Below the pieces are notes generated by a model. The model was not told the DNA's origin and searched no databases. It saw only the letters and a program-made list of their open reading frames with translations. From Morinoia aosen (taxonomy: Eukaryota > Arthropoda > Malacostraca > Amphipoda > Talitridae), in assembly GCA_030386875.1 (NCBI GenBank), contig CM059567.1:86793130-86857129 (forward strand): 64,000 nucleotides of DNA, in the 5' to 3' direction. Shown here in pieces: positions 1 through 64,000 of the stretch (position 1 is its first letter; the number at the start of each line of letters is the position of its first letter). The position numbers and the translations under genes are program-made.

Positions 1-475
1 TTTCACCTGTGGAACTTGAAACCGCAAATCGTTCATATTGGGTCCTGAAGTTCATGAAATACAATGAAGGCTGAGTATGATAGCACTGGAAAAATTAACT
101 TAAAGTTTATTTTGATTTTGGCTATATAATGTTATCGTTTGATTGGTGAAGTAGGGGATTTATGTGTTAGGCTTTCACTTTAATTTAATCCGTTCGTTCA
201 TTTTAGGAGGACTATCCTACAGATATTTAGTTTTGCTGACTTTGTGATGTTGGGCATGTATTTTTTCCAATATTTCCTGACATTATATGGTATCATATTA
301 TTTTATTTTGGGAAATTTGTTACGGACTGTTCCATACATGGTAGTATTTTTTTAATCATTTCACTTTCGGTTTCCCGGTTCCCTCCTTTATCGCTTAGAT
401 TTTTTTCAGATGTTTTCAATTACATTTATTTTTAAAAATATGTACTATAACTGAAATTTTTCACTATTGATTGGT
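1..475. repeat. Diverged direct repeat, copy A
   Basis: This block matches 1441-1865 in the same orientation. Shared landmarks include the phrase ending in accgttcatat, then ccgttcgttcattt, gactatcct, tgtgatgt, ttgttacgga, tgttccatacat, and a final pyrimidine-rich tttatcgctt. Copy A carries about 120 extra bases between the first and second landmark. The open frame at 244-435 lies inside the repeat and reads as hydrophobic low-complexity sequence, so I do not call it a gene. Divergence looks substantial, so the duplication is old. Confidence 0.7.
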
Positions 476-1440
476 TTGTGAGTTATTATTGCTTTGCAGA
501 CGTCATTAACATCAGACATGTAAATTCATAATATGCGTGTTTTTTCTCCTGCTTCGTAGAAAAGAAACCATTTCTTCAATAATTTATGTTTTTCCCTTAG
601 AGAGTTTGATCATTTTAGCAGTCAAATTAAATATACTTCCAAACAACATTATTTACGTCGCGAACTGCGAATAGTAATACATTATGACTAAGGCAGTATC
701 ACAGTAACTGCTGTTATTTGGTATAATTCTTTACATAATATGTGTCGTTTAAAACGGCTGTGACTTTTAGGAGAATAATGAAACAGAGTATTTCATTCCA
801 TTATTAAATGATACTTATATTGCCGAGCTATACAATAATAAATGTTCGCACTAGAGTTCTGTTACACAGCGACGAAAGGCAGCTGTTGAAGTGCGCATGG
901 TAGTGATTCTTGGTGGTGGTGACGAGCCGTACACGTACACAGAGTCGCTCACGCACACTGAGAATGTGCGAGGTTGACAGAGGTGCTGCCCGAGCACAGA
1001 CGTACATACGTGTGAACGCTCAGCTCAAGCTTATAAGCTAGTTAGGAAACTACCAGCGGCAGTACACAAGAGCAGTGCAACAGTCCGTACTCTGAATTTA
1101 TCACCTATATTTTTCGAAACGTTGGGTATGCCGTTACGTTTGAAATGATGCAGGGACACACTCGTTGTGCGTATGGCATTGCGCCCGCTATTTTTGTCTT
1201 TTTTTGTTCGTAGTGTCCTCTGCACGTCCGCTCAAACATTTCAAAGCAATCTAATAAAGAAAAAAGCACATGCCGATTCCTTCGGAACAAATCGCAAATG
1301 CACATGTTGCTAGATTTTTATTTTTCTTTACTGACAACAGTTGACGTCGATATTTTCGATTTTTTACATTACAAATTGTCTTCGTACTAGATTATGTTAT
1401 ATTAATAGACTACATAGCTTTCTATGTTTAATAGTTATTT
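476..1440. other. Spacer between direct repeats, no gene seen
   Basis: The DNA between the two repeat copies is AT-rich except for a GC-richer, CpG-containing island at about 870-1030. Short frames on the minus strand at 1031-1305 have no recognisable domain. I see no splice pair, RNA gene or element end here. Confidence 0.5.
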
Positions 1441-1865
1441 TTATTTATCATTTGGGACTTAAAACCGTAAACCGTTCATATCGTGTCATTTCACTTCAAT
1501 CCGTTCGTTCATTTGAGTGAGACTATCCTGCAGATTTCATTCATATAGTTGATTTCGTGATGTTTGGCATGTCTTTTTCCCTACATTTCCTTGTATAATT
1601 TGGTATTATATTTTTTAATATTGAACAATTTGTTACGGATTGATTGTTCCATACATAGGTGGATTAATTTTTAATTATTTCATCTCTGGTTTGCCGGTTT
1701 CATTATTTATCGCTTCATTTTTTTAGGTGATCAAATTTTTTGATTCATCTGGACGAAGTTTTGATTTTAGGTTCTGATTTGATTTTAGGTTATGAGGAGG
1801 ATGTCCTCAATAATATTAAATTTTCAAAACAATTTTTATAACTGAACTTTTTCATTCGTTTTTTC
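1441..1865. repeat. Diverged direct repeat, copy B
   Basis: Second member of the direct duplication with 1-475, lacking the ~120 bases inserted in copy A. The two copies keep the same order of landmarks over about 400 bases. Confidence 0.7.
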
Positions 1866-2929
1866 TCTAGTTTTTCGCATTTCTCGCTGATTGTTTCGAT
1901 TTCTGCATTCGACTTACTATTTTTTAACTTTTTCAACTGCTTTGTTTCTTCATCTATTATTTTCAGCAATCTGCTTCATTTTATCGCTTCGTTATTTCGT
2001 ATTCTCGTTCTATTGTATATAGTGCCCTTTTCAAATGAAAAATGTTTTTTCAATGTGCGGTTTTGTTTTGACAATCCTAATTTAACACAGTGTTAGCAAA
2101 CACTAATTTGATGTACTTATATGATTTGTAAGATGATATAATTTGTTGTAATTCGTTGCACTTCTCTTTCCATTGCTTCTTCGTAATCACGACTTGTTTC
2201 GGTCCGGTGCTACCTAAACATGATTAGTCAAAGCAGAAAGGTTACATTTACCGGTCGATTCATTATTTTAATTCGTTGATCTCTGTCGCAACACCATGGC
2301 ATTCCCTCAATGCTAATGTGTGTGTAAGACTGGAAATATGAGTTCGTTGATTTGTTAACGTGGAAGCAGCAATGAATAGTTTACAACAGTGATGCGGCAA
2401 CCCGATGCAATGCCCTTATTAATCAACAATGACAAGTACGAACACAAAATTCGCTTCATTGCTTGGTAAGGCAAAACTAAAGAAGCACCTCCTTGAGGGA
2501 AGTTATCACTTAAACCCGATTTCGTTAGAATGTTAGAAGATTTTGTACCCAATGGCACATAGAATAATGGTAACCTTCTGGCCCATAGAATAATGGTAAC
2601 TTTCTGGCCCACCGAATTATAGAATTATTATTCGCTTCGTGTTTTTAGGGAAATTTAAATGTTCGAAACAAAGAAAATCTCACGCCACACACTGTGATAC
2701 AGAGGCATGTTCAGAACTCCTCTAAAATGTTTTTTCTTCGCCGATGCTTAGAAGGTCAGGATGACATAAATCAAATATATTCATGCAAATTTAGAATATA
2801 ATGACCAGCTTACTGCCTGCTTATTTGATGTAGCGTTTGGTTCTGCGAAAGAGGTTAGTCATTGAACAACCGTCACTGGAAATATTCTAGTCCATTCTCA
2901 TTTGATTCAATGATTTAATTTCTTTTTAG
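1866..2929. other. No gene recognised
   Basis: AT-rich DNA. A short duplicated phrase on finding no difference in Illustrative sense, agaataatggtaac, occurs twice at about 2561-2600. The minus frame at 2355-2612 has no recognisable family. The segment ends in a pyrimidine tract and AG that would serve as acceptor for the exon-like block at 2930. Confidence 0.4.
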
Positions 2930-3077
2930 ATGACAACGCAGAGGAGGGACAACTTACTCTCATCATGGAAAACTGCAGTCTTGCTGTGGAAGAAAATTCA
3001 ACGTTTCTAAATGCCACAGCGTCCTCGCCACCTGGCACTCTCATTCCTTATTTCATCAAGAGTTCTCCATGAAATAG
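2930..3077 (+). CDS. Exon-like block 1, unknown gene
   Basis: A 148-base block preceded by a T-rich tract and TTTTAG, and followed by GTATGC. Read in phase 1 (one base supplied by the previous exon) it begins D-N-A-E-E-G-Q and runs about 46 residues, rich in Ser, Thr, Asn and Pro, before a stop 10 bases short of the donor. The block at 6657 has almost the same length, the same acceptor phase and the same opening D-N-A, so the two look like diverged duplicate exons. No family is recognised. The stop just before the donor means it is either a terminal exon or a decayed one. A gene is inferred only from splice borders and composition. Confidence 0.3.
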
Positions 3078-6019
3078 GTATGCCTTTATACGAATATTTT
3101 AGTATTGCAAGGGAACGATTTGGTTCACGTTTTTCATACTTAGCGGAAAAATTTTGATGGTGTTGAGTGAAAAGAAATTTTAGATCATGTGATCTGCAGC
3201 GTTAAGCTCATATCGGAAATTTGAAACAGTGGTTGGAAAAAACAAAATATCATCTGACACATTGTAATTACCTGAAGTGAAACTGTGAATACCTTTGGCT
3301 CTCAGAATGGCTTGAAATATACTTTTGATAGAAGCACCCAAGTCCCCTAAAGTTATCTAAGAGAATAACATTCTTCCTATGGAGCAGCTACACAAAGTTT
3401 TATCCACCAATGACCACATTAGCTCAATGATATATTCAGGCGTCGCGACTGTGGAGACTATTGGAGATGTGAGTCTTAGCGCCGGGGCGATTTGAATAGT
3501 TTCACTGCGGTTTCAGTAATTTGAAACAAGGCATTAGCCACTCCAGAGAAAAGCCTACAGCATGAGATGATGAAGCATTCCTTCGTAGTAATGTTATTGA
3601 ATGTTGTTAATGGGTCAGGAAAAATACCAGGATATGGCTGCCCCTGCCCTCACTTAACGGTAGAAATGTATCACTATTGTGCTGGCGATGTCATAATAAT
3701 CTGTATCAGAAACACGTGCTAGCTTTTTCCACACTGAAATGCGGCAGGGAGTAACAAATTTAATCCTCTATCAAGTCATCAGTGGCTCTAAAGTTGCTGC
3801 ACTGCCGAACATTTTTTGTTCGCGCATCTCTCTTCTGATTGTTTTTCCACTACCAGCGTTGTCAGCTTAGTTTTCATTCCATGAGTGACTTTAGGCGCCT
3901 GGGGACCTCCTTGGCGCAATCATACATACCCAAGTGTTTTGTTTCTCTTACGCAACACTCTCTTGGTTCTCGTAAGTGGTTTCATGGCACTCGTGGGGAG
4001 TTTGAATCTGTGAGTACTATATTTTGATCCCCCTTAAATTTCCTCTTTTTCATCATTGAAGTTCCCATTGTACGAGGGTCTCCTTCTTTTTGGCTCCATG
4101 GGCTAGAGAGTTAGCCTATTTCTTTGTGCACTTGGCTACAGGGTCTTCTAACATTCTGATGCGATTCGGGTTTGAAGTGACCACTTCTTTCAACGAGGTG
4201 CTTCTATAGTTTAGGCTATGCAACCAATGAGGTGAATTTTGTGTTTGAACTTGTCATTGTTCGTGATTCAGGGCATTGCATTGGGCTTTCACTTTCTTGT
4301 TGTAAACTAATCACTGCTGCTCTGATGTGTACGAATTGAAAAAAAAACGCTTATATTTCCAGGCTTGCTAGTACATTTTTCAAATTCGTTTTCATAAAAA
4401 GCACAATGCCGGGTTTTAAAAAGTTTTCAATATAGAAAACATGCGCTAAAATTAAAGGTAAATTGGATCTAATTGCGCGATAGTTGCGCAAAGTTTAAAC
4501 ATGATATTGACAGTTGGAAGGCATATTAGAATGTTCTCCATTGTGTAAATGAGCTTGAATTTAGAAAAGCTGATGAACAAGAGTCAAAAATGTTTTCAAT
4601 TTCAATATATTTCATACAAAAAATATAATACTACGCACATTACGTGTGAAATTTTTTTTTTTCATTTTATTTCTTTCCCATCGAATGTTGAGTCATTGAA
4701 TACGAACGAAATATTAAGAAACAATAGAAATGGTCGTTTTTGATAAGGTTTGCCATATATGACTGTATTTGAAAGGGAACTGGTTAGGCATATTATTAGG
4801 AGTAAAAATTCTCAGCCCATTAACTGCACACTCTCAAACTCTTATGTGTCTCACTTCTTAAAATACGAGCTGCATCTGAGGCTCACCTTATATCGGCTGA
4901 TGTTCAGTTCGTACTGTTCCGTTCGGCCAGTGTTTTCTTAGTCAAACAGATGAAGCTTGGGTTGTTGTGGGTTGTTTTGTGTCATCCGCTTACAGCGTAA
5001 CGCTTCCTTAATAAATTTATGTTGTGTAGGATTGCATTGCACCTATAATGTCTAGAGACCAGTAGGTGTGACCCCATTCATATTTACCATAGATCACCCT
5101 TAGGATCATATTCCGCTCTCAAAACATCGATCTCAAATATGATCGCATTTGATGTTGAAAAGTTTTATATTCGGCCTACATAACCCACATCACCTTATTC
5201 CGCAGATTACACTTCGAGCTCTAGCTACGGTCATCTATCTATATATGTGTTTTCACTTGAAATTCTGGCGCATAACAACCTCTCCACGCAATGAAGCTCT
5301 GGAGTACTCTTTCGCCATTCTTTCCTTTAGTTCTCTTTGTGTTCGACCCATTTACTAAGCGTATGACAGTTAATTTCTGTTGTCTTAATTAAGATAAATT
5401 GTCATTCTTCAAACATTTGTTTAGTAAGTCACATTATTTCTGCATCATTTCACTTCAAGAATATATGAATGCATTGGTTAATCATTTTTCATGGTCCTCA
5501 CTCTGGCTTTATTACTACCGGTAAAACTTCATGCATATAGATTTTTTAATCCCTTTTACACATCTCATTACATAGCTTTTCGTCCTCCCACAGCAGGATG
5601 TGCTTGTGTCACAAATGTTTCCAGTTTCCACTGCATATATTATTTCATCATTAGTACTTGGGCTACAGATATCGGAACGATTAGCTCCCGAAATTTTAAA
5701 TTTGTTGTGTTTATTTCATATCCTTCCCAAGTAAACTCTTCGCAGCTAATCATTACTTGTGGAATGAGCTATTAACGCTTCGACGTTCGTAAACAAATGA
5801 CATATCGGTAAGCTTTGAGTGCGTTTTTTGAATTGCTCATTTGAACAATCACGCTACTATTAACTGCAAGTAAAACTCCATCCATGCCACCATAGTAAAT
5901 CGGAAGATCATTGTACATCCCTTCGTAAACCTTGCATCAAGCCTTTCTGTCTTTCCCGGCACTTTCTTCGTCTTTTCTCAGCTTAAACCCTTAGAAAGAT
6001 ACAACTATAAAACCTATGA
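3078..6019. other. Intron-like or intergenic DNA, no gene recognised
   Basis: AT-rich sequence with several open frames of 60-94 codons (3839, 4549, 4750, 5149, 5491) that have no domain, no consistent codon bias and no splice partners I can defend. If the exon-like blocks at 2930 and 6657 belong together this is their intron. Confidence 0.4.
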
Positions 6020-6190
6020 CGCTTCCATAGGGAGAATGTACGGGCCTGAGCTGATGGTTAGGGAATCCTTTTTTTGTTGAAATAGTGCGTTTGCTTTTAA
6101 CAAGGACTTTGTTTCAGTTGACTGCCTTCCTTTTATTTAAGACCTACTAACTTCTGCTTTAACTTTTATCTTTGAAGTTTCAACCTGACA
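6020..6190 (+). repeat. Decayed SINE-like fragment
   Basis: The phrase gggagaatgtacgggcctga followed by gctgatggttaggg and a T-run plus gttgaaat matches the middle of the SINE-like element at 50069-50415 in the same orientation. No head, tail or target duplication can be recognised, so it is an old fragment. Confidence 0.5.
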
Positions 6191-6656
6191 TATTTTCTTG
6201 GCGCAGAGAGACTTTTGTTGGAACACACTTGTGCATAGGTTCCCCGTGTTCGTAATCATACTCGATGATTCCATCGTGATTACTCTCTTTTTTAGCTCCT
6301 TTGTTGTGGGTAAGGAACCTTAAACTAACATTTATGCCAAAAATATTTTTGACTCATAAATATTTAAAAGCTTTTACGCTTTCACCACTGATTGTAAAAC
6401 AACGTAGTTGTGTTTCTATTCCTGATCTTCGGGCCACATGTTTTTCCTCGCTTTAAACGATCCGTCGACATACAAAGGAAACTTATTTCCCTGATCACGC
6501 ACTCTGATCACAGTCGCTGATAAAAAATTTGCCCCAAATGTTCACATATATCTTTTATACTACTCTGTCGGAGTCTCTAATTTATTACTTATTTCTCGTC
6601 AACTGTACTCCTTCACATTCAAATGTATTTTCAGTAATATAAGTCATTTTATCCAG

Positions 6657-6803
6657 ATGATAACGCAGCGGGCGAAGTACTGCCCTATACGACAGCACTT
6701 CCTACGGATGAACATTTTGCCAGCGCTCCAACTACACCCAGCGCAGTACCTGTTGAGAGATGGGGCGTCTCCCCAACTCCATCTGGAACGTAATGTGGAA
6801 TCG
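6657..6803 (+). CDS. Exon-like block 2, unknown gene
   Basis: A 147-base block with acceptor TTATCCAG and donor GTATGA. In phase 1 it opens D-N-A-A-G-E-V-L-P, continues as Thr/Ser/Pro/Ala-rich sequence and meets a stop 14 bases before the donor, mirroring the layout of the 2930 block. An alternative frame starting at the first ATG is also open for about 50 codons, so the frame is not settled. The Ser/Thr/Pro composition would fit a secreted, O-glycosylated or disordered region, but no signal peptide exon or family is seen. Inferred duplicate of block 1. Confidence 0.3.
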
Positions 6804-6804
6804 G

Positions 6805-6896
6805 TATGATTATATGACAGATCTGTATCGTGAAATTAGGTTGAATTCGTTATGATTATATGATAGATCTGTATCGTGAAATTAGGTTGAATTCGT
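6805..6896. repeat. 46-bp tandem duplication
   Basis: Two adjacent 46-base copies (6805-6850 and 6851-6896) beginning tatgattatatga differ at one base. The first copy begins inside the donor site of the preceding exon-like block, so the duplication also copied the start of the presumed intron. Confidence 0.9.
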
Positions 6897-7829
6897 TATG
6901 ATTTTTCTAAATAGCAGTTCATTTAGTAAATTCTACCGTTTAAAATATTTTTGAAACTACAATACATTTTCAGCTGTTTCTACAATAAATTCTATTTTGG
7001 TTGCAGGCGGATAGATTGTGTACTCTAATATTCCTGATTTGTTCTTCGAATTATTTCAGTTTTCTCATTAAAATTTTTTGCGTATTCTATGTTCACTCGA
7101 TTAAGTCATAGTGATGAGCATATTAGAAGTTTGATGCCTTGTGTTTACACATTTTTGATTCATGGGTGATTTCTGAAGGTGTTTCGCTTGTTTATTGTAT
7201 TAGGTTAGACAATTTTCTAAATTTTTCGAAAGTTAGCCCATTTTGAGACTAATGCTTCAAGATAAAGAAGAAGAGAAGAAAAGAGAAACTGTTGTGAGAA
7301 CGTAATTTTGCTCAGTTCATATAGCTTTTTGTTGTGGTTGTAAAGCTTCCTGAGTTGTAGTTTTTCTCAATACTCGATCTAGCTTGTGAGTTTGCACGTC
7401 CTAAAGTGTACCAACACAGCTGCAGCAAACTAACACTAAGCTGTCACATCTTGCAAATGAGGTGTTTAGAGGAAAAATTGAAATGATCCATGCGTTAAAA
7501 ACATACTTGACTGTTACCTGCACCCCATCACGCAAGGGATGAGTCTTCAGTATAAATTTATACTGTCACCGTGTGACCTTTTCATTTAGAAACCACTTCA
7601 TGCTTTTTAGTGTTATTTGTTCATTTCGGTAGTATACTCATCACGAAAATGATCTTAGTAGTCGATTATGTTTGAACTCACTGCACATTACTCCCCTTTT
7701 TCGCAGTATATTTGACTACGAATAGATTTACTTTTCATGGGTGATGTGTGTGTCAATAAATCCTTCACAATGAAAAATGAATTCCTTTTCTCCTGTAACA
7801 TTGTATGAATCAATCTTTCCGACTTCCAG
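6897..7829. other. No gene recognised
   Basis: AT-rich DNA between exon-like blocks 2 and 3. No element ends or RNA gene seen. It finishes in a short pyrimidine tract and CCAG. Confidence 0.4.
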
Positions 7830-7986
7830 GTCATCAGAGCAAGATACCAGCAAATATCTCGAGCGCTGAATCAGCATTCACAAATACGTCAGGAGCAACT
7901 ACTGCCCCACTTTCGACTACTCCAACTCAAGCAAAGCCCCAATCCGGTTTTCAATGGTCAAATGGGTCCTTGTGTGAAAGTCGTCA
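7830..7986 (+). CDS. Exon-like block 3, Ser/Thr/Pro-rich
   Basis: A 157-base block between acceptor CTTCCAG and donor GTAAAC. In phase 1 it is open throughout (the frame also extends upstream to an ATG at 7805) and reads about 52 residues very rich in Ser, Thr, Ala and Pro, e.g. S-G-A-T-T-A-P-L-S-T-T-P-T, then a Trp and a Cys near the end. This mucin-like composition is unlike the Phe/Ile/Tyr-rich chance frames of the AT-rich surroundings, making it the best host-exon candidate in the left third. Function unknown. It shares acceptor phase with blocks at 2930, 6657 and 8138. Confidence 0.4.
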
Positions 7987-8137
7987 GTAAACTAATTTTT
8001 TACTTGTCATGGGACAAATCGAAAAATAGAGCTCCAGTGCTCTCTCAGAAATAATGTATGCGTCTTTTGATATTATGTTGAAGAAACCCATAATCTAAAC
8101 CATATTATTAATTGACTTCAACTGTACATTAATTCAG

Positions 8138-8171
8138 ATTCAAATTTGTGCACAGAACAAGATCCCTGGAG
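8138..8171 (+). CDS. Candidate 34-base microexon
   Basis: Bounded by ATTCAG and GTATGT. In phase 1 it reads D-S-N-L-C-T-E-Q-D-P-W. Like blocks 1 and 2 it begins with Asp completed across the junction, but block 3 would hand over a different phase, so direct splicing from block 3 to this block in that frame does not work. Low confidence. Confidence 0.2.
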
Positions 8172-8389
8172 GTATGTAAATCGAATACTCATTATGTAGA
8201 AACATACATTATAAGCAACGTGATTATTTTGAAGCAAATGATTGGCGTATCATCGAGTTCAGATAAAATCTTTTCATTTTACATGGACCTGGGTGCGTAG
8301 TTTCCTGCTGTTTATTGGATGTATTGAAATAGGTGCATATAGAATAATTTCAAGATCATCTGGGGAATATTAATTTTGCATCTGTGAGA

Positions 8390-8640
8390 AGTAGCGCTCG
8401 TAGGGAGACAATATTAGGGCCGAGTTGATGGTTAGGCAAGCCTTATTTTTGGTGGAATGCCGTGTTTTTGGTGTTGTGAAGAACCATATTTTGAGATTTT
8501 TTACTTTATCTCTGTTGTTAGTTAGCTACACTTTCTACAGGATTCTAAGTGTTGGGCTCTCGGTGGTTAACTGATACTAGGTATTGTTTTAATCTCACAT
8601 TTACTTTCTTCGTGATCTTTCATCCCAACACTTTTTATGT
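8390..8640 (+). repeat. Decayed SINE-like fragment
   Basis: Contains gtagcgctcgtagggag, agggccgagttgatggttag and a T-rich/gttg stretch in the same order as the SINE-like element at 50069-50415. Too diverged to place its ends. Confidence 0.5.
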
Positions 8641-9008
8641 TTGTAGGATTAATAAAGTGCCTGAACGTGAATTCTTCGTTACGTGCCTATACCTTATGGT
8701 TTCATCATAACTTATCTCATGTAATAATCTTTGTGGTTAGAAAGGCAAAAATAGTACAATCATCTTCCTTCTAGGTAAATGTAAAGTGAAAAAGAAAATG
8801 CGGTTAAGATTGCATTTTAGTCATTGAATGAAAGATTGATTTGTTTTTGAGTTGATATTTGAACCATGAGAGCTTCCGACTGAATTAGTCCGTTACAGAG
8901 ACACTAGGGAACCTACATTATATCTAGTAATAACCATATCATACGCTTTTATAGATTTACTCATTTTCTTTCCCAAATGTTTTTGAAAGGGTGAAACTAC
9001 AATGTATG

Positions 9009-9201
9009 GGAAGTAGTGCTCCCAGAAGGAGAATGTAAAGGCTCAATCTGAAGATAATGCAAGACTTGTTTTGTCAATAGTGTGTTGTTTTGATTTGCTT
9101 TGTTCGAGACCATTTATTTTTTGTTCACGGATATCTTTTTATGATCATTAATACTTCCTTTTTGAATTTTTATCATGTTGGAGCTTCTTTCCTGACTTTT
9201 A
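9009..9201 (+). repeat. Decayed SINE-like fragment, target of TTAA element
   Basis: gtagtgctcccagaaggaga with following aatgtaaaggctcaatctga and ttgttttgtcaata matches the middle of the SINE-like family. It recurs in each 1359-bp unit (about 10368 and 11727). The TTAA transposon lies directly in its downstream part. Confidence 0.45.
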
Positions 9202-9205
9202 TTAA

Positions 9206-9916
9206 GGACACCGTCTAGGTAGAAATCAGGATATGTGTTGATTTTCTGCTTTTATATGCATCTAATAGAGGATTTTCTTGCGCTTCCATTGGTACTTTCC
9301 GTTTACGTCTACTCCGAATAGTGCGCCCACCAGAGGGGGGGGAAAGCGATGGGGGTGGCGTGACCTTGACCCCTCACCCCCCTCATTATTGGGGGTCAAT
9401 TGAGCGTGTTTCTCTGCGGTAATGGCAATATAGTTCGTTCATGGGCTACACAAAGTGCTTTCATTATTCAAACGAAACATTCTAACGCTGAATAAATATT
9501 TTTTGTAAAATTTTGGCAATTTCAGAATTTAGCTGTTCTGCCGTATCTATGATAATGAAGCAGGAGACCGTCTTGATAGAAATCGGGATATGTGTTGATT
9601 ATCTGTTTATATATGCATCTTATAGAGGATTTTCTTGCGCTTCCATTGGTTCTTTCCGTTTACGTCTACTCCGAATAGTGCGCCCACCAGAGGGGGGGAA
9701 AGCGATGGGGGTGGAGTGACCTTGAACCCTCCCGCCCTCATTATTGGGGGTCAATTGAGCGTGTTTCTCTGCGGGAATGGCATTATAGTTTATTAATGGG
9801 CTACTCAAAGTGCTTCCATTATTCAAACGAAACATTCTAACGCTGAATAAATATTTTTTAATAATTTTTGACAATTTCAGAATTTAGCTGTTCAGCCATA
9901 TCCATGATACCGCAGC
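9206..9916. repeat. Two ~357-bp internal direct repeats
   Basis: Within each 1359-bp unit the stretch starting at the transposon terminus is duplicated: 9206-9562 and 9563-9916 share gaggattttcttgcgcttcc, the phrase gtgcgcccaccagag with its G-run, tattgggggtcaattgagcg and aatttcagaatttagctgtt. The second copy also opens with a variant of the terminal repeat (ggagaccgtcttgatagaaa), so the element end itself was duplicated. Confidence 0.85.
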
Positions 9917-12900
9917 TTTCATTCATAGCTCAATGACAGCTGCAGTATCATAGCTACAGCTATGGCGAGCACACCAATCCAAAGGGCTTGAAAAGAGCTA
10001 TAAAACAAAGGAGTTGACTTGACAAAAAAAACGTATTTTGGTCAAAAAAAAATGAAAAATTAAAAAAATTGGTTGCTTTCAAGAATTACACCTACTCTAT
10101 TTTGATGTATATTTTTTCCCAGAGTTACAGAGCTACAGCAATGTAAATTATATCAATCGAAAGGGCTTGAAAAGAGCTACAAACGCTCAAGAGTTCATTA
10201 TAGAAAACCCTGTAGTTCAAAAGATATAAAGAAAATTATTTTTTTTTTAAAAACACGTTTTTCTGGAAACTTGATAATTGGTTTCTCAAATGCTACTTCT
10301 TCCACAATTTTAGAGTTACTCATTTTCTTTCCCAAATGTTTTTGAAAGGGTGAAACTACAATGTATGAGAAGTAGTGCTCCCAGAAGGAGAATGTAAAGG
10401 CTCAATCTGAAGATAATGCAAGACTTGTTTTGTCAATAGTGTGTTGTTTTGATTTGCTTTGTTCGAGACCATTTATTTTTTGTTCACGGATATCTTTTTA
10501 TGATCATTAATACTTCCTTTTTGAATTTTTATCATGTTGGAGCTTCTTTCCTGACTTTTATTAAGGACACCGTCTAGGTAGAAATCAGGATATGTGTTGA
10601 TTTTCTGCTTTTATATGCATCTAATAGAGGATTTTCTTGCGCTTCCATTGGTACTTTCCGTTTACGTCTACTCCGAATAGTGCGCCCACCAGAGGGGGGG
10701 GAAAGCGATGGGGGTGGCGTGACCTTGACCCCTCACCCCCCTCATTATTGGGGGTCAATTGAGCGTGTTTCTCTGCGGTAATGGCAATATAGTTCGTTCA
10801 TGGGCTACACAAAGTGCTTTCATTATTCAAACGAAACATTCTAACGCTGAATAAATATTTTTTGTAAAATTTTGGCAATTTCAGAATTTAGCTGTTCTGC
10901 CGTATCTATGATAATGAAGCAGGAGACCGTCTTGATAGAAATCGGGATATGTGTTGATTATCTGTTTATATATGCATCTTATAGAGGATTTTCTTGCGCT
11001 TCCATTGGTTCTTTCCGTTTACGTCTACTCCGAATAGTGCGCCCACCAGAGGGGGGGAAAGCGATGGGGGTGGAGTGACCTTGAACCCTCCCGCCCTCAT
11101 TATTGGGGGTCAATTGAGCGTGTTTCTCTGCGGGAATGGCATTATAGTTTATTAATGGGCTACTCAAAGTGCTTCCATTATTCAAACGAAACATTCTAAC
11201 GCTGAATAAATATTTTTTAATAATTTTTGACAATTTCAGAATTTAGCTGTTCAGCCATATCCATGATACCGCAGCTTTCATTCATAGCTCAATGACAGCT
11301 GCAGTATCATAGCTACAGCTATGGCGAGCACACCAATCCAAAGGGCTTGAAAAGAGCTATAAAACAAAGGAGTTGACTTGACAAAAAAAACGTATTTTGG
11401 TCAAAAAAAAATGAAAAATTAAAAAAATTGGTTGCTTTCAAGAATTACACCTACTCTATTTTGATGTATATTTTTTCCCAGAGTTACAGAGCTACAGCAA
11501 TGTAAATTATATCAATCGAAAGGGCTTGAAAAGAGCTACAAACGCTCAAGAGTTCATTATAGAAAACCCTGTAGTTCAAAAGATATAAAGAAAATTATTT
11601 TTTTTTTAAAAACACGTTTTTCTGGAAACTTGATAATTGGTTTCTCAAATGCTACTTCTTCCACAATTTTAGAGTTACTCATTTTCTTTCCCAAATGTTT
11701 TTGAAAGGGTGAAACTACAATGTATGAGAAGTAGTGCTCCCAGAAGGAGAATGTAAAGGCTCAATCTGAAGATAATGCAAGACTTGTTTTGTCAATAGTG
11801 TGTTGTTTTGATTTGCTTTGTTCGAGACCATTTATTTTTTGTTCACGGATATCTTTTTATGATCATTAATACTTCCTTTTTGAATTTTTATCATGTTGGA
11901 GCTTCTTTCCTGACTTTTATTAAGGACACCGTCTAGGTAGAAATCAGGATATGTGTTGATTTTCTGCTTTTATATGCATCTAATAGAGGATTTTCTTGCG
12001 CTTCCATTGGTACTTTCCGTTTACGTCTACTCCGAATAGTGCGCCCACCAGAGGGGGGGGAAAGCGATGGGGGTGGCGTGACCTTGACCCCTCACCCCCC
12101 TCATTATTGGGGGTCAATTGAGCGTGTTTCTCTGCGGTAATGGCAATATAGTTCGTTCATGGGCTACACAAAGTGCTTTCATTATTCAAACGAAACATTC
12201 TAACGCTGAATAAATATTTTTTGTAAAATTTTGGCAATTTCAGAATTTAGCTGTTCTGCCGTATCTATGATAATGAAGCAGGAGACCGTCTTGATAGAAA
12301 TCGGGATATGTGTTGATTATCTGTTTATATATGCATCTTATAGAGGATTTTCTTGCGCTTCCATTGGTTCTTTCCGTTTACGTCTACTCCGAATAGTGCG
12401 CCCACCAGAGGGGGGGAAAGCGATGGGGGTGGAGTGACCTTGAACCCTCCCGCCCTCATTATTGGGGGTCAATTGAGCGTGTTTCTCTGCGGGAATGGCA
12501 TTATAGTTTATTAATGGGCTACTCAAAGTGCTTCCATTATTCAAACGAAACATTCTAACGCTGAATAAATATTTTTTAATAATTTTTGACAATTTCAGAA
12601 TTTAGCTGTTCAGCCATATCCATGATACCGCAGCTTTCATTCATAGCTCAATGACAGCTGCAGTATCATAGCTACAGCTATGGCGAGCACACCAATCCAA
12701 AGGGCTTGAAAAGAGCTATAAAACAAAGGAGTTGACTTGACAAAAAAAACGTATTTTGGTCAAAAAAAAATGAAAAATTAAAAAAATTGGTTGCTTTCAA
12801 GAATTACATCTATTCTATTTTGATGTATATTTTTTCCCAGAGTTACAGAGCTACAGCAATGTAAATTATATCAATCGGAAGGGCTTGAAAAGAGCTACAA

Positions 12901-13033
12901 ACGCCCATGAGTTCATTATAGAAAACCCTGTAGTTCAAAAGATATAAAGAAAATTTTTTTTTTTGAAAAAACACGTTTTTCTGGAAACTTGATAATTGGT
13001 TTCTCAAATGCTACTTCTTCCACAATTTTAGAG

Positions 13034-13456
13034 CTAGGAAAATGGTTTATATACCATTCGATAGGGGTCAGCAAGGTGTATCCTCGCGCAATAGCATTTT
13101 CTGATAAATTTATTATTTTTAAAATTACACGACATGAAAAAAAAAATGAAAAAAGTTCATTTTTTTTTAATTCCCAAAATCCACAAAAAATAAGTTATCG
13201 AAATTCCCTATTGCGAGTGGTTATATAGACATCTAAGCAATCTAAAAACGAAGTACTGGTTTTGTAACTTGAAAATTGTAGAAGTATATAGTAGGATTTT
13301 TAAAAAACCCCTATTTTATCATATTTTTCGAAAATAAAAAAAAAATCCAGTGCAGATACAAAAATTTTGTCGAAATAAATGATATTTCCATCATTTCACA
13401 CTTACTGTGAAAATTTGAGAGAAATCCATATATAAATAACGGGACTTTTTTTACCC
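13034..13456. other. Right part of the TTAA element, AT-rich
   Basis: Single-copy continuation of the element beyond the tandem array. Several A-runs and no coding potential. The short frames at 12989 and 13311 are not convincing. Confidence 0.5.
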
Positions 13457-13747
13457 AGACGGTGTCCTTAAATGCTCGTGGATGCTTGTTGCATGGGAAC
13501 ATGTTTGAGCGTAGATTTCTGGAGTACACGTACATATTACATGGTACCCATCCACTTGCCATGTGAAGTCGGAGTTGTAATGGAAAAGTAGCTTCAAACT
13601 TATACGATAATATGCAATCTGAGCTCTGAACTACTACCAATTTTTTTTATCTAATTGAAACCTTTACCTACTCAAAGAACATACCACCAATTCTCTGGAA
13701 GGATTTCAATTTATATGAGTTAAAATTTCCCATAATAATTCTTGTAG

Positions 13748-13828
13748 CGTGTAGAAATGTTTTTGTGTTAAAAATCTTCTCCATGAATGATGAGTTCAAA
13801 CTGCTTGTTAATACACCGAAGAATATAG
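13748..13828 (+). CDS. Candidate 81-base exon, unknown gene
   Basis: Preceded by a pyrimidine-rich tract ending CTTGTAG and followed by a full consensus donor GTAAGT. One of three frames is open and reads C-R-N-V-F-V-L-K-I-F-S-M-N-D-E-F-K-L-L-V-N-T. No family recognised and no partner exon found. Confidence 0.2.
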
Positions 13829-15601
13829 GTAAGTACTTGTATTGGGTCTACTAATTGATTTGTATGGTTAAATTCTGCCTTGATGCTACTTGCACTAGGT
13901 TCTAAGAGAATTATAGACTGGACACTAAATAGATGTTGCCGGTTCTATTTCATAACTTTTTTTGTCGATGTAGAAGCCATCACGAGTATATTTTTTTGGT
14001 TTTTGATGCGGCTCATGTCTTTCAAAATGAACTACACTGCGTAATAGAAATTTCTATTTGCATACCTGTGTGATTCACCCTCTGCCTATCAATATGATTC
14101 AATGTTTCCAGGGGGTCATAAGAAACTCTCGGTTCATCCACAGAGCGTTTTAATTGTTTTCATGAGCTTAAAATGCAGCGTTTATTTCAAAAGACTCTGA
14201 GCTGGTTGGTGTTATGCTTTTACTGCTATATATATAGAAGAAGTTTGCGTTGTGTCATGCAGGTGTGTGCACTGCTAATCTCATATTGATTTGTTGTGAA
14301 TTTCGCATCGTCCCCTTTGCACCCTTTAGTGTAATAAGTTTGCGCTTCATCATAGGTATGTTTTTTCAGTATGACATGTCATAGAAAACTGTTTCGCCAA
14401 CTCAAGTTACTGCTGTAAGGAATTTATCACATTGGATTTCCTATGTTACTCTACGGTTTTGTTCTTTTTCTTAGACTTCCATCGAGTGGCTGCCTAAGCA
14501 GTTCACATTGAACTTTTCAAATGGATTTTTGAAGATGTATTCTACATAATTGAATTAGTAAAGATCAATCATTTTTTAGTTCGCTGCTGAGATTTTGCCT
14601 CATTTGTTTATTTTCTTTAGTAGACATCCATAATAAGCGCCTTATAAGCAAGTTGAGTAAAGATCGTTCAACCATGCTCGTTTCAGTTTAATATCCCCTC
14701 TTCAGACCTCACGCGCGTGTTAAATATACTACGGCAACTCTGTGTGAAGGGTACGGTGAGCAGCAGAGGTCATTATTTTATATGGTTCATTGTACAGACT
14801 GTGTAACATAGATACTCAAACGCAGAACTATCGTCGTTGATGGTAGTTCACAAAAATATCATCTATTTAAATAGACATATGCACCATCAATAGCCACTAT
14901 ACCCTACGTCTTGCTCTCTAGCAAGTAATGATAGTCATACTGTACTCCTTGTTCTGAGAGAACAAAGTATATTTTTGACAATAACAAAATAGTCGTGGCC
15001 AGTCGTTCGTTTAGTTCTCTGCTGATTCTTCAGGTGCATTTTTGGCTTCGACTGATTTTTTCTGAGGCCGAGTAAAACTTGATTTCATACTTTTCATGTG
15101 CTTCGTATAATAAAATTTTTGTTATAGAGCGCGATCTGCGAAATTAGCAACTAATACAGTGAATCTAATAATCTCAGTGTGACAAGTTGGTTACAATTTC
15201 ATATTCTATCTCCAAGCCAGAAGCGCGTACAAGCGAATAATTTTACAAGTGATGAACAATATATAGCGAAAGAGTTTGTTTAACACAGGCTCGATGACGA
15301 TTGCTGTAATATACGTCGCTAATGCCTGATATTCTTTAATTGAAATTATGGTGCGCAGACTTATTCAAAGTGAGGTACTGTACATTATAGCAATACGTAG
15401 AGACTGACTGTAGGGAACTTTCGGCTTTATGATGAAGGTCATGAACAACCTTAATGATTGGTAAATGAACTATTGTTTGTCTCGATGTCATAATTAGCTA
15501 AAAAAAAAATTTATTTTGGGGCGTTCGAAAATTTACTCTAAAACTTATTGCACATTGGATTTCTGGAATGCTGATCTTCCCAACGTGAATGCAAAATCTT
15601 A
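13829..15601. other. No gene recognised
   Basis: AT-rich DNA with a small hairpin near 14825-14850 (gaactatc / gatggtagttc). No element ends or coding frames I can support. Confidence 0.4.
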
Positions 15602-15615
15602 CAAAATTATTTTAC
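15602..15615. repeat. Target-site duplication, 3' side of RTE-like LINE
   Basis: The 14 bases caaaattattttac here recur exactly at 17484-17497 and bracket the LINE insertion. Confidence 0.9.
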
Positions 15616-17483
15616 ATACATATACATACATATACCGGGCTTATCCTCCCCATGGGAGGGTAGCCGACAGCAGGCCACAATCACCACACTTAGTCACTAG
15701 GAGGCGAGAGAGGCAGCACTGGCCGCACCTGAACTGCCAGGATCAGCAGCAGCCCAGCACAACCACCTTCCACAGTCAGGCCCGACAGCAACAGCTGGTT
15801 TACCCCGACCGCTTCATTGAGTGCAGCCCCTCCCCCGCACGTGACAGGTCAACCCCATCACACGCGGGCAGCTTCCAGTAGCGCGTCAAAAATAAAATTA
15901 CCTCCTTATACACTGCCCCCACTCACTTCTGTCCGCAGCCATCCCTCTCGCCACGTCCACAGTCAGACCCCTCTCATACAAAGCACGTCGCACCCCATCC
16001 ATCCAACTCATCCGTGGTCTACCTCGCGCTCGAAGACCACTCACTTCCGACATATATGTCTTTTTCACCAGCCGATCAACATTCATTCTTTCTACATGCC
16101 CAAACCATCCAAGCACTCTTTCATCCACTCGCCTGCTCAACTTTTTGATAACACCCGTCTGCTCCCTAACCAACTCATTCCTGATCCTATCTCTTCTAGT
16201 TACTCCATACATGCTCCTCAAACACTTCATCTCAAACACATCCAACTTCCTCCTCTCAGCTGCTCTCAACCCCCAGGACTCTGCTCCATACAACAAAACT
16301 GGCACAATCAAACTTTCATACAGTCCCCTCTTAGCATTCATACTCAAACTCCTGCATTCAAAAACTTTCCTCATTGCACCCAATGTCTTACAACCTTCAC
16401 TCACTCGATGCTTCACTTCTACTTCCATACTATCCTTAACAGTAACATCCGACCCGAGGTACCTAAAATGCTCTACCTCCTCTAAAACTTCCCCATTCAA
16501 CCTCACATCCAAAGTTCCAAACACTCCACCTCTTGAACATCTCATCACCTTACTTTTATTCATATTTACCCTCAATTTCCGCCTTTCGCACACTCTACCA
16601 AACTCTGTAACCAGTCTCCTCAGTTTTTCCTCTGAATCAGCCACAAGCGCTGTATCATCTGCAAACAACAGCTGACACACTTCCCAATACATACCATTTC
16701 GTCCCACCAACTGCGCACCTTTTCCCAACACTCTGGCATTCACTTCTCTCACCACACCATCCATAAACAAATTAAACAACCACGGCGACATCACACATCC
16801 CTGTCTCACACCTGTCACAACTGGGAACCATTCACTCACCTCATTCCCTACTCTCACACATGCTCTGCTATCAATGTAGAAACTCTTGATCGCATTCAAC
16901 AGTCTCCCACCCACTCCATACAAACTTACCACTTGCCATAAAGCCTCGCGATCCACTCTGTCATACGCCTTCTCTAGATCCATAAATGCCCAATATACAT
17001 CCTTTCCCTTTAATAAGTATTTTTCATTCACCTGCCTCACAGCAAACATTTGATCCACACAACCTCTACCACACCTAAAACCACACTGTTCTTCAGCAAG
17101 CACACGATCCGTCAACACTCTCACTCTTCCAATTAACACTCTTCCATACAGCTTCCCAACGACACTCAGTAGACTTATACCCCTAGAATTACTGTACTCA
17201 TACCTGTCACCTTTCCCCTTGTACAACGGAACTACGCACGCGCTACTCCAATCAACCGGCACTTTACTAGCCTCGAAACACACATTTAATAAACGCACCA
17301 ACCATTCTATAACCACATTTCCTCCTTTCTTTAGACATTCAACCGTGCAGCCATCCAAACCTGGAGCTTTCCCATTTTTCATTTCATCCAACGCACATCT
17401 CACCTCTGCACTTCTTATTCGATTTCTATTCACTTCACCAAACACAGGCATTCTAACATCACTTCCAACAGCTACTACTCTCG
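15616..17483 (-). mobile_element. 5'-truncated RTE-like LINE with perfect TSD
   Basis: A 1.87-kb minus-strand insertion between exact 14-bp direct repeats. It holds an open reverse transcriptase frame, a ~280-base 3' untranslated part containing a hairpin (tcctcccatgggagg), and a terminal tatgta/tatatg microsatellite tail, as RTE-type LINEs have. The 5' side stops abruptly inside the coding frame at the TSD, the normal result of incomplete target-primed reverse transcription. Exact TSDs and an unbroken frame indicate a recent insertion. Confidence 0.92.
15898..17481 (-). CDS. RTE-like LINE reverse transcriptase, N-terminally truncated
   Basis: The frame is open from the insertion junction (17481) to the stop at 15898, 527 codons. 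The first Met is at 17451 but is unlikely to be the real start, because the frame stays open through the junction and the endonuclease part is missing. Numbering from that Met, reverse transcriptase motifs run in order: A-F-M-D-L-E-K-A-Y-D at 155-164 (first catalytic Asp), G-V-R-Q-G-C-V-M-S-P at 214-223, the F-A-D-D catalytic pair at 263-266, F-R-Y-L-G-S near 329, and a conserved C-terminal part with L-Y-G-A-E-S-W and G-R-P-R-M-S-W. All catalytic residues are present. The enzyme would copy element RNA at a nicked target, but the copy lacks the apurinic-like endonuclease domain. The RTE clade is assigned from the C-terminal motifs, single-ORF style and tail; a nearby LINE clade is possible. Confidence 0.92.
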   Translation of the reverse strand, partial: RVVAVGSDVRMPVFGEVNRNRIRSAEVRCALDEMKNGKAPGLDGCTVECLKKGGNVVIEWLVRLLNVCFEASKVPVDWSSACVVPLYKGKGDRYEYSNSRGISLLSVVGKLYGRVLIGRVRVLTDRVLAEEQCGFRCGRGCVDQMFAVRQVNEKYLLKGKDVYWAFMDLEKAYDRVDREALWQVVSLYGVGGRLLNAIKSFYIDSRACVRVGNEVSEWFPVVTGVRQGCVMSPWLFNLFMDGVVREVNARVLGKGAQLVGRNGMYWEVCQLLFADDTALVADSEEKLRRLVTEFGRVCERRKLRVNMNKSKVMRCSRGGVFGTLDVRLNGEVLEEVEHFRYLGSDVTVKDSMEVEVKHRVSEGCKTLGAMRKVFECRSLSMNAKRGLYESLIVPVLLYGAESWGLRAAERRKLDVFEMKCLRSMYGVTRRDRIRNELVREQTGVIKKLSRRVDERVLGWFGHVERMNVDRLVKKTYMSEVSGLRARGRPRMSWMDGVRRALYERGLTVDVARGMAADRSEWGQCIRR

Positions 17484-17497
17484 CAAAATTATTTTAC
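17484..17497. repeat. Target-site duplication, 5' side of RTE-like LINE
   Basis: Exact copy of the 14-base repeat at 15602-15615. Confidence 0.9.
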
Positions 17498-17947
17498 TCA
17501 ACAAAATAGTTGGACCTCTTTTTCATAAAACAGAAGTGTTTCCAAAAAATTGTAGTGACTATAAAATACATGTAGATGCACGAGGAATTTACGCACATTT
17601 ATGCTTTCGAACGTAGTATTTGATGTGTTCAAAAATAGGGAGTCAGGAAATAAATTGGAAAAAATAGTTCTAGAAGGGATTCTGGAGTCAAACTAAAAAT
17701 GACGCCATTGAAGCCAAAGAGATAAAATAATAAACCTATACATCACCTCAACAAAAAACGGCATACCTGATTAAATTACCTAGGACCCGTATGGTTTCTA
17801 CTTTGGAGTTCTACTTCCTGTAGAGACGATAGTCGTTTCAGTGCCGAGGATCAACTTACGGCTTTCTTAAACGATGTGAGATTTGATTACGGAGTAACGA
17901 AATAACAGAATAACTTTTTATAACAAAAGTTTTCTAATAAATATTAT
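17498..17947. other. No gene recognised
   Basis: AT-rich single-copy DNA between the LINE and the SINE-like element. Nothing to report. Confidence 0.4.
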
Positions 17948-17962
17948 ATTTACCCCTAACCA

Positions 17963-18334
17963 GATTGTAGATTAGATTAGATTATAAGTTAGTTTAAGCC
18001 TCCCTAACCGCTACGAAAAAGAGCGTATCGAAGAGAGGAAGGAGGAAGGCACCATTTAGTATGGAGATAAGAGAATGAGGAATCTATGCAGAAGGGGCAT
18101 AGAAACAGTAAAGTTGAGAAAGAAGTTCACGAAACAAGATAAAATTTGAAGAAGAAAGTCAGAGGTGCTGAAAAACAGGACAGTAGTGAACCGAAAAAAG
18201 GTGGTCCTTAACATAACAAAAAACCTTTTATTTCAACAAAAAGAAGGCCTACCTAACTCTCAGCTCGGGCCCTCACATTTTTCCCCTGGGAGCGCTAATT
18301 CCCATAGATACAATATCTGTATCCCCCTGAGGGG
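17963..18334 (-). mobile_element. SINE-like element, minus strand, 15-bp TSD
   Basis: A 372-base unit bracketed by exact 15-bp direct repeats atttacccctaacca at 17948-17962 and 18335-18349. Read on the minus strand it starts with a G-rich head (tcagggggatac), continues gggaattagcgctcccag, agggcccgagctgagagtta, and a block ending catactaaatggtgccttcc, then gggaggcttaaactaactta, and finishes in a (taatc)n tail. The copy at 50069-50415 has the same structure. Length, tail and 15-16-bp TSDs fit a SINE moved by a LINE. I do not find a convincing tRNA A/B box, so head type is unknown. Confidence 0.85.
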
Positions 18335-18406
18335 ATTTACCCCTAACCAAATAATCTTCATCTCTAATAATTGATTTCAATTAACGGGAAATTTTGTACT
18401 ATACCA

Positions 18407-18453
18407 TAAAACCGACGGTGGATCTCATGCTATACCGCCACCGTCGTTTCCTA
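18407..18453. other. Small hairpin
   Basis: accgacggtgg and ccaccgtcgt form a short inverted repeat with a ~20-base loop. Function unknown; possibly a remnant of a MITE. Confidence 0.5.
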
Positions 18454-19319
18454 CTAGGAGAAAATTTAGCAATAACAGCTCCTTAAAATTAGGCTTTTAT
18501 TAAGCATTTCCAATAAAAAGAACAGTAAAGTACCATAGTTTTAACTTAATGCCCCTGAACATGTAAACTTTTTATCCACGGAGGCACGTTTTATAGATAT
18601 TTTTCAAAAATTACTTTGAAACTGACGTGCTCAATTCAGTATCTACATATATCGTCACTGTTGCAAACTTGAATAATTTCTAAATTGATATAGAAATCAA
18701 AATAAAGATTCTTATGCAACCGTAGAAACACCTATGATTGCTCATAATTGCATAAAGTTACGTCACAAAGTAAAAGTAAAATGATAAATGACTAGAAAAT
18801 ACAGAAAAGCCGCCATTTTGATTACGAGCTAACCTTGAAGTATGATGTAACAAACACTGAATTAAAAGCTGTTACTGAAACCATCCAAACATAATTTCTC
18901 AAAAATTTACGCAGCCAGTGATATGCATTCAGAGATTGAATTCAACATGATATCGGTGTTCTACCAAAGTACGTTTTCATTGTACACGGCGTCTTCACAT
19001 TTTCGAAATAAGTACGCTAGTCTTCACATTTTCTAAATTAGTGCGCTTGTCCTACTTGACACAGTCAAGTGAGGCAAGATCTATCATCGTTCTAAGTATG
19101 CCGTAGTGTCGCTTAGCCTACTTGAGCTCTGATGTTTGAATACAAGAACTTCTAAGCTAAGTGTGCTCAGCCGCAGAGCATACTATGCAGCAAAATTGCG
19201 CTTAGCCTACTTGTGCTTTTTGCCCTTCAATTGACTACATTCCGACAGAAAATGAAGTGTCATGGTCCCTGAACGAGTTTATTTGCTAACAAATACAAGA
19301 TCCTTTCTGTTCAGAGGTA
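18454..19319. other. No gene; short tandem duplication inside
   Basis: Mostly AT-rich DNA. At about 18990-19045 a ~31-base unit (cttcacattttc ... gcgcttgt / gtacgctagt) is repeated twice. No gene seen. Confidence 0.45.
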
Positions 19320-20470
19320 AGAGAGGTGTTACTACATAGTAGTAGTTCAACGGTTCCCGACTTGCAGAGTTATTTGATTTTAAATGACATATTGTATCGA
19401 CAACGACGAATTGACTCACGGACTAGCTCTATACTGACATCTGTTATGCCAACATCATTGATGGAAAAAACAATTCTCTGTAGACATTCTACGTATCATA
19501 CGGATGAATTACACACTTAATTTCGATTTAAGCTTAAATATTTCCACCCCATAGAGAGGAGAATAATTCATAAGTTAGTGGAAAAGTGTGTTGTCAGTGG
19601 GTGGTTGCAAGCACACACATCCGTACTCATTCAGATTTTAAGAGCACCAATGGCGAAAGAGTCTTTTGAAGTAGTATCGATAGACTATTTGGGTTCACTT
19701 CCAGCTACTGATAATATAATCAAAACAAATACATATTCGTAGTAATTGACCTATTCTCGCACTATTTTAAATTGTATTCTTCATCTAACCGGCGAACAGA
19801 TACGGTCATATCATGCTTTGGGAATTGTTCCGCGACATTTGGTTACCCGAAAACATTACTCAGTGACCAAGCTCTCGAGTTTAAATCAGTGGCAGTAAAA
19901 CAATTTGCAAAGATTCATGCAATTGCAAAGAAAGAAGCACTGTCGTGGAGCCCACAGTCAAATGTTATTTTTGAACGCAATAATAAGAAAATTACGAACC
20001 TCCTGAAATTGTACGTAAATTTCCTGATTCACACGGAATAGGATCAGTGTTTAGAAATGGTGGAGAACGCCATTAATAATTCTCTAAATTCTACGGTAGG
20101 AGATACTCCTAGTTATATTTTTTGGCAGAGATATGTGCCCCTATTTTCAGGCTGAGAATTTCGAAGTTTCAAACAGCTACGACTCCAACGTAGATCAAGT
20201 CAAATTTCGCGCTAAGGAAGAAGCAAGGATTATCGAAAACGTTAGGGCCCTAATTATAAATAATTTAGCTGAGGGCACAATGAATCATAACTTGAGACGT
20301 AAGGATAAAAATTTTGTTCTGGGCGACCAAATAATGCTGAAACTTCATCAAAAAGTAAATAAACTCGATCTTTCATGGTTGGGCCCCGGTGTTATTACCT
20401 GGGTTAAAAGGACATTAGGTTGATTTTAAAATAGGAGACAGAATACACAAAAGTAATATGAACCATGTGC
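19320..20470 (+). mobile_element. LTR retrotransposon fossil, pol integrase part (Ty3/gypsy-like)
   Basis: Conceptual fragments resemble the integrase region of Ty3/gypsy-type pol: a zinc-binding-like His/Cys stretch, a core-like part with V-I-D-L-F-S and L-S-D-Q-A-L-E-F, and a C-terminal part with a basic linker and a G-P-G-V-I-type end. The region is broken in several places and neither gag nor a complete pol is present here. It is an old, inactive copy. A BEL/Pao assignment is less likely but not excluded. Confidence 0.7.
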
Positions 20471-21180
20471 TACCTCCGTGTAAAGCGACGTGAAAACGTT
20501 TACGCCTTACGTCATGTTACGACTTGACTGATATGTACGACTGTATTACTTTTATTAATGTCATGTATTGATTATGTATTACGTATCATCATTTTATTAC
20601 TGGCGCACGCCTCATAATAACCTCGTATGCGCTTGTGTATATAGTTTTCGTTGGGTTTAGCATAAAATAAGCGCACATATCCGTTTATTTTCTATAACAA
20701 ATTGTTATGTTTTTTCTGAAATACGTTACCCCGCCTAATCACCACCGTGCTTATCGAACGCGTGATGGTGTTAAGTTTTCAGTTTTAACAATAGATAAAG
20801 TACGTCAAAAAAATTTTTGCGATCCGTGTAGCCACGCGTTCTGTCGATGGCAGAAATGTTGGGCTTACACATTTTTGTTTTTTGTTGCCTTGGCTCATGT
20901 CAGACGACGTTAACGTTTGCTCGAATTTTATCGCTGAATAAACGGTTTTATTGGTGTGTGAATTCCGAACTTGTCAAATGAAATTGTTGATACCACCTTT
21001 CAGCTCGGGAGATTGTGAGTTTTGAGACGTAAGCAATTTAAAATAATTAAAATAAGGGGAACGTCTAAGCAGAATCAAGGAAAGGGCTGTCACGTTTGTT
21101 GTATGGGATCTTGATCAAAGAAATTTGGCATACGTATGTATTTTTGTAAATAAATATGGTCCGTCTCTATTAAACTTTTT
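20471..21180. other. DNA downstream of the pol fossil
   Basis: May include remains of the fossil's 3' terminal repeat, but I cannot identify a matching upstream copy. The frame at 20707-20913 has no known domain. Confidence 0.3.
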
Positions 21181-21189
21181 CCCATTTTC

Positions 21190-21560
21190 TAAATAATTAC
21201 GAAGATGATAGGGAAAATGCGTGAAAAATTGAGTATTTTCAAAAGCTATCTCCTCCGAGAGTTATAATTGTAGAGCAAAGATTTAGGCGTCATTGAATGT
21301 GCAAAATGTTGCTGCATGGCTGGACGTGAGTTTGTTTTGCAATACGCAATGTATTTTTATGAAATTTCAAATTTCTTTAAGGTCATGTATTTTTTTGTAG
21401 ATTTTTCAATGTCTCAAAAAAATTACTGTGAATTTCAAAGTGAACCCACTTCCAGCCATGCATCAACCATTTGCGCTTTCAGTGAGATCTAAATTATTGC
21501 CCTACGATAATAACTTTTGGAAGAGATAGCTTTTAAAAATACCTTTTTTTTCCATCTTCA
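21190..21560. repeat. Foldback inverted repeat
   Basis: Left arm ~21225-21335 (tattttcaaaagctatctcc ... gttgctgcatggctgga) pairs with right arm ~21445-21550 (tccagccatgcatcaacc ... gagatagcttttaaaaatac). The spacer is ~110 bases. Arms are diverged. No target duplication recognised. Confidence 0.75.
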
Positions 21561-21789
21561 ACTGTTCAGGAAGCGCATCTTTCTACTGAGAAACAGGTTT
21601 TTCTATTTGCAAGCTATATTGCTTGGAGAAATTGACGCGGTTCACGTTCTGAAAGCTATTTAAACCTGTGAATATCTTTTCTTGTAAGTTTTATGAGGTT
21701 ACTTGTAGGAATCGGTAGCACAAGGGGTATCACAGATACGTATCACCGCTCATGGAGCGCACGCCGCGGCATCCCTTCGAGGCGCTCCT

Positions 21790-22300
21790 CCCCTTCCCAC
21801 TTCGTTTCCCCTCTCACGGAGCAAAGAACGTTGTGTAGGTTTCTTAAATTGTAAACTAAGATGTTCTGTGTTGAATAGACCAAAAAAACAAAATCCAGAT
21901 ATTTCTGGTTCGTGTCTAATGCGGTTACTGTCCAGCGCTAGCAGCTGCATTCAAATCCAACCCCTTCCCCCTCGTTTTCCCCTCTCCCGAGGCACAGAAC
22001 GTTCTTAGCCGTGGCCAGCTGGTGAACTAAAGACTTCTGAATCGAATAAAACATTAAAAACCATCAAAAACGTTTTCAGGTGCGTGGCATATGAACTTAC
22101 TGGTCAGCGTTGGCTGCTGATTGGATACCTCTCCCCATCCTACCCCATTTCCCCCTTCGGATGTTTGGATCATTGTGTAACTTTGAAAGCTTGTGAAGCA
22201 AGCATTTCTCAAGCGAATAAGGAAATAAAAAATATATCAAGAATTTTCCAGTGTCTGCTTGGACGTTTCTCTCAAATAGATCGTCAGAAGTTAGTTGCTT
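21790..22300. repeat. Three diverged ~168-bp tandem units
   Basis: Three consecutive blocks start near 21793, 21960 and 22128 with a C/T-rich phrase (ccttcccacttcgtttcccc; ccccttccccctcgttttcc; tctccccatcctacccca), followed by cggagca/cgaggca, an ...aaagac/aaagct stretch and ...tgaat/gcgaat...aaaac/aaata. Identity is low, so the array is old. Confidence 0.6.
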
Positions 22301-22662
22301 GTTATTGAATCAGCGTTCAAGATTACTGGAAATTTCCTGAACGGTAGTAAGAAAGCAACTCTTGTTTGGAAATACAAAAGATTGATTCAAAAGAAACTTT
22401 TACTCTATCGCTAAAAATAAAATTCGAAAATTTGGTTAACCTTACGAAATCATTTTATTTTTGCTATTGTTTTCATGCAAACATTTAGGTATATATTAAT
22501 ACTTTGATTCTGGCCGTGCTAATTGGTTCATTGTATTGTCTCAATTGCAGTTTGACGTGGGTGCGTAAGCAGACACGAGTGGTTCCGTGCTGTTCTTCAA
22601 GGCTTCATCTAAAATACGCCGGGTAACGTGATTAATAGCATTACGTTGTTGGGGCCTCAACG
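22301..22662. other. Upstream of the 110-codon frame
   Basis: AT-rich until ~22540, then more balanced in composition through the open frame that follows. No promoter element can be asserted. Confidence 0.35.
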
Positions 22663-22995
22663 ATGGGCAACACCTGGTCGTCAGTGAGCGTAGATACGCT
22701 TACTACAGCCCTGGTTGAGTCGCGAGGTAAGTTGACCCAAGACTGCGTGGCTTCGAACGCCCATATTGATCTCATGCCAGACCGAGTGACGGATGTAATT
22801 TTGATGATAGCAATTATCGCTATCATCAGCTTGGTGGTTGTAGCGTATTATTTACCTAAGCACGTAGAATTGCTGGCCGAGCGTGTCCGGTCGGAGGATT
22901 TTATCCTCCGACGGCATATATTAAAGCCGCTCCAAAAGTTAAACAAACAGCGTCCACATGAGAGGTATAATGGTATGCGGCAATGTAACGATTAA
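22663..22995 (+). CDS. 110-aa orphan single-pass membrane protein frame
   Basis: Starts M-G-N-T-W-S-S, which fits an N-myristoylation signal (Gly2, Ser6). It has about 45 polar residues, one hydrophobic segment at about 46-64 (V-I-L-M-I-A-I-I-A-I-I-S-L-V-V-V-A-Y-Y), then a basic C-terminal half (R-R-H-I-L-K-P-L-Q-K). Codon composition is less AT-biased than the surroundings, and one clean frame runs from the ATG to the stop. No family is recognised. Such small membrane frames occur in virus-like elements as well as in host genes, and the neighbourhood (an LTR-element fossil 2 kb upstream) makes a mobile origin possible. Downstream the composition stays balanced to about 23100 and contains the repeated word tcaaacggcc. 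Confidence 0.4.
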   Translation: MGNTWSSVSVDTLTTALVESRGKLTQDCVASNAHIDLMPDRVTDVILMIAIIAIISLVVVAYYLPKHVELLAERVRSEDFILRRHILKPLQKLNKQRPHERYNGMRQCND

Positions 22996-24720
22996 CTGTC
23001 GTCCTGGTCCCAGACGGTTCAAACGGCCTACGCGGTCTAGATATCCAACTCCCACCTTCGGTCAAACGGCCCAGACGACCATCTACACTCTTGGTACCGA
23101 TATTTAGATGTTTTTTCTTTTTCTAGCGTTCGAAGTTTAAATGATATTTACTCGGACATTTTTCAGTTGTCTGCTGCTAAAAAGTGTGCTGCCTTTAACT
23201 GAGTGACGTTTTTTATCATAAACGTAGTTTTCCAGCCGTAGTTTCAGTGTATTAAGCCACTTGAAATTTTGGTAACTGCCGATTTAGACTCAATCAAGCA
23301 TTAAGGACTTTATTTAGATTTCAATATGATGTTTTTATATTTTATATGAGGCGAGATTACAGGAGGCGTTCCTTATACAAATTTTCGATTTCCATATTTT
23401 ATTAATTTCACTAGCTTGTTATTGGGAACAAATTTTGATCTTGTCTTCGTCTAATATGATTTGCGATCAACTTCGACGTTGTGTTTTTACTTGATTTTTG
23501 AATTTTTTTTTTCGGCGTTACATAACTGTTACTGATTTTCCTTCGTTCCTTGCTGGGGTACTTGTCTTGTTTATAACCGTTTTATAACCGTAGATTTACA
23601 ATAAGTATGTCCTTAACGTACCGTCAAGTTTTGAAACCATGCTTTTATCAATAGTAATTCGTCACGAGGTTTTCAATTCGTCGCTCATTTTGACTAATAT
23701 CTAGTAATCCTTTTTTTGTGTACAATTACTTTTGTTTGTGTAACCATGGTTGTAAGTTGTTGTAACTGGCAGACTTAAAACTTGCAGTGTTTTTTTTTTC
23801 TTCGCTATTCATGACTTTGTATGTGTAGTAAAATTTCACCGGGTATCAAATATTTCGCGGTTCCTAAATTTTTTCTATTCAATTTTTACTACTGGGTTAT
23901 TTACTAATTTATTTATTTACTTTCCCCTACGTACTGTCATAAATTCAGTGCAACAGAGGGAAATGTTTTATTTCCATGCGAACCCAGGTCGTTAATCTGT
24001 TAATGAAAATTGGCGTATTATTCCTATTAATATTTTTTGCGGCTTTTTTTGTTGCGTATATGTTTCTATAGTTGTTCCTAACCGGTGTTTCACTCATGTT
24101 TTTTTAACGTTAATTATTACTACTCGGTGTTTACTCCTGTTTCTATCTGCGTTGTGAAATCACTAATTAATTTTTTTATGAGTTATAACAAGCGTTTTTA
24201 CAACCATATGTGTCTACTTGCGTTGTTTGTCTGGTACAAACCATGTATCGTGTTATGGTGTTGTAACTGGTTTAATTTTATTTTTTGAAAAAAGGGGATT
24301 TAATGTATCCTCGCTTCAGCTACCCTTTTTCATTTTGCTTTACGTTGAAGTATTTAATCATTTTCGCTCTGCGTTGAAGTAACTAACCAATGTTGCTGTA
24401 CGTTATTATATTTAACCAGTTCTATAGTGCTGTGTTTACGTTTTTTAGGGCTATGGCGGACAATGTTATCTAAGTTGTTTTTTTAATATCAACTTTTTTC
24501 AATATTTAAATAATAATTTCGAGTTTTAGCCAGCTATATCTGTTCTTGCCACAGATGCGCTGTCGATTGGACTTTGTTTTTTCTGGGTGCATCTAACAAC
24601 TTCGGATTCCTTTTTGTAATAAATTAGTTTGCATTAGTTTGCGATACTAGAATCACAAAAGTTTATTTGCTTTTTTTTGGGGGGAGTTAGAGCCCATACC
24701 TTTTGGTGTAGGGGGAGGTA
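22996..24720. other. T-rich DNA, no gene recognised
   Basis: Long T-rich stretch on the plus strand with several short chance frames. Nothing resembling an element end or RNA gene. Confidence 0.4.
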
Positions 24721-24726
24721 TATGTG

Positions 24727-24775
24727 CTATGTGCCGCTCTTTATATTATGCCCTATGTGCCGCTCTTTATATGCA
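24727..24775. repeat. Short tandem duplication
   Basis: ctatgtgccgctctttatat occurs twice in a row, ~27 bases apart. Confidence 0.85.
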
Positions 24776-24939
24776 TAAAAGCACCGGTCATTCAGACCGT
24801 GGCGCTAATCGATTCGCGCCGTCAATACCACTATCACCTGTCCACCTCCGTTTGTATTCGTAAACGTGTAACGAGAAGAAGCGTTTTCCTTTCCTCCAAG
24901 CAGACTACCCCGTGGCTCAACGTTTGCGCGCGATACTAA

Positions 24940-24995
24940 CCTACCCAACTTAACTAAACCTATCCTAACGTAACCTAACTCATCCTAACCTAACT
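24940..24995. repeat. Degenerate CCTAA (TTAGG-type) stretch
   Basis: Repeated ctaacct / cctaact / cctaacg words. Similar words recur at 25575-25640 and 26295-26340, and in the opposite orientation near 48195-48225. Typical interstitial insect-telomere-like low-complexity DNA. Confidence 0.7.
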
Positions 24996-25574
24996 TAAAA
25001 GCACTGACGGGACTCTAGTGTCAAGATGGCTAGTGCTTCCAGTTTAGCGTACCTGACACAATCTTAAAATAATTTAACTAGTGATGAAATATTTGAAGTA
25101 AATAATCAAATTAGGTATTATTAAAAAATTTCATTAAACAACTTTTTAGACGTTCCAGAAGCCTGCTCGCGTGAATTGACATTGATTACATCTAAGTTCA
25201 CTCCACAGAGTCTGAGCCACATATTCAGTATCCTTTCTATTCAGTTTGAGGAAGTTTTTTCTTGCCCTGGCTCCATTTTTGATAAGTTTGTGGGAAAAAC
25301 TATGATTTCTTCATAAATTTAAAAACATTATTTACAATATCGAAATTTCCCTGGGAAAGCATTTGAAAATTTGAGGTTGAAATACTTAAATTAAAATAAA
25401 GAAGACGCTAGCTCAACGAAAAATTCTCACACTATGCCAAATTCATTGGTGTTTCAAGGTACTGAAAACTTTTACCCAGGAAATTTTCATCCAAATCTTT
25501 TGAATTGTACTTAATGGGTTAAGCAATGTCATTATTTAGCTTGGTAGACCCGTGAAAAAATTCCGTCAACATTA

Positions 25575-25640
25575 CCAAAAAATTCTAACATTAATTCTAA
25601 CCTAACCCATCCTAACCTAAAAATCCAACTATCCCACCCT
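25575..25640. repeat. Degenerate CCTAA stretch
   Basis: Words ctaacctaaccc, cctaacctaaaa and ccctaacc. Confidence 0.65.
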
Positions 25641-25724
25641 AACCAAAGCTATCCTGAAAATATGTAAAACATAAAAAAACATGGACCTGTGGAAAAATTT
25701 CATCAACATTACCTATTCTTTGCT

Positions 25725-25855
25725 AGACTGATAAAATTTCAAACGTATCAATGCATGTAAAGGCGATGTTTTTACACAACACTCAGGAATTCGGCACCCA
25801 TTATATTGCAAACTCGGATGAGAGCGTTACACGAGACGTTAGTTTTAAAAGTGTA
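25725..25855. repeat. Direct repeat copy 1
   Basis: Matches 26333-26460 in the same orientation: ctgataaaatttcaaacgta/tgtcacacgta, tcaatgcatgtaaag, caacact-agg, attcgg, aactcggatgagag, gttac, ttagttttaa. Each copy is preceded by CCTAA-type or related DNA, suggesting a larger duplicated block. Confidence 0.75.
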
Positions 25856-26294
25856 AGTAAATGGATGAAAAAGTAAAATAAAAATATTAGAAATAATATT
25901 TGAAAAGACATAAAAATATGAAATATAAAATAAAATATGTATGAAAGGACAAAAAGTGAAAAAAATAGAAAATAGAAAAAATTGAAAATCATCAACAAAA
26001 CATAGAACAATTAAACGAATGAGAATAAGAAAAATACAAGTAAAAATAAAAAATAAAGAATAAATAAAAAAAGATATATATTGAAAAAAATGAATAAAAA
26101 CAATATATTAAAAACTAAGATAAAAATTGTATAAATAAAAACAAAGAATTAATAAACGATATAAAAATAAACGAAGCAATAAAGACAAAATAAGAAACAA
26201 ATGTCAAATAAAAAATAATAAAAAATAAAAAAGTGTGAACAAATGTTATAAATCATAATAATTAAATGAAAATTTTAAAAAATAATAAATATCT
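25856..26294. other. A-rich low-complexity DNA
   Basis: Almost only A and T with scattered G, aaaataaa-like words. No gene; the opposite-strand Phe-rich frame is a composition artefact. Confidence 0.7.
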
Positions 26295-26460
26295 TAACCT
26301 AACCTAATTTAACCTATCCTACCTATCCTATCCTGATAAAATGTCACACGTATCAATGCATGTAAAGACGATCATTTTATGCAACACTGAGGCATTCGGG
26401 ATCCATGGTACCGCTAACTCGGATGAGAGTGTTACCCACGAACTTAGTTTTAAGCGTATT
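26295..26460. repeat. CCTAA stretch plus direct repeat copy 2
   Basis: 26295-26335 holds aacctaacctaatttaacct-type words, and 26333-26460 is the second copy of the direct repeat at 25725-25855. Confidence 0.7.
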
Positions 26461-27347
26461 AATATATAGATTATAGACTGCTGGAATCAATCGTTGAATA
26501 ATATTATTCTGTAATGTGTTTGAGACTACTTGGTCTTGAACGCTATTTCGCACAATATTTATTATAAAACCGGTAATACGTGTTTGGATCAAATAAAACT
26601 CCATGATTTTAAACGCGTCTCCATTTTAGACGCCAGTAAATAAGCTTATTATCTTCTTCCCTAAGGCAGACGACACCTTGTGTATATATGATAGTACTAC
26701 TCCCATCCCATACTCATTTGTGATGCAATAAAGAAAAAACTGTACTAAAAATTTGTTCGTTGAGAAATTTTTTACTTCTCACGTCTGAGTTACAAGAAGG
26801 GAAGATTAATAAAAAGACGGAAGAAGTTAAATGGCAATTAGAATTTCCGCTCTACACACACTTAGCGCGCAACCTATTTGGAAATCATTACAGACAGAGG
26901 AGCTCGTGCCAGCGCCGCCTGCACAAGTCGTTAGGTGGGCGATCGCTCACAACCACACCGCTCTGAAGATCCATCATCGCCTCTTAATAACCTAATTATT
27001 CGCTGATGACGTCGTAAACTCACTTCCATTCGCCAGTAATTTGCCTCGCCTTTCAAGCCTGAGAGGAAGAGTTGGTTTTCCTTCGTTGCCATAACAAAAT
27101 TAGCTCTGAATCTTGTTTTAAAAATGTTCAAGCTTGGACGCTGAAATTTCATTTAACGTCATTTACAAAATACTTTATATAATATGCCAAGCTAAAAATC
27201 TAAGAACTTTAGCGCTAAACGTTTTCAATTTTTCTCAAATATGAAAGTTGCAGAAAAAAATTAGGGAATTCATGTGTATGCCAGGTATGAAAAAGTAGTA
27301 ATAACGGTAGCACAAAAAAAAAAGTTTCGAAGCACATGACAGTCGAC
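26461..27347. other. No gene recognised
   Basis: Short frames at 26377 (minus), 26760 (plus) and 26931 (minus) show no domains. Nothing else seen. Confidence 0.4.
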
Positions 27348-27844
27348 TAAAGGCCCTATTACACGGGGCAACATTTTGCCTCGACTACGGCAACTGAAAT
27401 GACGCAACTTGTGGGTGCGCTATCACACAAGGCAACCAGTATGGCGTTGCCAATTGCAGAGGGGGGTTGTAGCTCGCAGTGACTGCGGCATGTGATTTCA
27501 TATTTCATCATTAAATGAAAAGCATCATGAACGTATACAAAACTTAGATCCTGTTTTACGCTTTTAAATGTCCTTGCATTATTTATTCACTTCATTCTCT
27601 AAAAACGGATGAGATTGAAGGGTCATACGACTATTGATTCAATATAATTTTTTTATGTAGTATTGACTTCCAGGAAAATAATATTTAATTTGTGAGAATC
27701 AATAATATATACACTATTAAAAACATCGTACTGTAATACATTTTTAACATCTTTTTTACAGCTCATATTCGCATATAAATATAATAATTCGTGTTTTTAT
27801 ACCGCACAGAAATAAACAAAAGGAACAGTAATTTAATTAATTAA

Positions 27845-28058
27845 CACTTTGACTGCGGACCCTAAATATAAAGTTCAACACCGAACTCAAATTTTAAGTC
27901 AATTGTAGTAAACTATTTTGAAAATACCAAACATGAGCTGGATCGTGCCTTCATTTAGCTTTGATTAAAAATTTATGGAAATTGAGTTTGCATCGGTGAG
28001 CAGCATTATGAAAATTACCTCCGTGTACCACCGGTGGCGCACGTCGCAGTCAAAGTGT
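27845..28058 (+). mobile_element. piggyBac-like MITE, copy 1
   Basis: Begins cactttgactgcgg after TTAA (27841-27844) and ends in the inverted motif cgcagtcaaagtg followed by TTTAA. Terminal repeats plus TTAA fit piggyBac-derived MITEs. Body matches 28575-28793 in reverse complement, including the inner palindrome accaccggtgg. Confidence 0.8.
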
Positions 28059-28570
28059 TTAAGCACATTCATTTGGTATATTGATATAGTTAGGTTCAAG
28101 CCTAAAAACATATTAAATGGTTTGATCATTAGAAGCTGAATAAATCATTGCCTATTTTTCTACCCGCTACTTATGATAGAAAATTAAAAATGAATGCACA
28201 TTCAGTTACCTGACTTCATGGTCAATCTTCTTTTTCCTGACACTTTTGTGGCAGTTAGTAATGTTTTTCTATTTTTTTATGGCTTGATAGTTCCATCATA
28301 TTCAGCTTAACTGTTTAAACTTATAAACCTATAGATTATTCTTTTTCAACTTTCTGACCATTTTATTTATCATAAAATACTACCTGATAAGCATTCCAAT
28401 TTATGGAAAAGTTATAGCATTTGAAAATGAAACGTCACGAATGTGTTGTAAATGGTAATATTCTGCTTTATTTTGTACAGAAATTACGAATAATTATGTG
28501 CCTAAAATGACACTTAATTGCTTATATAAGACTTATTAGCAATCCATATTATAGGACACTGCGACATTTA
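28059..28570. other. DNA between the two MITEs
   Basis: Presumed internal DNA of the Harbinger-like element. AT-rich, no frame. Confidence 0.4.
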
Positions 28571-28574
28571 TTAA

Positions 28575-28793
28575 CACTTTGAATGCGACGTGCGCCACCG
28601 GTGGTACACGGAGGAAATTTTCATGATGCTGCTGACCGACCAATAGTCGCAAACTCGATTTTCATAAATATTTAATCAAAAGTAAATACAGGCACGATCC
28701 AGTTTATGTTTGGTATTTTCAAAATAGTTATTATAATTGACTTAAAATTTGAGTTTGGGGGTGAACTTAACCTAGTTTTCCGCAGTCGAAGTG
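28575..28793 (-). mobile_element. piggyBac-like MITE, copy 2, inverted
   Basis: TTAA (28571-28574) then cactttgaatgcgacgtgcg. It ends cgcagtcgaagtg with TTAA (28794-28797). Nearly full reverse complement of the 27845 copy. Together the pair could fold into a ~215-bp stem. Confidence 0.8.
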
Positions 28794-29127
28794 TTAAATC
28801 CTTCGCCTTTCTACTGAATGGTGGACCGAGCTTATGTTGGCTCAGTGGGAGACGGTGTTCCATAGCATAGGACATTGATGAAAGGCTTCTATTATCAATT
28901 GTATGGCGGATCGAGACCATAGTGAACCAGACGGAGACGGTGTTGCAGACATCCTCACACTACGACGCTCAGTCGAGCACTGCTCCGTCGCTCTGAGGTG
29001 CACCGTGCACGAGATATTTGAACAAGCGCGAAAACCAAAACTCGCCCAGCAACTGCAGTCCGTTGCTCTCAGAAGCATCCGTCGCTGCTTTTTGGAGCAA
29101 TTGTTGCCCCGTGTAATAGGGCCTTAA

Positions 29128-30315
29128 CGAAACCGATTTAAAAACCTGCTGAGTGGCGGGGCAGCAGATTCTTGTAAAGAATGAAAAAGTAATCTGTTTC
29201 TATACATTATGAATTTGGTATTCATGAATCTAAGGTGGCTGATTCATGCTGAAGAAGCGTATTTAGCAATGCAATTCGTGCTGTCTTCGATAGACGAACG
29301 CTTGCGTCACTCAGTGAAGCCCAACGTGAATAAAACGATGTGCGTGTTATAAAATGTCAGATAAAATTTAACATAATATTGCAGAAGTACGTGTTTCTGA
29401 ACGGTGTAGTTGAACGAACTACCGCCTCACAACAAGAAATCGTGCTGGAACATGCGCTTCTCAGGCCCGAGTGCATTGAGCGGCTCTCGCGAGATTCTAC
29501 ATCAAACAGGCAGAACTTTGTCAATAGCCAAGCGCCTGCCTCGCAACCAAGCCTGGAGAATATATCGCATCGTTGAAACGTTTCATCGGATGTATTTTGC
29601 GTCCCAGTCCAGCCAACACTTCAGCGTTCGAACAAACAAGAGAGGGGAATCAATGAACGGCAGTTCTGAAGCAAGCCTCAGCAACTAGCCATCAAAGTTC
29701 TATTTTCTCTCACAAATATTAGATACATCCTTTCTAGCTGAACTGGGCAAGGTGCAGTGTCTTGTTTTTAACACAGTCTTGGATAAATAAAAGTTCGAAG
29801 AGACAAACTTTTAAATTAATCATATGATCTAATTAAAGAAAGTCAATGAAAAAATAGATGTTTCGACCTTTTCAATGATTTTCAACTCTGATTCTACACA
29901 AAAAAAAAACGAGTCAGATCTAACAAAAGATTATTGAATACGGGCAAAAATCAATTATAAATACTACAGTAGCTACAGAAAAAATACTGATTGCCCATCG
30001 ATTAAACTAGTTTTATTTTTTAAAATATAAAACGACTCTAAAATAGAGAGATTTATTTGACTAAATACAGATGAAATTACTTAAAATCATCTAACCGAAT
30101 CCAATGGCCACACTGCTATGCATGAGAGCGGACTGATGAATGGGAAGGTGCACAAAAGAACTCCAGCCGGTTTGCCCAGCAATATGATAATGTTTGCTCA
30201 TTCGTGATAAAGTCAAGTGTGTGGGCTTTTTACTTATTTGCACGTCATTATTTAACCTTGTTTTCACGAAATAAGACTTCTTTAATACCTGCTTGTGGTT
30301 CCGTTTAGTTTGGCT
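29128..30315. other. No gene recognised
   Basis: Two overlapping frames of 78 and 92 codons at 29340-29688 lie in a GC-richer patch but show no domain or conserved motif. Confidence 0.35.
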
Positions 30316-30319
30316 TTAA

Positions 30320-31251
30320 GCAGCGTTCACACGATCAACATTACTGACAATATTTACTAATAGTGTCAATACATTGATCGTGTGAATGGCGTACTGTTGG
30401 ACTGATAAAAATAGTGATGCGATCAAAAGAGCTCAGAAATCTCATCAATATTTGAGCATTCTTGGATTGAGGGAAAGTACTATATTGATCGCTTGAAGGT
30501 AACCACAATATTTCTGTCAGTACAGGCGTGGCATGGAGCTAGGATATATGGAGGGAGCATAGCGCACTCCGATCGGGCTCAATTTGGCTGCAAAAGTTGA
30601 AAGACTCGGGCACTCTGAATGCCCGACATGTCACAATTCTGAGCCAACCACAGACGCTTGGCTGAAGTTGGCTCCTCCCACCTCCTCTACCACTCCCCTC
30701 CCATTTTCCGAAGCAAGATTAGTACCACACCACAAGTCATAGGGTGAGGTGTGCGTGCAAGTCGCTCCAATTTGTTATAATCAAGGGCCTGTAATCTTCA
30801 TAGTTTTCAACTCTTAATGTACCTTTGCTAGAAATTTTGATATTATTAAGTGTCCTCAAGTGAGGAAACCAATTTATTATCTTTCGGAGTCTTAGAATCC
30901 CAAATTAATGATTAGAGATTAACTCAACAGCTGGAAGAGCATTCAGCGAGCGTGTCCGCACTCTCACGTAGTCAGTAGGTAACTGGCTTCCGTGCTGACG
31001 TCACACCTGCGAGACGGCTATTGGTTACCACAAGCATAGGAGAAATCTCAAAAACTGGTTCTCTTCACAGACGGCTATGCTCCCTCCATATATCCTAGCT
31101 CCATGAGGCGTGGCCATCGTAGGGTGAGCAACCACTTCTTTGGAAGTCCGAGCAACTACTGTTGGAAATATTGACAGAACATTATTGATCGTGCAAACTC
31201 GATACTGTCAATAAAAATACTGTCAGTACATATTAGTCGTGCGAAAGCTGC
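30320..31251. mobile_element. TTAA-flanked MITE, split by a second element
   Basis: TTAA (30316-30319) then GCAGCGTTCACACGA; right end is the inverted GCAGCTTTCGCACGA at 31237-31251 followed by TTAA (31252-31255). Inverted similarity continues through actgacaatattt / actgacagtattt. About 350 bases remain after removing the nested element. The left arm can itself fold (ttcacacgatcaa / ttgatcgtgtgaa). No coding frame. Confidence 0.75.
30532..31105. mobile_element. 574-bp MITE with perfect 31-bp TIRs and 8-bp TSD
   Basis: The 31 bases at 30532-30562 (CATGGAGCTAGGATATATGG...) are the exact reverse complement of 31075-31105. The 8-bp direct repeat aggcgtgg flanks both sides (30524-30531 and 31106-31113). 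An 8-bp TSD occurs with hAT and P transposases; a 31-bp TIR starting CATG resembles P elements in layout. There is no transposase frame. The GC-richer interior holds subterminal inverted words. Perfect ends suggest recent insertion, inside the older TTAA MITE. Confidence 0.9.
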
Positions 31252-31520
31252 TTAACTTAACTGGTTAAGAATTTACTAAAAGTGCCAATTCATTACGAAT
31301 ACATTTTTTCTAAGTTGAAACCTTTCTAGCCATTTAGCCTCCATAGAAAAAATACCTAAATTCAATAAAGCTCCCACTTTACTGTTTCATCCTGCAGACT
31401 CGTAACCACGCCAAGTGTACGCGAAGGAGCTAATCCTTCGTGCAACAAAATTATTTGTCTTAAGTCCCATGAAAACACACAACTTGATTTAACTCGCTTC
31501 ACGAACTGGATAAAATGATA

Positions 31521-32117
31521 TCCTAACACAAACTGGTCGTCACGACCATTTAACCCGAAATGGAAGTGAATTCATGCTTCCTTATTATTCAAAGGCCCGG
31601 TCGCAACACAGTATCCTCTTCGTTGGAACTGAAACTTGGATATCAATCCCTGCAGAGATCCGAGAAAGTAATTCTTACGAGGTATTCTAAAGAAATCTTG
31701 AATCTCGTTTCCTTTCAGAATACTAGTCGTGTAAGATTACCAAGTCAAATCTTTTCTGCTACATGTCTGGTCCTGAAAATTTAATTTGCCATGGTTAAAG
31801 CTTCAGTCTACTCTTAAATCATTTATGGAATATACTGTTAACATCTAGTCCATATAAACTATTTTGTAAAATGAAGCATCCAATATCGAATTGACTATCT
31901 CATTGATCAGTCTAATGCGTAACTAGGTTACGTGAATTAGGTTAAACATTATTGTACACCCTAGAATAACGTTGATGTGGTAGGATGCCCTAGAAGTCGC
32001 TGAACTTATTCGGGTCCACAGGTAGCTATACTCAAATTTGACCATTTTACTATACTTAAGAAATAATCTACCTCTGTATGACCTGTAGTAAATAAATTGC
32101 TTAAATTGTTTAAACAA
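31521..32117 (+). mobile_element. 5'-truncated 3' fragment of the CR1-like LINE
   Basis: Colinear with about 38484-39075: shared aactggtcgtcacgacca (cat in the long copy), cttccttattattcaaagg, tacgagg/tacaagg, ctagaataa and gtaaataaattg plus attgttt tail. It carries the C-terminal coding end and 3' untranslated region only, with scattered substitutions and small indels, so no long frame remains. Confidence 0.88.
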
Positions 32118-32580
32118 CTAGACGGACAACAGACCTCACTTCAGTAGTTCAACGCTTCTTTTGAGTTTTTTAAATTGGTGCGCTCGGTGAAGCTAGCCAA
32201 CACAGATAGCATTCCTAAGAAGTAATTTTTTATTAAGCCCCTCCCACATCTGATAAGCATCGGGGACATATCTCACTTGGATGAGAACGACAAAAAAATG
32301 TGAGGAAGCCGAGTACAGTAATTCTGATCTAACAGATTCCACCTACAGAGAAGTGTATTTTGATTATTTGATACCTCTCATTCGTCAAGTCAAAACTTAT
32401 CAGCCCAAGCAACTAAAAACATTGAGCTATTTTTGTTGAATTGGAAAAAAGACCTGAAAGACTATTTCATACTACTGTCTTCTCAACATGTAAAATTGAT
32501 CGAGTGTAACATGTTAAACATTTTCTAATGAGAAAAATTCTCGCAGCCCTGTAAAGTCCTCGAAACCCACCCATGCTACT
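32118..32580. other. No gene recognised
   Basis: AT-rich DNA between the LINE fragment and the TTAA foldback. Confidence 0.4.
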
Positions 32581-32584
32581 TTAA

Positions 32585-33593
32585 GGCCACCGAACGGTTT
32601 TTTCCTAGAAATTTACAAAAAAATAAATAAAAATACTTCTGGAGCGAAATAGGCTCTGAGGTTTTAACAGTATGTTTATAGCAATCTAATAAACATTCAT
32701 AGCCCATAAAATTTTTGAAATTTATCCATGCATCATTCCCTCCCCCCTCAGAGAGAAATTTCTAAAAAATCCTATTTCTCAGCCAATATTGTACATAGAG
32801 AGGATTAGTTTTTTGTTCGATTCACAATGAACTGGTCGACAAAGTTAAGATCCAGAATTTTGATACCGCTTCAAAAAAAAATTTGGGAATTTTTTGAATT
32901 TTTTATCACTAAATATATTACATTTTAGTTATTACCTTGAATGCCAATGAAAAAAATCTTATATAACTTATCAAAAAACAACTAGGCAGGTTTATAGTAC
33001 TCACCTTGATCTTTACAATGCAAAAAAGATTTCCATCATAAGTAAAAAACTGTTGGAGATATACTTGAAAAAGTTGAGCACTTTTTCTTAAAAAATGTTT
33101 TTTTTGTCGTGCGGGTTTATTTCTCCTACAGTTTTTCACTTATGAAGAAGATCTTTTCAGCATCGTAAAGATAGAGGTGAGTACTATTAGGTTGAGATGT
33201 AGCTTTTCAGTAAGTTGATTAGAAAATTTTTTGTAACCATTTGAAGAAAAAAAAATTGAAAGAAAAAATTTTTAATTCAAACATTTTTTAAATTTTTTTT
33301 GAAGCGATATCAAAAAACTGGATCTTAACTTTGTCGACCAGTTCATTGTGAATCGAACAAAAAAAACTAATCATCTCTAGGTACAATATTGGCCGAGAAA
33401 TATGATTTTTTAGAAATTTCTCTTTGAGGGGGGGGGGGGGGAAGAGGGGTATGGGTATATTTAAAAATTTTATGGGCTATGAATGTTTATTAGATTTTTA
33501 TAAACACGCTTGTAAAACCTCAGAGCCTATTTTGCTCCAGAAGTATTTTTATTTATTTTTTGAGAATTTCGAGTAAAAAACCGTTCGGTGGCC
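32585..33593. mobile_element. TTAA-flanked foldback palindrome element
   Basis: TTAA (32581-32584) then GGCCACCGAACGGTTTTTT; the right end is its inverted copy, closed by GGCC at 33590-33593 and TTAA (33594-33597). The two halves pair almost along the whole length: e.g. gctctgaggttttaaca / acctcagagc, gaactggtcgacaaagttaa / ttaactttgtcgaccagttc, and near the centre (~33090) catcataagtaaaaaactgt / acagtttttcacttatga. There is a poly-G run at ~33428. No coding frame. Confidence 0.88.
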
Positions 33594-33597
33594 TTAA

Positions 33598-34100
33598 ATA
33601 TGTCACCGCTTTTATCGTTGGCTAGATAACCTACATAGGTGGGATATAACTCAAAAGACCTACCTCTGCTTATGAAACTTTTTTCTAACTTGAATCTATA
33701 GAAAGAAGTGGCTACTAACTCTTCGTTTCATTCTGTTGTGGTTTTGAGCGAGAGATCATTTCTATTCGCCACCTCCCTTTATTTCAAATAAGAAGGCGAA
33801 ATAAAAGAAAAACCGTAGGAAATAAAAATAAATCTCTCGACAGTTGATGAGGCCTAGTGAACACGGTCCTTCAAAAATGTATAATAATGTTCGACAAATC
33901 ACATGACACACGTTCCTATTTCCTAAGAATTCACGTGATATTCATTCTACTCGTATTTGATGGATTAAAATAATGGAAATTGTGGAGTTGATGAAGCTTG
34001 TATCACAGATACGCTCATTACACATTTTCTGCTCGCTTCGGACAGACAGACGGGGCTCTTATTAAAGTATAGATTCCGGGTTCCGTCACCAATCACTATG
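33598..34100. other. No gene recognised
   Basis: AT-rich single-copy DNA. Confidence 0.35.
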
Positions 34101-34509
34101 TGTAGAGCAAGGAGCCAAGATACATACATGCAGCGACGGAGGCTGCAGTCCACGTCACCGTAAACAGCTCAAATTCAGGCGTCTTGTGTGGATGATTGCG
34201 GGCCTCACGCTGACGGCCGCCCGCCCGCGAGAGTAAACACTTCTGAAAAACGACGTCTTCAGGGTCGGCGATATGACATGGTCGAGAATATCTTTGCGAA
34301 CCTGCATGGTGTAAAACCATGACATGAATGTGCCCATTTCCTAAGGGAAAATTATTATTACAGTCGAATGGATCTTTTGATACAGGATTGCATCTCTGAT
34401 AGTTAATCTCCGGGTATTTATGTGAATAAGAAAGAATCAATTGCAATAGTGAACAAACAATTTTTTGGCCTTCATATGACCTGAGATCGTCAGGAATATT
34501 TTCAAACAT
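34101..34509 (-). other. GC-richer patch with overlapping minus frames, possible exon
   Basis: Two minus-strand frames overlap (137 codons from 34509, 60 codons from 34337). The second reads M-G-T-F-M-S-W-F-Y-T-M-Q-V-R-K-D-I-L-D-H-V and ends at 34155. GC content rises locally with CpG-rich words near 34210. This could be a first exon or promoter-proximal CpG-rich DNA, but no family is recognised and I do not assert a gene. Confidence 0.2.
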
Positions 34510-35229
34510 GAACGTATATCTAGGAAAAATAGTTAATCACCTTCAGTTATGGAATCGCACCTTTGTATGAACATACCTGAAATGTGAGTTGAGGAACAAA
34601 GTGCTGTGTAAACGGCCTACACAGGCGGAACCAAACACACGTGACTGACAGACGTCGATCGCTCTCGCCACTCGGCGCTTACAAAACAGTTATTATTCAA
34701 AAAAGTAAACACATCAACCTATCGAAGACCAAAAGTTCCGCTTTCTGCCGAGGCTGCATGGAGTGCTAGAAAAGGAGCAGTCCAAACTCAATTTGAGCAT
34801 GTATCATACCTGTGTTCAAGGGCGTGTGCACAGGGATGATACCGTGATCATGTGAACGTCGAGTGATGCATTCTGAACATAATTAAAACGCTAGGCTCAG
34901 AAAGAGTTCGATACTGAAATTTTTTACAGTACGCGAAGTGTTCACAAATTACGGCGCTCCACAGAAAAAAAATTCCAAGAATTTTAAATCACTGGAACTA
35001 AATATGAGTACAAAAATACGCTTCCGACGAGGATATTATTATTGCATGCTGTTATTAGTGTTGAGGAATCACTATTCAATATGCATTTTCGATCAACTTA
35101 CAAATTATTGCGTCGAACCTGCATGGTGTAAAACTGCATAACTTCATGTCATGAATCAGTTCGAACCTCTAAAGATATATACGTCAGTTTTACCTCAATT
35201 TTGACAATTGTATGACAGATATATATGAA
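34510..35229. other. No gene; one exact 21-bp repeat
   Basis: The 21 bases starting cgaacctgcatggtgtaaa at 35114-35134 occur identically at 34297-34317. Otherwise single-copy AT-rich DNA. Short frame at 34938 not convincing. Confidence 0.4.
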
Positions 35230-35685
35230 CATTTATGACAACTGTATTGGAACTTGCAACAACACCATCAGCAATTTGTACCTACCAACGTACGTTATAA
35301 TGGAATATTGATATCCACGCTGTTCGCTTTTCCTCATAAATTGAATGTAATTTTTTACCAATAAAATTATTATTATGTGTAAAACATATTAGCTGATTAG
35401 ATTATCATCGTCGCTAAATGTTTTTTTGAAACTTATTACCTGTTGTATGTGTACTTTGTAACAACGCCTTCAGCAATTTGTATGCACCAATTTTGTATAT
35501 TGAACTCCAATATTATTCACTCATGGGCTGAGTATTGAGTGTACTCACGAAATCACGCTAGATTTTTTACTCTTTTCTATACTTTCTAAGCTAGTTTTTA
35601 GATAGGAATACCCTTTTAATCTTGACTCTGTATTTCGTTTTAAGTTATACAATAGTGCTTACTGCCTACTGTTTCCTAATTTTGA
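35230..35685 (+). repeat. Probable LINE 5' untranslated region with diverged ~200-bp duplication
   Basis: aacttgcaacaacaccatca + gcaatttgtac (35251-35284) recurs as actttgtaacaacgccttca + gcaatttgtatg (35452-35486), followed in both by caccaa/taccaa and tattg. Internally repeated promoters are known in LINE 5' regions; the assignment is inferred from position directly upstream of the LINE frame. Confidence 0.45.
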
Positions 35686-38600
35686 ATGACTGATCACGCT
35701 GATATATTAGATGAAATCGACCCGGAACTCAATCATTTGAACAGAATATTTCTAAACCTAAACGACTCTGAAAACTGCAGATATTATAATACATCAAAAT
35801 TCAACGAATCTATACGAATAACCCGGCAGGATTTTTCGCTACTGTGTTGGAACTGTAGGTCACTCTATCCAAAATTGGAAGAGATACAATGCACTATTAC
35901 TGAACTTAAGTATAACCTAGATGTGATTAGCTTCACCGAAAGCTGGCTAGATGACTCGACCAAAGATATGATTAAATTTGAAAATTTTCGTAGTTACCAT
36001 TCGCTACGAAAAAACAAGCGAGGCGGGCGCATCAGTATATACATTTCTAAGCACATGGATTCGAGAATCATAGCAAGTGCAACACTGAATCAGGATCATA
36101 TAGAATCATTATTCGTAGAACTGTCTAGAGATGGCAAACGAATTGTGCTTGGAACGGTGAATAGGCCTCCTATACAGCCTGTCCTATATCCTTCCTTAAT
36201 GAACCTAATCGCATTATTCCTCAGTTCAACAGGTCCTTCTACAATGACATAATAATATGCGGTGACTTCAACTATGATTTGCTAAAACATGGAAGCTATG
36301 AACCAATCTCTAATTTCTTAAATGCATTTCATTCTAAATCTTTCCTTCCGATCATTACAAAGCCAACACGAATAACCTCAGAATGTGCTACGCTGCTTGA
36401 CAATATCTTTATGACAGACCCAAGTGATTTTCTTGCTGGAATGATTACTCCTGACTTATCAGATAATTTTTCAGTTTTTCTTATTAAGAAAAATATCTAC
36501 ATTGCTTGCACCAAAGCACGAGCTGAGACTTACTCATATCGTAAAATAAACGAATCAAATTTAGAAGAAATGCGCACCGTTCTAGAAGAATTAATGCCAA
36601 CATTGCACATCACCCAACAAAACCATAATGCAAGGAGCATTGATGAAGCAGTAGTGAAGTTGACTGAAACTATAATGACCGCATACAATCAGTGTTGCCC
36701 AATTGTAACTCGTACAGTTACCCCGAAAAACAAACAAAAGCCCTGGATTACTAGAGACATCGTGATAAATATTAAGAAACGCCAAGCGTACCTAGCCCTC
36801 CTTTGCGAAGGGCGAATACCTAGAGTAACATATAACCGATTCAGAAACTATGTGACAAACCCGATAAGAACATCAAAAAAGAGCTACTTTACCCTCAAGT
36901 TTACTCAATTCAAAGCTGACGTTAAAAAGACTTGGCGCCTCCTTAACTCTTGTTGTAAACCGAATAACGCCGATAAAAAGAAAATTGAATATATCACTCG
37001 AGATAATGTAAAATACCATGAGAAGAATGAAATTGCTAAACTCTTTAACAACTTCTTTGTAAACGTAGGGAAAACTATAGCCAATGGTATTCCAAGTGAA
37101 CCTACTGATCACCTGGAATTTATGGATCATATTCGAGAACACAACTCCTTTTTCTTCATGCCTACAAACTCCTCCGATGTAATTGCGTGCATAAACAACA
37201 AGAAAAATAAATCGAGTGGGTTACAAACGTTTCCAACTAAAGTCCTTAAAATTATTGCTGACATTGCGGCCCCTCTGATATCCAATATTATTAACCAGTC
37301 TCTCTTACTAGGCACTTTCCCGAACTCCCTCAAAGTTGCTAGAGTGACCCCTATCTTTAAAAATGGTGAAAAAACCTGTGTAAACAATTATCGACCTATC
37401 TCCATGTTACCAATTATTAGCAAGGTATTCGAGAAAATTGTGTATAAAAAAGTGTACTCTTATTTTGAACAAAAATCATTTCTCTATGATAAACAATACG
37501 GATTTCGCTGTAAAAAATCAACAACACAGGCAATATTAAACCATTTACAATTCCTCTACTCTAATATAGATAACGGAAAGACTGTCTTCTCTGTATTTCT
37601 TGACTTTCGAAAAGCGTTCGATTGTGTGGACCATTACATATTACTCTCGAAACTACACTGTTATGGCATTCGTGGGGTTGCCCATGACTGGTTCAGATCA
37701 TACCTAACAAATCGGAAACAATACGTTGTCATTGACGACGCAAAATCGGACCCACAGACAATTAGCCATGGAGTTCCACAAGGATCTGTTCTTGGGCCTC
37801 TCCTTTTTCTGTTTTATCAATGATATTATTAAATCTACATCATTTTTAAATTCATACTTTTTGCCAATGACAGTACGCTTTCTGCGGTCCTTCCGAACCA
37901 AAATCCCACTACGATTGCGGAGAGTATGAATAATGAACTCCATAAGGTTTCACTGTGGCTTTAAAGCTAATAAAATAAGCCTTTATATCGATAAAACAAA
38001 TTATATTACATTTTCATACACGAAAAATATATCTCTACCATGCATTAAAATTGGCGAAGATGAAATCAAAGAAACCAACTCATGCAAATTTCTGGGTATC
38101 ATAATTGATAAACATCTGACCTTCATAGAGCACATCGCTCATATTAGTTCTAAATTATCAAAATCCATCGGAATCCTGAATAAAGTTAAAAGTTTCCTGC
38201 CTGAAACAGCCTTACTAATGCTTTATCGAACGCTAATTTCACCATACTTGCAATACGGTACAGAAACATGGCATGGAACTGATAAAAATAAAACCAATAT
38301 AATTTTTACTCGGCAAAAAAGAGCCATCAGAGCGGTAAAGAACTTAGAATATAATGCTCACACAAATGATTCATTCAAAAATTTACAAGTACTTAAACTC
38401 TCGGATCTCTACAAAATCTCCATCTGCAATTTCATTTACAAAACATTAACTAATGATGGCGACAATAGCCTACAACAGTTATTAACTGCGAAAACTGGTC
38501 ATCACGACCATTTAACGCAAAATAGAAGTAAATTCATGCTTCCTTATTATTCAAAGGCCCACTCGCAACACAGTATACTATTCGTTGGAACTAAAACTTG

Positions 38601-38760
38601 GAACTCAATACCTGCGGAGATCCGTGAAAGTAATTCTTACAAGGTATTTAAAAGAAATCATGAGTCTCACTTCTTATCAGAATACTCGTCGTGTAAGATC
38701 ACCAAGTCAAATCCTGCCTCCTACATGTCTGGTCCTAATAATGCAATTTGCCATGAGTAA
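35686..38760 (+). pseudogene. LINE endonuclease/reverse transcriptase, inactivated
   Basis: The ATG follows an in-frame TGA, fixing the start. N-terminal part is an apurinic-like endonuclease: L-L-C-W-N-C-R-S near residue 52, T-E-S-W-L-D near 84, then G-D-F-N-Y-D at ~36260 and L-S-D-N-F at ~36455. The reverse transcriptase follows with N-Y-R-P-I-S-M-L-P (~37387), F-L-D-F-R-K-A-F-D (~37600) and G-V-P-Q-G-S-V-L-G-P-L-L (~37770). Frameshifts lie near 36200, 37830 and 37955. Two active-site changes stand out: the endonuclease S-D-H is S-D-N (codon AAT), and the reverse transcriptase F-A-D-D is F-A-N-D (~37862). Each of these alone should abolish activity. The C-terminal part (37933-38760) is open and includes L-Q-Y-G-T-E-T-W. 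Clade: CR1/L2/Daphne group of the Jockey superfamily, not resolved further. Confidence 0.88.
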
Positions 38761-39085
38761 TATCGCCGATTTTCAGTCTGCTCCTAAATCGTTATCAAAT
38801 ATACTGTTAAATATAGTCCATATGACCTATATTGTAAAATTAAACATCAATATCGACTTCATTATATTGTTGATCAGTCTAATGCGAAACTAGGCTAGGT
38901 GAATTAGGTTAAACTTTATTGCACGCCCTAGAATAATGTAAAGGTAGGATGCCCTAGAAGTCGCTGAACTTATACGGGCCCACAGGTTGCTATTATCAAC
39001 TTTGACCATTGTATTAGACTTAAGAAGCATTGTACCTCTGTATCACCTGTGGTAAATAAATTGTTTAAATTGTTTAAATTGTTTG
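35686..39085 (+). mobile_element. CR1/Jockey-group LINE, long decayed copy
   Basis: Endonuclease and reverse transcriptase frames in order on the plus strand, then ~320 bases of 3' untranslated sequence ending in tandem attgtttaa words, the short 3' repeat seen in CR1-like elements. A 3' fragment of the same family lies at 31521-32117. No clear target duplication was found at the 3' side. Confidence 0.85.
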
Positions 39086-42000
39086 AGTTAATATGATTCG
39101 ACAACATCGCTACTACGTAAGAATTTATCACAGGAATAGTCAAAATTTGCTTTTCAACGTGCAGCTATACTTTTACTGAGATTCAATAACAAAGCTTCCG
39201 TCGCTTTTGCTAGATTATAATACATCCTCTATTCCGCTGGATGTGGGTGCTTATGGCTTTAGAAACAGTGCGATAATGTTGGCCCACCTATTTTAATGTT
39301 TAAATTTGTTCTTTTTCCTGCAACTTTCCTTAAAGTGGATTGTTAGCTTATTTTCTGCGTTGTATTTTTGACGAGCTGCTTATGAATAAATTTCACATAA
39401 TCCTGAATATTTGTCATTATTTTTCCACGTCTGCTAAGGCGAACAAACAGTCATTACTGCGCTTGATCATCTCTCCCAGTAATCTTCTAAACTCTATTTG
39501 CTGTACTTTATAGGCTTCAAACTCCTATCTGTGACGCGTCTCTTCCAATCTCTTAAGTGAGACCAAGTCCGGTAGCGTGAGGTTAAATTAGAGGTATTAG
39601 TTACTTCTCAAGCAATCAACTTTATTTATCAATCATCTGGCTCTCATTTTTCACTCAATTGTAGCACGACTCAGCCAGCTGCTCGGGAGATGTAGAGTTG
39701 TGGAGTGTTCTTTGAAATTACTGGCTTAAGCTGCCAATCTAAGCAGCTTCGATCGATGCGCAAACAATGCTCTCAAGTTTAACAATATGCATTAGCACTC
39801 CGAAGAATTTACGCCTTTTTCCTCAAATTACCTATCCATGGAAAACAAACTGCATGAGTATCGACAGCTATTATTCAATTCCAGCAAAAATATTCAGTTT
39901 TATAAAGCGGACAGGACATAAGCTGAAAGTTGGTCACACAAATCAACAGCGAAGGGCCCCATTCTTCTTCGCAATAACTTCCTCCCTCCCACTCGCATCC
40001 TAACGACTCGAACTTGGACGATTTATTGACATCGTTTTTCGTTGCATCATCGAAAGTATTCTTGTTTGAAATTTCCTGAGTTTATTTATTTTCAGTTATT
40101 TCTAGCGTAAAGTGAATAGTGTTTCTAATATTGCAAGTAAGATATCAATGATGATTTACTATGAAAATAAAATGCAAATATAGTCCGCCTAAAATTCCAT
40201 CCGTGTTATAATATCCAGGCTCATCCAAAAACATTTAAATCTCAAATTGTGTTTCCGTGAAAATTGTGAGACTCTCGAAATCCTTTTTATGCAAGTTCAA
40301 ACGAACGTACTAATAAATTTGGGTGATGTTAAAAAAAGAAAACTTCTCACGGGAAGCATAGCTGCAAGTGATACGAGATATAATGGTCAGGTAGAATCTT
40401 GATTTTAAAATAACGGGATATTCCAGTGTGGCGTTTTTTAACTAAGGAAAGCATCTGAAATACAAAAAAAAAATTTACAGTGGAAGCAAAATTTCTTACT
40501 CAAGGTCTTAGTTCGTTTTTGAAATATGCGAATGTAACGAGTCACAAAGAAGCAAAAATATTTTATACTAATGAAATTCACTTTCAGGTATTAGTATGTA
40601 ATTTATTGAGTGATTTTAATTGATTGGTTAAAAATTCACCGACTAGGATAGAGATTATTCGAACTTGAAGTAAGTCATTAAGTCAGATATTTTAATAAAG
40701 AATTTAGCGGGGCTATACTGCGTTTTTTACATTGGTCTTGACGAACGAAAAGTGTATGTACAATAAAATCAAAATTTAATAAATGACGTGGTTCAGTGCG
40801 CTGGAACTGATGAAGCGGAACCTTATATCAGTCTTCAAAGGTAAAAACCGTCGTTCAGATTAGAGTCTCAAAAGAAGCCAACATCTCAAAATCGGCGATT
40901 GAAAACTAGCGTACGAAAGTCTTTCGGCGGGTTTTTAGCAACTCCTACGATTTTGGAGAGATGAAATCTATTGTCCATCAACAATTGGAGATTATTATAA
41001 GAAACCTTTAAGTAAAATCATGAGAGGAATAAACAAGGAGAAAGTTCAAGGTATATTCAGATCTTCTTTCATGCCAATGGATGCGATTTTGATGTTGCAT
41101 ATGTTACAAAAATTAAAATTGTACTATGAAATAAAAGTCATTTAACTATTTATTTCATCTGTAGTTGAAAAGGGAATACGATGTGTATTTTATAGAGTTC
41201 AAATTCATCCAAAAACGTAAACATCTGATGATGATGACAACCACTCCTTTTCAGGACAATGTTAGAGGAATGAAGGGCATATTTCTTTACCTTGAGCCCA
41301 GGTTTAAGTTTCTATGAAGGTTTTATAGAATATACTTTCGTAAATATGAAATACTCTATTAATTGTGTCCAAGATCACACGTATACCAAGAATTTTGCTT
41401 ACAATGAATGCAATAAACATTCACCACTCATTTGGTTTAATGGTTGCTTAGCAATTCCGAAGCAACTTCAAAATCATTAAATCCCACTGCATTTAACTTT
41501 TATCAAGGTACGACCTAAAATTCAAAATCAACTAATGACACGTTAAATGATTCACTGCAAGGAAAAAATCATTCGACCTACAAGAACAATAAAATTATAA
41601 TAAAATTGATTGTCCTCAAGTAAGCGAAGACGGGAAAAATAAAGTTAACTTTTTGTTTAAGATCTGAAAAGCTGGGAGGTTGGCCAATTCGCCTTTTATG
41701 TCTTCAAGTCTGCACATGTAGATCGTCACTCCAGTAGTCTACTATTCGCGATGAATTGAGGGGGCAAAATTGAGTGAGTTCCAATTTATCCCTGCTTTCC
41801 AATGCAACGGACTTTTAGCCAGGCTTTGAGAAATTTTAGGAAACAAGCCCGCATTATTAGATTTAACTGATTAAACATAGAAAATGCAGTACTCACGCCT
41901 TTTCCGGCAATGTCAGCAGGATTGGGATCGTTATTTCATAACTTGAGCAAATGCTTGAACTGCTTCACACCATTTTTTATATTGAAAGTATGACGGACGA

Positions 42001-42300
42001 CATTATCAAAAGCAGTCATTGAAAACAAAGGTCTGGTAAAGTTCAACAAACAAACTTAAAAAATACAAAATTTGACATTATCTCTTCTGAAACTACCGTA
42101 GCTCGAATTAATTTTTTTTCAAAGCTGCCCAGCTCAACATGACGATTGCGATTTGTTCATTTATTCGTCAGAAAATTTGGAGAAAACACACATTCTGTGA
42201 ACCTAATAATGGACAACATAATCTGCATAACTTAACACTATATTTACAATTTCGAGCTACTCTCACGCGATCTTACCGAAATTCTGATGGAAAATAGACG
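39086..42300. other. Long stretch with no gene recognised
   Basis: 3.2 kb of AT-rich DNA without element ends, RNA genes or supported frames. Short frames at 39767 and 41292 are ordinary for this composition. A word catccaaaaac occurs at ~40224 and ~41207 with weak flanking similarity. Confidence 0.45.
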
Positions 42301-42539
42301 GGAAAAAGTAGTTACACCTACTTTAGCAGCTCAAAAAAGAACAAAATTGTAAAAATTTGTGTGAACGCTGTGTGAAAAAACATCATCAGATAAAAACAAT
42401 ATAAAACCTGGTTCATGCTCAAGATGAACGCAGTGCATGAATTAACACAGGTTTTAATTTGGGTCTGCCATTGAGCGTTTGTCATTGAAAACAGACAAGA
42501 ATGTTTAACAAACAGGATTGGGAGACAGACAGGGAAACT

Positions 42540-42735
42540 CCGTTTACAGAGAAACACATGCAGTTGACAGTAAGGTACAGCATATAGGACGGCCCAGTAG
42601 ACAAGAAGAATAAGTTGACAGGAAGGCGCAGTTAACAGGACACGGGAATCAGGAAGACACAGTTGACTAGAAGGCACAGTAGTCAAGAAGACAGAGTAGC
42701 CAAGAAGACACAGTAGCCAGAAAGGCACAGGGCTC
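42540..42735. repeat. Degenerate ~17-18-bp minisatellite
   Basis: Repeats of a unit like aagaagacacagtagcc (variants gaaggcacagt, agttgac). It explains the Leu/Cys-rich minus frame at 42318-42875, which I do not regard as a gene. Confidence 0.75.
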
Positions 42736-43339
42736 CAGTTTTCACGCTGTCGCCTTTTAGAGGTCGCCACCATCCAGCCTGACAGAAATGACCCAACATC
42801 GCGCAAGCACAGCCAGGAGCGCTGCACTCTGCAGCCGGTGCGGCGGTAGTGCACACTGCACAGCCCGGCCCGCAAAGTTCACACAGCGCGTTTCTGAGCG
42901 AGTTGTCTATTATGAAAGTGACTATCATGTGTACTGTAAAATTCTCCAAAACTAAGACCTTATGTAATTTTTTGCGCTTGAAAAGCATCACAATTATAAG
43001 TGAACTATAGTGAGTATTACAATGCTCCTAGACTTCAAATTATGCTTACAGTAGCAGTTAGTTTTCAAATTTGCGATTGCATATTTCCCCTTTTTCTCTG
43101 AAACAAGCAAAGAATTTGCTTCAATAAACGGGACCTAAGTTAGATTTCTTATTATTTAGAGTCTTCACCTGAATAACAAAATTTAAAGTTTGGATACTTG
43201 CGTAGATTCCCGAGTTTATGTATTTCAAATCAGGGTTAATAAACTACAGATACAACTGGAGAAGTGAGAACATTTTGAGATGAGTTGTAAAACAAAAATT
43301 GCCACAAATTCTTGAATATAATTTACATTAAGACAGGAA
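42736..43339. other. No gene recognised
   Basis: A GC-rich patch at ~42750-42890 (gcagccggtgcggcgg, gcccggcccgc) has no supported frame; the rest is AT-rich. Confidence 0.4.
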
Positions 43340-43349
43340 GCCCTAACAC

Positions 43350-43455
43350 CCAGTCAAACTTTTTCGCCACAGCATGCATGTTTTCCGCTGCCTAAGCGAT
43401 TTAACTACTTGGGCGGCGAAAAACATGCATGCAGGCTGCGAAATAGTTGGACAGG
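43350..43455. repeat. Hairpin, ~48-base imperfect arms
   Basis: cagtcaaactttttcgcc, then acagcatgcatgttttccgc on the left pairs with ggcgaaaaacatgcatgcag, then ctgcgaaatagttggac on the right, with a short AT-rich loop. Probably a very small MITE or foldback remnant. Confidence 0.7.
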
Positions 43456-44896
43456 GCAAAAGGGCTAAGCCAGACCGATTTATACATCACCACCGGGTTG
43501 CTGCATGAGCGTTCTTCGGTATGCCGCTTTAAGTCTTCAAAATGCTGGACGATATGATTGCTTATTTTGTGATTTTTATAAGGCTTCATTGTGGTCACAA
43601 TGATTTTTCCGATGCTCCAATTAGAATGATCAAAACTTTTATAGTTGCTATCTACAAAGAGTGGAGCTTATGCTAATTTTTATGACTACTTAGACTGGTG
43701 ATGTTCTATTATTTAACATGTAATTATTTTTACTCAATATCTATTGCCGATTTAAGGTATTGTTTATATTTCATAACGGATTATTACTTTCTCTTTAAAA
43801 AAGGAGAGTAACTCGGTCCATTGTTCTTACTAGAATCTTAATGCAATAAATATTCACTCATCTGGAATGTACCACTAATGCTGTATAATCTTATGATTAT
43901 TTTTTTTGCACTTAGGACGTTCATACGTCTGATTTGATTCGTGGTATCTTGGTTTTACGCGTTCACTTGTTTAAAACTATTTTAAATAACACCATGAGCA
44001 CTCTCTATCGCAAATTGAGAACGGACAATAAACGCACTTCTGTATTCTATTGTTCTCTAACAAAATTTCAAGGGGATATGTAAGCTAATTTGTTGTGATT
44101 CGTTTTCATTTAATAAAAGTTGTCAATGCATATTTTCCGAATCAAGCCTGAATTTGCCAAAAACGTCAAACTGAAAGATTACGTTATCATTCATCATGAT
44201 CATCATGTAAAATTACGTATGACGATATTTTTTTGCATTTTTTAACCCCCTATCTGCCATATCCCACTTCTGTCGATACGAAAAATGCACCTCTTGCAAA
44301 GGTTTCTTATTCAGTAAGAGTATTTTACAAAAAGATTAGGTATTATTATGGACCGACAAATTTGATTCTCCAAATTGTTGTAGGTAATGTTTTTTTAGCA
44401 GAATTGTCTCACTTAGAACATTTTTCTTAACGACGAACTATGGCCATGACGTGAATGTACAGGTATGGTTTGCAGTAATGGTAATTGCTTTTTTCGACCT
44501 AGACTTCAATTTCGAAACTGTTAAGCTACGTGCATTCACTATAGGGTTCTTCTGAGTTACATTTACACTCGTGATTGAAAGAAGTGAACCAAACGTTCAT
44601 AATCTAAAAAAAATTACACAATTTTTTTTAAAGTAAAAGAATTCTGTCGTAGAACTGCAGAGCTCTACACTGCTCATCTGCATGGAGAAAATTTGGAGCA
44701 ATTTGTCCTGAGAAACGACAGATAAAGAGACCTCTACGATCTTGAATTTCCCTTTAAACAGATTAGATGCTTTTAGGATTCTGCGGAAGTGATCGTAGAG
44801 TGGAAATTCCGCGCTTAGTGGACGAGAATTTCATTCTTGGTCTGGCGCTGTTTTGAACAACAGTCAGTTGATCGCTCTGACAGAGCACTAGAACCA
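43456..44896. other. No gene recognised
   Basis: AT-rich, with the minus frame at 43401 partly within the hairpin. Nothing further seen. Confidence 0.4.
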
Positions 44897-44935
44897 CCCT
44901 ATTGAAAATCGAGGACGGTGCACCGGTGGAATATG
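44897..44935 (+). repeat. 39-bp inverted repeat, left copy
   Basis: Starts CCCTATTGAAAATCGAGGAC and ends gtggaatatg. Its reverse complement at 50844-50882 differs at one base. Includes the palindromic core ggtgcaccggtgg. Confidence 0.85.
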
Positions 44936-45211
44936 AGTGGAAACATGGACGATTTGAGGTTGGTTTATCGTCTATTTAAGGGTCAAATGTCCAGTCTCCG
45001 CGACCATACTGCGCCCTTAATACGTCCATACTGCGACCAACTTTGGTCGGTGAACAGCTTCAAATCAACCTCAAATCACCTCTAAAACCAACTTAGGCCG
45101 ATGAATGGTTTCAAATCAACCTCAACCCAACTCTACATCCAATGAATCACTCGCTTCGCAACCTTAATCAACTCCAAATCACGGGTGGCCACCTCTACGC
45201 AATCGCTTAAA

Positions 45212-45295
45212 AAACGCTCCCAGCTGCCAGTGTATGACGTCACGAGCATATATACATATGGTTGTGACGTCATACACTGGCAGCTGGGAGCGTTT
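45212..45295. repeat. Perfect 32-bp inverted repeat with TGACGTCA in each arm
   Basis: Left arm 45212-45243 (aaacgctcccagctgccagt...gacgtcac) is the exact reverse complement of 45264-45295, with a 20-base spacer. Each arm contains TGACGTCA, the consensus cAMP-response/ATF site. Whether it is regulatory or a MITE remnant is unknown. Nearby, two related words (gcaaccttaatcaac at ~45160; gcaaccttaaccaac at ~45430) flank it in direct orientation. Confidence 0.9.
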
Positions 45296-45503
45296 CTTAT
45301 CCATCGTACAGAGATCACCTGTGATTCTGATTTTGCTAGGGTGAAGAAGCAACAATATTAACATACCATGCTAACCGCACACCAATAATAAATATCATCT
45401 ACCCTTATTTAGGATATATGAATCAATTGCGCAACCTTAACCAACACATTTACGTAGATATTTGGTAGCAACGATCAGATATTCGGTATAACCACCCCCC
45501 ACC

Positions 45504-45519
45504 CACACACACACACACA
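45504..45519. repeat. (CA)n microsatellite
   Basis: About eight CA units after a C-rich run. Confidence 0.9.
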
Positions 45520-45662
45520 AATATGTACCTGGACACATTGTTGATCACCTTCGAGAACGTCCTTCAATTCAGAGGTTGCTAAAGACGGACGAGGGACATT
45601 CAGGTTTGGTTTCCACATTTTGTTGCTTTTACATTGCCTTCACTACCAGCCCCACCACAACG

Positions 45663-45929
45663 ATGAATCGTCATAAATATCAATTGACCGAGGTGGTGAA
45701 GCTAATAGTTAGGCCATCTCTCGTTCCTCGTCAACAGGAAGAATCGCCATTTTCCCCAGAAGTCACGGGTCTGAACTCAAATACAAGCGAAATTTTAGAA
45801 GAAAACGACTCTTTGTGCGTTCCAGCGTCATTTTCTTATGAAGCTTCCGTTAGAGTAGCCAATGCAGCATACAACCGTCTTTCTTTTTATCCGTTGCAGA
45901 TAAATGTAAATTGCTGTCTTTTTATTTGA
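45663..45929 (+). CDS. Candidate exon or small gene, unknown function
   Basis: Within a 117-codon frame that opens at 45576, the part from the ATG at 45663 reads M-N-R-H-K-Y-Q-L-T-E-V-V-K-L-I, then a Ser/Glu/Asn-rich stretch and S-Y-E-A-S-V-R-V-A-N-A-A-Y-N-R. This has balanced composition and codon use unlike the Phe/Ile/Lys-rich chance frames nearby. A possible splice acceptor or donor cannot be fixed; the sequence TTGCAG at 45895 could end an intron instead. No family recognised. Confidence 0.3.
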   Translation: MNRHKYQLTEVVKLIVRPSLVPRQQEESPFSPEVTGLNSNTSEILEENDSLCVPASFSYEASVRVANAAYNRLSFYPLQINVNCCLFI

Positions 45930-45987
45930 AATTCGGATCGAAACGTTAAAAAATATTTATAAAATCCTGTCATAAAATTATTGATGA

Positions 45988-47842
45988 GGCGATGTATTGG
46001 TATCGGTCATTTTTACTGGTGTTGGTAAAATCCGGCCGATACTTTCCAATAACGCGTATATTATCATAAAAATGAAGGTCATAAATCATGAAAGTAAAAG
46101 TATGATCAAATAAAGAGCCTATTCATACCTAGTAAATTAGTTAGCTAACTGTTGAATTACAGTGTTTAATAAGGCCCGCTAACTGAATTCACTTCTTCGA
46201 CTTCCCGATGAGGCACGTACGGTCAGTAAGTGAAAGCTATGTAACATTAATAGTGGAAAACAGAAGCGACATATAATTATTATACTTAAACAACAAAACA
46301 GGCGAATCAAAATCAAACCAATTATGTAAATAAAGTTGAAGGTGTATTTTAAAGTTTTTGAAATTTAATGCAGAAAAAGCTGAAAATTCGATTTTTATTT
46401 ATCTTGTAAATCGTCAAATACTACAAAGCGAATAATTTTATTTTAATTTTAGCATATGAATCCCCGTACAGTAGGAATATAGCATTTTTCTTTAATTTAC
46501 GATGTTTGAAAAATTCACGAACAATCTTATAGTTAGTTGCGCGTGTTTGGATCTTTTTGGTTTCGGGGCCTATCGAATATTAATGTTTTTTTTTCGCCGA
46601 AGTATGTATTTTGGTGTGGAAAACACAAACATGCTAACTATTTTGTGGATAAATTATTGTTTTGGTCCACTTTTAGAACTACACCTTTTTCACTTCAAAT
46701 TAATCTAAGTCACGTTCAAATTAATCCGAGTAAAGTTCAAATTAATCCGAGTCAAGTTCAAATTAATCCAAGTCAAGTTCAAATTGATCCAAGTCAAGTT
46801 CAATTTAATCCAAGTCAAGTTCAATTTAATCCAAGTCAAGTTCAATTTAATCCAAGTCAAGTTCAAATTAATCCATGTCAAGTTCAAATTAATCCAAGTC
46901 AAGTCACCGATACTTTTACAATTTTATAAAAATATAATCATTATAAGCCCAACATGAGTAATGCAATAAAATTATTAACTAATGTATCTAATAATATAAC
47001 AATATTAACAATAAAGTTTTCGATTAGGAATAATAGAACTGCTCTAGCTTTGTTAACTATATTGTTGCAATAAAATAACAAAACGAAATCCTTGCAATAG
47101 ATGTTTCAAACCGTATTTCAAAGTAATGTAGACTAGTTGTAATAGCAAATGTTTTCAAAAGTAGACCGAAAAAATATTTTCTCCGCAATATGGTTTTCAT
47201 TTTCATGTTTTTCACACCAAAATACATACTTTGACGAAAAGAAAACATTAAAATTCGATAGGATCCGAAACCGGAGAGATGCGCTAACACGCAACCAACT
47301 ATAAGATTGTTCGTGATTTTTTTCAAACATCTTAAAATAGAAGAAAAATGCAAGATTTGTGATGAACGGCGATTTGCATGCTAAATTGAAATAAAATAAT
47401 TAGCTTTGTAATATTTTACGACCTACAAGCTCAATTAAAATAGAATTTTCAGTTATTTTTATGTTTAATTTATAAAAATTTTAAAATGCGCCTTCAACTA
47501 TATATGATAGGTTTAATTCTTGTTAGCTAAAAATGTTTTAGTTGTAAAAGTATAAACACTTTATGTCCCCACTGTGTATAACTATTTATGCCACAAAGTT
47601 TTGACAGACCGTCCGTGACATCGGGAATTCAACGTAGTAAATTCACTTAGCGGGCCTGATTAAACGATGTAATTCAACATTTAGCTAATTTACTTGGTAT
47701 GAATAGGCTTTTTAGTTGATTATACATTTCTTTAAACGAATTATGACCTTATTTTCCAGATAAAGTACGTATTGTTGGAAAGTATCGATGAAATATCGGC
47801 CAGATTTTGCCGCTACCGATATATCTGTACATCACTAGCCTA
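45988..47842. mobile_element. hAT-like foldback element with central minisatellite
   Basis: Left arm ~45988-46690 and right arm ~47150-47842 are diverged inverted copies: ggtatcggtcattttt / cgctaccgatatatctg, ccgatactttccaa / ttggaaagtatcg, gagcctattcatacc / ggtatgaataggc, gatgtttgaaaaa / tttttcaaacat, aagtatgtattttggtgtg / cacaccaaaatacatactt. The outer right end catcacta is the reverse of TAGTGATG, a hAT-type terminus with ATGTACxGATA words. The left end is degenerate and no TSD is clear. Mirror frames at 46502 (plus) and 47133/47057 (minus) are the same arm read twice. Confidence 0.8.
46691..46908. repeat. 21-bp minisatellite, about 10 units
   Basis: Unit caagttcaaattaatccaag + t with few variants, in the loop between the foldback arms. 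Because 21 is a multiple of three and the unit lacks stops, both strands show repetitive heptapeptide frames; these are not genes. Confidence 0.95.
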
Positions 47843-48558
47843 CGATCACGCAACGTTTGCTAGTAGGAAGCTCTTCAATTCAAAATATAATTCAACTCTA
47901 ACTCATCAATAATGCTAATGTTCATCAGGTGATTAAGGAGTTTTATTCGGTTAGTATTTACTTCAATGCGTTCACGGAAATCACGACCTCTGTTTTAAAG
48001 AATCACTAAAAGAGCTCATTACGAACGCTTTACACGAATGACATTTTGCTCGCTGATACGTAATTTTCAAGCTATAACATGAATTACGTTCAGGTTAATT
48101 TAGCATTATATATTCGGCTGCATCGTACCTGCATTCTTGAAATACGCCCGATATTTTGGCGGTAACCATCAGTGTCAGTATGGCTAAGTTAAGTTATTTT
48201 AGGTTAGTTTATTCAGCTAATCTAACGTTACCTAATCTAATTTAACCTAGCATCACGTCATGCTGTATTACATCATATTTACGTGTCCGTTTCTCCGCTT
48301 TTATATACAAAATTCCTATTACTTCGCAGGTTAATAACTCAAACATTATGCATTAGTGAGCAAAATATCATTCATTTAAAACGTTCTTAAATGTGTTCCT
48401 TTGGAGATTCTTTGAAAGAGAATTCTTAATTTCCGCGAACGAATTTAAGTAAATATTGATGTTTTTTTCTTTACACATCGTTTTTCCGTAATTTTATAAC
48501 GCCGCTCGTCAGATATTTATTGATGTTTAATTTTCTTACTAATAAATTGAAAACTATT
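47843..48558. other. No gene; CCTAA-type stretch at 48195-48255
   Basis: ttaggttagttt and ctaatctaacgttacctaat words, degenerate telomere-like. Otherwise AT-rich. Confidence 0.45.
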
Positions 48559-48606
48559 GATGTACAGATAATAGAAAAAGGCCGATACCGAAACTATCGG
48601 TACATC
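48559..48606. repeat. Short hairpin resembling hAT-like termini
   Basis: gatgtacagata (48559-48570) and tatcggtacatc (48595-48606) are imperfect inverted repeats 24 bases apart, with ccgataccg between. They match the terminal words of the foldback at 47842, so this is likely a tiny deletion relic of the same family. Confidence 0.65.
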
Positions 48607-50052
48607 CAAATTGAAAATATTGCATATTGTTTCTTGTCAAAGGTTTCTCAAGTGGAATTATACTGCAACTTAGAAGTTTAAAGCTAAATTGTGTTAACAC
48701 TTACTGTAAAATAAGAAAGGAATTAATAGTGAATAAACACATCATTACTATTCATTACAATTCATTCACACTAAAAAATCATTCAGACGACAAGGTTGAA
48801 GGCACTTGTTGTCTCAATCGTCACCTTCATCGGCGCTTGACAACATGCCATACCGGCATAACGTCTTCAATGGAATAAGAAACTCACTTGAGAGCGAACA
48901 CCTTATACCTTTTCAGAGCAAAAATTGTTTCAAAAATAAGATACACTCTAACGTACTACACACTTGCACTGAAATACATTCTGACATTGCTTGAAACTTA
49001 TTAAATGAGTCAGAAACCAGCACCACATCTGAGACGCACAACTGCCAAAGCACAATTCAAATAACTGCCGCCGCCCGGCCGCCGTGAAACTTCGTAGGAG
49101 CTTGCCATCTTGCCGACTCGCGCGAGCAGTGTTGCCATCTCTAACTCGAGTGCAGATAAAATTTTTGGCTAAGATGAATAACAGGATAGTATTATTTAAA
49201 TAAATGATTAAATTGCATTTAAATACCTTATTACATTATAAATATCCGCAAGTTAAAGTTTTAGGTAAATTTACCAATTTTTTAGCTGACAGCTTTGACT
49301 AGCAAGTATTCCTCGGTAGCTACCAACTGTAATTTTCATGGCAAATGAATTTTGCTGTCTGAGAGTGCTCAAGAATGTTGGCATGTACGATTTTCCATGA
49401 GAATGTTTTTTATCTCTCATTTGAGAGTAATTTGAACTCAATAGGTGAATCATTTCAAAAGTTACGAGTGGTAGACTGAAATCTAAAGTTGCGCTCAAGA
49501 AATTCTAAAGGAATTTCTGTAGTTTCCAGAAGACCGTTCCCATACAGTCTCCGCTGCAGCCTGACAGTATTATGTCCTATGAAAAGTTTAACTTTTTAAG
49601 CTATTAGTGTCTTAAAAATTTATAATTATCGGCTTATTCAATGTATTCATCGTATTTTGATTTTTATCGTAGGTATCTCTCACTATTTCGAGACGGTATC
49701 TAAATAATAAACCGATGAACAGTTATTCTCTTATTAAACTATTGCATTTCTTTTAATATTGTTATCATTGTCACAATTTACTTCTGTTTGTAGGCTATTA
49801 CGTGTAGTTTTTCATCCACGTATTCTTTAAGATTTTTGTCTATCATGGATCTGTCCAAATTGTGCGAGCATTGAATTAATTTTCGATTTATCTGCAAGCC
49901 TTTTTTAAAATGAGCCAAGAGCTTGAAACGTTCATATGAATTCGTTTTTAAAATGGATCTTCTCTATCGCCTGCTTTACGGACTGTTTTTTCTTGCATGA
50001 GATTTGCTCATATAATTGTTCTGCCAATTAAACATATTTTATTAGGCTTGAT
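48607..50052. other. No gene recognised
   Basis: Includes a GC-rich patch near 49065-49150 (gccgccgcccggccgcc) without a supported frame. Short frames at 48627, 48806 and 49271 are not convincing. Confidence 0.4.
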
Positions 50053-50068
50053 TGGAATAAAACATCCT

Positions 50069-50415
50069 CTCAGGGGGATACAACTATTGTATATGTGGGA
50101 ATTAGCGCTCCCAGGGGAAAAATGTGAGGGCCCGAGCTGAGAGTTAGATAGGGCTTCGTTTTGTTGAAATAAAATGATTTTGTTGGGTGAAGGACCACCT
50201 TTTTTCGATTCACTACTGCACGGTTTTTCAGCACCTCGGACTTTTTTCCTCAACTTTTATCCTATTTCATGAACTTCTTTCTCATCTTACTCTCATATTC
50301 TGCTTAGATTCCTCATTCTCTTATCTCCATACTGAATGGTGCCTTCCTCCTTCCTCTCCGATTCGCTCTATGTGTTTGCCTTTTAGGGAGGCATTAACAA
50401 ACTTATAATCTAATC
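50069..50415 (+). mobile_element. SINE-like element, plus strand, 16-bp TSD
   Basis: A 347-base unit between exact 16-bp direct repeats tggaataaaacatcct at 50053-50068 and 50416-50431. Head ctcagggggatacaac, body gggaattagcgctcccagg and gggcccgagctgagagttag, a mid block ggtgaaggaccacctttttt, then ctccatactgaatggtgcct and a (taatc) tail. It is the opposite-strand relative of 17963-18334. A-box/B-box promoter words are not evident, so a non-tRNA or LINE-3'-end origin is possible. Confidence 0.87.
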
Positions 50416-50619
50416 TGGAATAAAACATCCTATTCATAGAGGCCTGAATATTTTAATTTTTATCTCAGTGTGAAAGGTTTTATAATTAGTAAAGCAAAAA
50501 TTTAAAATTCCAGAATAGCTTTTTATATTTATTTCATTATTATTTTGTTCATTTCATTTCAAAATTAAGAGGTTATTTAACATAGATTAATTTTAGTTGC
50601 TTGAGGGCATGAGAAACAA

Positions 50620-50811
50620 GTGCCAGAAAAACACGGTATCAGCGATTCTGAGCCAGATGGCCGTCCTTGGCCAAGTCAACCTCGAATCGCTACTAGATAC
50701 CGCGAGTTAAAGACGGTGTATGGACGGGAGGCCGCGGATGGCAGTGCCGATCATAACATGCTCGTAAATTGGGCGGTGTACCGTTGTTTTATCGGTCGGA
50801 TGGCCGAATGA
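50620..50811 (+). other. 63-codon frame in GC-richer DNA, unassigned
   Basis: Reads M-P-E-K-H-G-I-S-D-S-E-P-D-G-R-P-W-P-S-Q-P with balanced composition. It lies directly inside the right copy of the 39-bp inverted repeat, so may be part of a transposon end. No domain recognised. Confidence 0.2.
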
Positions 50812-50843
50812 CCAATAAATCGCGGATAATAAGCCCTGTCAAC

Positions 50844-50882
50844 CATATTCCACCGGTGCACCGTCCTTGATTTTCAATAGGG
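50844..50882 (-). repeat. 39-bp inverted repeat, right copy
   Basis: Reverse complement of 44897-44935 with one mismatch. A shorter match (gccctattgaaaatc) also occurs at 51490-51504. Confidence 0.85.
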
Positions 50883-52605
50883 CAATGCAACCCAGAACGC
50901 AAATGCATTTTGAGACTACAGCACATATTTGATACCAATTTAAGGTGAAACTTTCTTTACTAATTTTCTGCTTCCCACAAGTGGGTCATTTAAATTTTAG
51001 ATACTGAATTTTTAGCCATGGTTTCAGTCTTGGGAGAATCTCTCAGCACAATACAGGCTGAGGCATACACTTCACCTCGCATTTGGTTGAATGATGCCAC
51101 ATTTTTCGCATAGTGTATCACATGAACATTGAACAGCTCTCAGAAGACTTTATTTTTAGCACATTAATACGACATTTTTATTCCATAATTGTCTTCTTAT
51201 TGAACGTGGTTGTATGAAATGCGAGTGCTTTGCCTTTTTTAAGCAATAAAAATAGTTGAACAATTTTTAACCCGTGGGAAATAGGTAATTTTCAAAATGT
51301 AATGACTTATTAAATTACGTTGTATTGCATCAAATAATTTCAATGCAATAACTTATTTACAGAAGAATAATTCAATTCCCGTTTACATTCGTCTCAATTA
51401 CCGAACTATTTTTATTTTCAAAACTGGTAGATCTAAAGTAAAAATATTGGAAACCTTAAGGGTAAAATATCACTGAACGGATTTTTTACGCCCTATTGAA
51501 AATCTTCAGACTAGTCTAAGCATTTTAACATTTGAAATCACAGCATTTTTCATTTTACTGATCTTCCACACTGTACAGCAAAATTTAGATATAGTGAAAC
51601 GCAATGTGAAGACAGCAAGACACTCTATTTATGTATGAGGAAAATATTGTTTTATACGTGTTCAGTAAGGAAAATCAACTATAATTAGTGTAAGATCAGT
51701 AGGTTACTTGCATTCTAATGTCTGATTCATACTAAACAAATTAACAATCATAAATGGGTTTAGGTAAATAAAAGGCTGGTCTAACGCAAGCTGAACAGTC
51801 AAGCTAAATTAAAAGTTGTATTTATCGTGAATTTTTTCAACAGAATGGTTAAGGAAGTATAACTGCTCACAATTACGATTAAAAGAAAATTATTTAGTAA
51901 ATTTTCAGGAATTGTTAGATAAGGTTCCACTTAATGAAGACTTTTATTAGTCAAAGCCAAACAGTTGAAGCGTGTAGTCGGTCCCTTTACCTCAAATATG
52001 GAGCCGGTCTCTGCAACATTACCCCGGCAAGGAGCAGTTTCATATCATGCTGCAATGCAAGCGTCCACTTGCGATTGCGTCCCTATAAAACAAGTAAAAT
52101 GAAATAAAATAATTTTCAGTTTTAAATAACGCCGATGAAGGCGGAGAATCTCCGGAAGAAAACAGAATCTCTGTATTAAAACTGAAGAACTTTGACATTA
52201 TATTTCTGCAAAAAACATACTTGAGACCGTCTCATTCTAGTAGTATTATTTTCGACAGCAGAAATGATTCCTATGAAAGAGGATAGGAGAGCATCTCGGT
52301 GTATAAATGTACAGTATAATTCACAGAGCTTGAACAGTATAACAGGAAGAGCCTCTACACAGTTCTTTGATCGTGCTACGTAACGATTTGTCATTTAAGA
52401 AACGCTCCAACCTACTACGTGTGTATTTTGAAGCATACTAAAAAAAAGAATAAAGTTTTTTCTATACGGTTTCCATTGGTATTAAGTTGGGTGCAAAATG
52501 ATTTAGAAGGCAAAAATTTTTTTCGGAAAATTATAAAACATTTTCACCGCAATTTTTTGAAGCCAAGTCTCCAAAACTGCACGCCGTAAATCGCACTTCC
52601 ACGAG
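50883..52605. other. No gene recognised
   Basis: AT-rich DNA. The minus frame at 52176-52394 has no known domain. Confidence 0.4.
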
Positions 52606-52623
52606 ACACCGATATATCGGTGT
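52606..52623. other. Perfect 18-bp palindrome
   Basis: acaccgatatatcggtgt. Contains the same CGATA/TATCG words as the hAT-like termini at 47842 and 48559, so may be a fused end relic. Confidence 0.7.
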
Positions 52624-54317
52624 GGCGGTGCTTACCTTCGACCCCCAGTCTGTATAAAATAAAGGCTAGGAATTGAAGCTACATCTTACTATGAAGTATC
52701 GGGTGCGTCAAATTTCCAATATTTGGCTTGGAAGCCTAGAGGACGAGGTTTTCATTTTGAGGAAGTCAGTGTTGAGAGTGTTAGACGCAGGTGTTACACC
52801 CACGGCACATCCGTTCCAGATTGGTGCTTCGATAACGGTCTTCAGGATCGTTAAGGTATAAATATTGCAATTTTAAGTCTAAACATGCTATTGACTCTAC
52901 AATATCAATCCAATATTTTTACTCTTCTGTTTACACATTGTTTCTCAAATTTCGACAAATTCAGGAGCTCCTGAAATACTGACTGTCACAGTGCTTTCAA
53001 CTAAACATATCTGACTGAATTGAAAAAAAGGCTACATACTTTCAGCTAAAAGAAGAAATTCCTTTATCTATCTCACTATAACCTTTACTCGTTAGAATTT
53101 GTAGTTTTTATTAGCATCATTTCAACCACCGCCGTTATTCTGTTGCAGTCATTTGTTTTTCACGGACCGTAAAAAAGGACGGCACTATCACCTGAGAGTG
53201 AACTTCGAAAATCGCATTAGGGCACAAATTAGACAAGAAATGAAGAATATGAGTTTTTACACTGAGGGTGCCATATGTACGTGGCACGTTGGAGCAGTCG
53301 AGGGTTAATGATATTCACGGTAGAGTAGCACACCAGCAGATGCTCAATTTTAGTAGACTCACGGAGAGCTACGTTCGAGCATCTTGCCGTACAATGACTT
53401 CCGCCGTGACAGAAGTATGTCCCCGACTACCTATATTTTATCCATGTGTCAGACGGACCAAGCGCAGAAGCAGCGGTTACCTAAAAATAATAGCATACAA
53501 AATAATAGCTGCCAACGACGTTTGTGTATTGCGCGAACCGACCCAGTTTTGTCCAACCATAGCGCCTATTTTAGATTCTGCTGCGACGTAAGCTACGGCG
53601 TACGTTACAGCGCTCATTTCAAAACACACAGTGGTAAGAAGCGGAGCCGAACTCACTGCGCCAAACTGCGTGCTTGCCGGAGGTGAATTTTAACTGCGTA
53701 GGAAGCACACTTAAATGCCCATTGAGTTTTATAAGAGTTAACGTTGACGGATGATTTAAACACTCAACAATAACACGTTGGATACTTCGGCTTCATACTC
53801 TAATGATTAAATGTTGTAGAAATTTCTTCTTTGTTGCGATTGTTAGGCCAGAGGCAAACATAAGTCGACTAGTGCCTTGTAATTTAAACGGAAGGAAAAT
53901 AATGCTTCTCGCAAATAACTGAGCTCTCCTATCACAGATACTTGAGAAACATACTTCCGTCTCGGATTCCAAAATTTCATTAGCTCGATTACGTTTCGGC
54001 TCAAATTTTCGACGCTTGAAAAACAGCTTGAAACATCTTTAAAGCTCTACCAGATCAAACTCCATGAACTGCCGAAAAATATGCGCATCTGAAAAACTGT
54101 GTGCAAACCCCAACTTGAATAATTTAAATCAGCAGATCCTGACTTTTCTATTATCCCTGAAAATATCAGTAAGATCCCTCTGGGATAAAAAGCCTCTGAA
54201 AAACGGCCCTAAGAATCTCTGAAATAGCGACAACTATCAAAGTTGGCTTCCAAGAAGGACCAGCCTAAATAATTCGCAATCGGGCCGAACAGGATTCGCC
54301 CACCTAAATAACCTATA
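52624..54317. other. No gene recognised
   Basis: Overlapping frames of 107 and 100 codons at 53268-53686 lie in GC-richer DNA but read as unrelated Arg/Cys-rich sequence in both, with no domain. Confidence 0.35.
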
Positions 54318-54345
54318 TATATAACTGGCGCCCAACGTGGATTCG
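54318..54345 (+). other. LTR-element leader-like motif (fossil)
   Basis: tggcgcccaacgtgg resembles the tRNA primer-binding site that follows the 5' LTR in many Ty3/gypsy-type elements. No pol domain or matching LTR pair is seen, so at most a relic. Confidence 0.3.
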
Positions 54346-54621
54346 CCGCCCTAACTATTCAACAGCGATGTATGTAAGTAGCGGAGAAAAGGAGTGTGTA
54401 TTTAAAAATTAGGATTTAATTTAGAAGAGAAATGAATGAAAATCCATTTGAACTTTTTTGTCATCAAAGAATAATATCCCCAAGCCATAATATAATGGCG
54501 TACATGGAATTCGCCAGGCAGCAGTCCTATTTTATCGATTTCTTGTTCAGAGGGGTGCCTAAGTGAATGTGAAACTCGTGTTCAAAAGGGACCAAAATAC
54601 TTCTCATATTTAACTGTTTCA

Positions 54622-54930
54622 GTATGCTTCTGATAGAAAGCGATGCTTCCAAGTTTATCATTCTGAAGCATGGAGAAGTAAAGTACACTGCAGCAGTGAA
54701 GGGGGTTTTTGGAACAAAGTTCTACTCTAAAAATCCTCGTAAGGTTCCAAACCAAAAGGCATTTCGACGAGTCTTCGGAAATGCCACGAGGAGCCTGTCG
54801 ATGACTCGTTGAAATGCCTTTTGGCTTGGAACCTAACGAGGATTTTCAAGGTAGAACTTTGTTCCAAAAACCCTCTTCACTGCGACAGTGTACTTGTTTT
54901 TTCAATACTTCAGAATGATGAATTTGGATT
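54622..54930. repeat. Foldback inverted repeat, ~113-base arms
   Basis: Left arm ~54660-54770 (ttctgaagcatggagaagta ... ggcatttcgacgagtc) pairs with right arm ~54803-54918 (gactcgttgaaatgcc ... aatacttcagaa). Similarity extends weakly outward (aagtttatcattctg / cagaatgatgaattt). High arm identity and a ~35-base loop suggest a small MITE-type foldback. Confidence 0.85.
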
Positions 54931-55179
54931 TTTCGGCACAAAAGGGAGAATTTTTCCTGAAAGTGAACTTCTGGTGTGCAGGGGAAATTTTCAAAGTCGA
55001 GTTGTATTAAATGCCACGTAGACAGCAACATATTCCACGCATCCGGTATCAAATCTACGGAATAATAAAGCCCCCTATGTTGAGAGCTGGAAAACCTTTG
55101 GTGGTGTTAGTTTTTTTGTTTACCTCACCAGATTTTGAACTATTCAAAATTTTCACACATGCTGGATTACCCAGTATCT

Positions 55180-55600
55180 TGATTGATTCGCTGTGGCCCG
55201 TTCGTGCAGGGCGCTATCATTAAAATACCCATGGAGGCCAGCAAACCTCCCCAGCTTGTCGGCTGCTTCACCTACACGATACGATGTATCGCGTCTGCCA
55301 CCACTTGATTCACATAAGCCGAAAAGCGTCCGTTCAGTTACTGCTCTCTGCTTTTACACGTACGCGTCTTTCTCCTCTCGAAAGTTCCAGAACCTTCCCT
55401 CTACATAATCTTGGCGTCTCGCTCTTTGATTGGTCGAACCCTTGTTCGCTGTTGCCACTCCCTCTTTGCGGCTAATTTCCGGGTGCCTATTGGTTATCGT
55501 GATGCGGATCTCTTCCCTTCAATCCCCCAATTAACCCCTCAATGGGTAAAGCGCGTAGTTTCGCGCGCTTTTCGCATTATTGTATTTTTGTATAAAAATA
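55180..55600 (+). promoter_or_regulatory. GC-richer promoter-like block
   Basis: A CpG-containing, less AT-rich block with two inverted CCAAT words (gattggtcgaa at ~55426; ctattggttat at ~55488), a gcgcg-rich hairpin (aaagcgcg ... cgcgcttt at ~55550) and TATAAAAAT at ~55589. Short frames inside are unassigned. The combination resembles a core promoter reading rightwards, but it could equally be part of a GC-richer repeat. Confidence 0.25.
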
Positions 55601-55910
55601 TTTCAATCGTGAGTTCTACATATTTTTCGAGGTGGTTTAACATATTTTTTATCATCCACACTTGGAAAAATTTTCAAGGAATGTGTTAAGTGTACACAGT
55701 AAATAATGATACACATGTTTTTGCTGGCATGCTTACTTGGTCACGCTCATTTAGAGGCCCGATTAATTACCATATCTGTGATGGTAGTTTCACCAGTGCA
55801 CATGTACAAGAATATTTTAATCGCAGATGTCACAAGTATTAGGATGGATATATTTGTTAGTCATCCACACGTGGAAGATTTATCTATGTATGAAGAAATT
55901 GAATATCGTC
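55587..55910 (+). repeat. Diverged tandem duplication (~217 bp apart)
   Basis: gtataaaaatatttcaatcg ... atcatccacacttggaa (55587-55680) matches gtacaagaatattttaatcg ... gtcatccacacgtggaa (55804-55880). The frame 55706-55963 spans the second copy (M-I-H-M-F-L-L-A-C-L-L-G-H-A-H start, signal-like), but repeat context makes a gene doubtful. Confidence 0.55.
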
Positions 55911-55963
55911 ATTTTTGGTGGGATTTGATTCCATTTGACCGTCCATGCTGTTTTCAGAAATAA

Positions 55964-57560
55964 CGTGAGCGTGATTGAACACCCTGCTTACAGTAGCAGG
56001 ATAAAAAAATTCTATTTCAATTTCATGTTACTGATAATTAAAGTTTTTCGCTGTTATTTAACAGTTACTTACTCCAGGGGATGACTTTGGAAGGCGAAAC
56101 TAGTGTAAAGTTTGGTTTTGAAATAAATTTTTCGTGAACACCAATCTCCGTAAAGAAATTGTAACTCTTCTTTTACCTCAAAGAGAGAAAGTGATACGCG
56201 GTGATGGTGGAATGCTTTAATATTTTTCTACTTTATAATATTTTCCCTGATATTTTCTACTAAATTTTTTCTATTCATTCTGCAAGCAGTTTTGATACAA
56301 ATTAAAAAAGGGGTCTTCAATTGACAGTTTGTTGAAACAAAAATGCAAATCCTGAAATATTTTACTCGAATGCTATGAATTCGAATAATCACCATAGTTT
56401 GGATGAACGCAGACGGCAAGGTGCTAGTCAAACATCGATGAAAAATTTACAAAACGAGAATTTTCAGAGCAAATCGTACCCACAAACATATCAGCACAGC
56501 TTGTGCAACGTGCATGGCACACCCTCTGCTTACCATATGAAAAAAGTTATCAATTAAACAACAGAGACAATATAGTATAGCAGTGTTAGACACTGGAACT
56601 TCGAAGATTGTTAATTATTTATTGCTATGGAAATTTTGGGAAGATCAGGAGAGCAATTCGCACCCGGTGGGAAGAAACATCTCCTAATAATAAGTGATTG
56701 GAAGTCCCCAAAAATAAATGTGAAATTTAAAGTCACCCTCAAGCTATTAATACTGTTAGGAACCTACCTATTTGTTTCACTGGTTTGGAGATAATAGGCT
56801 GTCGAGTGAGGAAAACAGAAAAAGAACGCTTCATTCTCTACTATGCCGGAGTTGATTCGGTGGAGATTATTAGTGAAAGTTTAATGAAGATTTCAAAGTT
56901 TAAAAGTTTAAAAGTAAAAGATTAATGACAGTTTAAAGAAAGAGAGTGAAATAGTTTAAGTAGTGTGGTAATTATTAACTTTAACGAAGCCTAAAGCCTC
57001 TGTTCGTTTAATAAACCGTTACATTTAGAAAATCACGTTTAGAAGGGCCATCACCTACTAGTTTACAAAGTGACATTACGTTTTGAATCCCTCAACTATA
57101 ACGTATTGTAGCTCAACATCGAACAGTTGTCTCAAGTCTCAACTTACATGACAGAAAAATCACAAAAAAAAACTTCTCACCCAAGCGTGAGCTGAAGAAA
57201 AAGAAACAGAAGCTCAAAGAAACCACTTTCGTTTAACTGAACCAAGCGAAATCCATGTCACAGAGAAATAAATTAGAGAAACAGAAGAAAAGTTGAGTAA
57301 GCCACATACGGCTTGCTCAGCTACTACCGTTTGTCCCTGAGGCGCGCACTCTTCTCTTCCGTGCAACGGGTTAAACTGGAACTTTTCTGGCGCACCTCGT
57401 ACGTATAGTACCACACCCAACGATTTAAGAGTGGTGTACTTTACTAGTACGTATTCAACAATGATAATCTTGTTCTTTTTTTATGTGCCAAGGTCTTCAC
57501 TTGTCACTGTCCATGTTCTACTTTCAGAAATAATGTAGAGTAAAATTAAACATTCTGTAT
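55964..57560. other. No gene recognised
   Basis: AT-rich. The word tttcagaaataa followed by related DNA occurs at ~55952 and ~57524, a weak direct repeat. Frames at 56228, 56375 and 57214 unassigned. Confidence 0.4.
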
Positions 57561-57562
57561 TA

Positions 57563-58026
57563 CAATAGAGTTCTTGACATCGAGACTAATACAAGGGTGT
57601 CAAGTTATTCCGGTTGTCAATTCATCGCGTGAAGATGGAAAAATTAAAGATTTATTGAAACGTGAATTACTTTATTCCAAGAAAGTTTTTTGGGACAATA
57701 CAAACATAGGAACATTTGCAACTATTGCATGTGCACTACCAAAAACGGAACATCATGTTTGTGCAAGGTTAGACCAAACCAAGGGTAACACATGTTCAAT
57801 TTATCCTTCTAGAGTTGTAATAAATATTAGCTTCATTTTACTGTGAGTAATGAAACATTAATTGTTATTATTCATCTGAATTATCGTTCATTGCCTTCTT
57901 GAAAGCATACTAGGCAATGCTAATAATATTCCTTACATGTCCGGTTGTCATGCGAGTCCGGTTATCAGGTGTCCGGCATTCATGTTAGTCCGGCTGTCAG
58001 GCGTCCGGTTGTCAGGAACTTTACTG
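57563..58026. mobile_element. pogo/Tigger-like MITE with TA duplication
   Basis: Left end caatagagttcttgaca after TA (57561-57562), and right end inverted cagtaaagttcctgaca followed by TA (58027-58028). TA target and the CAGTA..GTTC type terminus fit the Tc1/mariner superfamily, pogo group. Near the right end a degenerate gtccggttgtcaggc unit repeats about four times (57940-58012). The 90-codon frame at 57574 has no transposase motifs. Confidence 0.6.
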
Positions 58027-58028
58027 TA

Positions 58029-58436
58029 TTCAGTGACATAAGGGAAAATTCAACACCCTGTTTTAGGTGATAAAGAACGGAAAGTGAACTGGTAGTAATA
58101 AAAACGAGGAAAATTTTACTCCCTTATTCATCATGCGGCGAAAAAACGTCAAGAAAGATTTTCTACTCGATTTATAGAAATGGATTTATAGAAAACCGCG
58201 TATGCTTACTTCGAATATGTAATTAAAATTGTTTTATCGCGTCAGGGATCTGAGTTACAAGCATACTGTTTAGCTAGCCCACGCATCGAAGCAGTGTTAC
58301 TTCGGCTACCGCAAAGGGAGGATGCGTAGTGTTCATTGAGTTCTTATGTTTACGTCATCAGATTTCCCCATTATAGTTTTGGTGTTGAATTATGTTAAGA
58401 TATTATTTAATCACGTTTTTTTCATATTTATCTTTC
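58029..58436. other. No gene recognised
   Basis: AT-rich DNA between the pogo-like MITE and the foldback. Confidence 0.35.
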
Positions 58437-58459
58437 AATTAACTACAGCTTTTTAACTT

Positions 58460-58665
58460 TAATTTTAAAAAAGCTCAAGTTCAATTTAAAAAAGCTCAAG
58501 TTCAATTTAAAAAAGCTCAAGTTTAATTCAAAAAATCTCAAGTTTAATTTAAAAAAACTCAAGTTTATTTTGAAAATCTCAAGTTTGATTTAAAAAAGAT
58601 CAAGTTTAATTTAAAAAAGATCAAGTTTAATTTAAAAAGTCTCAAGCAGACTATATTTAAAAAAA
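58460..58665 (+). repeat. 21-bp minisatellite, left arm
   Basis: Unit ctcaagttcaatttaaaaaa + g with variants (gatcaagtttaattt...), about nine units. Confidence 0.9.
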
Positions 58666-59674
58666 GATCAAGTTCAACTTTGAAAAGCTTATGTTTCTAA
58701 AATTGCACACATATGTAATAATAATATAATTGAAGTTTATTCATGAGAATGCATATTTATTTAAAAGTACTATTTAAAAGTTAGTTTTACCTATGATTCA
58801 TTTGCTAAACAGGTCATCGGTACTTTTATCTATTGAAAAAAATGATGCGAATAAACTTCATGTAATAAGTAACTGTGACAATTAGCAAACTGCACTGACT
58901 GAAAAATTGAACATTACTGAGCTTCAACTTTCCAGTCAGTGCAAATTGCTAATTGTCCCACAGTTACTTATTACATAAAGTTTATTTGCATCATTTTTGT
59001 CAATAGATATAAGTACCGATGATCTGTTTAGCAAATGATTCATAGGTAAAACTTAAAGAATGCTAAATTAAGTACAACATCACAGCAGCTTGCCTTGTCT
59101 GATATTCGATTTACTCTATTTTTAGGGCCAGTACTTTTAAACAAATATGCCTTCTGACAAATAAACTTTACTTATATTATTATTACATAGGTATGAAATT
59201 TTCGAAACATTAGCTTTTCAAAATTGAAATTCATCTTTTTTAAATATAGCCTGCTTGAGACTTTTTAAATTAAAAAGCAAGGCGAAAAGCGCTACACGTA
59301 AAGTCATTTTTATTAAAAATGGTCAAATAAAACTGAACGTTTCGAACTAACTGTCCTTCTTCACCAAGAAAATTTCTGTAAAACGAAGCCAAATAATAGA
59401 AATTAAAGCACTTAAGTAGTATATATACGAAATCTAAACTTTGAAAAAACACAAACAACGGTAAAAAAGTATGTAAAATATAACGGAAAAACTGAATTAC
59501 GTATTGGCAACATGAAGCGGGAAAGCACTTTGGGTGTCATTGAGAGCAGGTTCCACTTCGTAAATATACTAAGATTCGAGAAGGCGCAGATCTGTTCTGT
59601 AGGAGGTACTGTTCTGTAAGAGGTGTTCTGTAAGAGGTTTTATTCTCAAGTTAAGCAGCATCAATGATAGACTT

Positions 59675-59935
59675 TTCAAATTAAGCTTGTTCTTTTTTAA
59701 ATTAAACTTGAGCTTTTTTAAATTAAACCTGAGCTTTTTAAATTAAACTTGAGCTTTTTAAAATTAAACTTGAGCTTTTTTAAATTGACCTTGAAATTTT
59801 TTCAAATTAAACTTGAGCTTTTTTAAATTGAACTTGAACTTTTTTAAATTAAACTTGAGCTTTTTTAAATTGAACTTGACCTTTTTTGAATTACCCTTGA
59901 GCTTTTATAATTTGAACTTGAACTTTCTTAAAGTA
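59675..59935 (-). repeat. 21-bp minisatellite, right arm
   Basis: Reverse-complement units such as cttgagcttttttaaattaa, about twelve, mirroring the left-arm array. Confidence 0.9.
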
Positions 59936-59957
59936 AAGTTAAAAAGCTGTGGTAACT

Positions 59958-60428
59958 GAATGTATATGACAGGATGTATGCAAACTCAAACGAAAACATG
60001 AAGCTTAAGCAACTTTTGTTATATTTTTGAATGGTATAGTCCGAGCAATAAGCACAAATTTTCAGTCATACGACGGAAAACTGCTTCCTGTTATTGAGAG
60101 AAAGAACATATCTGATCGAAATACTAACTGAAAAAGGGGTTTCACGTCGAATGATTGAAAATTTCCGCTCGTTGCTCGGAGTATACATTACAAAAAATGT
60201 CTAAGCAATTGCAATTCATGCCGCAATTTATTACAAAAATAATTGCAACGCTACGAGAGGGGGCTGCATCTGGCCAATGTAATTCTGTTCAGTGCCTCGA
60301 AAAGAACTAAAATTTGCCATCTCGTTAAAGATGTGTTCTCTTGTAAACAATCCAGCATCCGAGCAATCTTCTAAGATCCTCCGCATTATCCCCTACCACG
60401 CATCTGTTATACGAAGACCGCGCTTTTA
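59958..60428. other. No gene recognised
   Basis: AT-rich DNA up to the Harbinger-like left end. Confidence 0.35.
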
Positions 60429-62035
60429 AGCCCATATGAGACGGTGGCAACGACTGTGAACATTTGCGCGTAGCATCGCTAGCTCCTCCCATTTCCTCTC
60501 TTTCTGTCGCAACTCTGCTCTCTGTGGACGTGTTCGAACTTACACGAGTGTGGAAATCCGTGATCGCGCTCTGCACGATACGGCGAACATGCACGCCGAC
60601 GCTGTCTCAGTAGCTAGCCAGGCTTCGTATGAGAAGGATGTCTGCGATAAGTTGTTCTCTCCCTTCACCTCCGCCGCTGGCTGACTGGTGCAGGCGGTCG
60701 ACCATATTATTTATAGAAATTCTCAGAACACACCCATGTTTATGTAGAGAGATAAGTAGCGAGTATAGAGATAGATCTCTACGAAAAATAGCACTAAACA
60801 ACATCTTTAAAAAAATGAAGCCAGAGATTGAATTAACTCCAGAGTAAATAAATAAATACACTTCAGTCGCAGTTCAGGCAGGAAAACAAAACTAAAAAGA
60901 TTCCCAGAAATCAGGTACAGGAACTGATGAAATGGTATTCCCAAATTGCGATTCCCATTTCCAATAGTATTCCCATTCTTAGACGAAGGTGACATTCATT
61001 GCGCCTCTTCTTCGTCATTGTATGAAATACTTCATTCTCAGCCCAATGTAGGTAACAAGTTAGTTCTTCCACATGTATTATTACTTCTCTTGTTTCCTGC
61101 ATAAAAATTACTATTATGATTTTTTTTCGGAAGTTCGAAATCGCAGTTACATTATGCAGAAGTAAAAAATGACGGAAACTAGCATGTATACGCTATTTGT
61201 ACTTTTTCAGGAGAGTAAGTGTTCTAGTGTAAATTTATACTGTACCGCTATGTACAAATTTTCAATTCGTTTCTCTAATACTCATATTTATTATTGTTCA
61301 AAATACAGTCAGTACAGTGTTAAAGTTTGTATGTCAGCCTGATGACTAAACCAAGCATTAAATAATCGAACTAAGTATATAAAATGTGGTGATAGTCATT
61401 TCTTCACTTACATCAGAGCTATTTTAATGTACGATGCAGTATTATTAAAGATGGTACCTGCTCTTAAAATTAGAGTTACCTGTACCAATGCACATGCTGC
61501 AATTGTGTGTACAAGTGCCTCAGTATTACCAGTATTGGATGTTTTTCATATTTACGACAATCAATCTGCATTCCACCGTGCAAAAAAAAACCTTCAATTG
61601 CAATCAAGTGTAGTTGCTTGCATTCACGGGCGCCACGCATTCCACACTAGTTGTTAATCATATATATATGACTCAGATATTGAGCCATATTAATTTCATA
61701 ATTCTTTTCTAAATGGTATATATATTTTGCTGGTATCAGAACCCCTAAAATAATAATAATGCATTTAATTAACCATGTTTTAATTTTGAATTTCTGTGAA
61801 TTAACCGTCGAAAATGAACATGACTTGAAAGACATGTATTGGTGAATAAAATAATGAAAACAAATCCAGCTTCTGATTTCCGTGCGCTACTGCGCGCCGT
61901 GTCTGTGGCACGCCAACACCGTCTCGTGTAATAACCTTGCAGTGTGTTGGTGACGGCGGCCGCCATGACTTCGGAGAAGAGAGCGCATCTCTCGCACCCA
62001 TGAGTGCCACTTCTTGCCACCGTCTCATACGGGCT
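60429..62035. mobile_element. PIF/Harbinger-like non-autonomous element 2
   Basis: Left end AGCCCATATGAGACGGTGGC (60429) and inverted right end ending at 62035 share 21 of 22 bases, flanked by TTA on both sides (60426-60428 and 62036-62038). Ends are of the same style as the 27351-29124 element (A-GCCC-TAT..ACGG..GGCAA). GC-rich subterminal regions contain further inverted words (ttacacgag / ctcgtgtaa). Short internal frames show no transposase. Confidence 0.72.
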
Positions 62036-62038
62036 TTA

Positions 62039-64000
62039 GCATGCGCCCGTCCAACAGGAGTCAGCGTCAGTTGAATGCCTACCCTTACGCCACACCCTCG
62101 TCACCTCCACCTACCCATGGCACCCTTAGGGAGAGCCACGTCATCGAGGGTTACCATTTTGCTGCAAGAAAATGTTTCCATGTCTCTGAAATTTTGACTA
62201 CCTAAAGTTTTATTCATTTTTATAAAGATAAAATGTAGTATTTATTTTCTCAATTATTAAGTAGGATTGTGGGCCATTACACTAATTAACTGTCAATAAT
62301 TGTCGTAACATTGTGCCGATAAGCGTATTGAGGCTTGGATTTGACGGTTACGCAGGGCCAATTATAAGTTTACCCCAGAGGTTGGTTTGACGCAAAAACG
62401 CACAATGGTGATCATTCTTAAGATTATCGTCATCAGGTGCTAGATCCATATTATTTCGAAATTGTTCATGATAACGAAAATTGATGTCGTGTGACTCATA
62501 TCAGATCAGACGACTAATCCTACACTTTGATTATGCTTGTTATATTTCAATTAGAAAACCATCGGTCTCTCCATATTGGTATCGCCATTGCAACGCCCAA
62601 ATGGACTCGTAAGATAAGTCCTCATTATTACTATCATGTTTAATAAAGCTTCTCTCAACAGATTTGTGATACATAGTTGTCAGCCTTTATTAGTTTTAGT
62701 AGTGAAGTAATTGTTCACTCATGATCTAATTCTCATTGTAAGTTGGGAATAAAGAGAACGAGGAATAGAAAAAATAAGAACAAATCAGTAAATAAACCAA
62801 TAAAACTGAAAATGTTTTGGAAATTACATCCCTTGAAAATACGGCTCTATTGATGTACTCGATACGCTTGCCATAAATAATCACTCTATCACGATAACCG
62901 AAGGGAATCAATCAGTCACATTAGTCACTGAATAAACTTAAAAATTACAGTTTATCAGTGAGGTTTGTCTCACTGGAAACTGCTGGCAGTGAATAACAAA
63001 TATCTTACCGCAATGGCTCATAGAAGAACGTAATTTGGATTGTGTATAGTTTGATCTTTAACATTCAGTACAATGCTCGCAAAGTAAGGACAGAAAAACC
63101 TACCTAAATTAAAAGATTAACAAACAGTTGGCGACCAGGATAAGCACTGGGCACCTCATAAATCTTGTTCAGCGAGTTATACGGGGCTCTCACCTTGGCT
63201 AGCTGGCAAACGGAAAGGTATGTCTTGAGCTGATTAAGGGAAGGCGTCAGCTAACAAATCAAGTACTTGATTGCCACTTGGATGTCACAAATATTCAGGG
63301 ATTCTCAGAAGCACGAGTCAAAAATTGTAGATTCAAATTGCTAGTCGTCCAAGAAAAATAATTCTCTAAAATATGAAAAAGCAAATTCCAAAGCCTCGTC
63401 AGCTAATGCAATTACAAAAGATAATTCATCGCCTAGAGAGAAAGATAACTATGATGATGAAATGTATATGAATGAGAGTGAGGAATTGAAAATACAGTTG
63501 AGAAATCAAAAGAGATTGATTTGGTGAGGGATTTGTCTCAGTTAAAAGCGGATGAAGAAGGGTTGAACTCCACGCTACAGCCATGAAATCTTCCTGATTA
63601 GGGTAGAAAAATATTAACTTTCCATATCTGCAATCGATGCAAGCACTACTAGTCTCAAATCTGTGTCGCCACACAATGGCAATAAAGAATTTCAATTTTT
63701 TTCGCGCATATAATTGGGATGACCTAGACATAAGACTCAATGAAATTTATTTTGAAAAAAAATTATTACTTGCATCATGAGTTGCATATCTGTGGTGATT
63801 TAGCAGAGGTTTCTTTGGTTTTTGAACTGCAGCTTAAATATCCGAAGAGTATGAGTCTTTATGTCTCTGAAACAACCATGACGACAGGAACCATTGATAT
63901 TGCCCAAAAGTGGCCCGACAGAGGAGAACTCAGAGTTACTGGACACATATGCAGCATATGCTGTTGGTACACAAACCGAAAATTTATCGCCAATCTCCTT
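62039..64000. other. No gene; possible LTR-leader relic at ~63134
   Basis: Mostly AT-rich. At 63134 ttggcgaccaggataagc resembles a primer-binding-type leader of an LTR element, but no LTR or pol domain can be recognised before the window ends, so this is only a weak fossil hint. The minus frame at 63426-63740 is unassigned. Confidence 0.3.

What the first reader, a model, noticed from the sequence alone, without database searches (positions are those of the whole stretch)
8957..13033. 1359-bp triplication that straddles one end of a transposon
The repeat unit starts ~249 bases outside the left TIR of a TTAA-flanked element and ends inside the element, while the right TIR (13457-13467) is present once. 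So the host flank and transposon left end were amplified together. This gives three left ends facing one right end, an arrangement that can arise by unequal exchange or replication-based repair rather than by transposition. Coordinates are exact: 3 x 1359 = 4077 bases.
Basis: seen in the sequence. Interest (0 to 1): 0.72.

Follow-up and report, generated by a model that had tools for sequence, protein, structure and literature searches.

The report
Tandem triplication across a transposon's edge
One end of a small DNA transposon, together with a bit of its neighbouring DNA, has been copied into three tandem units, apparently by a repair accident followed by ordinary misaligned recombination; this is a clean fossil of a known process rather than a new system.

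Summary
Units 8957-10315, 10316-11674 and 11675-13033 are direct copies of 1359 bp; units 1 and 2 differ at 1 site, units 2 and 3 at 8. Each holds 245 bp of flank, a TTAA and the first 1110 bp of an element with its left TIR; the right end occurs once. The element is a TTAA-flanked TIR transposon of about 1.55 kb, with no open frame of 150 aa and 3159 first-look candidates in a 1.99-Gb genome. The 'host flank' is itself part of a repeat of over 15 kb; 21 of 24 pairable copies of it are uninterrupted at this TTAA. The joins of insertion and units were found only here, within 3 mismatches. The units are not three equal copies of one event: unit 1 keeps the ancestral left edge, unit 3 has a different right edge, the core is identical, and unit 2 combines unit 3's left edge with unit 1's tail. 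An older two-unit duplication expanded by unequal exchange should look like this. The first duplication probably came from a break inside the transposon repaired by template switching to the adjacent flank. Known kind; assembly copy-number error not excluded.

The parts
8957..10315 (+). unit 1: ancestral left edge (G at 9009), shared core, tail variant t12
10316..11674 (+). unit 2: left edge as unit 3 (A at 10368), shared core, tail t12 as unit 1; the inferred recombinant unit
11675..13033 (+). unit 3: left edge A, shared core, different tail t3 that runs on into the right end of the element
8957..9201 (+). 245 bp of flank (part of large repeat X) in unit 1; repeated at 10316-10560 and 11675-11919
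9202..9216 (+). TTAA plus left TIR GGACACCGTCT; repeated at 10561-10575 and 11920-11934
9562..9909 (+). second, degenerate copy of the element's left end without TTAA (355-bp internal tandem repeat); repeated at 10921-11268 and 12280-12627
10091..10315 (+). tail t12 (unit positions 1135-1359); identical at 11450-11674; differs at 8 sites from t3 at 12809-13033
10308..10323 (+). element/flank junction (10315|10316; again 11674|11675), imperfect microhomology TAGA-N-N-TA
13034..13471 (+). single right end of the element, right TIR 13457-13467 and TTAA 13468-13471
100..9201 (.). repeat X, left of the insertion (searched from window position 100 on; its own left end was not found)
13468..15609 (.). 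repeat X, right of the insertion, up to the start of a retrotransposon

Best explanation
A non-autonomous TTAA transposon of about 1.55 kb inserted at a TTAA in one copy of repeat X (shown by empty sites). Later a break near position 1114 inside the element was repaired by switching the left broken end, over a few matching bases, to the flank 245 bp outside the left TTAA on the sister or homologous chromatid. Copying on through flank and left end and rejoining in register leaves two tandem units (inferred). The two units diverged; homologous exchange or conversion between them then made their cores identical while the outer edges escaped (inferred from the pattern). A last unequal crossover between positions 53 and 1135 of misaligned units made the middle unit, which carries unit 3's left edge and unit 1's tail (pattern shown, event inferred). 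The result is three left ends facing one right end. I found no sign that the structure has a function or has moved.
For: Exact tandem units and an abrupt junction. Position 9009: unit 1 has G like 9 of 9 X copies aligned (5 duplicate loci left out); units 2 and 3 share A. Core 54-1134: no difference among the three units; tail: units 1 and 2 identical, unit 3 differs at 8 sites. 8 of 9 differences in 225 of 1359 positions has a binomial chance of 4e-6, or 1e-4 if the poly-T tract counts as one event. Both tails carry 898A (0 of 22 other copies, one of them gapped there) and 949A (0 of 22), and the 61-base stretch holding both is exact in the three units alone among 117 genome matches within 2 mismatches, which speaks for one origin of the tails. 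One-lineage divergence of the window's X copy is 39 of 3163 columns against 8 X copies; this allows up to about 27 core differences if the core were as old as the tails, and none are seen. Joins found only here. The junction shows 6 of 8 matching bases, reached by 2.7% of 200,000 random joins. Gap filling of this sort is in print for animal TIR transposons (PMC8277862; outline, abstract and passages).
Against: No base of exact overlap at the join itself, and 6 of 8 is weak microhomology. The core-homogenising events are unseen. 8 tail differences (6 if the poly-T tract is one event) are at or slightly above the roughly 5.5 that the X clock allows. Shared origin of the tails is likely, not certain: at least 3 of the listed matches (C3:10203676, C5:64081800, C10:33482371) also carry 898A with 949A, on an otherwise different background, and three places elsewhere score slightly above unit 3's tail as matches to t12 (395, 393 and 393 bits against 390). 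Only one assembly, no reads.
Confidence: 0.55

Rival explanations
1. Two-haplotype origin: the first duplication was an exchange between two different alleles of the single-insertion locus, one (G, t12) and one (A, t3). The differences are then old allelic variation, no core homogenisation is needed, and one later unequal crossover made unit 2.
For: Needs only two recombination events and gives the same (G,t12), (A,t12), (A,t3) order. The tails look like relatives, as alleles would.
Against: Needs alleles 8 differences apart over 225 bp but 1 in 1134 apart next to it.
Confidence: 0.15
2. Mutagenic repair: the tail differences arose at birth, by error-prone synthesis or damage of single-stranded DNA within 225 bp of the break at element position 1114; the whole array is young.
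For: All 8 tail differences lie within 225 bp of the junction; no homogenisation needed.
Against: Differences fall on both tail lineages and their number is near what the X clock permits without hypermutation.
Confidence: 0.12
3. Assembly artefact: true copy number is one or two and the assembler duplicated a unit or joined two haplotypes.
For: Near-identical 1.36-kb units are a classic source of copy-number error; no reads available.
Against: A homology-poor junction present twice in identical form, and two different tails attached to different contexts, suggest at least two real units. The mosaic order is the one real recombination predicts.
Confidence: 0.1
4. Ectopic conversion: one of the two tails was overwritten by another copy of the element elsewhere in the genome.
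For: t12 and t3 are about as unlike each other as either is to its best match elsewhere (97% and 96%); three places elsewhere match t12 slightly better than t3 does.
Against: Both tails share 898A, 949A and 1026T, interspersed among the differences, and the exact 61-base stretch was found in the three units alone. No donor of over 97% was among the 40 scored.
Confidence: 0.06
5. Transposition with alternative ends, or repeated insertion at the same site, made the array.
For: TTAA is present at each left end; one other fetched copy is a head-to-tail double insertion sharing one TTAA (L028).
Against: The unit's right border is at no TIR or TTAA, and the right end is not repeated. The array's joins were found nowhere else.
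Confidence: 0.02

Closest known systems
Tandem duplications expanded by unequal crossing over with concerted evolution (general knowledge; passages on concerted evolution in PMC12400953)
   Same: Identical core, differing outermost edges, recombinant middle unit.
   Different: Only three units; the unit straddles a transposon end. That edges escape homogenisation is recalled, not taken from a paper read here.
Pack-TIRs made by transposition-independent gap filling (PMC8277862; outline, abstract and passages seen)
   Same: DNA from outside the element lies between a left and a right TIR, its source is within 5 kb in cis, and the break is internal to the element.
   Different: The filler is the element's own flank plus its left end, so it reads as a tandem duplication; the flank is itself a repeat. 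'piggyBac' has 0 occurrences in that paper's main text.
Tandem arrays built from MITEs or other transposons (review PMC12628747; passages seen; McGurk and Barbash 2018 not held, seen only as cited in the passages)
   Same: Transposon DNA becomes the unit of a tandem repeat that grows by unequal exchange.
   Different: Here the seed is not a double insertion or an internal repeat, and part of the flank is in the unit.
TTAA-specific (piggyBac-like) non-autonomous DNA transposons
   Same: 4-bp TTAA target duplication, short TIRs.
   Different: TIR begins GGACACCGTCT; the six piggyBac elements examined begin CCCTTTCGGTCCG. No transposase partner found.

Membership tests
TTAA-specific TIR transposon | 4-bp TTAA target duplication | tested here: met
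   9 of 9 aligned X copies have a single TTAA where the window has the element between two. Of 20 fetched copies, 13 have TTAA on both sides, 2 have matching variants on both sides (TGAA in L029, TCAA in L038) and 5 have TTAA on one side only. The two matched variants show a 4-bp duplication.
TTAA-specific TIR transposon | terminal inverted repeats | tested here: met
   24-nt arms 92% complementary, including TTAA.
piggyBac superfamily | piggyBac transposase (PF13843) in an element with the same ends | tested here: inconclusive
   116 scored transposase matches from 2397 first-look candidates; 6 of 116 loci examined, all with another TIR. The other 110 were not read.
piggyBac superfamily | ends beginning with C's after TTAA (recalled) | tested here: not met
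   Ends begin GGACACC. So it is not filed as piggyBac.
Unequal-exchange tandem array | a unit with the left variants of one neighbour and the right variants of the other | tested here: met
   Unit 2 = unit 3 at position 53 and = unit 1 at 8 tail sites.
Unequal-exchange tandem array | copy number differs between individuals | not testable with these tools
   One assembly, no reads.
Pack-TIR by gap filling | non-element DNA duplicated between the TIRs | tested here: met
   Flank copies 10316-10560 and 11675-11919 lie between the outer left TIR and the right TIR.
Pack-TIR by gap filling | microhomology at a breakpoint | tested here: inconclusive
   6 of 8 matching bases, no exact overlap at the join; 2.7% of random joins do as well.
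Double-insertion tandem array | complete elements head to tail sharing a target site | tested here: not met
   Right end not repeated.

The most novel reading that the evidence does not exclude
Breaks inside TTAA transposons of this family are regularly repaired by copying the adjacent flank plus the near end, giving composite elements with several left ends and captured flank. A transposase could use the outermost left end and move the 4.27-kb composite, which would be a route by which short transposons gain flank DNA and seed tandem arrays. The family-wide doubled left end and the flank duplication beside L043 would be further traces of it.
Probability: 0.08. Interest if true: 0.45.

Novelty: new member of a known kind. 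Interest (0 to 1): 0.25.

Why it matters
It is a small, readable record of how a tandem repeat starts: an empty site, a single insertion, a non-homologous first duplication and a homologous expansion can be put in order from one assembly. It also places three usable-looking left ends against one right end, a natural test of which end a transposase picks. It changes no general view.

Tried and rejected
Donor from another element copy for one tail: suspected because t12 and t3 are about as far apart as each is from its best match elsewhere (97% and 96%). Put low, not excluded: both tails share 898A, 949A and 1026T and the exact 61-base stretch was found in the three units alone, but at least 3 of the listed matches also combine 898A with 949A on another background.

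TA target duplication (Tc1/mariner type) instead of TTAA: rejected because TTAA stands on the left in 17 of 20 copies and two copies carry matched TGAA and TCAA.

Transposition or daughter copies of the array: no second locus with the junction or the joins within 3 mismatches.

Autonomous partner: 6 of 116 piggyBac loci read; TIRs differ. Not pursued further.

A younger origin of the core, from fewer private differences (3 strictly private in 889 against 8 in 438 on the right, counted from the listing), is not claimed, because 20 of the 22 copies compared were chosen by likeness to a query that includes the core.

L040 and L038 also have direct repeats near the element. L040 looks like an insertion into an existing tandem duplication; L038 was looked at only briefly.

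Rfam: no match at the gathering score in the window. Literature: the searches found no paper with all terms; those gave listings (12 of 159 shown). PMC12400953 and PMC12628747 were seen as passages, PMC8277862 as outline, abstract and passages. The species was not identified.

Full report
Check. The sequence holds three direct units of 1359 bp at the stated coordinates. Unit 1 and unit 2 differ at one site (unit position 53), unit 2 and unit 3 at eight, all between positions 1135 and 1292. Left of 8957 and right of 13033 likeness falls to chance level. Each unit is 245 bp of flank, then TTAA and the element up to position 1114 counted from the TTAA; after unit 3 the element runs on to its only right end, TTAA at 13468-13471.

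The element. The genome (1.99 Gb, 29 contigs; the window is C12:86793130-86857129) gave 3159 first-look candidates for the unit, of which 40 were scored. Matches outside this locus begin at or near the TTAA (query position 237 or later), so the family is the element and not the unit. Of 20 fetched copies, 18 run through to the right end in about 1.55 kb and two (L026, L031) are interrupted there. TTAA stands on the left in 17 of 20 and on the right in 14 of 20; 13 have both, two have matched TGAA or TCAA, and five differ between the sides. So the target duplication is 4 bp. All 20 show the internal 355-bp doubling of the left end, but they were chosen by likeness to a query that has it. No open frame of 150 aa or more lies in the window's element. 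Six of 116 scored piggyBac transposase loci were read; their TIR is a different one.

The site. The flank is not unique. 8400-9201 and 13468-14100 match the same places elsewhere. Of 39 left matches used, 24 could be paired with a right match; 21 of these 24 run straight through (18 without gap, 3 with an overlap or gap of 1-3 bases), and three have gaps of 743-2838 bp that were not read. 9 of 9 aligned copies have one TTAA there. The repeat, here X, reaches from window position 100 or before to about 15.6 kb; the longer matches are 88-98% identical, and the list goes down to 76%. Within 3 mismatches the left join occurs three times and the right join once, all at this locus, and the unit-to-unit junction twice, both here.

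Order of events. At unit position 53 all 9 X copies aligned have G, as has unit 1; units 2 and 3 share A. In the tail, units 1 and 2 share one version and unit 3 has another. Against 22 family copies, units 1 and 2 are changed at 894 (0 of 22 alike) and 1037 (1 of 22); unit 3 at 890 (0), 959 (1), 986 (1) and 989 (0); the rest lies in a poly-T tract. 898A and 949A stand in all three units and in none of the 22, one of which has a gap at 898; 1026T is shared by all three units and 1 of 22. Genome-wide, 117 places match the 61-base stretch around 898 and 949 within two mismatches, and the three units alone match exactly. This speaks for one origin of the two tails. It is not proof: at least three of the listed places carry 898A with 949A on another background, and three places elsewhere match t12 slightly better than t3 does. 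The core between positions 53 and 1135 shows no difference in any pair. The window's X copy has 39 private substitutions in 3163 columns against 8 X copies. Units as old as the tails could therefore have gathered up to about 27 core differences. The simplest account is recombination between units that renews the core and spares the outer edges, and a last unequal crossover that made unit 2 from unit 3's left part and unit 1's right part.

First duplication. The join puts element position 1114 next to 8957 in X. The two parents match at 6 of 8 bases across it, with no exact overlap at the join; 2.7% of 200,000 random joins do as well. A break inside the element, repaired by switching to the nearby flank and copying back through the left end, gives this unit directly. 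Such transposition-independent gap filling is described for animal TIR transposons, with sources often close by in cis and breakpoints moderately skewed to the inside of elements (PMC8277862, passages). Here it is inferred.

Verdict. An accurate observation and a sound interpretation, refined by the empty sites, the uniqueness of the joins and the recombinant middle unit. It is an ordinary genome process seen unusually clearly. The main open doubt is copy number, which needs reads.

Noticed in passing
9205-9909 and L025-L044: The element carries two tandem copies of its left 355 bp (about 92% alike), the second without TTAA; 20 of 20 fetched copies have it (chosen by likeness to a query that has it), so an earlier left-end duplication seems to be a family trait.
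   Followed up: partly
100-15609: A dispersed repeat X of over 15 kb; apart from a retrotransposon at its traced right end no open frame of 150 aa; long matches of 88-98% on many contigs, several on C23 and C24. What it is remains unknown.
   Followed up: partly
15614-17486 (ORF 15898-17493, minus): Retrotransposon piece with a reverse transcriptase domain (RVT_1) and 39 listed copies at 99-100% identity among 40 scored: probably recently active.
   Followed up: partly
L043:2081-5092: Another copy of the element sits exactly at the boundary of a 726-bp direct repeat of its flank (98.8% alike), with GTAA on the left and TTAA on the right: possibly a second flank duplication tied to this family.
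   Followed up: partly
L028:2571-5876: Two copies of the element head to tail with a single TTAA between them, the second older and interrupted.
   Followed up: partly
L049-L054: Six piggyBac elements of about 2.9 kb with open frames of 576-645 aa, no stop in the matched part, and identical 14-nt TIRs CCCTTTCGGTCCGA: probably a recently active autonomous family.
   Followed up: no
46694-46904, 58458-58646, 59673-59937; also L026:1-597 and L030:1-1078: Arrays with a 21-bp period in the window, and 21-bp-period arrays beside two fetched copies of the element.
   Followed up: no
32580-33598, 54648-54928, 58783-59053: Long self-complementary (fold-back) stretches of 0.27-1.0 kb, 79-89%.
   Followed up: no
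35686-38760: Three open frames in a row that look like a second retrotransposon; a reverse transcriptase domain was found in the middle one only.
   Followed up: no
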